The notes beneath the pieces were generated by a model. That model saw only the letters and a list, made by a program, of their open reading frames with translations, was not told the origin of the DNA and did no database searches. Shown one piece after another: positions 1 to 64,000 of a stretch of 64,000 nt of DNA. The translations under genes were made by a program, and so were the position numbers. The DNA comes from Galaxea fascicularis (taxonomy: Eukaryota; Cnidaria; Anthozoa; Scleractinia; Euphylliidae). The DNA lies in NCBI GenBank assembly GCA_948470475.1, contig OX419339.1:8695502-8759501 (forward strand), given 5' to 3'. Every line of letters starts with the position of its first letter. The first letter of the stretch is position 1.

Positions 1-1435
1 GTTATGATTAGTTTTAGACATAATACCACACGTATAATTCACGTATTCACATGATATAATAACAAGGTATTTATATTCAGTTTGCATTTCCTGTTAGAAA
101 GGCAGACGTTTCTGCCGAAGACATGTCTGTGATGCGGAAGATGAAAATCGTCGTGTCATAAAGTTTATATTAGTGACCTTTAGATTTGAGTACGAGTAGG
201 CAATCAGCCGGGTTCCGCAGGTGGCTGATAAGGCTAATCTAAGTGGGAAACAAGCATCTGCAATATGGACAGGTCTACTTGGAAGTGATCTAGAACACAA
301 GGGTGGAGCAGTTTCCTCTTTCTTATTCCATCTAAGAAAGATATTGAAACTTTCACTGACAGCCATGAGTGACCTCTAATGGAAGTACCTTGTTTGCTTT
401 CATATACCACGTATAATTCTTGGAGTTCTGTGGACGGATGAGGTGAGAAGAGAAGGGAAAAGCGATTTACTCATGTTCAACTGTAATGGCTAGCGGACTG
501 ACTTCGAGCAATTCAGTCTCTTTTTCTTCTTCCGTAAAACAAACCAGTCCTAAAGACTGATGAAGATTTTAATTCGTGAACGTTAAAAATAAAATTAAAA
601 TTACTTGAAATCTTATTAAACGGTTACGTCTGGCTACAGTATGTTTTAAAGGACAGGTATGCTTCTCTCGTGATCCAAACTTGTACTACTTCGCGGTGTG
701 TCTGAATCACAATAGTATATCGGGGATCCACGAGAGATTTTATATATTTATACCGGAAAACAATAAGGGCCTTCCCGTTTTAATAAGATTAATTTCATCA
801 TCAATGCCTCAGGCTAACGTTATGCCAATTTCCGTTCATTAAATGTACCGTACATTCATCGATTGATCTTGTACGTTCCCGGGGCGCGATCATCGAATCT
901 GTTTTATCAGTCAATCAAATGTTGCGATGACAGTCTAGTTTTGGATGAAAGAACAATCAGATACAATAACAAAAAAGTGTTTAGATTCATTTGTTGTATG
1001 GTCTACGCTTGATTTAAGGCAGCAGAGATTCATGTTCCAATGTGGCTTCCGTTCATGGACATCAGAGAGCATAGGTGTCTAATTAGAGAAGTTAAAGGTT
1101 GAATGATAATTAAGCGATCAAAGGACCGTCTGTTGCTGAACATGAAGCGATAGCTCAAGGGGCGTTTGTAGATGCTTCTGGAACGCTAAATTTTGTTGAT
1201 AACACTCCATGCATCTTTTGTTCATTAACACGTATTTTGTGGCCGTTCATTTATTACTGAGTTATGACCGATAAGGGCGGCCTGCAAGCTCTAACCACGG
1301 CCGAACACATACACACAGTAGTTTAAACACTTGAGGATCAAAATGTATGCACCTAATGCTGAAATAGCTTTGTGATAACCCTGTCCTTATACCAAACAAT
1401 AATAAGTCTAATTACCATACAAGTTATAAGGCATC
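1..1435. other. Intergenic, nothing recognised
   Basis: I see no supported coding exon, RNA gene or clear repeat. The open frames here are short and match no family I recognise. Confidence 0.5.
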
Positions 1436-2121
1436 CTCAAGCATGTTAAGGCATGGCTCAAGCCTCATTTGCATAAAATCTGAAAAGTAGTAATTACTCT
1501 GTCAGAATTTGGTTTAATCGTTGCAGAATTGGCAGGCTAATCAATGTCGACGACCTTAATATTCTAAGACCCATAAAATCTGATAAAATGGGTCACGTGA
1601 CTATAATTAATTGTTATATTTTTTGAAAAAACAACTGAAAATGGGCCGCCGAGATGACACACAATCACTGTCAAATTTAGTATTTTTACAGTTGTGCTGA
1701 TGGCCCCTGCAAGAATCTGTCCTGAATGGCCGACTAAAATATTAAGCTAAGAAGTTATTACGTAAAAAAGGTCACGTGACTTTCTATCTTTCCATATATA
1801 GCCTTATATAATTGAGGAGTTCATCCATTCAGGACAGAAATAGTTGCCTTAGAAAGTGGTTAAAAATTTGGTATGGTTAGTTTTTCGTGATATCTCTCTA
1901 TCCTTGGCCCATTTTAGAATTCATCTTAAGCAGGCTTGTGACGTCACAAGTCACGTGAACACCATAAAGACACCTTAAGAAATTTAAGGATACCAAATCT
2001 TGTTTGGGGTAAGTTTCTGGCTCCCCCTTGGATAAAAACAACGTTGCTTTAGATCAAAAACGTTTTTTACTTTCTCAGGGTGGTCTGTACTGAATATAAG
2101 CCATGCCTTAACATGCTTGAG
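1436..2121. mobile_element. Non-autonomous DNA element with 23-bp inverted ends
   Basis: The left end (1436-1458, beginning CTCAAGCATGTTAAGGCATG) is the reverse complement of the right end (2099-2121). The roughly 690 bp between carry no coding frame but contain the motif TCACGTGAC or close variants more than once. I could not see a convincing target-site duplication, so the superfamily is not assigned. Confidence 0.6.
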
Positions 2122-2886
2122 TCCCCTAAAAAGACTTTTTCAGTACAAAACAAATGGAAAAGTAAATGATTGTGGAAACGGCATTTAACTTGTTGGAACA
2201 GATCATTTATGAGGAGAAAGAAAGAAAGAAAAGAAAAGAAAACCATGCAATGCGTGCTGCACTTTCGTTATAGCTAGTTGGCCCAATGAAGGAGCTCAAC
2301 CAATGACACCTATTGCTCAGTACTCTGCGCTTGGTAGTTGGCGAATTAACTCTCTTTCGGATCACTGAAAAGGAAGCATCAGGATTACATGACGAAAAAG
2401 AATAGCAATAATTATATTTACCTTACTCTACGCGCGTAAATCCCGGAGTAAATGTAGTGGTTGAACGAAAAGAAAAAGGAAACTTGTCGTGACAAAGCTA
2501 TTTAATGAAGAAGTTTAAAATATTCGTAGCAAGAGTCGGAAAAAAGAGCTCTGACAGTGATGATATTAAACTGACTACATGAGCTGGTACACAAACAAAT
2601 CTCGCTGAGAAACGATAACGTCCTCTCCTAGCTTACAAAACACTGTGAAATGTTCGAAAACGTATAAAGATGGGTGAGGGTTTACTCATGAGATACCATT
2701 CATTATCAAAAGCTGTACTGATCAGTTATATAGAAGGTATTTGACGAGTGAGTTGGACCTGCGACAACACTGATCGACTCGCGGTACTCAAACACTTACT
2801 AAGCTTTGCCGGCTAACAATCTTCATATCCCGTTCTTACTTTAATTCATGCTCATGAAAACTGTACTAAGAAACAAGAAGCAAACA

Positions 2887-2934
2887 GTTTATATTATATT
2901 ACATTATGTTATATTATATTATATTATATTATAT
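2887..2934. repeat. AT-rich microsatellite (TATAT-type)
   Basis: Consecutive TTATA/TATAT units with one or two interruptions. Confidence 0.7.
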
Positions 2935-3390
2935 CACGATTGCCGGTCTCTGATTGGCTATGCTACTCGCTATCTATTCTGTGATGAAAATCGTGGTATC
3001 TCTGAAAAATAGCTGTCAGACGCTGTACTTTATGGTTGTCATTGTATTGTATATTACAAGTAGCCTAGTCATACGCGGAGTATTTGTCGGCAGATGAAAT
3101 CATGTTCGTCTCAGGAAGTCCGGCAGTGGTGACGTTTCGTAGGATGTAGGAATAAACAAGGAACGAGATAATGATGATAATCCAATTAAAATAGGTGAAA
3201 CCACTTTCTTTTGCCTTCCGTTTCTAATAACAGGGAGGCTCAGGGAAACTTTAAACTTTAACTTTAATCTCCTGAAACGAGGAAAAACTACAGCCTGTTC
3301 TGTTTGTGAAGACCCCTTTTCAAACACCGGGAACGACTGGTCATATAATTGGAAGGAACAAATTGGAGAAAATTGGTGGTCTGAGAGAGC

Positions 3391-3536
3391 GTAGGTGCTT
3401 TCAATTGCGTCACAATTTTATTATTTTACACCGATTATAGGCAGGAACTTCCTATTCGTTCACGTAGGTGCTTTCAATCGCGTCACAATTTCATTATTTT
3501 ACACCGATTATAGTCAGGAACCTCCTATTCGGTCAA
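3391..3536. repeat. Two tandem copies of a 73-bp unit
   Basis: The sequence starting GTAGGTGCTTTCAAT at 3391 recurs at 3464 with a handful of substitutions, a simple local tandem duplication. Confidence 0.8.
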
Positions 3537-4411
3537 ATCCTTCATATTCAGTTTAAATTTTTGAGTGGGCGTGCGTGCAAATTATTACTAACTGGAATAA
3601 CACAAGCGAACGGTGATGGAAAGCAGCACGAGAGCACGATTCATTACCATGACGATTTCAGTAGCCAAATACAATGTCAATTTTACAGATTTTAAGAATG
3701 TCAAAATTTTTTTTTACTGTCAAATAAAATAAATTTTACGTGTGCCTAAACGAGCTGAAGCGAGCTTGTAATGAGATGGCCTTGCGTACAAGGAAAAGAT
3801 CTTGTGTAATTACCCCTTCAGTTGACGTGTAGGTAATCAACCTCGCCTCTTCGTTTTTATTAGAATTTCTTCACTCAGTTTAGAGTTAATTTTATGATTT
3901 CATGATTTTGTATTTTTATATTTCCAGCTCATTGCACTCAATTCGTGCTATCTGTCCCACAACCCAGGTAAACATTGGTTAACCCTCGAGTGGGGTATTT
4001 CACATTCTTATCTTTATCAAACGTTTTCTTTGTTTATTCATCCCCCACATGCATTGCACAAGTGCAGGAAAAGAAAATAGAAACCACCTACCGCCCTCTC
4101 ACCCACTCATATTGGAATGTTTCCCAACTAACAGGGAGAAAACAGCCCCGTTTTGCTTTGCGGCTGCTACCACCAAGTTCATATATAACACACTTCCTAG
4201 ATGCTAAATTTAGAATCAAAGTTACGTGCCGTATAATTGCGACAGCGGCTCTCTTTGACGATCATGCGCATGGGGAATGTCCTGACAACAGAGAATGTTT
4301 GAAGTGTCAGTCAAGTGTAACATATGCGAGCGAAGCCAGTGGTGGATAGACTCGGTTTACTAACAAAAACTTAGCTTATTTGCCACCGAGCTATGCTTAC
4401 CACGGTTGATT

Positions 4412-7400
4412 ATGAGCGGTGGTCGCTTTGACTTTGAAGATGGTGGAACTTACTGCGGAGAATGGAAAAACAGCAAAGCGCACGGCTATGGGATCTGCAC
4501 GGGACCAAAGGGACAGGCTCGCTACGAAGGATCGTGGCACAACGGTTTCGAACTTAGCGGAGTTTATGTTTGGCCAAACGGCCATCGATTTGAGGGCGAA
4601 TGGCTCGGCGGCCGCAGACACGGGCTGGGGGTTGAGTATCGGGGAAAATGGACCTACCAAGGTGAATGGGAAGAAGGTTTTAAAGCCCGATACGGTGTCC
4701 AGAAATCTGAGAGCGGGGCTCGTTACGAAGGAAGTTGGACCTCTGGATTGCAAGAAGGTTACGGCATTGAGATCTATGCCGATGGAGGTAAGTTTTAGTT
4801 CAAATTGAGAAGGCTCAGTGTGGCTCTGGGAGGAATGATTAGCTGCTAAGTTTATATATGGCAGCAGATAAGAGTAAACTAGAGTTCGCGCAACGGAGGT
4901 ACAGTGGCTTGTGCTGGAAAAAATTAACTCAATTGATCATTTGTGTCACTGACACGATACATTACCTTGTGGCTTACTTTTATGTTATTTTAAAATCTTT
5001 CTGCCTCAAGCTTGGTGCCTTAACTAACCTATCTTAATTTCCTTCATTTTCTCTTGTTAAGCCACATTAAACGAATTTAGCGTTTTGTGAAATTTCCTTT
5101 TTTCCAGATTTTAATGCATGAGTTTATGTGCCTATAGGGTAAAAAAACAATCTGACAATTCTCGAGTATGTTTTCAGTAATTGAGAAGAGAGTTGAAGTT
5201 GCTAATTAAGCTTATTTTTGCAAAAGTCGAATGTTACCCAGATCCTGCTTTGAATTGCCCTAGAGCCTGTATCAATGTCTGTTGTAATCGACCAAACATT
5301 TGAGGTTTATACGTTGAAGGTTTTTAATCTTGCTCTAGATCAAAACTCTCTGAAGTCTGGTGGAAACGAAAGGAATCACTCATTCAACCATTGACCGCAG
5401 AAACCAAATAGCTTCTACCGTGACAGTGAAGCATTTGTGAAATTGCTAGACTTGTTATTATTTTATTGCGGACGAAAAATCAAAACTTTGGCGTAAATTC
5501 AACACAGTTAACAAAAGCAAACTTGTTTTGCGTTGTGTCACGAACACACTCTCAACTTGCATATCGTTTATTTCGTCGCAGATGTTTTGTGTGCCATCTA
5601 GAGAATTCTACAATGGCCGAAGCGCACATGTATCTTTTCCAGATTTGTCTATTTTGTAGACTACTGTATGCTTGACTTGTTCAGCAGAATTTGAAATATC
5701 TTATGTTGGTCGCTGTTTAATTCTTTGGTTCAAGTAAGCATTTATTTTGTTCGTCTGTTTGGCTAAATTTTGGAAAGGGCGCAAATATGTGGATACGGTT
5801 TTTGCAAATGTGATTATCAGGGAATTTTCAGTAAAACACAAGAATTTACAGCAGCGATAGAAACATCGCGAGTTCTTAGCAGTTCATCAAAGATCTGCAA
5901 CAAAGTGCGTAAACAGACCAAAATGGATCCTCGTCAAAACTATCGAGAATTTTTTTGGTTTCTCTGGTTCTTTGCTCTATGTGACAATCTGTCATCACAC
6001 TAAACGGCTGCTGATATTTTCATCGATCGCTCTTGTCAATGAATGGACGCTTTAGCAGCAGTCATTTCAAACTTCAACGTTCTAGAAAGCGCTAAAACTT
6101 TTTCGAAGCGGGAATGTTTAGGCGCGACTCCGTTGGAGAGATAACTAGTGATTGTGCTGTCAGCGTTTATTGTTCGGTGGCCTTTGAATGATTGTGTGGC
6201 ATATTTCAACTCTGGAATTGCCCGATTTACAATAGATCGTTCTGTGCTTCGTATGGTTGTCTTCTTTTACTGTAGATAGGCTCCAGAAAGCAGCTCTACT
6301 TCAATAGGGTTCCGGCATTTTTAGAGTCGCTCATGTGTTTTATCACAAGATTTGATTTCACAGATTTGCTGGTGTGATATCTCTTTTGGGGAGTTTTCGT
6401 CTTTGAAATCCTGCGTTTATTGCGGAATTAAAATGAGCTTGTCAAGTTGCACTGCACGTCTGTGATTTTTCCTCATTTACATTTTTGGCAATTTCACACA
6501 TCTGATTTACAGTGTTCATGTATCTGATCTTAGCACTCCAGATTTGTCATTTGATGAGCTAGTTTTCGGAATTGTTTCTGGCATTCCTAGTATTTCCTAA
6601 TTCATTTCTTTTACAAACTCCTGTATATTCAGACCTGATCCAAGTTGTTGTATAAGAGGAACCAGGCATTGGTTGGCAACATGTAATTGCTGTGATTTTG
6701 CATGCCTGTACTGTATGAACAGATCTGTGCTTATGAACTGAAGGCATAACTTGACATCAATAGGATTTTGCCAAACCTGTGAAAGGGGTACTGAGTGAGA
6801 TTTGATCTGAGCGCTGCATGTACATGTAGATTACTGTCACTATTGAAGCATCCTTTTCATAGTGTGTCTTGGACAAAGAAGTTACATATTTCAATGTTCT
6901 TTTGATGCTTTGTGCACAAAGAATTTCTGTTATCTCATGCATTGTTGTTCATTACAAACTGGTTGTTTAGGTGTATTGATTTTAGCTGATAAAATTCATA
7001 ATTAGCTTTATTTAATTTATACCAACGGTTGATATAGCAACAGTTCTGTTAGGGTATTTGTTATTTAGATGCACCAGTAAGGTGCCCTTTCCAATTTTGT
7101 TCACCACAGGTTTATAGTCCCCTGCAGAGCCAAAAAATTGAACTCTGCTTTCATCATTTCTTTGTTCAAAAGTTTCAGCCTTTTGTGGCCTGAATTCAGC
7201 ATTCAACATTATATTCCAGTGATGCATTTAATAGTTTTTGTGTCAATTAAAGCCTGCAAAAGAGCTCTCAGTAACTTTTGCAAAATGTGTCACAAGATAA
7301 ACATAGTACTTACGCTGCTTAAATGAAAAATTTGACAGGGTTTTAACTAAAAACTTAACTACCGGTAAGTGATTTCCTGAGCTGTAATAGCCATTAAGAT

Positions 7401-8783
7401 CTTAATAGCATTATGCCTTTGTAACAGATTTAAGCTTAGTAACACAATAATAATGTACTGTGTAATTTTAAGCATGCCTTTGTCCATCAGGTTATTGCTG
7501 TGATTTGCTTTAAATGTTATGTCATGGTTTAAATTTTATTCTCCTTTGTTTCAAACTGATTACCATACAGTGTACATTACCTTGCCCCAAAACGAAGGAT
7601 AAATTTGAACCACAACACATACGCTATTAAGAATTTTAACTTTCATGCATGTAGATGAGGGTGTGCAACAAATAGGTTGGCAGAAGGAAAATACACAAGA
7701 GGCTTGTTAATAAGAGAAAACAAGAAATTTGTGATGAATTTGAAAGTGTCCAGCATGGTCATCCAGGCCAGTTTAAGCCTAGAATGCCCCTAATGACACC
7801 CTTGGTTATGTTATGTGTTCTGCCTAGTGTACAACTAAAAGAAAACAGGGGCAAGTGACAGAAAGAGAAAATGAAAAAGTACCCTGCTTCTTCCATGGTC
7901 TATGACAGTGCAAAAACAAATAACTAGTCAATGACAGAATGCTTTTGCCACTAGTTAATACCATTCTGATCAGATTTTGTCACCTGATCCCCCAGGATAT
8001 TACTATGGACAATGGAAAACAGGGATGCGTTCTGGATATGCAATACGAAGGGGTGAGGTTAAACGAGGAAGCAGCAGCACAAGTCATTACAAGCGCTGTA
8101 TTTCTAGGCAGTCTACTGAAGACAACCTTAAATCTAATGGTGTTGTACCCTCGAATGGTCAGAACATTAAATTCCATCCACGCCACCGGAAGACCCCCTC
8201 TCAAACTTCTGACTGTCAGCCACAATCCCCAAGACCTCCAAGTGAAAACGGGTCAATGAATAGCACAGCAGGGAGTGGGTCTGCACATTCTTACACAATG
8301 GGAACTGTCGAGTCTAATGGACCAATTGAAAGGGACGATAATCACTTGATAGAGACATATAAGGGTGAGTGGAGGAATGACAAGCGACATGGATATGGTG
8401 TTATTGAGTTCAGTGATGGATATAGCTATGTTGGTGAGTGGAGTGAAAACATGCGTCATGGTTTGGGTGTTGCCACTTATCCAGATGGGACTAAACTTGA
8501 AGGGGAGTGGAAAAATGATGAACTAGTTTCAGATGTAAGAAAGAAGGGCCCTTTAGTGTCTCTTGTGACTCGATTCAAGCAAAGACTCCGGGTGGTTTGT
8601 GAAGGAGCTCAAGATGCAGCAGACAAGGCAGAGCAGAAGTCACATATTGCTCTTTCCAGGGCTGCTGCATCACGAGATAAGGCTGCTGATGCAGCAAGAG
8701 CCGCTGAAGATGCTGTTAATGCCGCAGCTACATCTAAAAAGCGTGTGAGGGCAATTATGGCAAAAATGAAAGACAAAAAGTAG
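4412..8783 (+). CDS. JPH: Junctophilin-like MORN-repeat protein, two exons
   Basis: Exons 4412-4787 and 7996-8783 (phase 1 join, donor GTAAGT, acceptor CCCCAG) give 387 residues. The start [18 protein letters not shown] matches the N-terminus typical of junctophilins. Exon 1 carries MORN repeats (YxGxW/GYG pattern). Repeats resume after the join ([13 protein letters not shown]). A serine/proline-rich linker follows (about residues 145-250), then two more MORN repeats ([16 protein letters not shown] and [14 protein letters not shown]), then an alanine-rich helix ([22 protein letters not shown]). Junctophilins tether the endoplasmic/sarcoplasmic reticulum to the plasma membrane: MORN repeats bind the plasma membrane and a C-terminal transmembrane segment anchors the reticulum. 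This model stops at KMKDKK with no transmembrane segment, well short of the usual 600 or more residues. Either the gene makes a soluble form or a 3' exon is missing; see the candidate at 9780. The family call is firm, the 3' end is not. Confidence 0.88.
4788..7995 (+). other. Intron 1 of the junctophilin-like gene
   Basis: A 3.2-kb intron inside a MORN repeat. I see no further exon, RNA gene or clear mobile element. Confidence 0.7.
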
Positions 8784-11700
8784 AAGTTACATCTGATGCG
8801 TTGGGATATTTTATTTGAGGCTGTCTTGTGAGAGACATTGTACTCTTCCCTTGTGATTCATGGCTCCATGTCACTTGTGCACCTGTAGAAATGTACGTTT
8901 CAACAAGGGAGCAATTGGCAGACATGCAAGCACAAATTGCAATCATTTGGAAAGCAGCCCTCCTCACTGCATCTGGTTGGGTTTGCAGTTAAATGAAAGA
9001 GTGGTGGCTAGCAAACTAACAACTTTAGTGAAATGCTGTGTTAGTTTTCAACACGACCAAACCAGGCTCTTATGCAAATACGTGGAGGTAGTAAGTTATA
9101 AATTTGGCTGAAAGTATTTCATTGCAGATTTTGAATTTGATACTTGCCTTTAGTAAGCTGGTTTATCATAGATTGTTCTAAAAACTTCTAGAAAGATGGG
9201 CATTTCTGGTGTCATCTGCAAGAAGGTATTGTTGAGTAGTTTTATGTAGTTTTAGATTTCTGTTGACTTCACACATGCTATTATACAGTACACTTTTTGT
9301 ATATTTAGCATTGTTGCAGTTAGGGAGATTCCAAAACTGCAAACACACTCAATAGTTTCAATGTTGAAGTTCAGCATTCAGCATGCTGATATACACGGTG
9401 CTTCTTTGTGATACATGTATCGAAGCCGAAGTATCATAAATGTATGAAGACAATTTGTTTTGTGGTAATCATGAAAATTTACATCTGATAGACACACAAG
9501 AACAATTGACCTTGTTAGCATTTCCATAAGTTTTATAGCAGAAAAGAATTTTGTAATTTGGAATTTTTTGTGTGGCTTTTGTTGTTACTGGAGGTCAGTC
9601 CCCTTTTCCAACTTTGCAGCACTAACCAATCTAAGATGTTGTTTGATTACCATGTGATTTAATGTGTTGTGTCTAAGCCACACTGTTTTCTGGGCAGGCT
9701 TGGAAAAAATAATTAACTTCTGTTGTTTTCCTATGGCAAATGATTTAAAGATTCTATTCAGTATCCTCTTTTCGATCAGTAAATTCAGGACAAGTGACTG
9801 GCTTTCTTTTCTGTTTATTGTGCTTTGTTTTAGTTTTATGTTAAGTCATTTCAAATGAGGCAATGGTAATGTTAAGGATTTTGGATATTATCCTTTCAAC
9901 CCTTTCTAATAAGCAAGGCTTTGTCTTGTGGGGTGATGACTGGTCTGAGGATCTTTGTCTCAGGAAACATTTAGATTCGAGGGAAACAAAATTCACAGTT
10001 CCCCAAGGGACCAGTGATTAAGTGATTTGTTATATAGCAAAACAAATGGAAACCAAAAACAAATGCATATTTTGAAAAATGCGCTGAGATTCCAGCGACA
10101 ACATCAGGCCACCTTCAACTGCATGCTCTGATCATGTGCAACAGTGGTCAACATTTTGCGGGTAACAGTGAACTGTTTCCTGTTTGACGTCATAGTTTTC
10201 ACAGTGTTGCCTGCTCATGGCATTTGGTGGTAAACAGTTTCATTGTTAGATGTCATGTGAACGTGAACTAGCCAATGAATGGGTGCGCTGTAGCATGAAA
10301 AAGGCCAGTTATATAACAAGCAGTTTAATGGTGGCATGAATGTCCCAAAATTGTTATCCTTGTTGGGATTTTAAAATAATTTATTGTTATGTCCATGTCA
10401 TGTTAGGAGGGTGATTTTATTTCTTTGTTTTCTTTTCTATTTTTGGCATTAGGCTTGCTTCCCAATAATATCTTGTTTTTACTTTGAAGTTTGACTGACT
10501 TGTTGCATTCCACTGGTCTGTATATATAACAATATGCAGCATCTGATTGGCTATCACCAGCTATGATTTTTGTCCTAATAGGACACTGTAATTGGACAGT
10601 ACCCGCCATTGCACGTGGAACAGGGCAGTTTCACTTTAATATTTTCTTTACTATGCAACTCAGGATGAAAACTATTTTTTCCTGAAATCTTTTTGTCATT
10701 TCTTTCTTGAATTTTGTTATAGATATGGTTAATTGGTGACAGGACTTTGTGCCATCCAATTTGGTTTGTAATTATACTCGTGATTAAACAAATCAGATTT
10801 TGTTAATCATTTGTATGATTACAGACCAAATTGGACTCCATTCAGTCCTATTGCCATTATAAATAGGGTTTGCAAATCAAATGCCTTCTGTTTTGTTCTA
10901 TATGCTTTGTATTTTTGTTTTTAGTTGTTGAATCTGAATTATTCAGTTTTTGAAACTCTGGCTACTCTGTAAATAGCTTGTATTGATTATATGCTATTAA
11001 CGTAAATAGTGCAAAACTTGCTTGCAGTGTAAAGAAATATTTCTCCTAATTGCAGTTTTAGTTGGAATGCACAAACAACTCTGAATAAGTTTGTGTGAGC
11101 TCCTGTTGGTGTCATGGGCATAAACAAATATTATTTTTAAAACGATATAGTTTTTGTAAAAGTAGATCCTAAGTTAACTAAGATTCAATGGTTCAGTCTG
11201 TAAAACTTGTTAAATTGCTTAAAAGTGGTAGCAGTCTTGCATTACCTGTTGTGCAGTATTTGTAACGGAAAAATTAGCATAAAAACTGTTTTTGAAGAAT
11301 TTTTTTTTATTTTTAGCACTCAGCGTGCTTTCACCTGGTATGCAGGTTAACGTTTAGATATTTTAGAACTGACTAGAGTGTTATAAGCCAACCAGGTAAA
11401 TCAGAAAAGGTGTTATTTTTGTGAATTACAAAATGATGGGAATAAAGTATTTTTATAGAGATAAATAATTTGTTGGACTGACCATAGTTTATTTAGTTAG
11501 TCTAAGGCTTGTTCTATTTTCTTTGTTCTAATCTTTCTATGCAGTCCTTCAATGGCATATGATTGTGTTTGCCTCATTTCACATTGAAGGGATTCTGCCA
11601 CATATTACTTTGCAAAGCTGACATAAGCCAAAGAAACCTGAATTTTTAATACTTTTACTGAAACTATTCAGAACTGATTGGCTATAGTGAAGATTGACAT

Positions 11701-12300
11701 AGATAATTAGGCTAACTTTTTGACATTCTTCCCTCATTTCGAGGCAAAACAGTTAAATTCTGATTATGTTTTGTTCCTCTTTTGAGACAATAAATTGATA
11801 TCTTTCTTTTCGTCTTAAGAATCATTTTTATTTTTGCGGAAAGATACTTCTAGGTATCTAGCCTTTTTTTACACCACAACGTATAAGTCACCATGACAAC
11901 CATCTGGTAGCCACTTTATAAATTGCAGTGAACCTTTCTGGGTTCCTTGCACCACAAACCTCACCCACCTCCCCAAAAAAAATATACTTGAGGTCACGGC
12001 AAGAATACATTCCAATTTTGTTGAAAGAAAAATCGTTCTAGGTAGAGTACGTATTTGGCCGTATGAGTGTAGCGACCGGAGCACACTTCTGGTTGGGTGA
12101 CGTGTTTCTATCATTACCATGATCACCTCCAGTAACACCAACACCACCATCATCACTGTCGTTGGCGTCGTGATGGCCATAGGGAGCTCAGGCAACGAGA
12201 ACGCCACAGAACAATAGGTAGGCTTAATGAGCAAAAATAATCGCTCTGCACGTGCGTTTACATTTTGGTACATTTCTCGTGAGCGCATGAAGGCAAATTT
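8784..12300. other. 3' flank of the junctophilin-like gene and intergenic DNA
   Basis: It should include the 3' UTR. The only feature noted is the speculative exon at 9780-9858. It is AT-rich, with no other gene or well-defined repeat. Confidence 0.5.
9780..9858 (+). other. Candidate alternative 3' exon encoding a tail anchor (speculative)
   Basis: After the acceptor-like TTTTCGATCAG, 79 bases would read in frame if a weak donor at 8780 (AAAAA|GTAGAA, overlapping the stop of the main model) were used. The peptide ends TSDWLSFLFIVLCFSFML then SHFK and stop, a hydrophobic stretch of about 15 residues at the extreme C-terminus. Its position resembles the C-terminal membrane anchor of junctophilins. 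The donor is poor and the protein similarity is only compositional, so this is a hypothesis. Confidence 0.2.
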
Positions 12301-12324
12301 TTCTTCCTTCTTAGAGGGGAGTAG

Positions 12325-12475
12325 GGTTGGAGCAGTGGTGAGAGCGGGGGTTGGTGCAGTGGTGAGAGCAGGGTTGAAGCAGTTGTGAGAGCCCTCGCGT
12401 TCCACTGATGTGTCTCGGGTTCGATTCCCGGACTCGGCGTCATAAGTGGGTTGAGTTTGTTGCTTCTCTACTCGT
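12325..12475 (+). repeat. tRNA-derived SINE fragment
   Basis: Two GTGGTGAGAGC-type repeats precede a good RNA polymerase III B-box (GGTTCGATTCCCGG, about 12418-12431). The tail GACTCGGCGTCATAAGTGGG is one I recall from tRNA-derived SINEs in cnidarian sequence. No intact tRNA fold is visible. Confidence 0.5.
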
Positions 12476-12567
12476 GACCGCACATTTGATATAATTTAGA
12501 GTTTATTTGATGTACAGTCTCCCCAATTAGTAGAACATTCGTGTTCGGCTAGAACGAGTTGAGACTA

Positions 12568-12699
12568 CCATCATCATCATCATCATCATCATCGTTATCA
12601 CTACCACCATTACCATCATCGCTACCACCATTACCATTATCATTGTCATCACCACCACCATCACTATAATCGTCATTGTCATCATCGTCGTCATCATCT
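12568..12699 (+). repeat. CAT/CAC-type trinucleotide microsatellite
   Basis: About 130 bp of degenerate CAT, CAC and CGT trinucleotides on the + strand. Confidence 0.85.
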
Positions 12700-13520
12700 A
12701 CTAAACCTAAACATCTTACTTGTTGTCGCGCCTTCTGGAGTCACGTGACTTGATCTCTAGCTCACGAGTTTTTACGATCGAAGCGTCATTTTGCGAGTGT
12801 TTTTAGTCATTCGTCGTTGTTGTAGGTCGCATTCCTTTTTGTGTTGATTATCAAGTGGAAGTCGAGCAATAAACACAAAGGCTTCGTCAATCGAGTGAGT
12901 TTGTTCCTTACAAAGCCCACGGCTCTGAAAATTTGTCTTTCCACTATCGAGCGAGTGTGGTAGGACTGTAGAAGTAAACTTTCCAGTCGTTTTTTTTTTA
13001 ACTAACTTTCCTTTCCCAATTGCCAGACTGCCAATGAAGGACTGCAGTTTCGAACAATCAGCATCGGTTATTGATTTTAAGCTCAGTTTGGTTATTTCCG
13101 TTCCAAATTTAAACACGCCTCTGCCATATTTAATTTCTCTTGGCATAGGCTTGAATCGAGTGGTCACGTCTGTTCAGTTTATGACAAAGACGTGATTCTA
13201 CGGTTCGAAAGGAAAAAAAATACCTGCTTTCTCAAACTCTGGGGAGACAAGCACATCCATGAAAAATTATTAACATTAGGAATCGTGTATACCGCCAACT
13301 CTTCCAGATATGCAACGAATCTCCCGGTATACCGTACGGGTGACCAGATCTCCCGGATAAAAACCACTTTGAACCTTATAAAGACTTTGCCACACTGTAG
13401 ACCGAAATCAGCGCATCCCTCAACTGATAAAAGACATTTGGTTATAATGTTTTTGAGTTCATTCAATTGACGCATTTAGTGATATAGTTGATTTTGGAAA
13501 TTGAACTATGATAGCTCGAT
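12700..13520. other. Intergenic, nothing recognised
   Basis: Open frames on both strands are short, start or end at no plausible splice signals and match no family I know. Confidence 0.5.
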
Positions 13521-13942
13521 TGTGGGAAACGATTGCCTCCAAGAATAACGATTCCCCACGAATCTCACAAAAGGAAACACAAATCAGGGCAAATAATACT
13601 CACAGATCCACAGCGGGTTTATTGGCTCACAGGCTACTTCTCAACTGGTTAACACAACTGGTTTGGCAAACTTCCCTCGACTGGTTTACAAGGTCAACTA
13701 GCTCTCAACTGAAACTCTCGACTGAACTCAAACACTGAATGCTTATCTGCTATACTCTACATAGCATGCAATGTTGCTTGAGAGCGTACTAAAATTTGAT
13801 TTCCGGTCCTTGACACATATCATCGTCGGCTATTTAACAAAACTACTTATTGCACGAAATTGATATCCCACATGGGTTTCCTATCATCAAGTTAATTCTG
13901 CTTAAATCACGCAATCTCTAATGCTAGCACCAGTCTCCGACA
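13521..13942 (-). repeat. 3' LTR of the BEL/Pao element
   Basis: 422 bp, with no difference from the copy at 19336-19757 that I could see. It is preceded in element orientation by the purine-rich tract at about 13943-13951. Confidence 0.93.
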
Positions 13943-14064
13943 CACTCCCCCCATATATTTCTTTCTAAGGAATATATGTTCTCTTTCGAAACTGGTCTGT
14001 AACAAATCATGTCCGCTTTAAATTAAACATGCTAAATTAAAAATGCTCATTGTTCGTTGTTCCT

Positions 14065-17000
14065 TTAATTGTTACTGGATTGTTCTGAATGGGCAATTTC
14101 CTGGATTCGCAGATTGGCGGCTGCAGCTGCGGCTCGTTTTGGCCTGAAGGGTGGAACCTCTGGGTCTAAGCTTGAGCTTGCGTTGGGTGCACGATCGACA
14201 GATAACTCCAGTGGGTAGAGATGCTGCACGGCTCGCTCTATCTCTCCTTTCCCAGCTCGCACCTTGGCTCCGCGGATCATCCCGTCACGTCCTACAATTA
14301 ACCTTTCCACGATTCCCAGTTTCCAAGAGTTACGATTTCGGGACTCGTCTTGTATGATGACTACGTCTCCTACCGAGGGGTGTGGGGTCTGCTCTCCTCC
14401 GCTCTTGCTGTGCCGCTCTCTTAGACTCCGTACGTACTCTTTCGTCCACCTGCACCACATGGCTTCCTTACATCGAAGGAGGTACTTTGCTCTCTTCCTC
14501 AGGTCTCTCTCTTGCAGGTGATTGGGACTTAATTCGGGGAGCTGGTTTGGCCGAAGGTGTAGCATAGAGCTTGGAGTCAAAACCGGCATTTGAACATCTT
14601 CCTCTAGGTAAGTCAGGGGGCGACCATTTATGGCAATTTCTACATCAAGCACGACCTCAGACAATTCTCCCCAGGACAAGGTTCCATTTCCCACTGTCTT
14701 ACGAAAAGCCGACTTGAATACGCCTATGAGCCTTTCGAACTGGCCACCCCACCACGGAGCTCTGCTGAGGTTAAATCTCCAAGTCAGGTCAAGTTGTGTG
14801 AGGCAGTTGTGGAATTTCTCATCATTCCTTACGTTACTCAGCCAATCAGCAGCGGCTTTAAAGGTGCTTCCATTGTCTGAATAGATCACGCGTGGACGAC
14901 CGCGTCTGGCGATGAAACCCTTTAAACTTGTGAGAAACTTGTTTGTTTCTAAGCTTGGAATGAGATCAAGGTACACTCCTCTGGTCAGACTGCAGGCGTA
15001 GAGGACTAGGTAACCTTTTCCCTCAGTTTTCTGTGTCATACGATACTTTATGGGGCCAGCAAAGTCGACTCCAATAGTTTCGTAGGGCGTCACTCCTTCG
15101 GTGCGTGTGAGAGGCAAACTTCCTGGTGGTGGGCACTGGTAAGCCTGGGCTTGAAATCGCTTGCAACCCCAGCAGCCTTTGATGACCCTTTTCGTCAACG
15201 CTCTCAGGCGAGGGACCCAATGTGTTTCTCTGACCTTGGTCATTGTAAGGGTAACTCCCCCGTGAAGGGTCGTAAGGTGCGCTTGTTGAACGAACTTGAA
15301 AGTAAACAAGTTGTCGTCTGGAAGGTAGATTGGGTAGGCACCAATGAGTCTTCCTCTGCACTCGAGTATACCACTATCCCTTGGCTGAAGGTTAAGTTGA
15401 AGTTTATCCGCTGAGAATTTCTTCGAGCTTGTGGCTTCAGCTTGCACGCGTTCGGTCCACCAAACTTCTTGGGACTTGATCTCATCTGTAGTCAGTGGTC
15501 CGTTGGCTCTTATTGACTTCGGTCTTTTGCAGTTGGCGAGAAATCTGGCGATCCAAGCGCAAACGCGCAAAGTTTTCCGCAGGCTAAGGTTCTCCAACAT
15601 CTCAGTGAACGCATCTTTCTTTGGTACAGCTATAGCCAGGATTTCCTTAGCTATCTTGGCTTCTGCTCGGGACTCGGGCGAGGCCTGAACTTCAATATTA
15701 GGGGGCCAATGATCTGGATAGGGCAACCATGGAGGTCCATTTATCCATAGTGGTGCGCTGATTACACTTCCCCCCCTGCTTCCCAGGTCAGCAGGGTTCT
15801 GATCGGTGGGAACGTGATGCCAGACAATTCCTTGATGTTGCTGTATTTTATTCACGCGGTTAGCCACGAACTGGCGGTACTCTCCACTTCCGCGTATCCA
15901 ATAGAGGGCAACAGTACTGTCTAACCAGCAGTAGATGAGTGGATCACAATCAGGCAGCAAAGCTTCTCGAACGTTAACCGCTAGGTTCGCCGCCATATGG
16001 CCGGCAACGAGCTCCAATCTGGGAATGGTCAGGTTTTGTTTGGATAGGCGCGACTTGGACGTGATGAGACCCTGGGTGACACCTGACTCTTGATCGACCA
16101 CTGCGTAAACTGCGGCACATACGCCTTGCGAACTAGCGTCTCCAAAGGCGTGAAGTTTGATTGACTTAATTGGCTCTTTAAAGGGTGCCATTGCTCGCTT
16201 CACGCTGACGGTGTCTGGTAGGTTGCAACGCCACTTGTGCCACCTCTTATCTAAATCGGCTGGGAGGGGCACATCCCAGGGTAGCTTCCTCTCGCAAATG
16301 TCCCGGAAAATGAACTTTCCACCAAGCGTCATGGGTGAGACCAGTCCCAGGGGATCATATGTTTTCGCTAGATGAGAAAGAACTCCCCTCTTGGTTGTTT
16401 CCACTTCTTGTTGGGGAAAACAAACGCTCAAAGTGTCAGCGGCTGGCTCCCAGGGTAGTCCCAGTAGCTTTGTCTCGGATGTCTTGGTACCAAGTTGTTG
16501 TTTTGCAAAGCTCTGCTCTTCGTTGTCGTGTTGTTCAGCAGGTTGTGTTAACTCAATGGCGTTGGACTTCCATTTGTGGAGGGTGAATTGAGCGTCGCTG
16601 AAGATCATAATGGACTTTTCTTTCTGCTCTTGAGTTTGTTGGACTGTTGGTGCTCCCGTGATTAAATCATCGACGTATAGGCTCTTCCTAATTTGGGCGA
16701 CTAATTCTGGCTCGCGCCCCTCCCATGTCTTCAAATGCTGCTGAATCACCCCTCCCAGCAGGAAGGGAGATGACGTTAGCCCGAACAGGGCCCGCGTAAA
16801 TCTTAAGGTCTCAATCTCAGAGTGTCCCTTGAATTTCCAGAAAAATCTGAGTGCGTCACGCTCTTCTTCCTTAATACGTACTTGTAGAAACGCTTTCTGC
16901 AAGTCTCCGGTTAGCAGTACTGGATATAACCGAGCTCTGATTAATACGTTCCATAGCAGATTCTGCAAGGGGGGTCCCGGATGAAGACAGTCGTTCAAAG

Positions 17001-19293
17001 ATGGCTGGTTGGCGCTTTCTCTGGCAGACGCATCGTATACAATTCTTAACTTCGTGGTTTCTGCATTTTCACGAAGTACTCCCCTGTGTGGTATGTAAAA
17101 CTCGGTTCCCTTGGGTTCGGCTGGAGCTGACTCGACAATTCCTTCCTCTTTTTGTTCCTTGATTATGGCGTCATACTGGTCATAGGCAGAGGTACGTTCG
17201 AGTTTTCTCAAGAGCTGGTGGAGTCTTTTAAGGCTGCCAGACTTGTTTGTGGGCAGAAGTGGATGGCTTCCTTTCCAGGGGAGACCGGTTTCATAATGTC
17301 CGTCCGGATGACGAGTCAACTGTTCTTTGAACTCGGAGTAGACCACATCCTGGTCGTTGACTGAAGAGTCGGCGAGGCCAAGAACGTCTAAACGACAGAG
17401 CTGTTCGAAATCCACGTTGGTTGCCTGGGTGAGGAGAGTAGTACTGGTTTCGTTTTCGAGACCTGGTGACATTATTGTCCAGCCGAGTGTTGTTTTCTCT
17501 GCCACAGGCTGACCTGACAATGCTATCTTTGGAGAAGTGCTAGTCTTGATTCTTGCGTACTCCGAAGCACCTAGTACAAGATGGATTGGAAGATGCGGCT
17601 TTGTATCCTTGTCGTCCATGTGAACTCCACGCAGATGTGTGTACTTTTCCATTAACTCTTCATACTTTGGGTTTTCCAGGGTCATAAGCTCAGGTTTGTT
17701 GACTTTGGAAACTGTCACGCCCATACTAAAATCGCCACCAAGAGATGTCACGTTGACGTCATACATTTCCACTTTGGTTGTCATGGAGCCAAGCATCATT
17801 TCGATTCGTTTAGTTTGGATTTCTGCCGGTTTGATGCGCAAGGCGCTGATTAGCTGAGCAGAGGCGTATGAGCTTCCAGCTCCAGTATCCAATAGGGCTC
17901 TGGTTTTGATTCCGTTAACGTTGACTAAAACTACGGGATACACCACTTCTAGTTTGTCACGCTGATGGGCTGTCAACAATCCTTCAGACCTTTGAATACT
18001 TTGATCGCTGTCGCAAATTGAGGTGTGGTGCTTCTTGTTACATTTCTGACATGCCATTTTGCTGCGACAATTTTCAGCTTTGTGGGGGCCGGTGCAATTG
18101 AAGCACAACCTCTTTCGAAGTAGAATCGACCGTCTTTCAGCCAAATTAACAACATTGGTGCAGTTAAAAGACTTGTGCTCTGTCGCGTCACAATACACGC
18201 AAGATGGCTTGCTTGCGCCATTCCTTTGTTGCGTGTTGTACACACGGAATGGGGGCTTATCTCTCTTTCTGTCATCGCGTCGGTTTCTATCATATTGCTG
18301 ATTTCTGTCATCTGGTTTACTGATCGGATTTCTTCGAGTCCAGAGTCGCAGTGCTTCAGCCAACTTGTCAAAGGTCCAATTTTCAAACGATGGGTCTGTT
18401 CGCACTAAGTCCCCTCTGATCGCCGGCAACTTGTCCAAAGTCATCGCCACATAGCCATTAACTTGTTCCAGTTTCCCCATTGTTTGCAAGGACTGCACTG
18501 AAAAAGTCAATTTGTCGCAAAATTCGTGAATTCTGTGAGGGTTCTGGCTAGGTATGAAAGGCAGGTCAAATATTTGTTGGGAGTAGGCCTTGATAATCTC
18601 CGAATCTTTCCCGTATTGGTCCAGCAGTATGGACTTGGCTCTGTTGTAACCTTCATTTGTAAATGGCAATCCTTCTACAGAATGTTTCACTTTCTGGTCG
18701 AGGAAAGACTTTAGGTAGGCGAATTTTGTCACGCCGGGCATTGTTGCTTTATCAATGATTTCCATAAATTGGTTCCAGAACCTGGGCCAGTCCTCATAAG
18801 TGCCATTGAAACGAGCTATTTGGAGCTTGGGTAGTTTCGCCGGTAGGTCATGGCCTGAGACAGATCCACCATCGGTAGTCCCGTTCTGAATTTTCGCTCC
18901 TTCACTCTCTTCTTTCGCTTGTTGTAGCTCAGTCTGGAACTTCATCTTGGTTTCAAACAGCTTCCTTTCGAAATCCAGTTCTTTCTCTTGCTTCTTAAGT
19001 TGCATTGTTTGACGGAATTCCTCGATACTGTCTTTTAGGATCTTGACGCTTTCATCTGCAGCGAAGATCTTGGTGTCCACACTGTCATTCCACTTGTTAA
19101 CTTCTTCAAGGTCCTCTTTCGCTGCGAGTTTTTGTTCTTCGACCGCTCGTTTCAAATTGTCGGCCTCCATAGACAAGGTTTTAACGGCGGAGAGATGCCT
19201 TTCAATTGCTACTTCGTTTTGCTGCGCTATTATCGATTCGGTTCTGCTCACAGCTAGCTTTAGCTGCTCTAGCTTGGTAGTTAAAGCTTCCAT
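14065..19293 (-). CDS. BEL/Pao gag-pol polyprotein
   Basis: A 1742-residue polyprotein that makes the element's capsid and enzymes for copying RNA to DNA and inserting it. I start at the ATG at 19293 (MEALTTKLEQLK). The frame stays open for 34 more codons, but those run through the primer-binding site into the LTR. In order: a coiled-coil N-terminus; a gag region of the BEL type (KLQIARFNGTYEDWPRFW); zinc-knuckle-like cysteines near 368-430 (CVYCDATEHKSFNC, CFNCTGPHKAENC, CQKCNKKHHTSIC); an aspartic protease (ALLDTGAGSSYAS, about 464); a reverse transcriptase with YVDD (about 871); RNase H (HAFGDASS, about 1048); and an integrase with an HHCC zinc module (CWGC, about 1375) and catalytic D, D, E in IGVDFAGP, YSDNGSTF and GGQFERL (about 1410, 1473, 1514). 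No stop or frameshift interrupts it. Length and order fit Pao/BEL rather than Gypsy or Copia. Confidence 0.95.
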   Translation of the reverse strand: MEALTTKLEQLKLAVSRTESIIAQQNEVAIERHLSAVKTLSMEADNLKRAVEEQKLAAKEDLEEVNKWNDSVDTKIFAADESVKILKDSIEEFRQTMQLKKQEKELDFERKLFETKMKFQTELQQAKEESEGAKIQNGTTDGGSVSGHDLPAKLPKLQIARFNGTYEDWPRFWNQFMEIIDKATMPGVTKFAYLKSFLDQKVKHSVEGLPFTNEGYNRAKSILLDQYGKDSEIIKAYSQQIFDLPFIPSQNPHRIHEFCDKLTFSVQSLQTMGKLEQVNGYVAMTLDKLPAIRGDLVRTDPSFENWTFDKLAEALRLWTRRNPISKPDDRNQQYDRNRRDDRKRDKPPFRVYNTQQRNGASKPSCVYCDATEHKSFNCTNVVNLAERRSILLRKRLCFNCTGPHKAENCRSKMACQKCNKKHHTSICDSDQSIQRSEGLLTAHQRDKLEVVYPVVLVNVNGIKTRALLDTGAGSSYASAQLISALRIKPAEIQTKRIEMMLGSMTTKVEMYDVNVTSLGGDFSMGVTVSKVNKPELMTLENPKYEELMEKYTHLRGVHMDDKDTKPHLPIHLVLGASEYARIKTSTSPKIALSGQPVAEKTTLGWTIMSPGLENETSTTLLTQATNVDFEQLCRLDVLGLADSSVNDQDVVYSEFKEQLTRHPDGHYETGLPWKGSHPLLPTNKSGSLKRLHQLLRKLERTSAYDQYDAIIKEQKEEGIVESAPAEPKGTEFYIPHRGVLRENAETTKLRIVYDASARESANQPSLNDCLHPGPPLQNLLWNVLIRARLYPVLLTGDLQKAFLQVRIKEEERDALRFFWKFKGHSEIETLRFTRALFGLTSSPFLLGGVIQQHLKTWEGREPELVAQIRKSLYVDDLITGAPTVQQTQEQKEKSIMIFSDAQFTLHKWKSNAIELTQPAEQHDNEEQSFAKQQLGTKTSETKLLGLPWEPAADTLSVCFPQQEVETTKRGVLSHLAKTYDPLGLVSPMTLGGKFIFRDICERKLPWDVPLPADLDKRWHKWRCNLPDTVSVKRAMAPFKEPIKSIKLHAFGDASSQGVCAAVYAVVDQESGVTQGLITSKSRLSKQNLTIPRLELVAGHMAANLAVNVREALLPDCDPLIYCWLDSTVALYWIRGSGEYRQFVANRVNKIQQHQGIVWHHVPTDQNPADLGSRGGSVISAPLWINGPPWLPYPDHWPPNIEVQASPESRAEAKIAKEILAIAVPKKDAFTEMLENLSLRKTLRVCAWIARFLANCKRPKSIRANGPLTTDEIKSQEVWWTERVQAEATSSKKFSADKLQLNLQPRDSGILECRGRLIGAYPIYLPDDNLFTFKFVQQAHLTTLHGGVTLTMTKVRETHWVPRLRALTKRVIKGCWGCKRFQAQAYQCPPPGSLPLTRTEGVTPYETIGVDFAGPIKYRMTQKTEGKGYLVLYACSLTRGVYLDLIPSLETNKFLTSLKGFIARRGRPRVIYSDNGSTFKAAADWLSNVRNDEKFHNCLTQLDLTWRFNLSRAPWWGGQFERLIGVFKSAFRKTVGNGTLSWGELSEVVLDVEIAINGRPLTYLEEDVQMPVLTPSSMLHLRPNQLPELSPNHLQERDLRKRAKYLLRCKEAMWCRWTKEYVRSLRERHSKSGGEQTPHPSVGDVVIIQDESRNRNSWKLGIVERLIVGRDGMIRGAKVRAGKGEIERAVQHLYPLELSVDRAPNASSSLDPEVPPFRPKRAAAAAANLRIQEIAHSEQSSNN

Positions 19294-19335
19294 GTTCTTG
19301 CTCTTGATTGAGCGTGTCCCGTCGGAGGTGCCAGG

Positions 19336-19757
19336 TGTGGGAAACGATTGCCTCCAAGAATAACGATTCCCCACGAATCTCACAAAAGGAAACACAAATC
19401 AGGGCAAATAATACTCACAGATCCACAGCGGGTTTATTGGCTCACAGGCTACTTCTCAACTGGTTAACACAACTGGTTTGGCAAACTTCCCTCGACTGGT
19501 TTACAAGGTCAACTAGCTCTCAACTGAAACTCTCGACTGAACTCAAACACTGAATGCTTATCTGCTATACTCTACATAGCATGCAATGTTGCTTGAGAGC
19601 GTACTAAAATTTGATTTCCGGTCCTTGACACATATCATCGTCGGCTATTTAACAAAACTACTTATTGCACGAAATTGATATCCCACATGGGTTTCCTATC
19701 ATCAAGTTAATTCTGCTTAAATCACGCAATCTCTAATGCTAGCACCAGTCTCCGACA
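19336..19757 (-). repeat. 5' LTR of the BEL/Pao element
   Basis: 422 bp copy upstream of the polyprotein, TG...CA ends, flanked by the CGAT target duplication. It should contain the element's promoter. Confidence 0.93.
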
Positions 19758-19761
19758 CGAT

Positions 19762-22567
19762 TTGATTTGGTGGAAACAAGTTATTTTTATCCGGGGAAAA
19801 AAATGTTTTTTGGGGGGTAGGAGGGGAAAATCATTTTCGGACGGGGGTGGCGGTGGGGTGTAAGGAGGCTAGCTGGGAAAAAATCTCCAGAGGTTGGCAT
19901 CTCTGCAGATGCGTGGGTAAACAACAGCGAAATGAACATGGTGCTCCGAGGGGCGAACTATTTGAGTTTTGACAGGGGGAGGGTTGGAAGATTTTGAAAC
20001 AAATTTCCTGCAGCCTCCCAAGCAAAGAAAAAAATCCATGCATGCGTTGTGCAGCCAAAAAAAAAAATTGTTACAAATCATAGAAGGCCCATCCCGAGCT
20101 GTGGTCTACCAAATCTGAGTCGTTTACATACAAGCTATGCTCTTTTATTCAATAAAGCGAGGTTTTCTCAAACATGGGAGTTCAGTGAGTTCATAGAGTT
20201 TTATAAATATTTTAGTTATCTAATCCTTTTTCTAGCATGAGAATCTTTTATATCATCAATAAATATTATTATTTTGTTGATACGTGACCAATTGAATCAA
20301 AACTCTTGCAAAGCCTCGTGTCAATAACACTATTAAACCGGAACATTGTCATACTTCGTGGCTCTACTGACATTATAAATAATCCACAAAAAACAACTTT
20401 GAATTGATTGGTGTACTGAACAACTGACAGGTGCTGGTCTCAAGCCCTACACACCTGGCCCCGGTTGTTCAAACGTTGGATAGCGTTATCCAACGTTTGA
20501 ACAACCGGGGCCTGGAGTGCAAGGAAACCCTTCACATTGCATTGCATTGAGTGTTGTCTGCTAGTGCTGGCAATACACTGCACAATAGTAAACATTTTAC
20601 AAAGAAGAAACCACTATGAAATGCAGGATGCTCTCCATTTAAATAATTTCCTTTGAGGTGTGTCCCACTCCCGAATTGAGTGAAAAAAAATTGCTGCAGA
20701 CGATAATCTCCCCCCCAAAATTATTGCGCTGCTTCTCGACTGAAAAGAATTATCTGCCTTGTTGGTCAGTTGGGAAGAAAAGTTCTTGCCACTGAGAAAT
20801 CTTCCAACACCCCCCGCCCCCGGCCCCCCTCAAAAGTTAAATGGTTCGCCCCTAAAATGTCGCTGTAAAACATATGCAAGACGCACAACACGACTGTAAC
20901 CGAAAACGACATGACACATCGAGGTTTGCTTTTTTACTTTTATTCAAATTTAAATGGATGGCTATTTACAATTCGCCTTGTTTTGCTCAGCTAGAATGGA
21001 ACGAACACCCGCACGCATGCACAAAATAGATTTTACTTTAAAAAGACACTACATACATCAAAAATAAATATGAAGTCAATTTACAGTAAATAGGAGTAGC
21101 AAAACCAGTCTCTCTTTAGATACAAAAGAACGCCTTATTAATGAGTTCTTGAAGAATAATAATGCGATGTTGGTGAATGTAGGCGGAAGCTAAACCTACC
21201 AAACGCTCTCTTAACCCAAACGCACATCCGGCCTTCAGAGCACAGAGGTACCAGAGGGGGGAGGGCAAGAAGAGTATCCGGTACCCTGCGCACTTCTCGC
21301 TTTGCAGGCACACCCGATTCCTCTCCACCCCCCCCCCCCCCTATTTTCTGATACATTATGCACAGGCTTCATCACTGAGGGCAGAAGGGTCTGGGGTTGC
21401 TAAACACCTCGCACATGCACCAATCGCTTTTCTTCTCACCCATAAATTATGTCGAGCAACAGCTGTTGTTACAAGTGAGCCGGCGGTGAAATACGAGACA
21501 AGCAAACGAGGCAAACAGTGAACCAGATGCCTCTTTTGTTTCCTAAAACCCGCTGGTAACTTTAATAACAGTTATTATGCTCGACAGATGTACAAGTACC
21601 ACTATCGTATAGGTTATCCGTGACCACGAACAACAGTACTGATAATAAATAAATTAACCCCACTGTTGATACATAACACTGGTATAATGTTCCTATGGTA
21701 AAATCCTTGTTAACTCTTTAACCCCTAAGATCGAAATTTCAATTGTCATTTGTTACCCCCAACAAGTTACTATAGCCGTTGAGGTGAGAAATTGTTAAGA
21801 TATTGAGCAGCGTCATTTTGTGTGATTCTGTCTTTAACTTCTCATCTCCACTCTGTTTTATAAAGTGTTGATATTACAAGGAGAATTTTGACGTTGATCA
21901 CTCTTAGGGTTTAAAGGGTTTTAATAAAAATTAGTAACGAGCACTCAAGCCTCGAAATGCCTGTAAGGTAGCGAGTCTCAAACCAATTCAACCACCCTTT
22001 GGATTTGTTTTTTAATATACTGACACTAAGTATCTCGAAAGCCTTTCAGTTTTGACCACGCTTGCGACACAAAGATAAAGACGGTCAAAGTAGCGTCAAT
22101 ACAAAAGGTACGGTCAGTTGAACAGTACAGATGAAATGGGACGTTTACTTATCATAAATTCCTCGACTTACAGATATCTGATCGTCTTTTTACTTTTTTT
22201 GTCATTGTCTTTTCTGCGGTCCTGAGTCCGAGTGCAAACTCTGGCGATATAAGACAACCAAGGGTACTAAGAGCCAAGCAAAGAAAAAACTGAGGTAGAT
22301 ATACTTTTGTATGCACATCCTCCTACTGCAACAATCCCTGTTCATCTGTTGTTGATGCAAGCGTAACCCGCACCATTTGAATCGTTTGAATATTGTTATT
22401 GTACAAATGATAAAAAAGTATGATCATTTTTCCTTTTACTAACCAGCTGAAAACCAACCCCGTTAACGATTGCGTGAGTGACGAGCTACAAGCAACGAGC
22501 TGAAGTCCTTTAGGCATCCACCACGTCCCCGCATCCCATCCCTGTAGACTTAAAAGGGTTGCGGTGT
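19762..22567. other. Intergenic between the BEL element and the acyltransferase gene
   Basis: It holds G-rich and C-rich low-complexity runs (about 19800-19860, 20805-20830, 21327-21345) and a short perfect palindrome at 20457-20512. No gene is supported. The 3' UTR of the acyltransferase gene should lie just left of 22568. Confidence 0.5.
20457..20512. repeat. 56-bp near-perfect palindrome (minimal foldback MITE)
   Basis: GGCCCCGGTTGTTCAAACGT on the left is the exact reverse complement of the right arm, around a TAGCGTTA centre. The same end (GGCCCCGGTTGTTCAAACAT) opens the repeat at 52730, so this is a dispersed family. Confidence 0.8.
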
Positions 22568-25500
22568 TTAAGCATCCGCTGCAAGCTGCACGTCCTGCTG
22601 GTCTGGATAACTGTTTACACTTGCCAAGTCCGTTTGATCATCCCGGTATTGAGTGAACAGCAATGAGTACTCGGGGTGGGACAGTGCGAAATCACGGAAT
22701 TCCTCTGCGAAAAGAGGAAATTCATTAGAGTTTACGTTCACATGGTACAAAAAACACCGCACTAGAGAGCAAATTGCGCACTGGGACATCCAAAACAAAA
22801 GAAAATTAAGTTAAAACTTGCCTTGTTTTGGATGACCCAGTGGCAATTTCCTTCCAGTGAGGTGTTTTTGTACCATGTGATCGTAAACTGCAAAAGGCCT
22901 TTTGCTGCAAATCATAAAGTCGCCAGGTGTCGGGGAGAGCAGGGGGAGATGAGGGGTGGGGTGAGGCGAGGAAAGAAGACCACTCTTTAAACCGTTTAAC
23001 TTAACCAACAGATTTCTTGTTCGAGGAAAAACTGGGGAGAAAAATCTGTAAACGCTTGCCCGCACCAATAATCCACTCTGTACTCAAGTAGCAGAAACCT
23101 TGTATTTTTGGAAACTCCTTAAAACTCTTATGAGGATTTGTAGTATGGTATCATGATATAACCTTTTTTCCGCGCAAACCCTACGCCTTTTCTAAGTGTT
23201 AAGATATTGGGCATCGCCGAACTCAAGTTCCTTATGTTTCGGCACCATTCACTATTATGTGAACCCATAGCAAACGCTACAACTACAGAATGATTTTATC
23301 CTGCACTTACCGTATGTTACAGCTCCTCTGTGCTTTACGTCCACCTGATTGAATAAACAGTTCACATTCAAGTCTGTTATGGAAGGGTAGGCGCTCTGAA
23401 GAATGTGACGTAGTTCTGCCTCGTCCACTCTGCCATCGCCGTTCATATCAAAGGCCTTTAACACAACAAATGATTACAAGAGGAACATTTAGCGTTGCAC
23501 CAAACTGGATAAAACTGTTCGCACTGAGAATCACTCACAGGCAAACCTAGCTCGAGAGCATGCTCTTAGAAAATAAATACAGTATTTTGTCTTTTGGAGC
23601 ATCTTAAGGCTAGCCTGAGTGCAGACCTCTGCACGTCTGAACGCAGGCCATTGAAGTCAAGCATTACCTTCATGACAAACGGTGGACTTCGGATTTGCGT
23701 TTATTGCTTATTTGAGTTTTCGTTTTCCTTTAGCTCTATTTTAATGCACCTATCAATGTTTAGACGGAGAGGGGGGGGGGGGGGTACCGGCAAAGGTGCG
23801 TCATTTGAATTTTCTTGCAATTTTTTGGTCAAATTCCCGACCCTTGGGACTGGAAATAGTTTAACAATCCTTTATAATATTTGAACTTTAATTAGTACAA
23901 GTGGTCAAATTCCCCAGAGAGGGGACAACAGAAGTGTTCAAATGCCGCATCTTTGCCCGTACCCCCCCCCCCCCTCTCCGTCTAAACATTGATAGGTGCA
24001 TAACATCACTTCAAATACCTAAAGGCCGATTTACACGGTACGCTTTTGCTTACGATTGTCGCATGCAAGATCTGTAGAGCGCGCTACTCGCGCCATGCAA
24101 AATATCGTATACGACACTTGTCATTCAATATCACCTATACCGAGTAGCGCGCTCCACAGATCTTGCATGCGACAATCGTATACCTACGACAAAAATTTTA
24201 GGCCGCGTGCGTCTGTCGTAAATAATTTGTAGGGGCATTCACACAGCACAACTTTGTTCTACGCTGTGTCGCATACCCCAAGACGCTCGACAAATCGTGT
24301 ACAATAAATCGGCCTTAACAGACATCTTCAGTAGTGTTCTTTTCAAACCAAAGACTATATTATTGTACTGCAGCTATTTCCTGTCGTCTGTTACTACAGA
24401 TGGCAAGGATGAAAATGGATCTAGCCAATTTTTTTTAGGTTTTCGGACTGCTCGCCCCACGGGAATCCATGAGACATCTTCTTCTCAGCTTTGTAGAAGC
24501 ATCTTATGACCCTGTTACTACCCCGTGACATCGTCCCTTGTAGGTCCCTCTCAGCAGCCTTGGTTCTAAAGTCGTTCTTGTTCTTGCTCACTTTAAGTCT
24601 GAACCACCTTGTAGAGCATAGCGGAGAGCATCAAAAGAAAGAACTGCCCCAAAGCTTTTTGACAGTGGATGGGTGTAGATCTTTTTTTTTTAAATTGATT
24701 TCACATAACTGTTACAGTATATAACAAGGTTTCGGGTACACAGGTACTCACTTCAAAAGCCACACGCATCACCTCTTCGCTATTGACCGGTCGGGACACT
24801 AGCGCCAGGCCAATCAGATATTCACGGAAATCCAAGTAACCCGAGTCATCCTAAAATTAAACAACTGCGTCAGTGGGTTTATCGCTACCAAAGCGGATTG
24901 GAAGGTATGTGTTTCTGGCCCTGCTCAATGATCCCATAGTCTTCTGTCAAGTTCTAACAGGGAATACCAAACTGTGTTGTCATAACTTCAGCAACTTCAA
25001 GTGGGTGTAACAAACAGCTCTCACCACAGACAAGTACCACCAGTTTGATAAAGTTTACGATGCTCACGATGCAAGAGCGTTACTTTACAGGTTTATGTAT
25101 CGTACAACGACAACACGATAAGATACGATACGATACGATGCAACGTACGGTATAAAGAGCATGAGAGGGTTTCAAATGCATTCTGCTGCAATATACCTTA
25201 CGAAATATTAAGTAAACAGACACTAAAAGGTAATACTTTAAGGAAAATAAAAAACGTGAAAAGAAACAGTAAATAGTGATAACATAATGGCACAGAATTG
25301 CCAATACTGCATATAAAATGTACCCTCCAGCTGCAAATTTTTGTATTTTTCGATACACATTCGCGAACACTAGGGAAAGTCCTCCCTGAAAAGATACACT
25401 ATGTACCTCTAGTAATACTAATTATATCAAGAACACCTACCCTGTCATAGAGCGAGAAGACATGTTTGACGTGACGGGATACGGGCAGGTTAAGGTACTC

Positions 25501-28500
25501 AGCAAACTCCTCCAAATCAACCAATCCATCCTTGTTAGAGTCTACCTCGGCAAACCTGTCCAGCAGCTCCTTCATACTGTCCATTCTAATGCTGGATACA
25601 AACAATGATTTAAATATCTGTTACGAATAGATCAACTTTTGCAATCGCAGCACGGAGTATAATTACTATCACATTCTATTGGCAACTGCAATGACCGGAA
25701 AATCCAGGGCCCACTGATGATTTCACCAGAACAAGATGTAATTTCTGGTTAATCTGAGTGGCAGGGGTAAACTTTACTAAGGGGGTGCAGGAATGTAGAT
25801 ACTGGCCGGGAGCCCCGGAAAATGCTCGGCTGTCAACTCGATTTTCCAGCCTGAAAAACTTTCAACGGTCTTAAAAATCTGTAATGATGGGTTCTTCTAA
25901 ACCAACTTGTGAAAACAATTTTATCTGCATCCCTGGAGTGATATGGGGAGCGAGAAAATGAGAGAAAAAATGGGTGGATTTTTTCCCCTTTACCCCTGTC
26001 CCCATTTTCTCTCACATTTTCACACCCCATCACCCTCTACCCCCCACCTCCCTATGCTTATGTTGGATTTCCACGCAGGCCATTTCACGATTGCTATAAA
26101 TCTACTAACAGACTCCCTGCACCCACATCTTGAGTGTAGTTAGGGGTTTAACTGGTGGCAAATCTCACCTCAATTTTGTGCTGATTTTCTGATACTCCAC
26201 CAAACCAGCCATGGATGGTAAGTTCTGTTTCGATGCTTGAAGCATCAGACGAGTATCCTCGTATGTGTGTTCAGTGACGGGAACATTTAAAACTCTACAA
26301 CGTAAGTTTTCGAATGCACCTTACAAAGAAAGCTTTACAATTCTACATTCTTTACAATAAATAAATATTCTTGTACAGTTGTCATTTGTCTTTCAATAAA
26401 TGAGTTGAGTTGAGTTGAGTTGAGTCTTGTGTAACTTGAAACAGTTACATAGCTCGAGTTCCCTTTATTACTACCAGGTTCAAAAAAGCACTCTGCACAC
26501 TGCAGTAGGCAGGGTTGATGCAAGTGCAAGCACTTACTTCCCACCATTGTGATCAGGGTTCAATTTAATGGGGTTAGAGTTTGCTGTCAGTTCTCTTCCT
26601 TGCTACAATTTGTTTTTTTCATCTAGGTACTCTGGTTTTCCTCTCTCCTTTAAAACCAAGATTGCCACAATTTTTCAGTGGATGAATGGCCACTCTGTGG
26701 AGATGCCACTGCTAATCCAATTTATTTATTCATCTATTTATTTAAGATTAACAAAATTAATGAAGTCTTTTTCTCTCTACAAGACTTAAGAAAGTTTTTA
26801 AGCCAGTCAATCAGCAGAAGTTCACACCCACAACAAAATTGTTGGTTTTCAAGTAAAATGAACCTACAAAACAATGACCCTGCATAATCATGCAGCATAT
26901 TGCCTGATATTTATCTGACAAGGCCATAGGCCAAGTTGGCAAGTATCAGGGGATCCATTCTGCAAGATCCAGCAGGATATTGCTTAGTTAGTCTATCACA
27001 GAAAAGCTGCCACTGTTCTCACAACGACACAAAATTACATGTTGCAGAATAACTTCTAATTATGCACAACAAATATCAAGTGCCATGACCATATTTCGAC
27101 ATTGTCACACCTTGAACCGGTCAGTGTTACAGGTAACAGCACTGATGATTGATAGCTGCTCCAGATCTGATCCTTGATATAACGTTCAAAAATAATCCCC
27201 TAAGAAGCACACAACTTATAAATCACTTCCATATGGGAGTCCCCCCAGGACACAGTAACCCCATCAAATGATACTTGTCAAACCTTGCAACTTGTTCTCT
27301 AACATTCCTTGCAAAGAGCTTTCCATCATGGATTTCCTTGGAGAAAAAAAGAAGATTTAGCATATATTAATTTCTGTAGCCACAGGTACATTCCTAAGTT
27401 GGTATTATATTGTAATAAGACTCAGAAAAAGGGACAACAACCCCATAGTAAAGTTTGTTTTACGAATGCTTGCATCACTGACAGAGGTAAACTAACCACA
27501 ATAACCAACATACTGGAAAATTAGTAAAGAAGAGAAAGTTTAAAAAAAGCATTGAAACGTGGGGGCTACATGAACTGCCTATTCCTGGAAATGATCTCAG
27601 TTGGTTTTGGAAACCAACCGTCTAATGGGAAACTGGCCTTCAGAAGGTCCCAATAAAGAGGAATACTGAGTAACTTGAGTAATGACAAACAAGTGATTTA
27701 CTTCAGTGTCTGGCCTGTACACTGGCAGAATCTAAAAGAAAAAGACAAATGTTAATTAAGCAATACCAGTAGGTGATAGCAACTGTGATAATATATCAAC
27801 TTTCAAATAATTATCATTTCTTACTGACAAGTCTGGTGGCACAAGACTGCTTTGTATTTAATGTCAAATGATCCTGTTTGCCAGACCCACTACAGTGGAA
27901 CCTTGATTTTATAATCATTGATTTAACAATATTCCCAATTTAATGATCTCTGTTCTATGTCCCAGCAAAAGTTACAGTAAATTGTATGGAGCAGAATCCT
28001 GATTTAACAATATTTGGTTCAACAATACAGTATTCCTGCTATAACAATGGAAACCTAGCGACCCAAATATAAAGATTTTCCTGTTACAACAATATAATAA
28101 TCACATACTGTAAACGGGTGACAAACACCTAGCAATAGACCTCTTTCATAATGGCGGCCAAATCAAATATTCTTTTGTTTTAATGCTGATAAGCCTTTCT
28201 AACCTCGCTGCTGTGTGCAAAATACAAAAGAATGTTTGCGCTAAAATGAGGCCAGTAAGTCTAATTAACATAGATACAAAAGAATAATATCATTGGCGGC
28301 CATTATGAAAGTGTCTATTACACAAAGCTTTATTTAGTTACAGTAATCCTTTGTCCCATAAGGCATAGTACTAGTGTTTCATGTACTGGTATCATGTTGT
28401 GAAGACTTATTGATTTTACTGATTGCACTTTTAAAATTAATTACTGACCATACCCTGATATAACAATATTATTAGTTGCTTTGCCAACAAATCCTTAAAT

Positions 28501-31500
28501 CAAGAGTTCGTTAACAACAATATCTGATTTAATGAATGATATGATTTTGCTGTCCCCTTGCCATATCGTAAAATTGGGGTTCCACTGTACTATGACAGCA
28601 TGAGCCTGCCTCTAAGTCTGTTTGAAGCGTGGTAACCAACATGTCATGCCTGGTCCAACCCTTACTCTCAGCCCCTTCTACAGACTTGCTGTTCCTCCTG
28701 GTCAGTTGTTACACTAGTGTAGAACCTAGCTGCCCTATATAGGCTCTTGACAAAACCATATCAGTTGTTAAAGAAGTGCTCTTATTATAATTAAAATTTC
28801 CCCTCCTCTTTCACAAAGCATACTCATCCCTAGATACATATCCATATTCCTTTTCTTCCTATGTTGTCTGTAAATATTTCTGAAATGCTAGCCCGTTCAA
28901 TTGGCTCTGAAAGGCTCTGCCTCAAAATTCAAACCTCAATTAGCTGTTCTCCAAGTGTTTCTGTTCAATCCAGACCAGCTTGACACAGAACAGAAATGAT
29001 ACAAAGTCTTTTCAAAAATGCCCAATGTCTTTCAACAGACACTTGCAGGCTCCCCTCCAACAACATTTAAAGAAACTTCAATATCATTCCTTAACTTCTC
29101 TATCACTACTTGATGAAAAAGTCACCTACCAATCCAATCATTTCTTACCTCTATTTCCATATAGTTGTGGAACTGGCATAATGTTAACCAGAACAGAGTG
29201 ATTCTGTGGACAAATGATGAAATCAGCGATTAAAAAGTAGTAGCCTGGGGTTTAGTAATTGAGGAAAATGGGAAAGTATCTATTGGGTTTCTTTACAATA
29301 ATAGGTGGGTCACCCCAAGATTTCTTTGGGTTGCCAGATACGACAAAGGAGGATACCATGAACTGGTACTTGGGTACTCAGCTTCTAATATCAACTCTGA
29401 GAAGTCTACATCAAAAATTATTTACAAAACAGAAGTGGTTGAAGGCTTTACTCAGAACTTAGATGATGAGTTACTGATTAGTGATGCTTCCAATGAACTA
29501 TTGGGGATCATTGGCACAGTGCACAAAAAGGTAAAAGAAAAATTGCCCTGATTTTGAAGCAGTGACAATGTAACAGCTAAACAAAATGACCCCATGACTG
29601 CAAATTCAAGAGGGACATAAGAATTCCACTAACTCTACAAAGGTAAAGTCAAAGATCAATAGCCATATGAATTTCTCTTTTTTTTTTATCCACCAGTGAG
29701 CAGGGAGGCAGGGTTTGCATTGATGGGCACAGACCAATTTGAATATAATTATGTAATTAATTTATATTCCAACTGTAGACTTACGCACTTGGTCCAGACC
29801 AAGTCCATGTCACAGTGTCCTGCAATCACAAAAAATTAAAATACTTTTTAATAAGTTACATTTATTTAATAATCAAGTATAATAACATTACTAAAACACT
29901 AACGACTTAATCATCAGACGCACAGTAATGGACATTGCAGTGTTTAACTGACTCAAATGCTGTAATGAACTGACACTTACCAATCTGTTGGGGTATTTAA
30001 AGACAACCGGTTGAACTGCACAGCCAGTATAAAATGCACCTAGTATTACACAGAAAAGCAAATACACAGAGACTTAGTGCAAAGCAGAAACTTATGATAA
30101 AGGGAACATATATGAGCTAGTTACAGGGCTTTCAATAGAATTCGGCTACCACCAGAGCTCTGGTGGCTGTAAGCCATTGCCTCATTGGCTACTTGGCTCT
30201 TTCCATGGCTGCTTCGATTAGCTGTCTACTATCACAGGGGCACAGACCTGCAGCTACAACAGACCTTTTTACCGATACGGCGGCCATCTTGAATTCTATT
30301 GTTTTGACTAAGAAATTATGGGCTGCCGAGGGGGCAATCGCTGGAAAATTTATCGTATACACAGCTTTCAGGATAAATTTTTACTGCTTGTGACTCTCAT
30401 ATTCCAAAACAAATATTACAAGCGTTACATCTTTCTGTCACGGTATTTGGCAGTGGTTTCTGTGGTTAGCGAAAAATTATTGTTAAAAGTTATCATGCCA
30501 CAGTATTCTTTATAATTATTTCTCATCTGCCCCCTGGGTATCCCATAATTTCCTCGGAATTCAAGATGGCCACCGTATCGGTAAAAAGGTCTATTCTTAT
30601 TGAAAGCTTGCAGTAAATTAATTAGACATGAACTGAATTTTCAAGCATGTTATTAATTTTAATACTTGCAATAATATAGAAGAATAGTGGAAACTCCAAG
30701 TCAATGTGCACTGTGAGCTCATTCCCAGCTGGGTGTGAAAGGTCCCAGAAAGGGTTCCTTTTTAGTTAATATATCCATTCAATGATTATGAATGATGGTA
30801 AGGTGTAATATGCCCGTGAGAATGATGATATCTAGTCGCTTGGCAACGGGCGAAGGGACAACTGAAAAGAAATCAGAGTCCCAGGCAGGAATCGAACCTA
30901 CAACCTCCATAACACCAGTCGGATGCTCTAACCACTGAGCTACAGGAACCCCTGGTGAGCTAGGTTGTTTATCTAGGTTCTTATACAAAGTGTCCCACTA
31001 TGGTCTGCGGACTCGACAATGTAAATGCTATTCAGACATGATAATGATTATGAATGATGGTAAGGTGTAATATGCCCGTGAGAATGATGATATCTAGTCG
31101 CTTGGCAACGGGCAAAGGGACAACTGAAAAGAAATCAGAGTCCCAGGCAGGAATCGAACCTACAACCTCCGTAACACCGGTCGGATGCTCTAACCACTGA
31201 GCTACAGGAACCCCTGGTGAGCTAGGTTGTTTATCTAGGTTCTTATACAAAGTGTCCCACTATGGTCTGCGGGCTCGACAATGTAAATGCTATTCAGACA
31301 TGATAATGATTATGAATGATGGTAAGGAGTAATATGCCCGTGAGAATGATGATATCTAGTCGCTTGGCAACGGGCGAAGGGACAACTGAAAAGAAATCAG
31401 AGTCCCAGGCAGGAATCGAACCTACAACCTCCGTAACACCGGTCGGATGCTCTAACCACTGAGCTACAGGAACCCCTGGTGAGCTACAATCTCGGTCAAA

Positions 31501-34500
31501 ACAAATGAAAAATTTAAGTCCCCCCTCCCCCCCATTTCAATGATGAAAAAAAGGCGCAGTTTGGTTTGCGCGCGAACTCAACATTGATATGGGGGGGAGG
31601 GGGGTTTTATTTCTCATTTTATTCTGTCCAAGATTGTCCGAGGTCCATACTGACGTTACCAAGAGGTATTCAGGAGCAAAATAGATTGAATTCCAAAGGT
31701 GAAAGCGAGAGGGGAACGTGAAAAATACAGAACGAACGTTCGCAGGTGGAAGGGATAAACTATGTAAGGGAAGAAAAACTTTTTGAAAAAGAGAAACGAA
31801 AATATGTTTGATTGTTTGTTTTGTTCACGACGGAGGTTTCTAATCAATACACAGAATGGCACCTTCGTGAGAATTGTGCAAAGGTGAAAGAAAAGCTTGA
31901 ACGCAGTCGCATGCATTTCAACATTTGGCATTGCGCGGGAAATTTGCATGCTATATAGCCGTTGCACTGTGCTTCAGCTCACAAACTTAGTTCCGTAGAA
32001 CATACTAATGGAGTTTCTCTCGCAGTACTGTAGCAGTTCAGATAATTCTTAAGACAGCCAATTTGAGTGCTGTGGAGAGAAAATGCACCTTACGCCGCAA
32101 TAAGTGAGAAGCGTATATCTGTTAACCCATAGCCAAGCCGATCTCAGCATATCCCCAGACAGGGAATCGTTCGGTTCTGCCGTGTGCGAAGCCGTTTCAA
32201 AATGTGAGGGCCCGAAAGTGAAAATCATTCAGTGGACCCGCTGCCAAGAGAGTCATAAAAAGGGTGGAGAGCACTAGCACATAGCTGTAAAGCTCAACAA
32301 GATTAAGCGGTGGTTACCTATTCGCCACTTCCTAAAAAGCAAGTGGAATGTTGATGTTCATTTCTCAAACTGTCATGTTAACTACTACAGTGCTTGGTTG
32401 TACACAACGAAAGAAGACCAAAACTTTCTTCAGTCTTCTGCCCGATTTTTTGCACAACCAAGCGTGATTTGGTGTACGTGAAAGGAATGATTGACGAAAC
32501 GGAGACAGAAATGATGGCCGTGCGCGGGTATTCTTTCCAGTTTAGCAGACAAATACCACACTGCGACCAGATCAGAGTACCTTCATGTGCGCGACGCTTC
32601 GCCGAGCTAATTCTCAATCCTTAAAAAAAAAAAAAAAAACGATAGGAGCGGGTCCGAACCCGCGTTTACTAGGGTGCCTACACCCCCTGTTTCCGCTGCG
32701 CAGCGCCAATTCGTCAGTGCATGGCTTGGTTGACAAAATTAAACTACCTATGTGTTTTACTCTGGTCTTTGTTCAACGACATTTAATTCTTGTGGATTCG
32801 TTTTCTCTCTACAAAATAACAAAACACGGTTTAATGTTTGGAAAATAAAAAATGGGACGATTTACAAGTTGCTCGGGACGATTTTGGGCGATTTACCACG
32901 GTTTTGTAGCAGTGACAGTAAAAACACAGGCATAGGTAAGTCTTTATTTCGATGATTCCCTTAATCGTACAAAATCGTTTGAAATCGTTGCAATACAACC
33001 TTAAACCACACGAAATTTATTGTAAACCGTAAATAAAACGTACGAGTGTAATTTTAATATATATGGTGCGAGTGGGAGACATAGAGAACAGTTTAATACT
33101 TTAGTCTTTCACCATTGTTTCGTATTATCTCGGCAATGCGACCATTCATAGACTCGATAGTTTTATTAATCAGCTCCTGAGAAATATTATAAATTGTTCT
33201 CTGCACTCTGTGACAGAACTCTTCATATGACTCACGTGTAATACCTCCCTCAAGGGCATCTTTCTCTAATTTCTTCGACACAATGTTAAAAATGTTCTCT
33301 ATAGGATTTAAGTCAGGACTGCGTGGCGGTATTTTTAACAGTTCGGAATTACAACGGGCCATCGCGTCGCGGGCTGTTTTGCTATTTTGAGACGGATCAC
33401 CATCTTGCAGCCAGATAGCCAGGTAGCCAAATAACCCACCTGTAATACCTAAACTCAGGTTCTTCTGTCATGTTGTGACGCGCGTGACTGCGTCAGGGAC
33501 CGTTGATTTATCCCGTTAATTGTGTTGACAGATGACCTCTTGATTACTGTAGCCTCCTTTGTTGTCACGTTGTTTCTCTGGATACAATCTCGGTCAAAAC
33601 AAATGAAAAATTTAAGTCCCCCCTCCCCCCCATTTCAATGATGAAAAAAAGGCGCAGTTTGGTTTGCGCGCGAACTCAACATTGATATGGGGGGGAGGGG
33701 GGTTTTATTTCTCATTTTATTCTGTCCAAGATTGTAGGTTGTTTATCTAGGTTCTTATACAAAGTGTCCCACTATGGTCTGCGGACTCGACAATGTAAAT
33801 GCTATTCAGACATGATAATGATTATGAATGATGGTAAGGAGTAATATGCCCGTGAGAATGATGATATCTAGTCGCTTGGCAACGGGCGAAGGGACAACTG
33901 AAAAGAAATCAGAGTCCCAGGCAGGAATCGAACCTACAACCTCCGTAACACCGGTCGGATGCTCTAACCACTGAGCTACAGGAACCCCTGGTGAGCTAGG
34001 TTGTTTATCTAGGTTCTTATACAAAGTGTCCCACTATGGTCTGCGGGCTCGACAATGTAAATGCTATTCAGACATGATAAGTTCTGAATAGCATTTACAT
34101 TGTCGAGCCCGCAGACCATAGTGGGACACTTTGTATAAGAACCTAGATAAACAACCTAGCTCACCAGGGGTTCCTGTAGCTCAGTGGTTAGAGCATCCGA
34201 CCGGTGTTACGGAGGTTGTAGGTTCGATTCCTGCCTGGGACTCTGATTTCTTTTCAGTTGTCCCTTCGCCCGTTGCCAAGCGACTAGATATCATCATTCT
34301 CACGGGCATATTACACCTTACCATCATTCATAATCATTATCATGTCTGAATAGCATTTACATTGTCGAGCCCGCAGACCATAGTGGGACACTTTGTATAA
34401 GAACCTAGATAAACAACCTAGCTCACCAGGGGTTCCTGTAGCTCAGTGGTTAGAGCATCCGACCGGTGTTACGGAGGTTGTAGGTTCATATCCATTCAAT

Positions 34501-36501
34501 TTTGTTTATGTTAGAATGTTTTTTTTTTTAATCATTGATGATCAATTTACCTGAAAACGAATACACCAACCTACCTGGTTTGAAAGTGATCAGACATTTT
34601 CTATTTGTACAAGTTCCTGGAAAGAAAAAGAGAGGTGTTCACTCAGATAGACGGATGTTATCAGAAACTGATCATGAGTATTTTATGATCTCAAAGCTGT
34701 AAATAAATTTATAAATTTCTTAAAACAACCTTCTGGAAATATCACCACATGAGGCCACTGTCCACCAGAACTTGCTCTCCTTTTTATCTCAGAAATTGTC
34801 CTTTTTCTTGAATTTGGATCTGTTCTTGAAACATAAACAGGTTGGGTTGCACGAATGCAAGCTGTGGAAGATATATTACAGACAATACATTGAATACAAA
34901 GAGTATTATGCAGTTATCAAATGCTGATTGTACCATGTCTTTTAAAAGCTGTTGGTAGCAGAAACCACACTCATTATAAACAGAATGATAACCTACCTCC
35001 TATAAGTGGTATTGAATCATTTTCCTCACGGGAAACTGATGAAGGGATGCAAAGGACAGCTAATGCCAGTGCATCAATAAAGGATGAATGTGGTGCTACA
35101 GTAAGAATTGGAGCCTCTTCAGAAGTGCTCAGTTTGCCTTTAACTTTAACCCAATGAAAACCCATGCAAAACAGCATTGCTCTCGCAATACCTCGTAAAG
35201 GTTTCCTCATTATCCTAGTAAAGAGAAAAGGCAGGTAAAGCTCAATGTGCAACTTTATTACAGTCCTAATTATTATTTGTTTTCTGGTGAAATTTGCTAT
35301 GATAATTACAATGAAAATGTTATCCCAACATACCTGCGGTATCCTTTGAAAGGTTGAGGTTCTTCCTCCTTTTTCATGCAAGCAGTTGTGAGCACTGCTA
35401 TTAAACTGGCCACCAAAACAAGTATGAACAAGCAGAGAAGCCGTAAAGGAAACAGGGTTAAGCTGAGAACTGCCACCTGAAATAACACCGGGTAAACACG
35501 CAAATTAATTATATTAGAGGTATTTGGGTTTTGTTGGAAGCCCTCTGGATTTTTTGTTTTGGTTTTGATGTTTTCCCCTATTCAATCATCCCCTGGGTGC
35601 ATCATCCACAGGGAAACATGGACCTTTGTCAAACAAGAAGTCATGTTTCATTCCACGATCATGTAAATGAATTCAAGCAACCACTTTGCATGAAGAATGT
35701 GACCTCATTTTGACTGGTCACATGCCTCAAGATGGTGGTGATCAGCATTGAAAATGACATTACAGTAATGACTGAATAGTACTGCACCATTATAATCACT
35801 TGAGTCACTTTCATTTTACCATAAAAACTATAAAGTTGTCACGAACCAGTAATTTCTTGAAGAACAGAGTAACATTTATTTCGTACTAGGATGACGGCAT
35901 GGTCCCCTGTCATCAAATCTGATCGTCCATGTTCCCTTCGATTCGGGGTGGGGGAAGGGTCATAGGAGCAGATATGTACTTTGGACAGGGGGGGTCACTT
36001 TTGTTAGCAGGGTCCCTCAAGAGGAGGCCAATTGCAGGTAAACAAAAAAAATTTCGGGAAGCGCGCGACAGTCCCTGGTATAAGGCATTTTAACGCTGGG
36101 GTCAATTGACTCTCATGAGCACTGTAAGCTCAGTGGATCATTATATGAACAGCGCTTATATCTTCACAGAGAAAATAGCGCTGAACAAATGGTTTTACCG
36201 AGCTTCATGCATATCGATCATCAATGTTTGTTTACATTTCTCCAGCTGGGAAGATTGACTGCATTTTACTTAACTTTAGAATTGCCTCGTTGCCAGGAAT
36301 AATCGTATATAATACATAATGTGTGGATTTCTAGAAACTTAGCTATCTTAGTAAAGACGAAAATAAACTTTAAAGTATGCGGCTCACCTTCAGTTTATCC
36401 AAAGCTGTAAGATGCAACTGGTATGTGAATGGGTTGTGAACCTCAGGTTCAATGAATGATTTAGCTCGCACAACAACTTTTCTCTTTGGCACCTCCGACA
36501 T
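22568..36501 (-). CDS. LPCAT: Lysophosphatidylcholine acyltransferase with EF-hands (LPCAT1/2 type), 15 exons
   Basis: Transfers an acyl group from acyl-CoA to lysophospholipid in ER-type membranes (Lands cycle). Exons, 5' to 3': 36501-36388, 35476-35334, 35214-34997, 34861-34730, 34616-34575, 30039-29981, 29819-29785, 29203-29149, 27731-27702, 27336-27284, 26294-26169, 25585-25441, 24850-24752, 23455-23311, 22704-22568. All phases agree and total 1533 nt, 510 residues. A hydrophobic segment lies at about 39-72. The acyltransferase HX4D motif is VAPHSSFIDA (H128, D133), and PEGTCTNRKCL (from about 201) is the second motif. WLTLCQFHN and EIE|ILPVY match the family core. Three canonical EF-hand loops follow: DSNKDGLVDLEE (351-362), DRDDSGYLDFRE (383-394) and DMNGDGRVDEAE (420-431), suggesting calcium control as described for LPCAT2. 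It ends LAADA, without the KKxx retrieval signal of vertebrate LPCAT1. Repeats fill the introns. Confidence 0.93.
22705..23310 (-). other. Last intron of the acyltransferase gene
   Basis: About 0.6 kb between the EF-hand 3 exon and the terminal exon. Nothing else recognised. Confidence 0.7.
23745..24000. mobile_element. Harbinger-like MITE with G/C-run ends
   Basis: The left end TGCACCTATCAATGTTTAGA is the reverse complement of the right end. The arms continue through CGGAGAG into a run of about 14 G on the left and of C on the right. The flanks share TAA, a 3-bp duplication typical of PIF/Harbinger. It is non-coding and lies in an acyltransferase intron. Confidence 0.75.
24023..24315. mobile_element. 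Second Harbinger-like MITE with an internal stem
   Basis: Its ends AGGCCGATTTA and TAAATCGGCCT are inverted, with TAA on each side. A strong internal inverted repeat pairs 24053-24090 with about 24142-24180 (CGATTGTCGCATGCAAGATC and its complement). It sits about 20 bp from the MITE at 23745-24000 in the same intron. Confidence 0.75.
24317..26168 (-). other. Acyltransferase introns around the EF-hand exons
   Basis: Apart from the exons at 24752-24850 and 25441-25585, this holds only AT-rich sequence, including short GATAC repeats near 25110-25140. Confidence 0.6.
26401..26425. repeat. (TGAGT)n microsatellite
   Basis: Five consecutive TGAGT units. Confidence 0.85.
26426..27283 (-). other. 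Acyltransferase intron, nothing recognised
   Basis: AT-rich intron sequence between the exons at 26169-26294 and 27284-27336. I see no gene or repeat with defined ends. Confidence 0.6.
27891..28589. mobile_element. Pogo/Tigger-like MITE, itself interrupted
   Basis: It starts TACAGTGGAACC and ends GGTTCCACTGTA, inverted ends with TA at both borders, as for pogo/Tc1-mariner elements. The interior repeats the theme ATTTAACAATA and related forms. A second MITE (28136-28317) is nested inside. No transposase frame. Confidence 0.75.
28136..28317. mobile_element. Nested MITE with TA borders
   Basis: TAGACCTCTTTCATAATGGC on the left is matched, inverted, by GCCATTATGAAAGTGTCTA on the right (one or two mismatches). 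It sits inside the pogo-like element, so it is the younger insertion. Confidence 0.75.
30261..30592. mobile_element. MITE family A, copy 1 (36-bp TIR)
   Basis: Starts AGACCTTTTTACCGATACGG and ends with the inverted equivalent (one mismatch over about 36 bp). The second copy at 60578-60907 is about 98% alike by eye over the whole length. It is non-coding and lies in the acyltransferase intron between exons 5 and 6. Confidence 0.85.
31487..33734. mobile_element. Tc1/mariner-type insertion with foldback ends, TA target
   Basis: It interrupts the tRNA-derived array at TA: compare the intact junction GAGCTAGGTTGTTT with GAGCTA|CAATCT...GATTG|TAGGTTG. It therefore inserted as one 2.25-kb unit. Each end is a copy of the same ~150-bp hairpin (31487-31635 and 33585-33734), whose own ends CAATCTCGGTC and CCAAGATTG are inverted and whose arms contain runs of C and G. 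A transposase remnant lies near the right end. Confidence 0.75.
33093..33467 (-). pseudogene. Tc1/mariner transposase fragment (DD34E type)
   Basis: Only the C-terminal part of a transposase is readable, about 125 codons ending at a TAA at 33093. WLQDGDPSQNSK carries the second catalytic Asp and RSPDLNPIENIF carries the Glu, with 34 residues between them, the Tc1-like spacing. Upstream the frame closes at a TGA near 33468, and I found no N-terminal DNA-binding region in the 2.2-kb element. It is probably inactive, unless an upstream exon exists. Tc1/mariner enzymes cut at TA, which fits the TA duplication of the surrounding element. Confidence 0.75.
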
Positions 36502-38956
36502 TGTGAAACTGAATATCAACAACTTTGCCTACAATTCATTAGCCGTCAGGCATAGTCCAGAGATTATGCAGGCACGCACTTACGCAAATGTTCAAAATAT
36601 AGTTTTGAAAATATATGCAGTGCCCTGCGAACCCAAATACGGTCATCATAACCATATATGGAACCGCAGGGTTGGGGGAGGGCGGACAAACACACTTACT
36701 GGCTTGCCTTTTTGTCTGTATTTCTGGATTTACAGTGAAGACAGTGAAAGCACCAGACACCATCAGTGTTATTCATATGCTAGCAACTGTTTTCAACGCC
36801 GACACACGAAAAACACCTTGACCACATTCTATCGATACCATGTAACACATTGACAAGATACAATACGAACGATACGCGCTGCTGACATGAGCTTTCTTGG
36901 AGATTTCCTACAAAACAAATACAAACACTAGAAGGCAGTCCAGGTAGTACTCAATACAATTATATGCTTCCCGGCCCCAAGACCTTCTTTTACAGTCAGC
37001 TCGCACGTCCCATTAGGCGATATTTTACTCCCATTCTAGAACAGATAGGACGTGACAGCGTGACACTTATTTAATTCGGAGAGCCGAGCTGTCAAGCTTC
37101 AAAATAACAGGTTAACCGATGAATTTAACGTTTGGCAAGTGATGTGTTATTAACAAAGAACTTTGTTAATTCTCACAAGGGGCCTGAAATTAACTTAATT
37201 CGCGGAGCAAATCTGCCACACCTCAAAGTTGCAGGTAGGATGAAAGTCTTTATACATCTTCGGGTAGCCACCCACAATGCATTTGATCGTACATAGCATT
37301 TGTGTGGCAGTTACTTTATTTGGGGTGTGGAGTTAGGTCCTTGCGCAGTATTGGGCAGGATGAACATGAAAACTGGCTCGCAATGTTACTCTTCAGCAAT
37401 CTAACTTCTCCGTGAGAAGCGCGAAGTCCTTACAAAACAGTGGCCATTCTCCTTCGCCTGCTGGTTCGAGCGTCACATGGGTTAACGAATGAACTTCGAG
37501 ATGGGAACCGGATGTTCACCCCCAAGGGACGCGCATAATTGCCACCACGCGCTGGGCATTAGGTACCCTACGAGCAGTTGGTTTCTCTTCGCTTCTCTAT
37601 CGGGAAGCGCAGAGAAACCAGCGGGGAAGGTATTGGGCGACCGGTCTTTTGCGTTTTTTGAATTCCCAGCCTATGATGATTTCCAGGAGGATCCGAGTTA
37701 TTGTGTGGTTTTTCTTGCTATCTCAAACTTCCCCACTTGAGCGAGATTTGTAAATGAACACCATTAATTAAAGCATTAAAATATTCTTGTTTACTGATCA
37801 TGTAATTCAGTAAGCGGCTATACCACCCATCACCTGGCCGCGTCAACAGAAAACGGATCAGATAGCTGCGTCTAATCACGCATTTTCATCTGCATTACCT
37901 CTTCTTTGAGGTGGAAACAATCACCTCTCGTGGTTGATTTTAACGTAACTTCGTACGTTCTTTAAAAGTAGTCAAGCCGAGATCCCAGGGAAGGGGGGAA
38001 TCCCCAATGAAAATGACGAGAGTGCCTGTCCAAAACTAATCTCAATAAACACAGACATAGCATCAGCGGCGGGCGTCTTGTTTAATGATGCAGGATACAG
38101 CGAGCATTTACATCAATCATCATAAAGAAAATACAGCAGTGAATAAACAAAAAAGCAAAGTTGAAAGAGATGCCTTCGAGTGGCTCTTGCATAACTTACA
38201 AAATGTGAAATAGCCTTGTAGCCCCTAGGGATTCATCAAAGTTCAAGCACGCTTAAGGTACGTCTACAGTTAACACGAATCATCCATAATAAACATACTC
38301 CAGTGTCATTAGCGAAACGTTACAAAATATATTGTTCAGTTCGATAACCTCGAGACACGGCGGGCCCCTAAAAGGTACCGTGTGAACTCTGTCCGCTGTC
38401 ATTTTAGGTTTTAGCACCCTAAGCGTTACCAATCCACCAATTTTTGGCCCCTAGCAAAAAGGTACAAGGAGCACTCCCGTCATTTATATAGGGGAGTACC
38501 CCCCGGGGTCCGAGACCTTGCAGGTTTAATCAGCCTGTTTCTAAATATGACAACTATTTCATTAAATGCAATTATGACAGTAAAACGATTTTCTAACACT
38601 ACAGTTGTCGTTCCTATTTTTTTTTTCGTTTCTACTTCTTTTTTCAAGTCCGATTTGCCTGTACCAGCAATATTCTGCAATGTCGCTGAACTTCTTGGGT
38701 GGACCGTTCGCAAAAGCCTTTGAAAATAGGCCAAAATGGCAGAGGAATGCGAGCAGTCTCTTTAAATATCTTAATGTGAAGATTAACTTGTAGATGTCAC
38801 TCACGACGGAGTAGCAGTTGAAAAAAGACGACCGGCTCCAGTCTAAAATGGCGTTACTTATACTCGTTCTCTTTCTCAGCCGTATCGCTCTGTATGATCT
38901 CACGTCCATTCACCCCGTGAGCTGCTCGTTTCTCCTTCCAAAATGGATTTCTTGCG
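36502..38956. other. Intergenic between the acyltransferase start and the RRM-GYF gene end
   Basis: It should hold the acyltransferase promoter (right of 36501) and the RRM-GYF 3' UTR (left of 38957). Short open frames here are not supported as genes. A repeat fragment (GGGGAGTACCCCCCGGGG) lies near 38490-38510. Confidence 0.5.
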
Positions 38957-41900
38957 TTAGGGAAACATCGAGAAATCGATCTCAGAAACATGAACAAACT
39001 CATTTCCCTGGGGTTCCCCTAAGGATGCAGCATCATCCTCCGAGTCACTTGAGTCCGAGTAGCTTTCATCCACCAGTCTACCCCTCTTGGAGTCAGTTTT
39101 GTTGTCAGGACTTTCTTTGGTTTGACCTTGCCGCACCCAGCACCCTGCATCAAAGTAACCCTACATGACAAGTCATAAAGAACAACGGATCAAAATGAAT
39201 CGGATAATATTCAGAAGGAAGCGAAACATTGGAACGACGTGATGCGGCCTTAAATCACAGGGGACCCACCGTAAGTAATTTCAAAGTATAATGAAATGTA
39301 CGGAGATAGAGCGGATTTCAATTGAGTGTCGAAAGTAATTCGCGTTTGCTTTGGTTTTGTTTTACTTCGCTCTGTGATTGGTTGACAAAACTCGCACCAC
39401 TTTCTCAGCCAATGAGAAGCAAAACCATTTCAATCACTGGTTGCACGCGCGCATTTTCCCGCGCTTGGCGCCAGTTGCATGTAATTACTTTAGTTTCTGA
39501 TTGGTTCGCTGAGCTGTCTTCGTCTCTTGTGATTGGTCACAGTAATTGCCTTGGTTTTGGTTGTACGACACTCAAATGAAAACCTCTCTAGAAACATACA
39601 AAACAAAAAAGGAAAAAAGAAAACATGTACTCACAGCTTTTGACCATTGCAACATCATGCTGGTCTCATAAGGCCCATATACCTTGGGAAAGAAATGTTA
39701 TTTTACCGACGTACAAAAGTACTGAACTAACGTTCTTAACACAAGGCACTAACTATCAAGATGGACAGTACATCACAATACAAACAGTCTCAGTAACAAA
39801 TAAAGATGAATGACAAAGATAAAACATGAATACCTCTCCTTCGACATCTTCAGTCCACTTGTATTCCCAGTACAGAGTCGGGTTACTGTCATCCACATTT
39901 TTCCTCTTCTTTTCTTCCTCTGAGTGATGTGTCTGTAAAAGGTATCTGTGAGATACAACACACACCCCCTCCTTCTCCCCTGTTCAAAGATGTTCATCCA
40001 GATTTCCATCACAGTGTTGCTCTGCTGGCAACTTTGATAAGAGGGGAAGAGGGGTGGGGGCGGAAAACCATGAATACATTATTAAAGCCCAAATGACGGT
40101 ACAGTGTCTCAAGTATATTTGCAATTGGTTGTAGTTTAAAAGGCCAGCTTCCACTTGTTCAAAGAGTAGATACCTCTCTCCAGCAGCTAAGTTGTTAGAC
40201 AGTGGTTAGAACATATCAGTTTCAATACATTTTATACACTGGATAGCAACTTATCTATTGTATAGAGATGTAGCCAGAGTACACCCAAATATGAAAAAAA
40301 GACAATTGAAAATTACTTGTTAGCAAATTTGTTTTTCAGCTGGAAATTTATTTACCCTTGGCAGTTTATTTAGCACAAAGGCTAGTGGGACCAAGCAATT
40401 ACATGAAACAAATAATTCAAATAAACATAACATGATAAGAATCCCAACTGGTGGGAGGCAGACCAGTTGGCTACTTAGAAGGACGACCAACCAGGCACTT
40501 ACCCAGAACAACACCAGCTAGTGGTCAGAGCGGGATTTGAACCTGGGTTACCACATTGAAATCCAGCGCCCTAGACCACTCGGCCATCCTGCCTCTGTTG
40601 CTGAACCAACAAAAGCCGTGATTTGTTTGTGTCTGTTACATGATAAATATCAACCAAAAATCCCGGAGAAAAGGTTCAAATCACAAGTAAGGTAAGTTCA
40701 CATGTACCTGTCGACGCTCAGCTGCTCTCACTGTAACATTTCTCTCGTCAATTTTCTATGAAAAATGAATAGGCCCCTTCTGAAACATGTAAATCCCAAG
40801 ATTGCAAAGCGATTTTGTTCACTGAGTCATACCAAAATAAAACTGTTGGTGTAAAATTTTGTTCTTGGTTTAAAACATTTTGAAACCATGTATGCTAATT
40901 CTGATTTCCATTGGTTATGGATTACAAAACAATTGAAATGGTTTCAAAATACATTGCCTCTAATAACATACAACAAAATTAAAATTAATTAAAAAAACGT
41001 TTATAGAGCACCATACTCCACTGATTGTCTATGGCACTTCACAATACTAAAACACTTAAATAAAAACGACAATTATTATTCAATACAATTAATATAATAA
41101 TGAAATTATAAGTCAAATTAATTCTTAAAAAGATAAGTCTTGTCTGTAAAGGTACTGAATTAACCTACCAACTGGTTGTATGCACACCATGATTTACACC
41201 TTGCAGCTACAAAAAAAAAAGTGATAAAAGTTAATTGACATGATAGTCTGCCATACACAAAAGCTGCAAATGCCCTTCTTGAACTAAACAAATTGGCAAG
41301 GTTGGGTGATGAAATCACTTCAATATTATTGTTTTTGGTTGTTCATTATGTCTCTAGTGGTTCTTTACTGTCCCACAGAATCAATTACGAAGAGTTGTGA
41401 GACGGTTTATCATCCTTATCCGAAAAGACTAGAGAGTCGAACCATTTGCAGGTGTTATTACACAGGAAGCACTTTCCACATAGTTATTTAAAGACCCTGA
41501 GTGCTGGTCTGGCTGGGGTTAAGCAAGGCCCTGAGGACAAAAACAAAGGAAAATGAAAGCTGTTTCTTTTGTTTTTGTGCTCTGAGCCCTGCTATCAAGC
41601 TGAATTTTGATATTTCGAAAGTAGTCTATCACTGGTCAGGGTTCTCAGTAGAAGCCGGCAACCAGCAAATTTCACCGCCTGTGCTGGCTATGAAATTTGC
41701 CTTTGTGTGCCTCCAGGCTGAAGTTTAGCCGCCTATGAGCATGTCTGGGCTGTCTGACAAAGAAACTACTGAGAACCCTGACTGGTTCTAGTGCTAAGAG
41801 TTTTGACTTAGCCACTGTTAATTAGCCAATGCTAATTATATATGACACAACAAATAATTTCAAGTTTTAATCAAAAGAGAGTAAAGTACAAGACAAATCC

Positions 41901-44900
41901 GGCATGATTTGTTACTTTTTAATGTGCATGAAAGACATTCTGCCACACAACAATTAAGAATTTAATAATTAAGAATAAAATAAAATAATGCAAGTCTTAC
42001 CTGAATCAGCTTCAGTGAATGTAATGAATGCAAATCCCTTTGAAGTACCAGTTTCATGGTCCTTTATAAGCTGAACATACAAAGGTGAAAATAAATTTAC
42101 ATACACAGCAAAAAATAACAAACAAAGAAATAACAAAAACAGGAAAATTTAAAATGAATGTTTCTACCTTAACAGCTTCAATTTCTCCAAAAGTGGAAAA
42201 GTACTCAGCAAGTTTTACTGCAAAAATCCCAACAAACTTTGTTTTAACGACTTATATTAAGTATTTCTAAAACACAATCAATGTCTAAAATGCAAACTCC
42301 AAAATAAGACTAATCAAATGCTTGAAATATCTTTGGGCGTGTTATTGTCACAAAAGAAAAATTCATGACCTATTTAAGAACAGAGTATCTTAACAGCTTG
42401 AGCAATGCTATAAGGTGTAATATTAAAAGGTTTTATAGCACACTAAAATTATTACTTTTGCTTCACACAGAGAATCTCTAGTCTCTATGCCATGATATCT
42501 TGTACATTTGGAATATAAATTATGTCAATAGAGTATAGTTACTTGCTATATTCTTCCACTAAGTCCTTCACCCAAACCATTTTTCTATCAACTGCAGTGA
42601 CTTATTTTATCATTCAGACAGACCTCTATACATGCACACATTTATAATAATAATAATAATTATAAATCCTAATGTTGCTAAAGGCGGATCTACACAGGCT
42701 AGTTAGCTACAGTATTAAAAGTGCTTTATAACCTGTAACAAAAAAAAATACCTTCTTTAGTCTTCCAGTCAAGATTTCCAACAAATATCTTTGCCTTTGG
42801 GTCATCTTAATTCACAAATAGAAATACAAATAATTACACTAAAACTAGTTTATTCTATTTAGTACATTGTATATGTTGTAGGTCAAAATGAATTTCAGTT
42901 TAACCCTTATTATTCATGGATCATGAATATTTAGAATCAACCAGGACTCTGCTGAATGCATTACATATAGTACTAATAACTACCAATGGATTGTACTGGA
43001 AAGCTGGCTTACTAACTTAGAACAGACACCACCGAATCTTTGCCTACAACTTCCTGCGCCTAGAAATGAGTTGTTGACGACATCAACAACCAGGGTTTTC
43101 AATAAGAATCAGGGTAGGTGGCAAAAGTTTAGGAGTACGTGGAGAAGGTACAACTTTGTTCCATGCTATTCACAACATTTGATGTAAGTTCTTAATCAAA
43201 GTAGGCGGCGAAATCATGCGAAGTAGACGGTGAGTTTTGCCGGCCGCTGGCCCTTATTGAAAACACTGAACAACAGACAAACAACAGACTGACTGACAAC
43301 AATACACATACAGACATTAGTCCAACAAAAGATGGATCAGATGCACCAATCACTGTTGAAAGTCTTCAGAGCCAATGTAAACTAGGCTTAACTGACAGTC
43401 GACCAATAACATCATGACTTGGTTGACCAATCACAACATCAACCAGATATTTATACCACCTAATGATGTTACACAAATCACTTGACTCTGATGATGACTT
43501 CCACTCAGGTTGTTGAAACATCAGTCAATGTCACCTTAAGTAGTCCATGGCATAACTACACTTACCCGCCCGATGGTACTTGACTTAGTTATGACAAAAA
43601 TTAATGTTGATGAGTACTTGACAACACTAAACAACCTATTTATGACCAACTTTTCATAATCCATATGTAGTCATATATTTAAATAATGAAATCTTTCAGA
43701 ATAAAAACAAAGCCAATAAATCCATTCAACACTATATGAAAAAATCATTTACCTGATGATAAGCGTCATCATTCTGCCAAATTCCAATGACATGTATGGT
43801 GGCCCACAACTGCTACAGCTGTTTTGCTTGTTTTTATAGATTTTTTTCCCTTAAAAATGGTTTTTCTCTCAGAAAATAAATAAACTTAAGTAAGGCCGAG
43901 TAAAGAAAAAAAAACATGTTTCTCGTCCCCGCCTGCTTCATTTTTTAGTGCTTCCTCTCTATTTTTATTATTTTTTATGAGCAAAAACCAACAGGCGTCA
44001 CTTTTACCTTGTACTTAGTTCTCCTCTGTCTCATACAAAGAAAACTCAAAATAGAGAGATGGCGTTTGTCCGCATCCTTATTCGAACTCAGGCTAAAATA
44101 CTAAAGACATGGTACACAAGGTCGGTAGTAGATAGGACAATCACCTTACAGGATTTATTCTGTAAGTTCGCATCCTTTGCACACACCAAAATAATGTAAA
44201 TTTTCACTGTTAACCCTTTATGTATATCAAAATTAAACAAACTTGTGTTTAATCAATATCTGATGTTTCATTTTATTAATATTTGGCCTAAGAGCTCCAA
44301 TGTATCCCTGGTGGAAGGTAATAATGTGTAAAGAAAACATGCAATAGGAAATAATAAATAAATAAAAAAAAACGCCCGCCCACTCTCTTTTTTATAGAAA
44401 TTGGATCTTGAGTCACTGGCCTTCCCTTTATTTAGGATGGACACTCACCTCAGATTTAAAAAAAACCAATGGCATTGCACTTAGACGTCGCAGAAAGTGA
44501 TAAGAAACAATAGAGTGAAGGTAGGAAGGCTTTATTTGGCTAGAATATAAATATTTCCACTGCAACTTGGTTCATTGGAATTCTATTTTAGTATATGATC
44601 TTCAGATGTCGCACACTACCCCTGGGCTGCCAGTGATGTCAGTTCCTCAACCGTGACATCAGTATCTGTATAGTGAATACCAAAATGGCGCATTTGTCAA
44701 TCAAGGGTTCGTAAGCTCCAAGCGTATTCACCAAAATCTCACTTCATAAAGTTTAGAATCTCATCTCTTTTAAGGCCTTGGCAAACATACTTTTCAAGCT
44801 CTTGCTTTAAGTGGAGATCTTCCATCCAACTCACATTGCATATTCTGACTGCCATTGCTAAATTTTGCAAAGCATGCTGGTCTATGGCAGCTCTGGGCCA

Positions 44901-45500
44901 AGGGAATTTTTAGTTTTGTTTTCAAAAGAAATGAGATGAAATTTATTTTGAATTTGCTTTCAATTTGATCTAGAACTGGTTTTAATTTTACTTTTATTAC
45001 ATTTTAAGTTAAATTTCATTGTAATTCTTGTTTTATTTTAAGTTAACTGTCGGTAAAGTTTGTGTTTATTTCTTTTTATATTAAATCAAACATCACTTAA
45101 GTTTATTTATTTTTTCAGAGTAAAACCACTTTTAAGGAAAAAATCTATAAAAAACAAGCAAAACAGCTATGGCAGTTGTGGGCAACCATAGACATGTACA
45201 GAACCCACAAAGTGCATTTCTTTGAATAAGGATTTTTTTCAATTTTGTTAGATTAATCTCTGTTCGTTTGTATAAACAGCTGTATTGAGAATCACATCTT
45301 TTATCTTTTCCTGACTCACATCTCCTTCTCCATTGCGGTGTTCCAGCATTCAGCGTTTCTGCAGAGTGCGACTGGGGATGAAGTGGTTTCGTGGTTGAGT
45401 CAGGGCGGTTCTTCTGCCATTCCTCGACCTTTCTCGGTTGTTCCCGGGGCCTTTTACTTCCACTTGCATTTGACTTATAGCTCCAGCCAAATGTGGCCAT
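38957..45500 (-). CDS. RRM + GYF (CD2BP2-like) domain protein, nine exons
   Basis: Exons, 5' to 3': 45500-45320, 42805-42752, 42217-42168, 42070-42001, 41206-41169, 40755-40708, 39932-39834, 39682-39635, 39160-38957. Every junction has GT-AG and matching phase: 792 nt, 263 residues. The start ATG at 45500 has G at -3 and +4 (GTAATGG). After a basic N-terminus comes an RRM (about 64-147) with RNP2 KIFVGNL and RNP1 KGFAFITF. A charged linker leads to a GYF domain (from about 163): YWEYKWTED, VYGPYETSMM, QWSKAGYF, CWVRQ, resembling the C-terminus of CD2BP2 (U5-52K), whose GYF domain binds proline-rich splicing proteins. A Ser/Asp-rich insert precedes the final strand, FVHVSEIDF, and the protein stops at MFP. 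An RNA-binding domain joined to a spliceosomal adaptor fold suggests a role in pre-mRNA processing (inferred). Confidence 0.88.
39307..39590. mobile_element. MITE with TA-bordered TIRs in an RRM-GYF intron
   Basis: TAGAGCGGATTTCAATTGAG at the left and its inverted, slightly diverged form at the right (CTCAAATGAAAACCTCTCTA). Repeated GATTGGTT/CCAATGAGA motifs fill the interior. I recall this family as abundant in coral genomes. Confidence 0.8.
40523..40594 (-). tRNA. tRNA-Leu-like sequence, probably a pseudogene or SINE head
   Basis: On the - strand it reads GGCAGGATGGCCGAGTGGTC, a CAA-containing anticodon region, then AGGTTCAAATCC (a B-box). The acceptor and T-arms are tRNA-like. However, the long variable arm of a leucine tRNA is absent and the anticodon stem pairs poorly, so I do not call a functional tRNA. 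It lies in an intron of the RRM-GYF gene. Confidence 0.4.
41637..41780. mobile_element. Short hAT-like MITE
   Basis: 144 bp with 15-bp inverted ends CAGGGTTCTCAGTAG and CTACTGAGAACCCTG. ACTGGT is repeated at both borders. CAGGG ends are common in hAT elements. Confidence 0.7.
43091..43268. mobile_element. Short hAT-like MITE, second family
   Basis: Ends CAGGGTTTTCAATAAG and CTTATTGAAAACACTG are inverted with one mismatch. AACAAC is present on both sides. It is related in plan and length to the element at 41637, with a different interior. Confidence 0.65.
43797..45190. mobile_element. 1.4-kb TIR transposon with exact 8-bp target duplication
   Basis: GACATGTA flanks the element at 43789-43796 and 45191-45198. 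Its ends are inverted for about 50 bp: GGCCCACAACTGC, then AGCTGTTTTGCTTG and TATAGATTTTTT, on the left, mirrored at 45130-45190. No transposase frame is evident, so it is non-autonomous or decayed. An 8-bp duplication fits hAT or P-type elements. It occupies much of the first intron of the RRM-GYF gene. Confidence 0.8.
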
Positions 45501-46043
45501 TACGGGCCCGAGCAAAGCGACTCTGATTCGTCAAATGATACATTTACAGCCTTTCCACTGTTGTTCGCCATGTTTGCTTTGAGTCCGTCTGTACAGCGGC
45601 CAGGTTCCATGAATATGCGCTTCGCATATGTGCAATGCTGACACTCTTGAAAACATCAAACGGATTCGGCTTGTTTACGTTTTCAGTGATTTATTTTGTT
45701 GGAAAAAAACACGTTTATATGTATGATTCTTTCGACTATTGGTGCTAAAGGACCGTCGTTAGTTAAACCTGGCCAAGATATTTTGGGTTTTAGCGTGATT
45801 ATCTGGGAATGAAAAGAACAACTTTACTTGGCGGCTCGACAATTCGAAGACCCTCGCGAAGAACACTCCCACGTTTTCCGCTTTCGTGGTAGATTTAGAT
45901 TATTATGGGAAGTGTGTACTCTTCATCGATTAATTCAAAGGCAAAATTCAACCTGTAATGATGTGAGCGATTGACATAATCAACTGAGAAGGCGTCAAAA
46001 AGTGGACTGAAGTGGTATATTATTTTGCTTTCAGCGATTCAGC
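45501..46043. promoter_or_regulatory. Shared divergent promoter region
   Basis: 543 bp separate the start codons of the RRM-GYF gene (- strand) and the PI3K (+ strand). Such spacing usually implies overlapping promoters. I see no TATA box placed for either gene. A pyrimidine-rich acceptor (TTTTGCTTTCAG, ending 46034) lies nine bases before the PI3K ATG, so a 5' UTR intron may lie in this interval. Confidence 0.55.
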
Positions 46044-49000
46044 ATGGAGAAAAAGATGGCGAATCTGGATAACCTAATGTCTTTCTCATCCGACGAAGAA
46101 GACAATGTATCTGTAAACTCGGAATTGTCTTGGCAAACGATTTTGTCGTCAGAACTCAACGTTGGCCCGAGCTGTCGTTCCGGAACTGAAAGCACGCGCT
46201 CATTGTCACCGGACTTCTTTATTTCGGACAGTCATCAGTTTAGCAACGGTCGCAGTGATAATAAATATTCCGTTCATCATGCTCAAGGTACTAAGTTGGA
46301 GCTACGGTCTCCGCAGTCAAGCTTTCCTTTCGATGGGGACCACTTAAGGTGGATCGGCTTCTCAAGTGACATTGGGACAGGTCCTGGCACTAATTTGTTT
46401 GATGAAGAGTTCAAATTGAGGAAGTCGCATTCTTCTGATGAGTTATCACCACCTAGGAGCCCAGTAAAAAGGCGAAATAATATTCCGCGATTTCCTCAAG
46501 GTGAATTTGCTAATTATCATGATGCCTTCAGGCCTCCTTTAGAGTTCAACTCTGATAGAGCAACCAATTACAGCTCTGAGGTACAACCAATTGCAGAAAC
46601 TCTGAAAAATACTGGCAGATCAACGTCTTACACCTCTAGTCTCTTTGTGACTTTAAACAATCAACATAGTGACTCAGGCATGCAAAATGCAAACCAGTCT
46701 TTTGCAAGCAATGCATCATTTGGTTCCGGGAGTGAGCACCCATATGGTTCGATAACTTTAAAGCTTAAAGGTGACTTATCAATAAGAGGGAGCAAAGAAG
46801 AAATTCTAGACTCAGACAAGTTGCCAACAGATGATCATGTCTTTCCAGTAGAAATAACTGAGAGTACTGACAAGTTTACAAGCAGCTCAAACATAAGACC
46901 ACTGAAAGTACAGCTGCCTGCTGAAGGAGGTGGTAGAAATTCTGTCAAGTCACAAAAGGAGACTGCTTCTCGCAGCAAATCTGTTCCTCCCCCTCGTCCA
47001 CCAGCCCCAAAGATGTCCAGTCGTCCTTTTTCTGCCTCATTTCCAGACAAGAAATCACCATGTGCATCATTGTCAAGTGATCGTAATGCCAAATTTCTTT
47101 TCTATGGAGATGGATTATTTGATGTTGCCAAAGAAAGGAATGAGGAGGCTACTGCTTTCAGTGTGGCAATGACAAAAATCAGATCAGAATTCCGCTGGGA
47201 TGATGAAACAAACCCTGGTCATGTGGTAAGTCCCACAATACCTTATGACTATGAGACATTTCCTCACCACACAGAGGCATGTATTGCTATCTATACTGAG
47301 GGGCAACAGGATACTCTGAAGTTCACCTTCAATGCTCACAGCCCTGTAAACAAAATCATTGAGCTGGTGTTGAGTTGTTTATCAGATGATAGTAAGCAAA
47401 TAGACTGGAGTTCAGCATCAGTGTTTGTGCTCAAAGTTTGTGGTCATTCTGAGTACCTTGAAGCAAATAGCATTTTAATTCAGTATGGGTATGTACAGGA
47501 ATGCATCAAATTTGGGCGTGAGATTGAACTTGTGCTCCTTCAAAGCTGGCAAATCTCCAGACAGCTGGTAAGAACGGAGGAAGATGACTTCGATGAGAGT
47601 GTACCAAGAAATTACAAGGAATTCTTTGATTGTCCCGTCAGCACTGCTATTTCTGAGTATGGGCTGACTTTGCTCTTGGAGGCATTTACTGATGAACTTG
47701 TGAAGCTGGTGGAAGAGATGTCAAACCAAAGCAACCCACGGTTTGAACCAAGCCGGGTCATCCAATCTGTGAAGGCAATCTGTGCAACCCTGGCTTCCTT
47801 GGAAACTGAACAAGTCATCAGTTCAGTTAAGATCTTGAAAGATCTTAAGAATGCTGTGGTTTCCGAAAGAGTGCTTCCTGACAAGTCGTTTGTCTATAAT
47901 GCCCTCTCAAAGTTGCAGTCAGCCGTTTTGCTGTTGATTGAAATGTACTGCGATGCCTTTGACACTACGTTTGTACCCACCAGGGTGGACAGACCTAAAC
48001 TGGCTGGATCTATAGAGGTTACTGCCATGACTGACAACTTTCGTGTCCATGTAGCCTTTGCCAATAGGCTGCCCCTTCATTGGAATCAGGACTTCGATAG
48101 CTTTGAAGTCCAGTGTGGTATTTACTATGGAGGGCGCTTGTCGTGTCCCATTGAGGTAACGCAACAGCGGAAGGTCTCCAGACATTTCTTTGATCAGCTG
48201 CGGTGGGATGAATGGCTACAATTCAGCATCCAGATACGCCAGCTGTCGCGGGAATCGCGACTCTGCCTCACCCTGTACGGGATTGTCCCGACTGGCAAGA
48301 GCAACACATTAAATGTGGCTAGGACCCCGCTTGGCTGGGTCGCAGCCCCTCTCTTCGACTACAAAGGTGTGCTAGCGTCTGGAACGCATCTTCTTGGACT
48401 GTGGCCGGATGATGCCGCAAACCCTGTTGGTACGTGCTCATCAAACCTTCTTCATCCCTCTAGTGTCATTCTACAGGTCGAATTTGAGTGCTATCTGGCC
48501 GACATCGTATTTCCGGATTTCGACAGCAACTGTTGGTCAGTTTACGATGAAACTGATCGCTGTGAGCCCCAAGCCTCAACGGCCGATGTCTACAAGCACA
48601 TTCTGGAGAAAGATCTTTTCAACGAATTAAAGCCAGATGAAAGTGAACTGTTGTGGGAGCACCGCCATTACTGCAAGTCAGTCCCCAAAGCGCTGCCACT
48701 CATCTTGTCTGCAGCGCCTTCCTGGGAGTACCAATACCTTCCGGTCATTTACAGCTTGTTAGCTTCGTGGGCGCCCTTGAAGCCAGTAGACGCTATGGAA
48801 TTGCTCAAGGTCAGCTTCCCAGATACCCGTGTGCGAGCTACAGCGGTGGAGTGGATGGAGGCCCTTGTAGATGACGAGTTGTGCGACTACCTTCCTCAGC
48901 TTGTCCAGGCCTTGAAGTATGAAATCTACCATGACTCTTCCTTGATTCGCTTCCTCGTTCGCCGAGCTCTCGGCAGCGTCCGTGTCATGCATTATCTATT

Positions 49001-51053
49001 CTGGTACCTGAAGGACAACATCAGTGATCCTCAATTCGGTCAGCGCTTCCAGATCATTCTTGGGGGCCTACTTAGCATCTGTGGAAATGCTCAGAGGAGT
49101 GAGTTCACCAGGCAAGATGAGATCGTCTCTGATCTGACCCAGGTGGCTCAACTAGTTAAGAACGCTAAAGATTCTTCAAGAACGAACGTTCTTCAGCAAG
49201 AGTTAGCAGTGGTTGCTGGCAACATGTTTAGAAGCATGAGACTTCCTATAAGCCCGAGCTACGACGTCAAAGGTATGGACGTGCAAGCCTGTGGCTACTT
49301 CACTTCGAATTCTGCACCTCTGAAGCTCATTTTCAACAACGCAGACCCGTTTGGCGAAGACGTCCACGCCATGTTCAAAATCGGTGACGACATGAGACAA
49401 GACAGGCTCATCATGCAACTTGTGGGCATCATGAACAAGATCTGGTTACGAGAGGGAATCGATTTGAAAATAATCACGTACCAGTGCATAGCCACTGGCG
49501 TCGGTATGGGGATGGTTGAAATCGTTAAGGATTCGGTAACGCTTCGGGAAATCCACACCGAGCTTGGCCTGACTGGTTCTTTTAAGGATGAACCAATAGC
49601 GAGATGGATTCAAAAGTACAATGCTGGTGAGGAGAGCTTCCAAAGAGCTGTTGAGAATTTCACGGCTTCCTGTGCAGGCTACTGTGTAGCTACCTACGTC
49701 CTGGGAATCTGCGATCGCCATAACGACAACATCATGATCAAGAGAAGTGGCCACCTATTTCACATCGACTTCGCTAAGATCCTTGGAAACTCACAGATGT
49801 TTGGTTCATTCCGCCGTGATCGGGCTCCCTTCGTTCTGACTTCGGACATGGCGTTTGTGATTAACGGCGGTTACGAACCGAGTAGCCGTTTTCAGGACTT
49901 TGTGGACCTTTGTTGTAAGGCCTTCAATGTCATCCGATGCCATTCCAACTTGCTCCTAAACCTGTTGTCTTTGATGCTGAATTCCGGAATTCCCTGTTTG
50001 AGTAAGGTCGGTGATTTGAGGTACATACGGGATTCCTTACTGCCAGAGGCCTCGGAGGGGGAAGCCACGGCCGCCTTCACTCGACTGATAGAGTCCAGTC
50101 TCTCATCATGGTTTACTCAAGTGAACTTCTTCATCCATAACGTTGCGCAGATCCGAGACGTCAGTCAGCTGAGACTTTCAGCGGCAACCACGTCCAATCC
50201 AAGCTCTGTTCTTTCGTTTGTTCATGGCACATACTCTGTTGACACAGACGGCCTAATTGATTCTGCCCGAGTTGTGGACTTCCAGAAGCGCTACAGTCCT
50301 GAGAAGTATTACATCTACGTCGTGAACATTTGCCGCGACGGCGTTCAAGAACCATCGTTTGTGTTCCGTCGATTTAGTCATTTTCACGAATTGCATACAA
50401 AGCTCTCGGAGGCGTTCCCAGCCACGAACCTGCCGAGGCTTCCGAACAAGATCTACATCGGTCGGTCGCAGATCCGTGTAGTTGCTGAACGGAGACGAAA
50501 CGAGCTCGACCATTACATCCGACACTTGGTGATGATGCCGACGGAAGTGTCTGAATCTGATCTTCTGTACACCTTTCTCCATCCCTTGCGGCAGGACAAC
50601 CGAGAGGCGAGCTTGTTCTCGATTCGCTTACTCCCCGAAGAGAAACGAAACCGCGAGCGAGCCATTGGAGGAAACGTGAAGCTGTTGATTCGGCATGAAA
50701 GTGAAGCTCTTCGAGTCATGGTGATGCACGCTAAGGACTTGTCTCCGAGAAATCAGACAAGTCTGGCAGATCCGTACGTCAAACTTTACCTGTTGCCAGA
50801 TCCCATCAAGGCCACAAAGCTTAAGACCAAGATTGCACGCAAGACGCTCAATCCGACATTTAACGAAACCTTGTTGTACACTATGTCTGAGCGGGAGGTT
50901 CGTCAGCGGCATCTACAAGTAACTGTACTGGATCACGATTATGTCGGCGAGAACGAGTTTCTCGGTGGTGTACTGATAGATCTTTCGCAAGCTGATCTTA
51001 AGACATCAGTGGCCCACTGGTACACGTTGACTGACATTAGAAAACGGCGTTGA
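46044..51053 (+). CDS. PIK3C2: Class II phosphatidylinositol 3-kinase with C2 domain, single coding exon
   Basis: 1669 residues, uninterrupted. Class II PI3Ks make PI3P and PI(3,4)P2 on endocytic membranes. Order: a disordered Ser-rich N-terminus with a proline stretch (PPPRPPAPK); a Ras-binding domain (about 405-505); the first C2 (about 650-815); the helical PIK domain (about 856-1020); the kinase (about 1090-1365); PX (about 1412-1515, YSPEKYYIYVV); and a C-terminal C2 (about 1542-1669, VMVMHAKDL, ADPYVKLYLLPD). The ATP-binding lysine is K1112 in MFKIGDDMRQD. The catalytic loop ICDRHNDNIM is intact (D1224-N1229). The metal-binding motif reads HIDFAKILGN, so the glycine of DFG is alanine at 1244, unusual for the family. 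FGSFRRDRAPFVLTSDMA is the activation segment. Vertebrate PIK3C2 genes have about 30 coding exons, so a single exon suggests retroposition or intron loss; the frame shows no decay. Confidence 0.96.
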   Translation: MEKKMANLDNLMSFSSDEEDNVSVNSELSWQTILSSELNVGPSCRSGTESTRSLSPDFFISDSHQFSNGRSDNKYSVHHAQGTKLELRSPQSSFPFDGDHLRWIGFSSDIGTGPGTNLFDEEFKLRKSHSSDELSPPRSPVKRRNNIPRFPQGEFANYHDAFRPPLEFNSDRATNYSSEVQPIAETLKNTGRSTSYTSSLFVTLNNQHSDSGMQNANQSFASNASFGSGSEHPYGSITLKLKGDLSIRGSKEEILDSDKLPTDDHVFPVEITESTDKFTSSSNIRPLKVQLPAEGGGRNSVKSQKETASRSKSVPPPRPPAPKMSSRPFSASFPDKKSPCASLSSDRNAKFLFYGDGLFDVAKERNEEATAFSVAMTKIRSEFRWDDETNPGHVVSPTIPYDYETFPHHTEACIAIYTEGQQDTLKFTFNAHSPVNKIIELVLSCLSDDSKQIDWSSASVFVLKVCGHSEYLEANSILIQYGYVQECIKFGREIELVLLQSWQISRQLVRTEEDDFDESVPRNYKEFFDCPVSTAISEYGLTLLLEAFTDELVKLVEEMSNQSNPRFEPSRVIQSVKAICATLASLETEQVISSVKILKDLKNAVVSERVLPDKSFVYNALSKLQSAVLLLIEMYCDAFDTTFVPTRVDRPKLAGSIEVTAMTDNFRVHVAFANRLPLHWNQDFDSFEVQCGIYYGGRLSCPIEVTQQRKVSRHFFDQLRWDEWLQFSIQIRQLSRESRLCLTLYGIVPTGKSNTLNVARTPLGWVAAPLFDYKGVLASGTHLLGLWPDDAANPVGTCSSNLLHPSSVILQVEFECYLADIVFPDFDSNCWSVYDETDRCEPQASTADVYKHILEKDLFNELKPDESELLWEHRHYCKSVPKALPLILSAAPSWEYQYLPVIYSLLASWAPLKPVDAMELLKVSFPDTRVRATAVEWMEALVDDELCDYLPQLVQALKYEIYHDSSLIRFLVRRALGSVRVMHYLFWYLKDNISDPQFGQRFQIILGGLLSICGNAQRSEFTRQDEIVSDLTQVAQLVKNAKDSSRTNVLQQELAVVAGNMFRSMRLPISPSYDVKGMDVQACGYFTSNSAPLKLIFNNADPFGEDVHAMFKIGDDMRQDRLIMQLVGIMNKIWLREGIDLKIITYQCIATGVGMGMVEIVKDSVTLREIHTELGLTGSFKDEPIARWIQKYNAGEESFQRAVENFTASCAGYCVATYVLGICDRHNDNIMIKRSGHLFHIDFAKILGNSQMFGSFRRDRAPFVLTSDMAFVINGGYEPSSRFQDFVDLCCKAFNVIRCHSNLLLNLLSLMLNSGIPCLSKVGDLRYIRDSLLPEASEGEATAAFTRLIESSLSSWFTQVNFFIHNVAQIRDVSQLRLSAATTSNPSSVLSFVHGTYSVDTDGLIDSARVVDFQKRYSPEKYYIYVVNICRDGVQEPSFVFRRFSHFHELHTKLSEAFPATNLPRLPNKIYIGRSQIRVVAERRRNELDHYIRHLVMMPTEVSESDLLYTFLHPLRQDNREASLFSIRLLPEEKRNRERAIGGNVKLLIRHESEALRVMVMHAKDLSPRNQTSLADPYVKLYLLPDPIKATKLKTKIARKTLNPTFNETLLYTMSEREVRQRHLQVTVLDHDYVGENEFLGGVLIDLSQADLKTSVAHWYTLTDIRKRR

Positions 51054-52729
51054 AAATGTAAAACTCAAAATCTGCTTAAAGAGGCCGAACCCCGGCGCAA
51101 ACATTGGAAGAATAAGAGCACAAGATAGCTCTTTGCCCCCTTGCTGTCGTTCAATGGTACAGCATTGACGAGCTCAGCTTTTCCTCACCGACGGGATTGG
51201 CTACTTTTTAGGAGAATTCCCATTCAATGGAGGAACGTACCGCTTTCTTCTTTCCAGTTGTCGTGAAAAGACACATCAACAAAAACAAGTATATCAGCTG
51301 CGTAACTCACTGACTTACCTTCATGGTCGAGGTTGAATTGGATGTCAAACACTTTAATTTTAAGTCTCTGTTATCAATATCTTTAACGGCGGGACCTAAT
51401 TTTATTTATTGATTAGCTTGAGCAGTACATTTAATCCGAAATTGTGCTCCATAGATGTACCTAATGTTTCCATGGCATCAGCGCGTGCGCACAATTTGAA
51501 CGATTTGACAGGTGAATTTGGACGAAAAGCCACGATCTGAAGTTGATATTCCGTGGAATAATTTGTGCCCTCCATGTTTAGAATCCAAAAGAGAATAGCA
51601 TTGATTTCTACAATAGAACCTACATTTGGTTTCCTTTAGGATGCATGTAGTCTACGTATTAATCAGGACTGGTGCACTGGCGTTCTCTTTCTTTAAAGTT
51701 CTATTTTTCTTGGAATTGATCACGTGAAAGCCGACAGGCTCTTGGTAGAGAAACCTTTGTCCGTTTCAATTTGTCTTGAAAAACTGAGTGGCCTCCTTGC
51801 AACTAGGCTGTTTAACCATTATTTCGTATATTTGAAGTACCAGCCACTAAGGTCTCTTTTTTGTATGATTCTGCCCTTCGGGCTAATTTGTTCAAAACAT
51901 ATGAAAAAAATAAGGACAATTGAACTGAAGTTTTAGGTAGGTTTTTGGTCCATAGTAATCAGAAAGCACCAGGAAAGGCGTGTATGTTGTCACCGCTGTC
52001 TTACATGTAATACGTGAGCTCTGGAGTTCAGAATCCGGCCACTTGACGCGGCCGTCAATCTTCTTACGTTCATACCGCACTGCCTGTTTAGAAGTGAATT
52101 AGAATTTACCAGGCAGCCATGAACGAGGTCTTCAATGCCGTTGTACCAAAGGTATTTGTTTGTTAAGACTTTCCCTGCAATTTTCAGTACTGTTTGATCT
52201 CTGAACTTCAGAGTTCCGATTGTTTACGGCCCTAAAGGCCTGTAGTAATGCTCCTAACATTGTTGGTCAACAGTATCCAACATTACTGGCTCCAGCATGG
52301 TGGGCATGTTGGACCTAATACAATTGCATGTAGTTGGTCAACATTGTTGGTAGGATTGTTTTGTAACGAAAACCTGTAACAGGTTATTTTTATTATTACA
52401 TTTGTAGTTAGTCGGTAACGAAAGGAACTCGAATATCCTCTGAAGTTAGACGCATTAAGTTTGTACAAACGTCTACCGTTACTTAAGTATTGACCATGAC
52501 ATTTGTTTGGTCGATAAAAGATCCTTCTAGAACGGATAAACAAACAGGATAGTCTTGCCATAGAGTGGTAGGGTTCACACTAGAGATAAAGCCAGTTTAT
52601 TGCATTTTTTTTTGTTCGTGTCACTTATCTCGGGGCTTTTCGTGGATCTGAACTGATGTTTTGGCGTACCAGGCAATGTATTTTAATTACCCAATTTCGC
52701 GATACTGATCAATTTCTTCTCATCTTTCT
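51054..52729. other. 3' flank of the PI3K gene, intergenic
   Basis: Probably begins with the PI3K 3' UTR. I see no gene. A region with repeated CAACATTGTTGG motifs (about 52255-52350) may be an old repeat. Confidence 0.5.
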
Positions 52730-52843
52730 GGCCCCGGTTGTTCAAACATTGGATAGCGCTATCCACCTGATAAGTCACTATCCAGCGGATAAGTCAGTGA
52801 TTGGGAAAGCCAATTCCGCTATCCACTGGATAGATATTTATCC
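52730..52843. mobile_element. Left part of a foldback MITE (GGCCCCGGTTGTTC family)
   Basis: It starts GGCCCCGGTTGTTCAAACAT like the palindrome at 20457 and contains repeated TATCCA-GGATA themes. The expected inverted right arm is missing and is replaced by the element starting at 52844. Confidence 0.6.
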
Positions 52844-52966
52844 GGGCCGAGTTGCTCGAATCACGGTTAGCGCTAACCGAAGTTAAATACCAAGACAACC
52901 TATAGGTTTTACTCCAACTTTATCCGGCAATGGTTAGCACTAACCATGCTTCGAGCAACTCGGCCC
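52844..52966. mobile_element. Foldback MITE, GGGCCGAGTTGCTCGAA ends
   Basis: GGGCCGAGTTGCTCGAA at the left and TTCGAGCAACTCGGCCC at the right are inverted. Inner arms GGTTAGCGCTAACC and GGTTAGCACTAACC extend the stem. It is 123 bp and non-coding. Confidence 0.8.
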
Positions 52967-54121
52967 TGATGGCTTAACAGAATCTAAGGAAATGTGATTA
53001 CCATGCTAGAGAGCTTCAAAATGCATACACCATGATCTCTCTTGAAAACACTAATGACAATCCGTAAGTGAATTTTTCGGTTTAATGGAAATAATTAAGC
53101 GACTTGAAATGGTGACAGTGGCAAACAAGTTAAGAAAAAGTTGTTTACCTCGCTAAATTCCTTGCCATACATTCATTTTGTGCATCGTGTACTCGTAAGT
53201 CGGTTTTCATTATACTAGTAGTCCTAAATACTTCACTACATTAGTAGTCTTAAATACTTATACTTTGCAGTTAATTGTGTAAGAAAGGATATTTATATAC
53301 ATTGCTTAAGGATATGTTGATATGAAAAACAATTGATGTACAATCACAATTTAATGATAATTATAGAACAATAAGACTATCAAAACTATCTAGTTTGTAA
53401 GCCAAGAAAAGGGAAACATTGCATCAATTTCTGACCGTTAAGAGCCACAGACTTCCTCCTCTGAAAGCTTTTTAATTTTCCCAATCCACGCACACTTTTT
53501 GGCCAAATGTATCCCTTTGAATACTCCTACTGTTTGTGATTAAAGGAGTTCCGAGAGAAGGCCATGAATTGGTAGTCCGTCTTCTTTAATATTTCGGGAT
53601 TAGGAAAATATTAAAAGTGCGAGAGTTATCCCCCTTGAGTCTTAAAGTTGCAGGTCCTTTCTCTCTTTCTTTCGTCCTCGTGTGCGCACGTGATTTGGTC
53701 TTCGAGAAAAAATATGCATGCAGATCACTGAAATCACAGTGTAAACTCTAAGAGCCTCATTCAAGAACGCAGATTACCCTTCAGTGATTTGCCTGACGAC
53801 TGGAGATAATTTGAGGCCTTTACTCTCGTTGGCTACCTGATATTTCATGTTTACTCTCATTGGCTGAAAGTTGATTCATTTGACAGCGTGGGAACTGTGC
53901 TTCGTGTCTATGAACTGGCTCAACCTGTGCAAAAATCACTGCAAAAAGGAAAAGTGTTCAGAGGTTGGATCCCACTGTTGGATCCTACCTTTTGTACTTT
54001 TAAGAGGACAGACATACATACGGGAACTCTTGTCACGTGTCGTCATGTGCGTGCGCATTGAAAACGTGGAAAGTCACTTCGTATTCAACACAAATTCCTC
54101 CTTGCTTGTGCTGGAAAACAA
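52967..54121. other. Intergenic, upstream of the HHCC zinc-binding gene
   Basis: Nothing recognised apart from the presumed promoter and 5' UTR of the gene at 54122. Confidence 0.5.
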
Positions 54122-57100
54122 ATGGAAGAAACCTTCGCTGAAGGTGGAAACGAGCACACTATTAAGCGGAGGAACCATGCAGGCCCATTACCAAGGGCCA
54201 TATATGACCTGTTTCTAAACTGCCTTCGCGTTCGCGTGCGCTCCGCAGCCACCCACCCTCGGTGGCAGTGTCAATGGCCGAGCGGACCGGATTTAAAAGC
54301 GGCGGGTTTTCCAAAACCGAAGGGAGGCATAACAAGACGGGAGAAATTTAAGAACTGGGCTGAAAGAATGGATGTACGGTTTGATGCCGAGGAAAATTGT
54401 GAAGTTCTTGTCTACAAACGAACTGGAAAGATAATTGTACCGATTGAAGACTTTGAGCCAGTCGTTAGAAAAGTTCATTCCGTTGGACATTACGATGCAA
54501 AGAAAACCTTTTCCCTGGTGAGTCTTAAATACAAGTTAAGTGCGACTATGGTGGTATATAGTTTGCGTAATTTTGTGCTGATTTGTTTGTTTTTCTTTAG
54601 TACTTAAAGTACCCATCCTAATAAATCAAACTAAACAGTTTTGTCCTGATTGTAAATTACGTCCTTTATAGCTTATCAGCTAACTTAATTTATTTTACAT
54701 GAAAATATGCTGCTTAAGATAAGCTTAAGGAGCCAGCACGAAACATTACAATTATGATGAGATTTTCTACATACTGATTCGATGAAACAGTCATTTTAAA
54801 TCTCAATTCACATTATCTTCTTTAGTCCTAATTAATTGCTAATAGCAATAAGTATAGGAAATCACACGACCTCGAGTGCAATTCAGGATTAATGGCCCGA
54901 TTTATACTAGAGACGGATCATCCGTCTGGGACGAACTTGGGCAAAGAACGATAGTTCGTCTGATAATTCGTCTGCGTATAAATACGGGCAAGCAGACGAA
55001 TTATCTGTCCAGACGAACTATCTGGATAATTCGTGTTCATCGACGAATTATCCAGATAGTTCGTCTGGACGGATGATCCGTCTGTTTGCCCGTATTTATA
55101 CGCAGACGAATTATCAGACGAACTATCGTTCTTTGCCCAAGTTCGTCCCAGACGGATGATCCGTCTCTAGTATAAATTGGGCCAATAAGTACGAGTGATT
55201 TTGGAAGTTCTCAAAATTGCACGAGCCTTTAGGTGAGTGCAATTTAAGAACTTTCAAAATCACGAGTATCTATTAATCCCAAATTGTATGAGAAGGTCGT
55301 ATGATTTTTTTATTTATTGTACATTCAACAAAATTACGAACTTACGCACCGTTGTCATGGAAACTTGATAGGTACTCCTACAGAGTACTATTTGGGATTA
55401 AACGTACTGCTCTTGACCAATCAAAATTGAGTAATTTTGTTGAGTGTACTATAAATTTAGTTATATTATAGAGGTATAATTTGCCAAAAAATGATTTGCT
55501 TTGTTAATTTAAGAGTGTGAGGTAAGTCCTGACAAACTGTGAGACAAACTATCAGACAACTATCAAAAGAGCTAATAATGCTTTTGATTAAAAGTGGGCA
55601 AGTTTAGAAAATAAATTTTCCAATTATCTGCTTGCCAGACAGACAGTGTATTTTTTTACCTTTAATATTGTATTGTCTTACTTGAGGTGCTTTGGATAAT
55701 TGAGAAGGTTTACTCAAGCTGCTTTACATACCAGGGAGTGTAGGCCAGTATCATGTTTCTCCTTTGGAAATTTCACTAATGTTTCATAACAAGATTCAAA
55801 ACCATATACCTGCAAGTGCTTTACAATATTTATTTTCTCAGTTCAGTGATGCCAGCCACTTTGATTAATACTTTAAAATAATTGTCCATGATTATATGCC
55901 AATGATATTAATAAACCTCACTTATTCAAAGAGCGGATATCTCTAACCAGTAGGTAAGTTGCTCTCCAGTGACAGTATAAAATGTAAATTGCACTGATAT
56001 GTTTTATTCATTGGATAGCAACTTATATGCTGGATAGAGATGTCCACCCTTTGAACTGGGGCCTGGTGTGTAGTTGCTATGTCAAAGGCAAATTCTTCAG
56101 TGTTTGGTTTGGAGGTTCATACATAGCATCAAAGCCAGGGCTGTCATTAAGGACCAGGTTGGGGGGGGGACTGAGAGAAAAAGTTTGGGATGAGTGGGGG
56201 TTGTGGGGGGGGCACTTAAGACAGAGGGTTTGGGAAGAGTGGGAGTCTGAGGAGGGGGGGTAGGTCTGATAGAGCTGTTAATGTAGATTATAAACCTAAT
56301 GAAAATACTTCCATGAATTCTTTATTCTAGGTCCAAGAAAAGTATACAGTGGGACATAGAGACTTTGGAATTGACAAGAACATTATAAGTATTGTAGTAG
56401 AAACCTGTCCGGCTTGTTTAATGAATGCAAGGCTGACAGGTAGCAATGGAATAAAAAATGGAGATAGTCATCACTTGTCAAATGGGGGGCGTCCTAATTA
56501 CATCCTCAAGGGGAAGAATTTATCTGAGGTTACATCCATGGTTGCTAATGTTCCAGATAGCAAGTGCATGTGGTTTGATAAATCTGGTAAGTACTCTCAA
56601 GCCCTGGTTACAGACTTGTCATTACAATCCTTCATTAAAGAATGGCTGGCCAATGGACAGTGTCAGATCAGACTTGAGTATTGACTGGGTGTATCCTTGG
56701 ATTTCCAGACATGTTTTTTGGTCATTTGCATTTTTAAAGAAAAATTTAATTTTGAGCGATGTGATAATCACGAGGGACATTGTTCATCCACCCACTTGGG
56801 GATCAGATTTTTTCCTAGTTCCCAGAAGATGCAAATATCTTTCATGGGCATTATTCATGTTCTCAAAAAGGACCACTGTTCATGCAGTCTTAGGGGTCAC
56901 TATCGCAAGAGTTAATGTTGTTCAAATTGTTCAAATTTGACCAGCCAAGAACAGGTCATGTCCGATCAAAGACTTGTTTGACCAGACAAACTTTGTTTCA
57001 GTCTTGTTTCTTGATTGATGAGAGAGGGCTCTGCTTAAGTGTTGTTAGGATAGACCAAAAACCTATGAGAGACAAATGATCATTATTCCTTACCATTTTG

Positions 57101-58883
57101 CACAGCAGAAGTAATAGCCGTAGGCTGGTACCTTCTGAATATAGCATACATACGGTGTGACAACCCAACTTGCACAAGAAGGGTCTGGTGTGATGAGCTA
57201 TGCCACTCAATATATTGTCACATGATACAATTATATTTAAACTGTTTAAGCAGTTTAGCTGAAGTATTGCCTGCAAGGCAGACACTAGAAAGGGAGGTAA
57301 AGCAAGGGGAGAAAGTATGGAGTGGGTCGGGAGGGAGCCGGCTTGATTTTCCTCTTTCCTTACCCTTTCTAGTACCTCTCATAGGCTAGCTGAAGTAGGA
57401 TGGAATTGTTTCATACTGTTTGAACCAACACCTGAACCAAAATACAAACTAGTACATGGAAGCATCAGACTGAGTATGGAGTGTAGCTGTCAACCCTAAC
57501 AAACGTTGTTTGAACAACATTGTGTGGAAGTCCTCTCGGAATTTTGGACAATCATTCTGATTTTTTTAGTCTATCGAAATGTAAATTTTGTTCAATATCC
57601 CATTTTTCTTTCTGCAATGTCCAGGAGCTGTGTCATATTTCCCAGACAAAGTGCAGATTCTCCCGGTTTCTGGGAAAATCTCTAGATTCCCATAAGAATT
57701 TTTTTTTCCTGAAACAGGCCTTGTTGGAGTTGAGAGCCCCCGTTAGTTGGTTGCACTTGTAGCAGTCATGGTTTTAACGTAGTTGGTAGATTACATTTTA
57801 CGTTTTGCGCACCTCTTTCTGGCAGTTCTTTCAGCTAACTTGGATTTTAATGGCAAACTACACGGCTTGGTAAATGAACTTAGAGGTGAGATTGGAGCCA
57901 CTTTAAGAGGGAGCAGGGATGCAAAAGACAGGCTCTTAAAGAGTGAGTATGACTGAAAACTGGTTTAACTGTTTTTCATTCATTTAATCTCCAAAGAGCA
58001 GCAAAGTTGATGCTTGATAAACAAAGAAGTAGCGAATGGCATAGCTGGAATTCAAAGTTTATCTTAAACCACATGCATTTGGAATGGTTTCATTGCCTTA
58101 TGCCATTCTGTAGATGAAAACCCGAGTCTGGCTGTTAACACAGTTCCTTGTCTGTTCCATCAAGTTTGACACGTGTGGATTGGTTGACCGCTGCTGTCTG
58201 TAACCAAACGAGGCTTTTTCGGGGACAGGTGGCCAGCCCATCACAGCCCCCATCCCACCTCGACCCAACCCTTAGGTAGAGTATGTAAAGTATGACAGGT
58301 CACAGCACCGGAGCGTAGGTTTCTTACTCTTTGCGAATAGTGTATGGGCTCTTTTACGTCACCTTTGAGTTCAACGTGTACCGGTGAAGGAGACAGGGCC
58401 AAAGGCTTAAAGTCATTACCCAGTGATGCGATCATCTGAACAGAGGCAGATGTTGAGCACACAGCCAGCATGATCTTACCAACTATATTTAAGACCCTGG
58501 TTTGAGGTCCAGTCCGAGGTATGAACCCACGATCTCAGCAACGCGCGGAAGTTCAGTACTTGGCTATTTGTGCACATGCGTTGTTGATTTTGTAGCCGGT
58601 TTAATGCCATTTTTCTCATTTTCCCGTAGAAATATCCGTTACTCAATTCATAATCCGAGAACACCGAATTTCATCGCCTCTCTTACCGGCGGAAATCCCA
58701 GAATACAACCAGGAATTTATAGACGATATGAAATCGCTTCTGGAAAGCTACAGACAGCAAGGAAAAGAGGAGCTGTATCGTGCAGACATGGAACTTTTGG
58801 CTGAGGCCTACAGAGGTTCTGGATACACGGACTTGTTTCTTGAGAGTGTAGAAGCCCTGATTCGATCACTGACATCAAGATAG
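54122..58883 (+). CDS. Integrase-type HHCC zinc-binding protein, four exons
   Basis: Exons 54122-54517, 56331-56586, 57826-57942 and 58630-58883 join in phase (1023 nt, 340 residues). Donors are GTGAGT, GTAAGT and GTGAGT; acceptors are TTCTAG, GGCAG and CGTAG. The open frames run past several exon ends, but the consensus donors and the good continuation of the next exons argue for splicing. Residues 119-161 form H-x3-H-x34-C-x2-C (VHSVGHYDAKKT, then ETCPACL), the zinc module found at the N-terminus of retroviral-type integrases and in host proteins such as NOL4 and KRBA2. The preceding KFKNWAERM and VPIEDFEPVV recall the NOL4 arrangement. No DDE catalytic core follows; instead there is a helical, charged C-terminus (LLESYRQQGKEELYRADMEL). 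A host gene with a domesticated integrase fragment is likely, with DNA or chromatin binding a guess. Function unknown. Confidence 0.75.
54894..55183. mobile_element. 290-bp near-perfect foldback element in intron 1 of the HHCC gene
   Basis: It begins GGCCCGATTTATACTAGAGA and ends with its inverted copy, with AAT repeated on both sides (54891-54893 and 55184-55186). The arms pair for well over 100 bp, built from GACGAACT and GACGAATTAT motifs, including short internal palindromes. It could form a long hairpin RNA if transcribed with the intron. Confidence 0.85.
55187..56330 (+). other. Remainder of intron 1 of the HHCC gene
   Basis: It contains an imperfect inverted pair (about 55190-55265, ATTTTGGAAGTTCTCAAAAT versus ATTTTGAAAGTTC) and G-rich low-complexity tracts at 56158-56262. 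No exon recognised. Confidence 0.5.
56587..57825 (+). other. Intron 2 of the HHCC gene
   Basis: A weak inverted pair flanks 57285-57373 (ACTAGAAAGGG versus CCCTTTCTAGT). Nothing else is supported. Confidence 0.5.
57943..58629 (+). other. Intron 3 of the HHCC gene
   Basis: No exon, RNA gene or repeat with defined ends is visible. Confidence 0.55.
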
Positions 58884-59153
58884 CACTCGCTAAAGCTTTT
58901 ATCTCGATAGCAATTTATGTCAATTCTACCTTTTCTGTATAGCTCTCTGCTAACGTTTAGTTTACATTTTCTGTCATAAAACCAAAGGTGCCTTTTCTTT
59001 AATCGCTAATTGATTATCAGTTTTTGTTTTCTGTCGTTTTGTTTTGTGTGTGTGTGTGTTTTTTTTTTATCGATTGTTTGCATATTGCTATTTATTTTTG
59101 AGAAAGCTTGAATGAGATAGCGTTTGTCTGGGGTTACGGTAGTATTCTTTCCT
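58884..59153. other. 3' flank of the HHCC gene
   Basis: Probably 3' UTR followed by a short GT-rich stretch and T-run (about 59043-59070). Confidence 0.5.
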
Positions 59154-59380
59154 GGGGTCCGTTTCTCGAAAGTCCCGTAAACTTTTCGGGCCCGAAAAGA
59201 CATTTCAAAAACTGCGATCCACTCAGTCTAAAAAGCTGGTCCTTTACTAAGATTTCAAGATACCAAAGGGAAAATTTGTTGCAAAATTTAATGCCTAGAA
59301 ACGTCTTCGTTTTTGAGGTACGAAGGAAATCATGGCACCCGAAAAGTTTCGGGGGTTTCGAGAAACGCACGCCTGGTCTT
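59154..59380. mobile_element. Foldback MITE, GTCCGTTTCTCGAAA family
   Basis: The left end GGGTCCGTTTCTCGAAAGTC and the right end (TTTCGAGAAACGCACGCC) are inverted around the shared core CGTTTCTCGAAA. Internal CCCGAAAAG motifs are also inverted. The exact borders are uncertain by about 10 bp. Confidence 0.65.
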
Positions 59381-60286
59381 GCTCCTGGTCCCAAGTAGAC
59401 TTTGCTTTGGTCACTTTGTTTTTATGACAGTACGTGTAATAACAGCAGCCGTCAGCTGTAATGATCACTTTTGCCTTACTTAGGCTGTATATACGTGGAA
59501 AATCTATTATAACAGTATATTCTGGTCAATAACGAAGTAGTTGTTCATACCTTTTCTTTATCGGTACAGCTTTATATACTTATTTTTCTACCATGTAATT
59601 TCTTATACGTTTGGATAGCCTGCAGATTTCCTTCGGTGTCGTTGCTGTAAATTTTTTTTTCTTAGCGGAAAACCTGCTGTTCATACCTTCCAGATAACTT
59701 TTGTATAAAGAAAAAATCTCCAGCTAGTTTACTTAAGTCTAAATTTCGACTCACCGAGGACCTTCAATATTACAGAAGGAATGGGCAAAACTTGTTTCTT
59801 TGCGAGTATGTAAATGAAGCAAAGATGTTGGATTGAGCCAGTGGTGTTTTCTTTGCTTGTTTGTTTTCAACGCGCAGTGAAAAACTTGTTTAGCGCTAGA
59901 TGTGAACACCACTAAAATATCCGACAAGATATTTAGATATAAGATATACACATGTAGGTAAGAACGTTTAGGCGTTTTCCTATGCGAGTCGAAGTTCTAT
60001 GTAAAAACCGTGAGATGAGAAAAATGAGTTGCTGTTGATCTTGAAACCAAGGTACAGTAAGAGCATCAAACTAAAATAATACAGAAAAGTATTTTGTGTT
60101 TTATGTGTGTTCGATATCCCCATACTCGAAAATAAAGAAGTTTGCGAAACTTCACACCCTTAGCTTGCCACGATGTTTGCGATTTTTTGTCGTTTATACC
60201 TATGCGACAAATACTTCTTCTAATATGATGAGACTGGTTGGGGACTGGAGATTACCATTTTTTTTTTCCAAAAATGTTTGTCACTA

Positions 60287-60468
60287 TACACCTTATTCCA
60301 AAATGGCTCCTGTTCTAATGTTCTTTTGTTTTTATTCAATTAGCCCTTGTTGCCTCGTTCAACGTAAAATGTTCATTTGAATTTTACTCTTACGAACGAG
60401 GCAACAAGGGCTAATTTGAATAAAAACAAAAGAATATTAAAATGGCAGCCATTTTGGAATAAGGTGTA
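60287..60468. mobile_element. Foldback MITE with TA borders and ~75-bp arms
   Basis: TACACCTTATTCCAAAATGG on the left is mirrored by CCATTTTGGAATAAGGTGTA on the right. The arms continue through TTGCCTCGTTC/GAACGAGGCAA at the hairpin tip. TA at each border suggests a Tc1/mariner-type mobiliser. Confidence 0.85.
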
Positions 60469-60577
60469 TTCTTTACCACGAGGTTTGTAAAGGTCCCCAG
60501 GAACAACAGTGAATACCGTGGTTTGCGGGTAGATCCAGTCGTTTCTGGGGCCAACGGTCAAAGTAACAATTTCAAAT

Positions 60578-60907
60578 AGACCTTTTTACCGATACGGCGG
60601 CCATCTTGAATTCTATTGTTTTGACTGAGAAATTATGGGCTGCCGAGGGGGCAATCGCTGGAAAATTTATCGTATACACAGCTTTCAGGATAAATTTTTA
60701 CTGCTTGTCTCTCACATTCCAAAACAAATATTACAAGCGTTACATCTTTCTGTCACGGTATTTGGCAGTGGTTTCTATGGTTAGCGTAAAATTATTGTTA
60801 AAAGTTATCACGCCACAGTATTCTTTATAATTATTTCTCATCTGCCCCCTGGGTATCCCATAATTTCCTCGGAATTCAAGATGGCCGCCGTATCGGTAAA
60901 AAGGTCT
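60578..60907. mobile_element. MITE family A, copy 2 (36-bp TIR)
   Basis: Nearly identical to 30261-30592. Inverted ends AGACCTTTTTACCGATACGG are perfect over about 36 bp. It is itself flanked by an older inverted pair (GGGTAGATCCAGTC at about 60527 and GACTGGATCTACCC at about 60943), so it appears to have inserted into the loop of another foldback element. Confidence 0.88.
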
Positions 60908-61420
60908 CTTAGGTCCTAAAATGGCAGTTTGCCCCCACAAAGGACTGGATCTACCCACAATTCACTTGCAAACTATTATTAGCAAAATTTGTATTCTCGG
61001 AGACGAAGAAAGTTCGACTACCTGGGGTCGAATGTCCATCTTGGCTTCATCTCCAGCCGTGGGGAGAATCGCAGGCGCATCGAGACACCCACGGCTGGAG
61101 ACCGAGCCAAACGTCAGGCAGCAACCACGCCCTAAAAAGCTGCAATTACAGCACACCAGATTTTATTTGTATTCTTACCGGGTGACAGTTGCAACACATC
61201 GTAAGGAATTTGAGATACAAGCGTACCTTGGTTCGCACAATATGACGTTAACTATTCCCCTGATCATAAAACGTCGCTTAAATTTTGGTTAAAAACAGTT
61301 TATGATTTTATATCCTCTTCACTAACTACATACAAAATTAAGCCTGTATACAGGAGTTCTATTTACTGATTTAATTAATTTCAGTTGCTATGGGATATTA
61401 TTGTCTACGGCATGTATACC

Positions 61421-61480
61421 GCCGAACCGGTTGGCTTAGTTGGTAGAGCGCCGGACTACCGTGCGGGAGGTCGTGGGTTC
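61421..61480 (+). repeat. tRNA-derived repeat fragment
   Basis: GCCGAACCGGTTGGCTTAGT, TGGTAGAGCGC and GGTCGTGGGTTC resemble a tRNA D-arm and the start of a T-arm. The sequence then diverges where the rest of the B-box should be, so it is a truncated SINE head rather than a tRNA. Confidence 0.5.
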
Positions 61481-61888
61481 AGAGAGAAGAAAGTGCTTCC
61501 TTTGTAATGACATCTGCAAATGGTTAGACTTTCTAGTCTTCTCGGGTAGGGACGATAAACCGATAAACCGGACCCAAGGAAGACGTCTGTTTCTAGCCTG
61601 TCCATGTAAGGTCAGTACGTAATTTGATTCTTGTTAAAAACACTCACATTAGGAAGATAACTCAATAATAGTGCTATGCACTCTGGAACGAGCCACGCAC
61701 TACAATGGTCACGCTTAAAATTGGTATAACGCATATACTGTGAGCACGACTTTCCCAGCCCCGTCCACACAGGTTTGTTGATGACTGGCGAAAAGAAAAG
61801 AACCTGTTTCTTGGTTTAAACTTCTAAGTGATTGACCTCAAAGAGAAGCTAAGCATTTCGTAATTGGTTCCCGAAGTTCAAGTTTTGA
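61481..61888. other. Intergenic, 3' of the D-lactate dehydrogenase gene
   Basis: Presumed 3' UTR next to 61889. Nothing else recognised. Confidence 0.5.
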
Positions 61889-63437
61889 TCACAAAAACAC
61901 TTTTCCAGGGTTCATGATCCAGTTGGGGTCCAACACTGATTTGATCTCCCTCATTACTGACAGCCCAGTTGGGCCGATTTCCTCAGGTAACAGAGCTTGC
62001 TTTCCACACCCAATACCATGTTCCCCTGTACAGGTACCACCCAAGGCTAAGGCACGTCTGGAATGAAGCAAAACATCACGATCAGCGATAGAAAATTGCA
62101 TCAAGCCTCAGGCTGATAATTTTAACTTGTTCAAGTGCAACATGTTGTTCTTCTAAACTAAGCGACATTTCAAAGAAAAACGACGGATGTGTTCGTGCAT
62201 TCGATCATAAACTTGCCAAATGCATACCAGTCAAGAAGACCATGCTCATGTGCAACCAACAGTGCAGGGTATAACCTCGCACGTACATGGCTATCTAAAC
62301 GAAAAACATGTTTGCTTGAACAGCATTTTCAGAAAACCATGACACAAATAAGTGAATCTACAGTCATCCACGATTTTATGAAATGAATGGAAATAGCACA
62401 TGGCTTGCTGTGGCGGCCTTTCTCAAAGCCCATGAATACAACACAAAGCATACCTTGCTATTCTGTCTATAAAGTTTTTTACTTTTTTCACTTCCTCTTC
62501 GCTTTCCAAATCAAGAAGCACCACACAGTGAAAGTTTCCATCTCCTACGTGGCCAACGATCGGCGCTAAACCAAAGAAAAACCACAATTAACTGCTCGTG
62601 CTCTCTTACCTTCCCAATCTGACAGTGAATTCTTTTACTGTCTGCAGCTCTATCTCGTCGCCCGGTTTTATTGGAATAAAGCAATGGAAATTTCCGTCAC
62701 CAACGTGCCCAACAATAGGCGCTGGGAATAAACGGAGCGGTGTTAATCATCAACAGATTGGTTTTCAGTTACATGGTTATTGCCTTAAGAGGCCTTCCTC
62801 GTGATGATAGTTTTTCGTACGCCTTGGGATGAAATTAGAACAAAGTACCTTCAAGTACCATTCTTTGTTACCAAAGTACTCATGGAACATGAAAAGAAAG
62901 AAATCAAGTGATTTTCTCAAAGGGAAAGCAAACAATAATCCACAACAACAATCCACATCAGTCCTTGTCGTCCATAACCAAAGGTTTATTGGTAGTTTTG
63001 GAAAGCTGATAAAGTACTTTTAAACAAAACTGAGCATAACGTTTGTGTCCCTCGTAGGACTGATGCTACTCTGGCGGGCCACAAATGAACTATATGTCCT
63101 CCAAAGGTCATGTAATTGTCCTGTTGTCGCCATTTTCACATTTCACACGTCTTTACGAAAACATAAGCTACTTAATCGACCTCTAAATCCTCATTATTTA
63201 GCCAGCGTAGATTTTTACAAAACAAAATGCAGTAACAACCGTCTGCACACCACATAAAAATACCGTAAACTGTCTGCAGTTATATAAAGATATGAACCTC
63301 AACTGTCTTTGATCTAAGAGAACATAGACGATTTGCAAGCACTCACCCACTAAGTTAGAAGCTATGATATCTTCTTTGGTTTCCACAATGATCTCTGGCA
63401 GTTTGGAAATTGGCACACAGACGTCGGTGGACACTCC
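61889..63437 (-). CDS. LDHD: D-lactate dehydrogenase (cytochrome-type, FAD), 3' part only
   Basis: Oxidises D-lactate to pyruvate with FAD in mitochondria (known for LDHD). Exons in the window, 5' to 3': 63437-63347, then either 62721-62610 (B) or 62565-62454 (A), then 62057-61889 with the stop. The first reads [18 protein letters not shown], as in vertebrate LDHD. The alternative exons each encode [14 protein letters not shown], holding the metal-binding histidines. The last begins [19 protein letters not shown] and ends [15 protein letters not shown]; its GEHGIG completes the active-site motif. Phases are 0, then 1 into A or B, then 2 into the last exon. About 143 C-terminal residues are seen of the roughly 500 usual. 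The FAD-binding half lies beyond 64000. Confidence 0.92.
62454..62565 (-). other. LDHD: LDHD alternative exon A (3' copy)
   Basis: 112 nt, acceptor TTTAG, donor GTATGC, phase 1 in and 2 out. It encodes [14 protein letters not shown] followed by [18 protein letters not shown] and IDRIAR. It joins in frame to both neighbours. Confidence 0.9.
62610..62721 (-). other. LDHD: LDHD alternative exon B (5' copy)
   Basis: 112 nt, acceptor TCCCAG, donor GTAAGA, same phases as exon A. It encodes the identical [14 protein letters not shown] but then [18 protein letters not shown] and TVRLGR. Only 44 bp separate its donor from the acceptor of exon A. Confidence 0.9.
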
Positions 63438-64000
63438 CTGCAATAAATTCATGAGGGGTTGATTCAAACATACGTCTATACGTTGCGTTTTGATTGGTCC
63501 AGGCGAGTCTGCGATCAAAGTAGAACCGAAATACATAAAACAAATAGATTCTACTTGTCAGTATGTGTGCACTCTGATAACGCACAGAGGACGTCAAAAT
63601 GTAGCAAGAATATTAGTCACGCTCTCTCCTACGGCGCATGCGTACAGTGCGTCTTTGTTCTATCCATGGTTTGACGTCATCCGTGCGTTATCCAAATGGA
63701 ATCTATTTGTTAAATATCATCAACAGCAAAAAAGAACGATAAAAACGAACGACACCTCGGAGTCGTTTTGTCATTTAAGTTTACTTGCTTATGTATTACG
63801 AAACCTTTTATCATCAACAGTGAGAGCAAATTATGACCGCGTTCTTTTGGGCCTCCCATTCCACAAATAATACGCGAAACAAGGTATCCAAAACCATGGA
63901 ACCTACACTCTTTTTTACAAGAACCTTTTTAATAAGACCGTTAAGGTTGAGATTAACCAAAATTTTAAGAAAATGTTAAGAACATACCCAGGTTTGAACG
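63438..64000 (-). other. LDHD intron running off the window
   Basis: I find no exon matching the expected upstream LDHD region, so the preceding exon is probably beyond the right edge. Confidence 0.5.

Follow-up and report, generated by a model that had tools for sequence, protein, structure and literature searches.

A candidate mutually exclusive exon pair at the substrate pocket of D-lactate dehydrogenase in the coral Galaxea fascicularis

Described mutually exclusive exon pairs

Mutually exclusive exon pairs occur in metabolic enzymes such as ketohexokinase and PKM, in which the exchange of one exon for the other changes enzyme kinetics. These proteins are unrelated to the D-lactate dehydrogenase (LDHD) considered here, and their exon layout is different from that of the coral pair, whose two members are termed A and B. 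Exons 4a and 4b of OGDH, also a mitochondrial dehydrogenase, resemble A and B in being mutually exclusive, and branch points lying 25-41 nt behind the preceding donor enforce the choice; but OGDH is an unrelated protein of vertebrates, and the swap alters its response to calcium rather than a substrate pocket (PMC7969005). Exons 15a and 15b of NALCN are likewise an old tandem pair, which swaps one selectivity residue and leaves the protein otherwise unchanged; NALCN, however, is an ion channel and not an enzyme, and the paper that describes the pair gives it as absent from cnidarians (PMC3557258). Mouse LDHD (PMC10589216; 8jdc and related entries) is a member of the same enzyme family to which both coral exon versions align without gaps. 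Unlike the coral gene with its pair, it has a single Ile407, and the alternative exon form is unseen among the mammalian rows listed.

The first-pass annotation of this locus knew of no such pair in LDHD, and no description surfaced in the literature that we searched on LDHD splicing and on coral or cnidarian exon duplication, subscription papers lying mostly outside that search. LDHD does not appear in the main text of a human survey of mutually exclusive exons (PMC5740500), and alternative splicing in corals has been called under-explored (PMC11998799). Sequence databases already contain part of the evidence, in that B-type isoforms are present in the automatic annotation of other corals. 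What is new here is the match of the first residue that differs between A and B to the Ile407 pocket position of the mouse enzyme. We consider it probable that these are mutually exclusive exons of a coral LDHD, and that their most likely effect is to shift which D-2-hydroxyacids are best oxidized.

The LDHD locus and its tandem exons

The window, by which we mean the whole 64,000-nt stretch of DNA analyzed here (contig C5:8695502-8759501), holds at its right edge the 3' part of an LDHD (D-lactate/D-2-hydroxyacid dehydrogenase) gene, which lies on the minus strand and continues beyond that edge. With neighboring DNA past the window included, the gene model begins near the position of residue 172 in the Acropora protein and consists of ten exon pieces with AG or GT at every internal border (Table 1). 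The visible exons encode 328 residues up to the stop, uninterrupted with A alone or with B alone, which speaks against a broken gene. N-terminal exons, including those of the FAD-binding domain, were not seen in the sequence searched; a run of N starts approximately 1.5 kb 5' of the first exon seen, and the missing exons presumably lie in that stretch. The original assignment to D-lactate dehydrogenase holds: against Pfam FAD-oxidase_C the tail of the protein scores 148.4 bits with B and 135 bits with A (cut-off 21.2), both exon versions match mouse LDHD with E ~1e-50 (174.5 and 172.2 bits), and LDHD is the closest solved structure to both. A single LDHD locus is seen in the readable part of the coral's own assembly of 416.6 Mb in 170 contigs. 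When this genome was searched in six frames with the Acropora LDHD as query, and 86 of 151 first-look candidates were scored, 11 matches emerged, 10 of them exons of the same gene and the eleventh a distant match (32%) on contig C6.

Table 1. Features of the LDHD gene, in window coordinates
Feature	Coordinates	Strand	Remarks
LDHD exon piece	68525-68459	-	past window edge
LDHD exon piece	67558-67466	-	past window edge
LDHD exon piece	67298-67193	-	past window edge
LDHD exon piece	65555-65462	-	past window edge
LDHD exon piece	64792-64664	-	past window edge
LDHD exon piece	64347-64220	-	past window edge
Constitutive upstream exon, 91 nt, peptide ends ASNLV	63437-63347	-	donor at 63347; counterpart of mouse Ser365 (STDVC)
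Exon A, 112 nt, F-type	62721-62610	-	14-residue motif and 23 residues; donor AAG/GTAAGA
Spacer A-B, 44 nt	62609-62566	-	lone yTnAy branch-point-like match at +22, 22 nt before B acceptor
Exon B, 112 nt, V-type	62565-62454	-	14-residue motif and 23 residues; donor AAG/GTATGC
Last coding exon, 169 nt with stop	62057-61889	-	GEHG, counterparts of mouse Glu442 and His443

Several other features share the window. Downstream of LDHD, nested inverted repeats at 60286-60965 have arms of 54, 39, 37 and 37 nt that are 84-97% complementary, and they are perhaps a folded-back mobile element. The plus strand carries an uninterrupted 1680-residue frame at 46011-51053 whose domains (Ras-binding, C2, PIK, kinase, PX, C2) are those of a class II phosphoinositide 3-kinase, a large gene that is apparently intronless here and perhaps an old retrocopy. 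A tandem array at 30781-31486 repeats a 262-nt unit 2.7 times (98% alike) with a tRNA-like gene in each unit, and further copies lie near 33912-33985 and 34170-34243; the tRNA-like genes number five in all (Rfam tRNA, 47 bits), and ARAGORN could not assign an anticodon. A single minus-strand frame of 1777 residues at 14065-19398 belongs to a Pao/BEL-type retrotransposon (Peptidase_A17, reverse transcriptase, DUF1759, DUF5641). Pieces of a MORN-repeat protein, possibly a junctophilin, lie on the plus strand at 4364-8783, where the domain search covers 7959-8780 and the piece at 4364 is alike by eye.

Exons A and B agree in length and in phase (phase 1 in, phase 2 out), as first described, and both have AG acceptors and GT donors. 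Our recount of the 14 motif codons returns the earlier figure of 10 synonymous differences, with four codons identical and none replaced. The 23 residues after the motif had been called strongly divergent, and 17 of them do differ, with 6 matching. Nucleotide identity over the whole exon is 68/112, and Nei-Gojobori estimates give dN 0 for the motif (dS not computable) and dN 0.66 with dS 1.94 for the remainder. Misassembly had been named as a possible objection. A collapsed haplotype or assembly artifact is very unlikely, since 44/112 bases differ yet the motif residues are identical, and the stretch spanning A and B matches the 416.6-Mb assembly once. A tblastn search with both exon peptides found no third copy in the window, where the other matches had E values of 0.19 or worse.

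Splicing from 63347 through A to 62057, or from 63347 through B to 62057, keeps the frame open to the stop. Joining A to B puts the sequence out of frame, as had been pointed out, and a stop soon follows; skipping both exons has the same outcome. These early stops would also fit an arrangement in which the tandem exons mainly yield unproductive A+B or skipped transcripts and so lower LDHD through nonsense-mediated decay, but we regard this as highly improbable: it leaves two distinct conserved coding versions unexplained, and the 44-nt spacer disfavors joining A to B.

Published vertebrate and yeast data place the minimum distance from donor to branch point at about 50 nt (PMC6692369, PMC7969005). 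This limit may not be the coral's; measured against it, the entire A-B spacer falls short, so any branch point inside the spacer would break it. The other visible introns of the gene (n=8) measure 900, 167, 1637, 669, 316, 782, 625 and 396 nt, and the earlier proposal that so short a gap would not serve as a normal intron, and would exclude joint use by steric hindrance, agrees with these figures. Among 629 mutually exclusive clusters in the human survey, steric interference would account for 57 (9%), and 377 (60%) include exons whose length is not a multiple of three (PMC5740500); the A/B pair shows both features, a sub-limit spacer and a length not divisible by three. In the proposed mechanism, the upstream exon would be spliced to A or to B, each leading in frame into the last exon, and the joining of A to B would be blocked by the spacer, with the B branch point, as predicted by a simple motif (the sole yTnAy match in the spacer), lying about 22 nt from the A donor.

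Two other modes of control were considered and rejected. An RNA hairpin is not indicated by the folding of the spacer (-8.1 kcal/mol, z -1.32, with 22 of 200 shuffles folding at least as well) or of the spacer with its flanks (z +1.48). Incompatibility between U2 and U12 sites would call for a U12-like donor, and judged against the U12 donor consensus neither GTAAGA nor GTATGC is one. Equal length and phases, the exclusive logic of the frame and the sub-limit spacer make mutually exclusive duplicate LDHD exons the best reading, as the first-pass annotation had it; the splicing itself and the use of both exons in Galaxea fascicularis are probable.

Distribution and age of the two exon types

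Comparison with other cnidarians had been suggested as a means of dating the duplication. We searched with the A tail and with the B tail, taking in each case the best 120 of 8000 scored matches from a protein database clustered at 90%, in which a sister isoform differing within the 37 residues would be hidden. Among these best 120, A-type exons are found in Acropora muricata (isoform X1), Desmophyllum pertusum, Pocillopora meandrina and, in addition, three coral-like proteins with longest contigs of 1917, 2133 and 2273 nt. Among the 120 rows listed in a search of short proteins there is one coral-like protein, P0201, an A-type fragment with a contig of 2055 nt. Contigs of 2 kb that carry a frame of 500 residues point to spliced cDNA as the source of such A-type records. 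B-type exons, again among the best 120 of 8000, occur in Oculina patagonica and Orbicella faveolata, both annotated as isoform X2. A-type transcripts probably exist in corals, then, and the B type is backed by annotation. In this database, clustered at 90%, A- and B-type records fall in different corals, with the B type in two corals besides that of the window, and none places both types next to each other in another genome; the scarcity of B-type rows in other cnidarians means little, because the matches are the best 120 of 8000 scored.

A tree of the 38 exon-encoded residues in 26 rows, which offers few columns, groups window B with the B exons of Oculina and Orbicella (96/90) and window A with that of Acropora (95/94), inside a coral A group (94/90); a forced grouping of window A with window B is rejected (p-AU 0.0017). 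In the tree built from the remaining visible sequence of the gene (15 rows, 290 columns), the B record of Orbicella groups with A records, namely those of Desmophyllum, Pocillopora and one more coral (96/92), and a forced grouping of the window gene with Oculina and Orbicella is rejected (p-AU 0.00016). The rows closest to the window gene are P0001 (96% over 289 columns), P0002 and Acropora, with support of no more than 78/63 for the grouping. Since the exon tree and the rest-of-gene tree disagree, the exons appear to have split before the genes that carry them. These comparisons support a single exon duplication within one gene, before the compared corals diverged, with both copies kept, and the duplication would be old, as supposed. 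B-type records could alternatively derive from a second, paralogous gene; this is disfavored by the gene trees, with a borderline result for full-length proteins when all six A records are held together against the B records (p-AU 0.057), and by the one locus visible here among the first-look candidates scored (86 of 151).

The two exons differ in how well their variable residues are kept: window B shares 13/23 with the B exons of Orbicella and Oculina, and window A shares 16-19/23 with other coral A exons, and by this measure exon B is under weaker constraint than A. The greater divergence of B from its relatives is what one might expect if only one exon were used and the other were a relic, its frame kept by chance or its use lost recently. 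We judge that unlikely, for B keeps 14/14 motif residues, its frame, both splice sites and a B-type signature common to Oculina and Orbicella. Retention of both copies, the alternative put forward at the outset, is better in keeping with a motif intact through 10 synonymous changes and with A- and B-type exons that recur in other corals.

Among anemones, a protein of Exaiptasia diaphana (P0019, isoform X2) has Val at the pocket position, and those of Nematostella, Actinia and Actinostola have Phe. Constraining the Exaiptasia V-type exon to group with coral B is not rejected (p-AU 0.305), and placing coral A and anemone F-type exons in a single clade gives p-AU 0.074. The Exaiptasia Val suggests that the exon pair may be older than stony corals.

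The pocket position and substrate preference

Residues of metal and substrate binding (mouse Arg347, Trp351, Ser365, His398, His405, Glu442 and His443, with numbers located on mouse protein P0026 and shifted by 3 after the N-terminal part) are present with either exon. In mouse LDHD the Mn ligands are His398, His405 and Glu442, and the pocket for the variable side chain of the substrate consists of Val101, Trp351, Ser365 and Ile407, the last being a named wall of this hydrophobic pocket (PMC10589216). A and B first diverge at the counterpart of mouse Ile407, two residues after His405, where A has Phe and B has Val. This residue follows exon type throughout the coral rows, window included, with Phe in 8/8 A rows and Val in 3/3 B rows. 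In human D2HGDH, Asn443 lies two residues after the metal ligand His441 and contacts the far carboxyl of the substrate, and mutations of Thr390 and Asn443 cut activity 2.6-3.4 fold (PMC7801405). The pocket role in mouse LDHD and the substrate contact in D2HGDH argue that this position helps set specificity in the family, and the initial guess of an altered 2-hydroxyacid preference is strengthened by the match to Ile407.

Across the 318 of 320 fetched proteins that match the motif pattern, this position is Ile in 126, Leu in 98, Val in 22 and Phe in 18, with rarer Ser (16), Thr (16), Ala (9), Met (5), Gly (4) and Cys (4). Phe is uncommon and not confined to corals, occurring also in three anemones, three hemichordates, a crinoid, a coelacanth record and a few arthropod and other rows. 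Vertebrate LDHDs mostly have Ile or Leu. Both Phe and Val are also found singly elsewhere in the family, so either may be tolerated without much effect.

Predicted models of natural relatives, as distinct from the window's own product, have mean pLDDT values of 83.3 (Orbicella, B-type) and 83.8 (P0001, A-type). The exon region forms the same strand and helix in both, and the best solved match for both is mouse LDHD (TM-score 0.95 by target length). Alternative use of A and B would yield two proteins with the same Mn-binding histidines and fold, but with a different pocket residue and a different strand and helix following it. Much else therefore changes along with the pocket, as the 17 altered residues lie mostly in that strand and helix. 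It is quite possible, though short of likely, that the exons are exclusive and that their swap serves stability, contact with the electron acceptor or control of expression, the pocket change being incidental. The constancy of Phe and Val by exon type, at a published pocket position, speaks against so incidental a role. In our preferred reading, that of a change in substrate preference between the A and B proteins, which we infer from this position, Phe would narrow the pocket towards D-lactate-like substrates and Val would leave space for longer or branched side chains, the direction of the shift being our projection.

We propose tentatively, as something possible rather than expected, that the specificity of coral LDHD is switched by splicing between an F-form for D-lactate and a V-form for bulkier D-2-hydroxyacids, and that this switch predates the divergence of the compared corals and is perhaps shared with sea anemones. 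As to the sources of these substrates, we can only speculate that the F-form may serve, for example, methylglyoxal detoxification, and the V-form branched-chain D-2-hydroxyacids or the methylthio-hydroxybutyrate of DMSP synthesis. A pocket swapped in this way makes for a sharp prediction, and an inexpensive one to test. If true, this would be the first splicing-swapped substrate pocket among the FAD D-2-hydroxyacid dehydrogenases, and a natural, old experiment in specificity in which the metal site is held constant while one wall of the pocket is exchanged through splicing.
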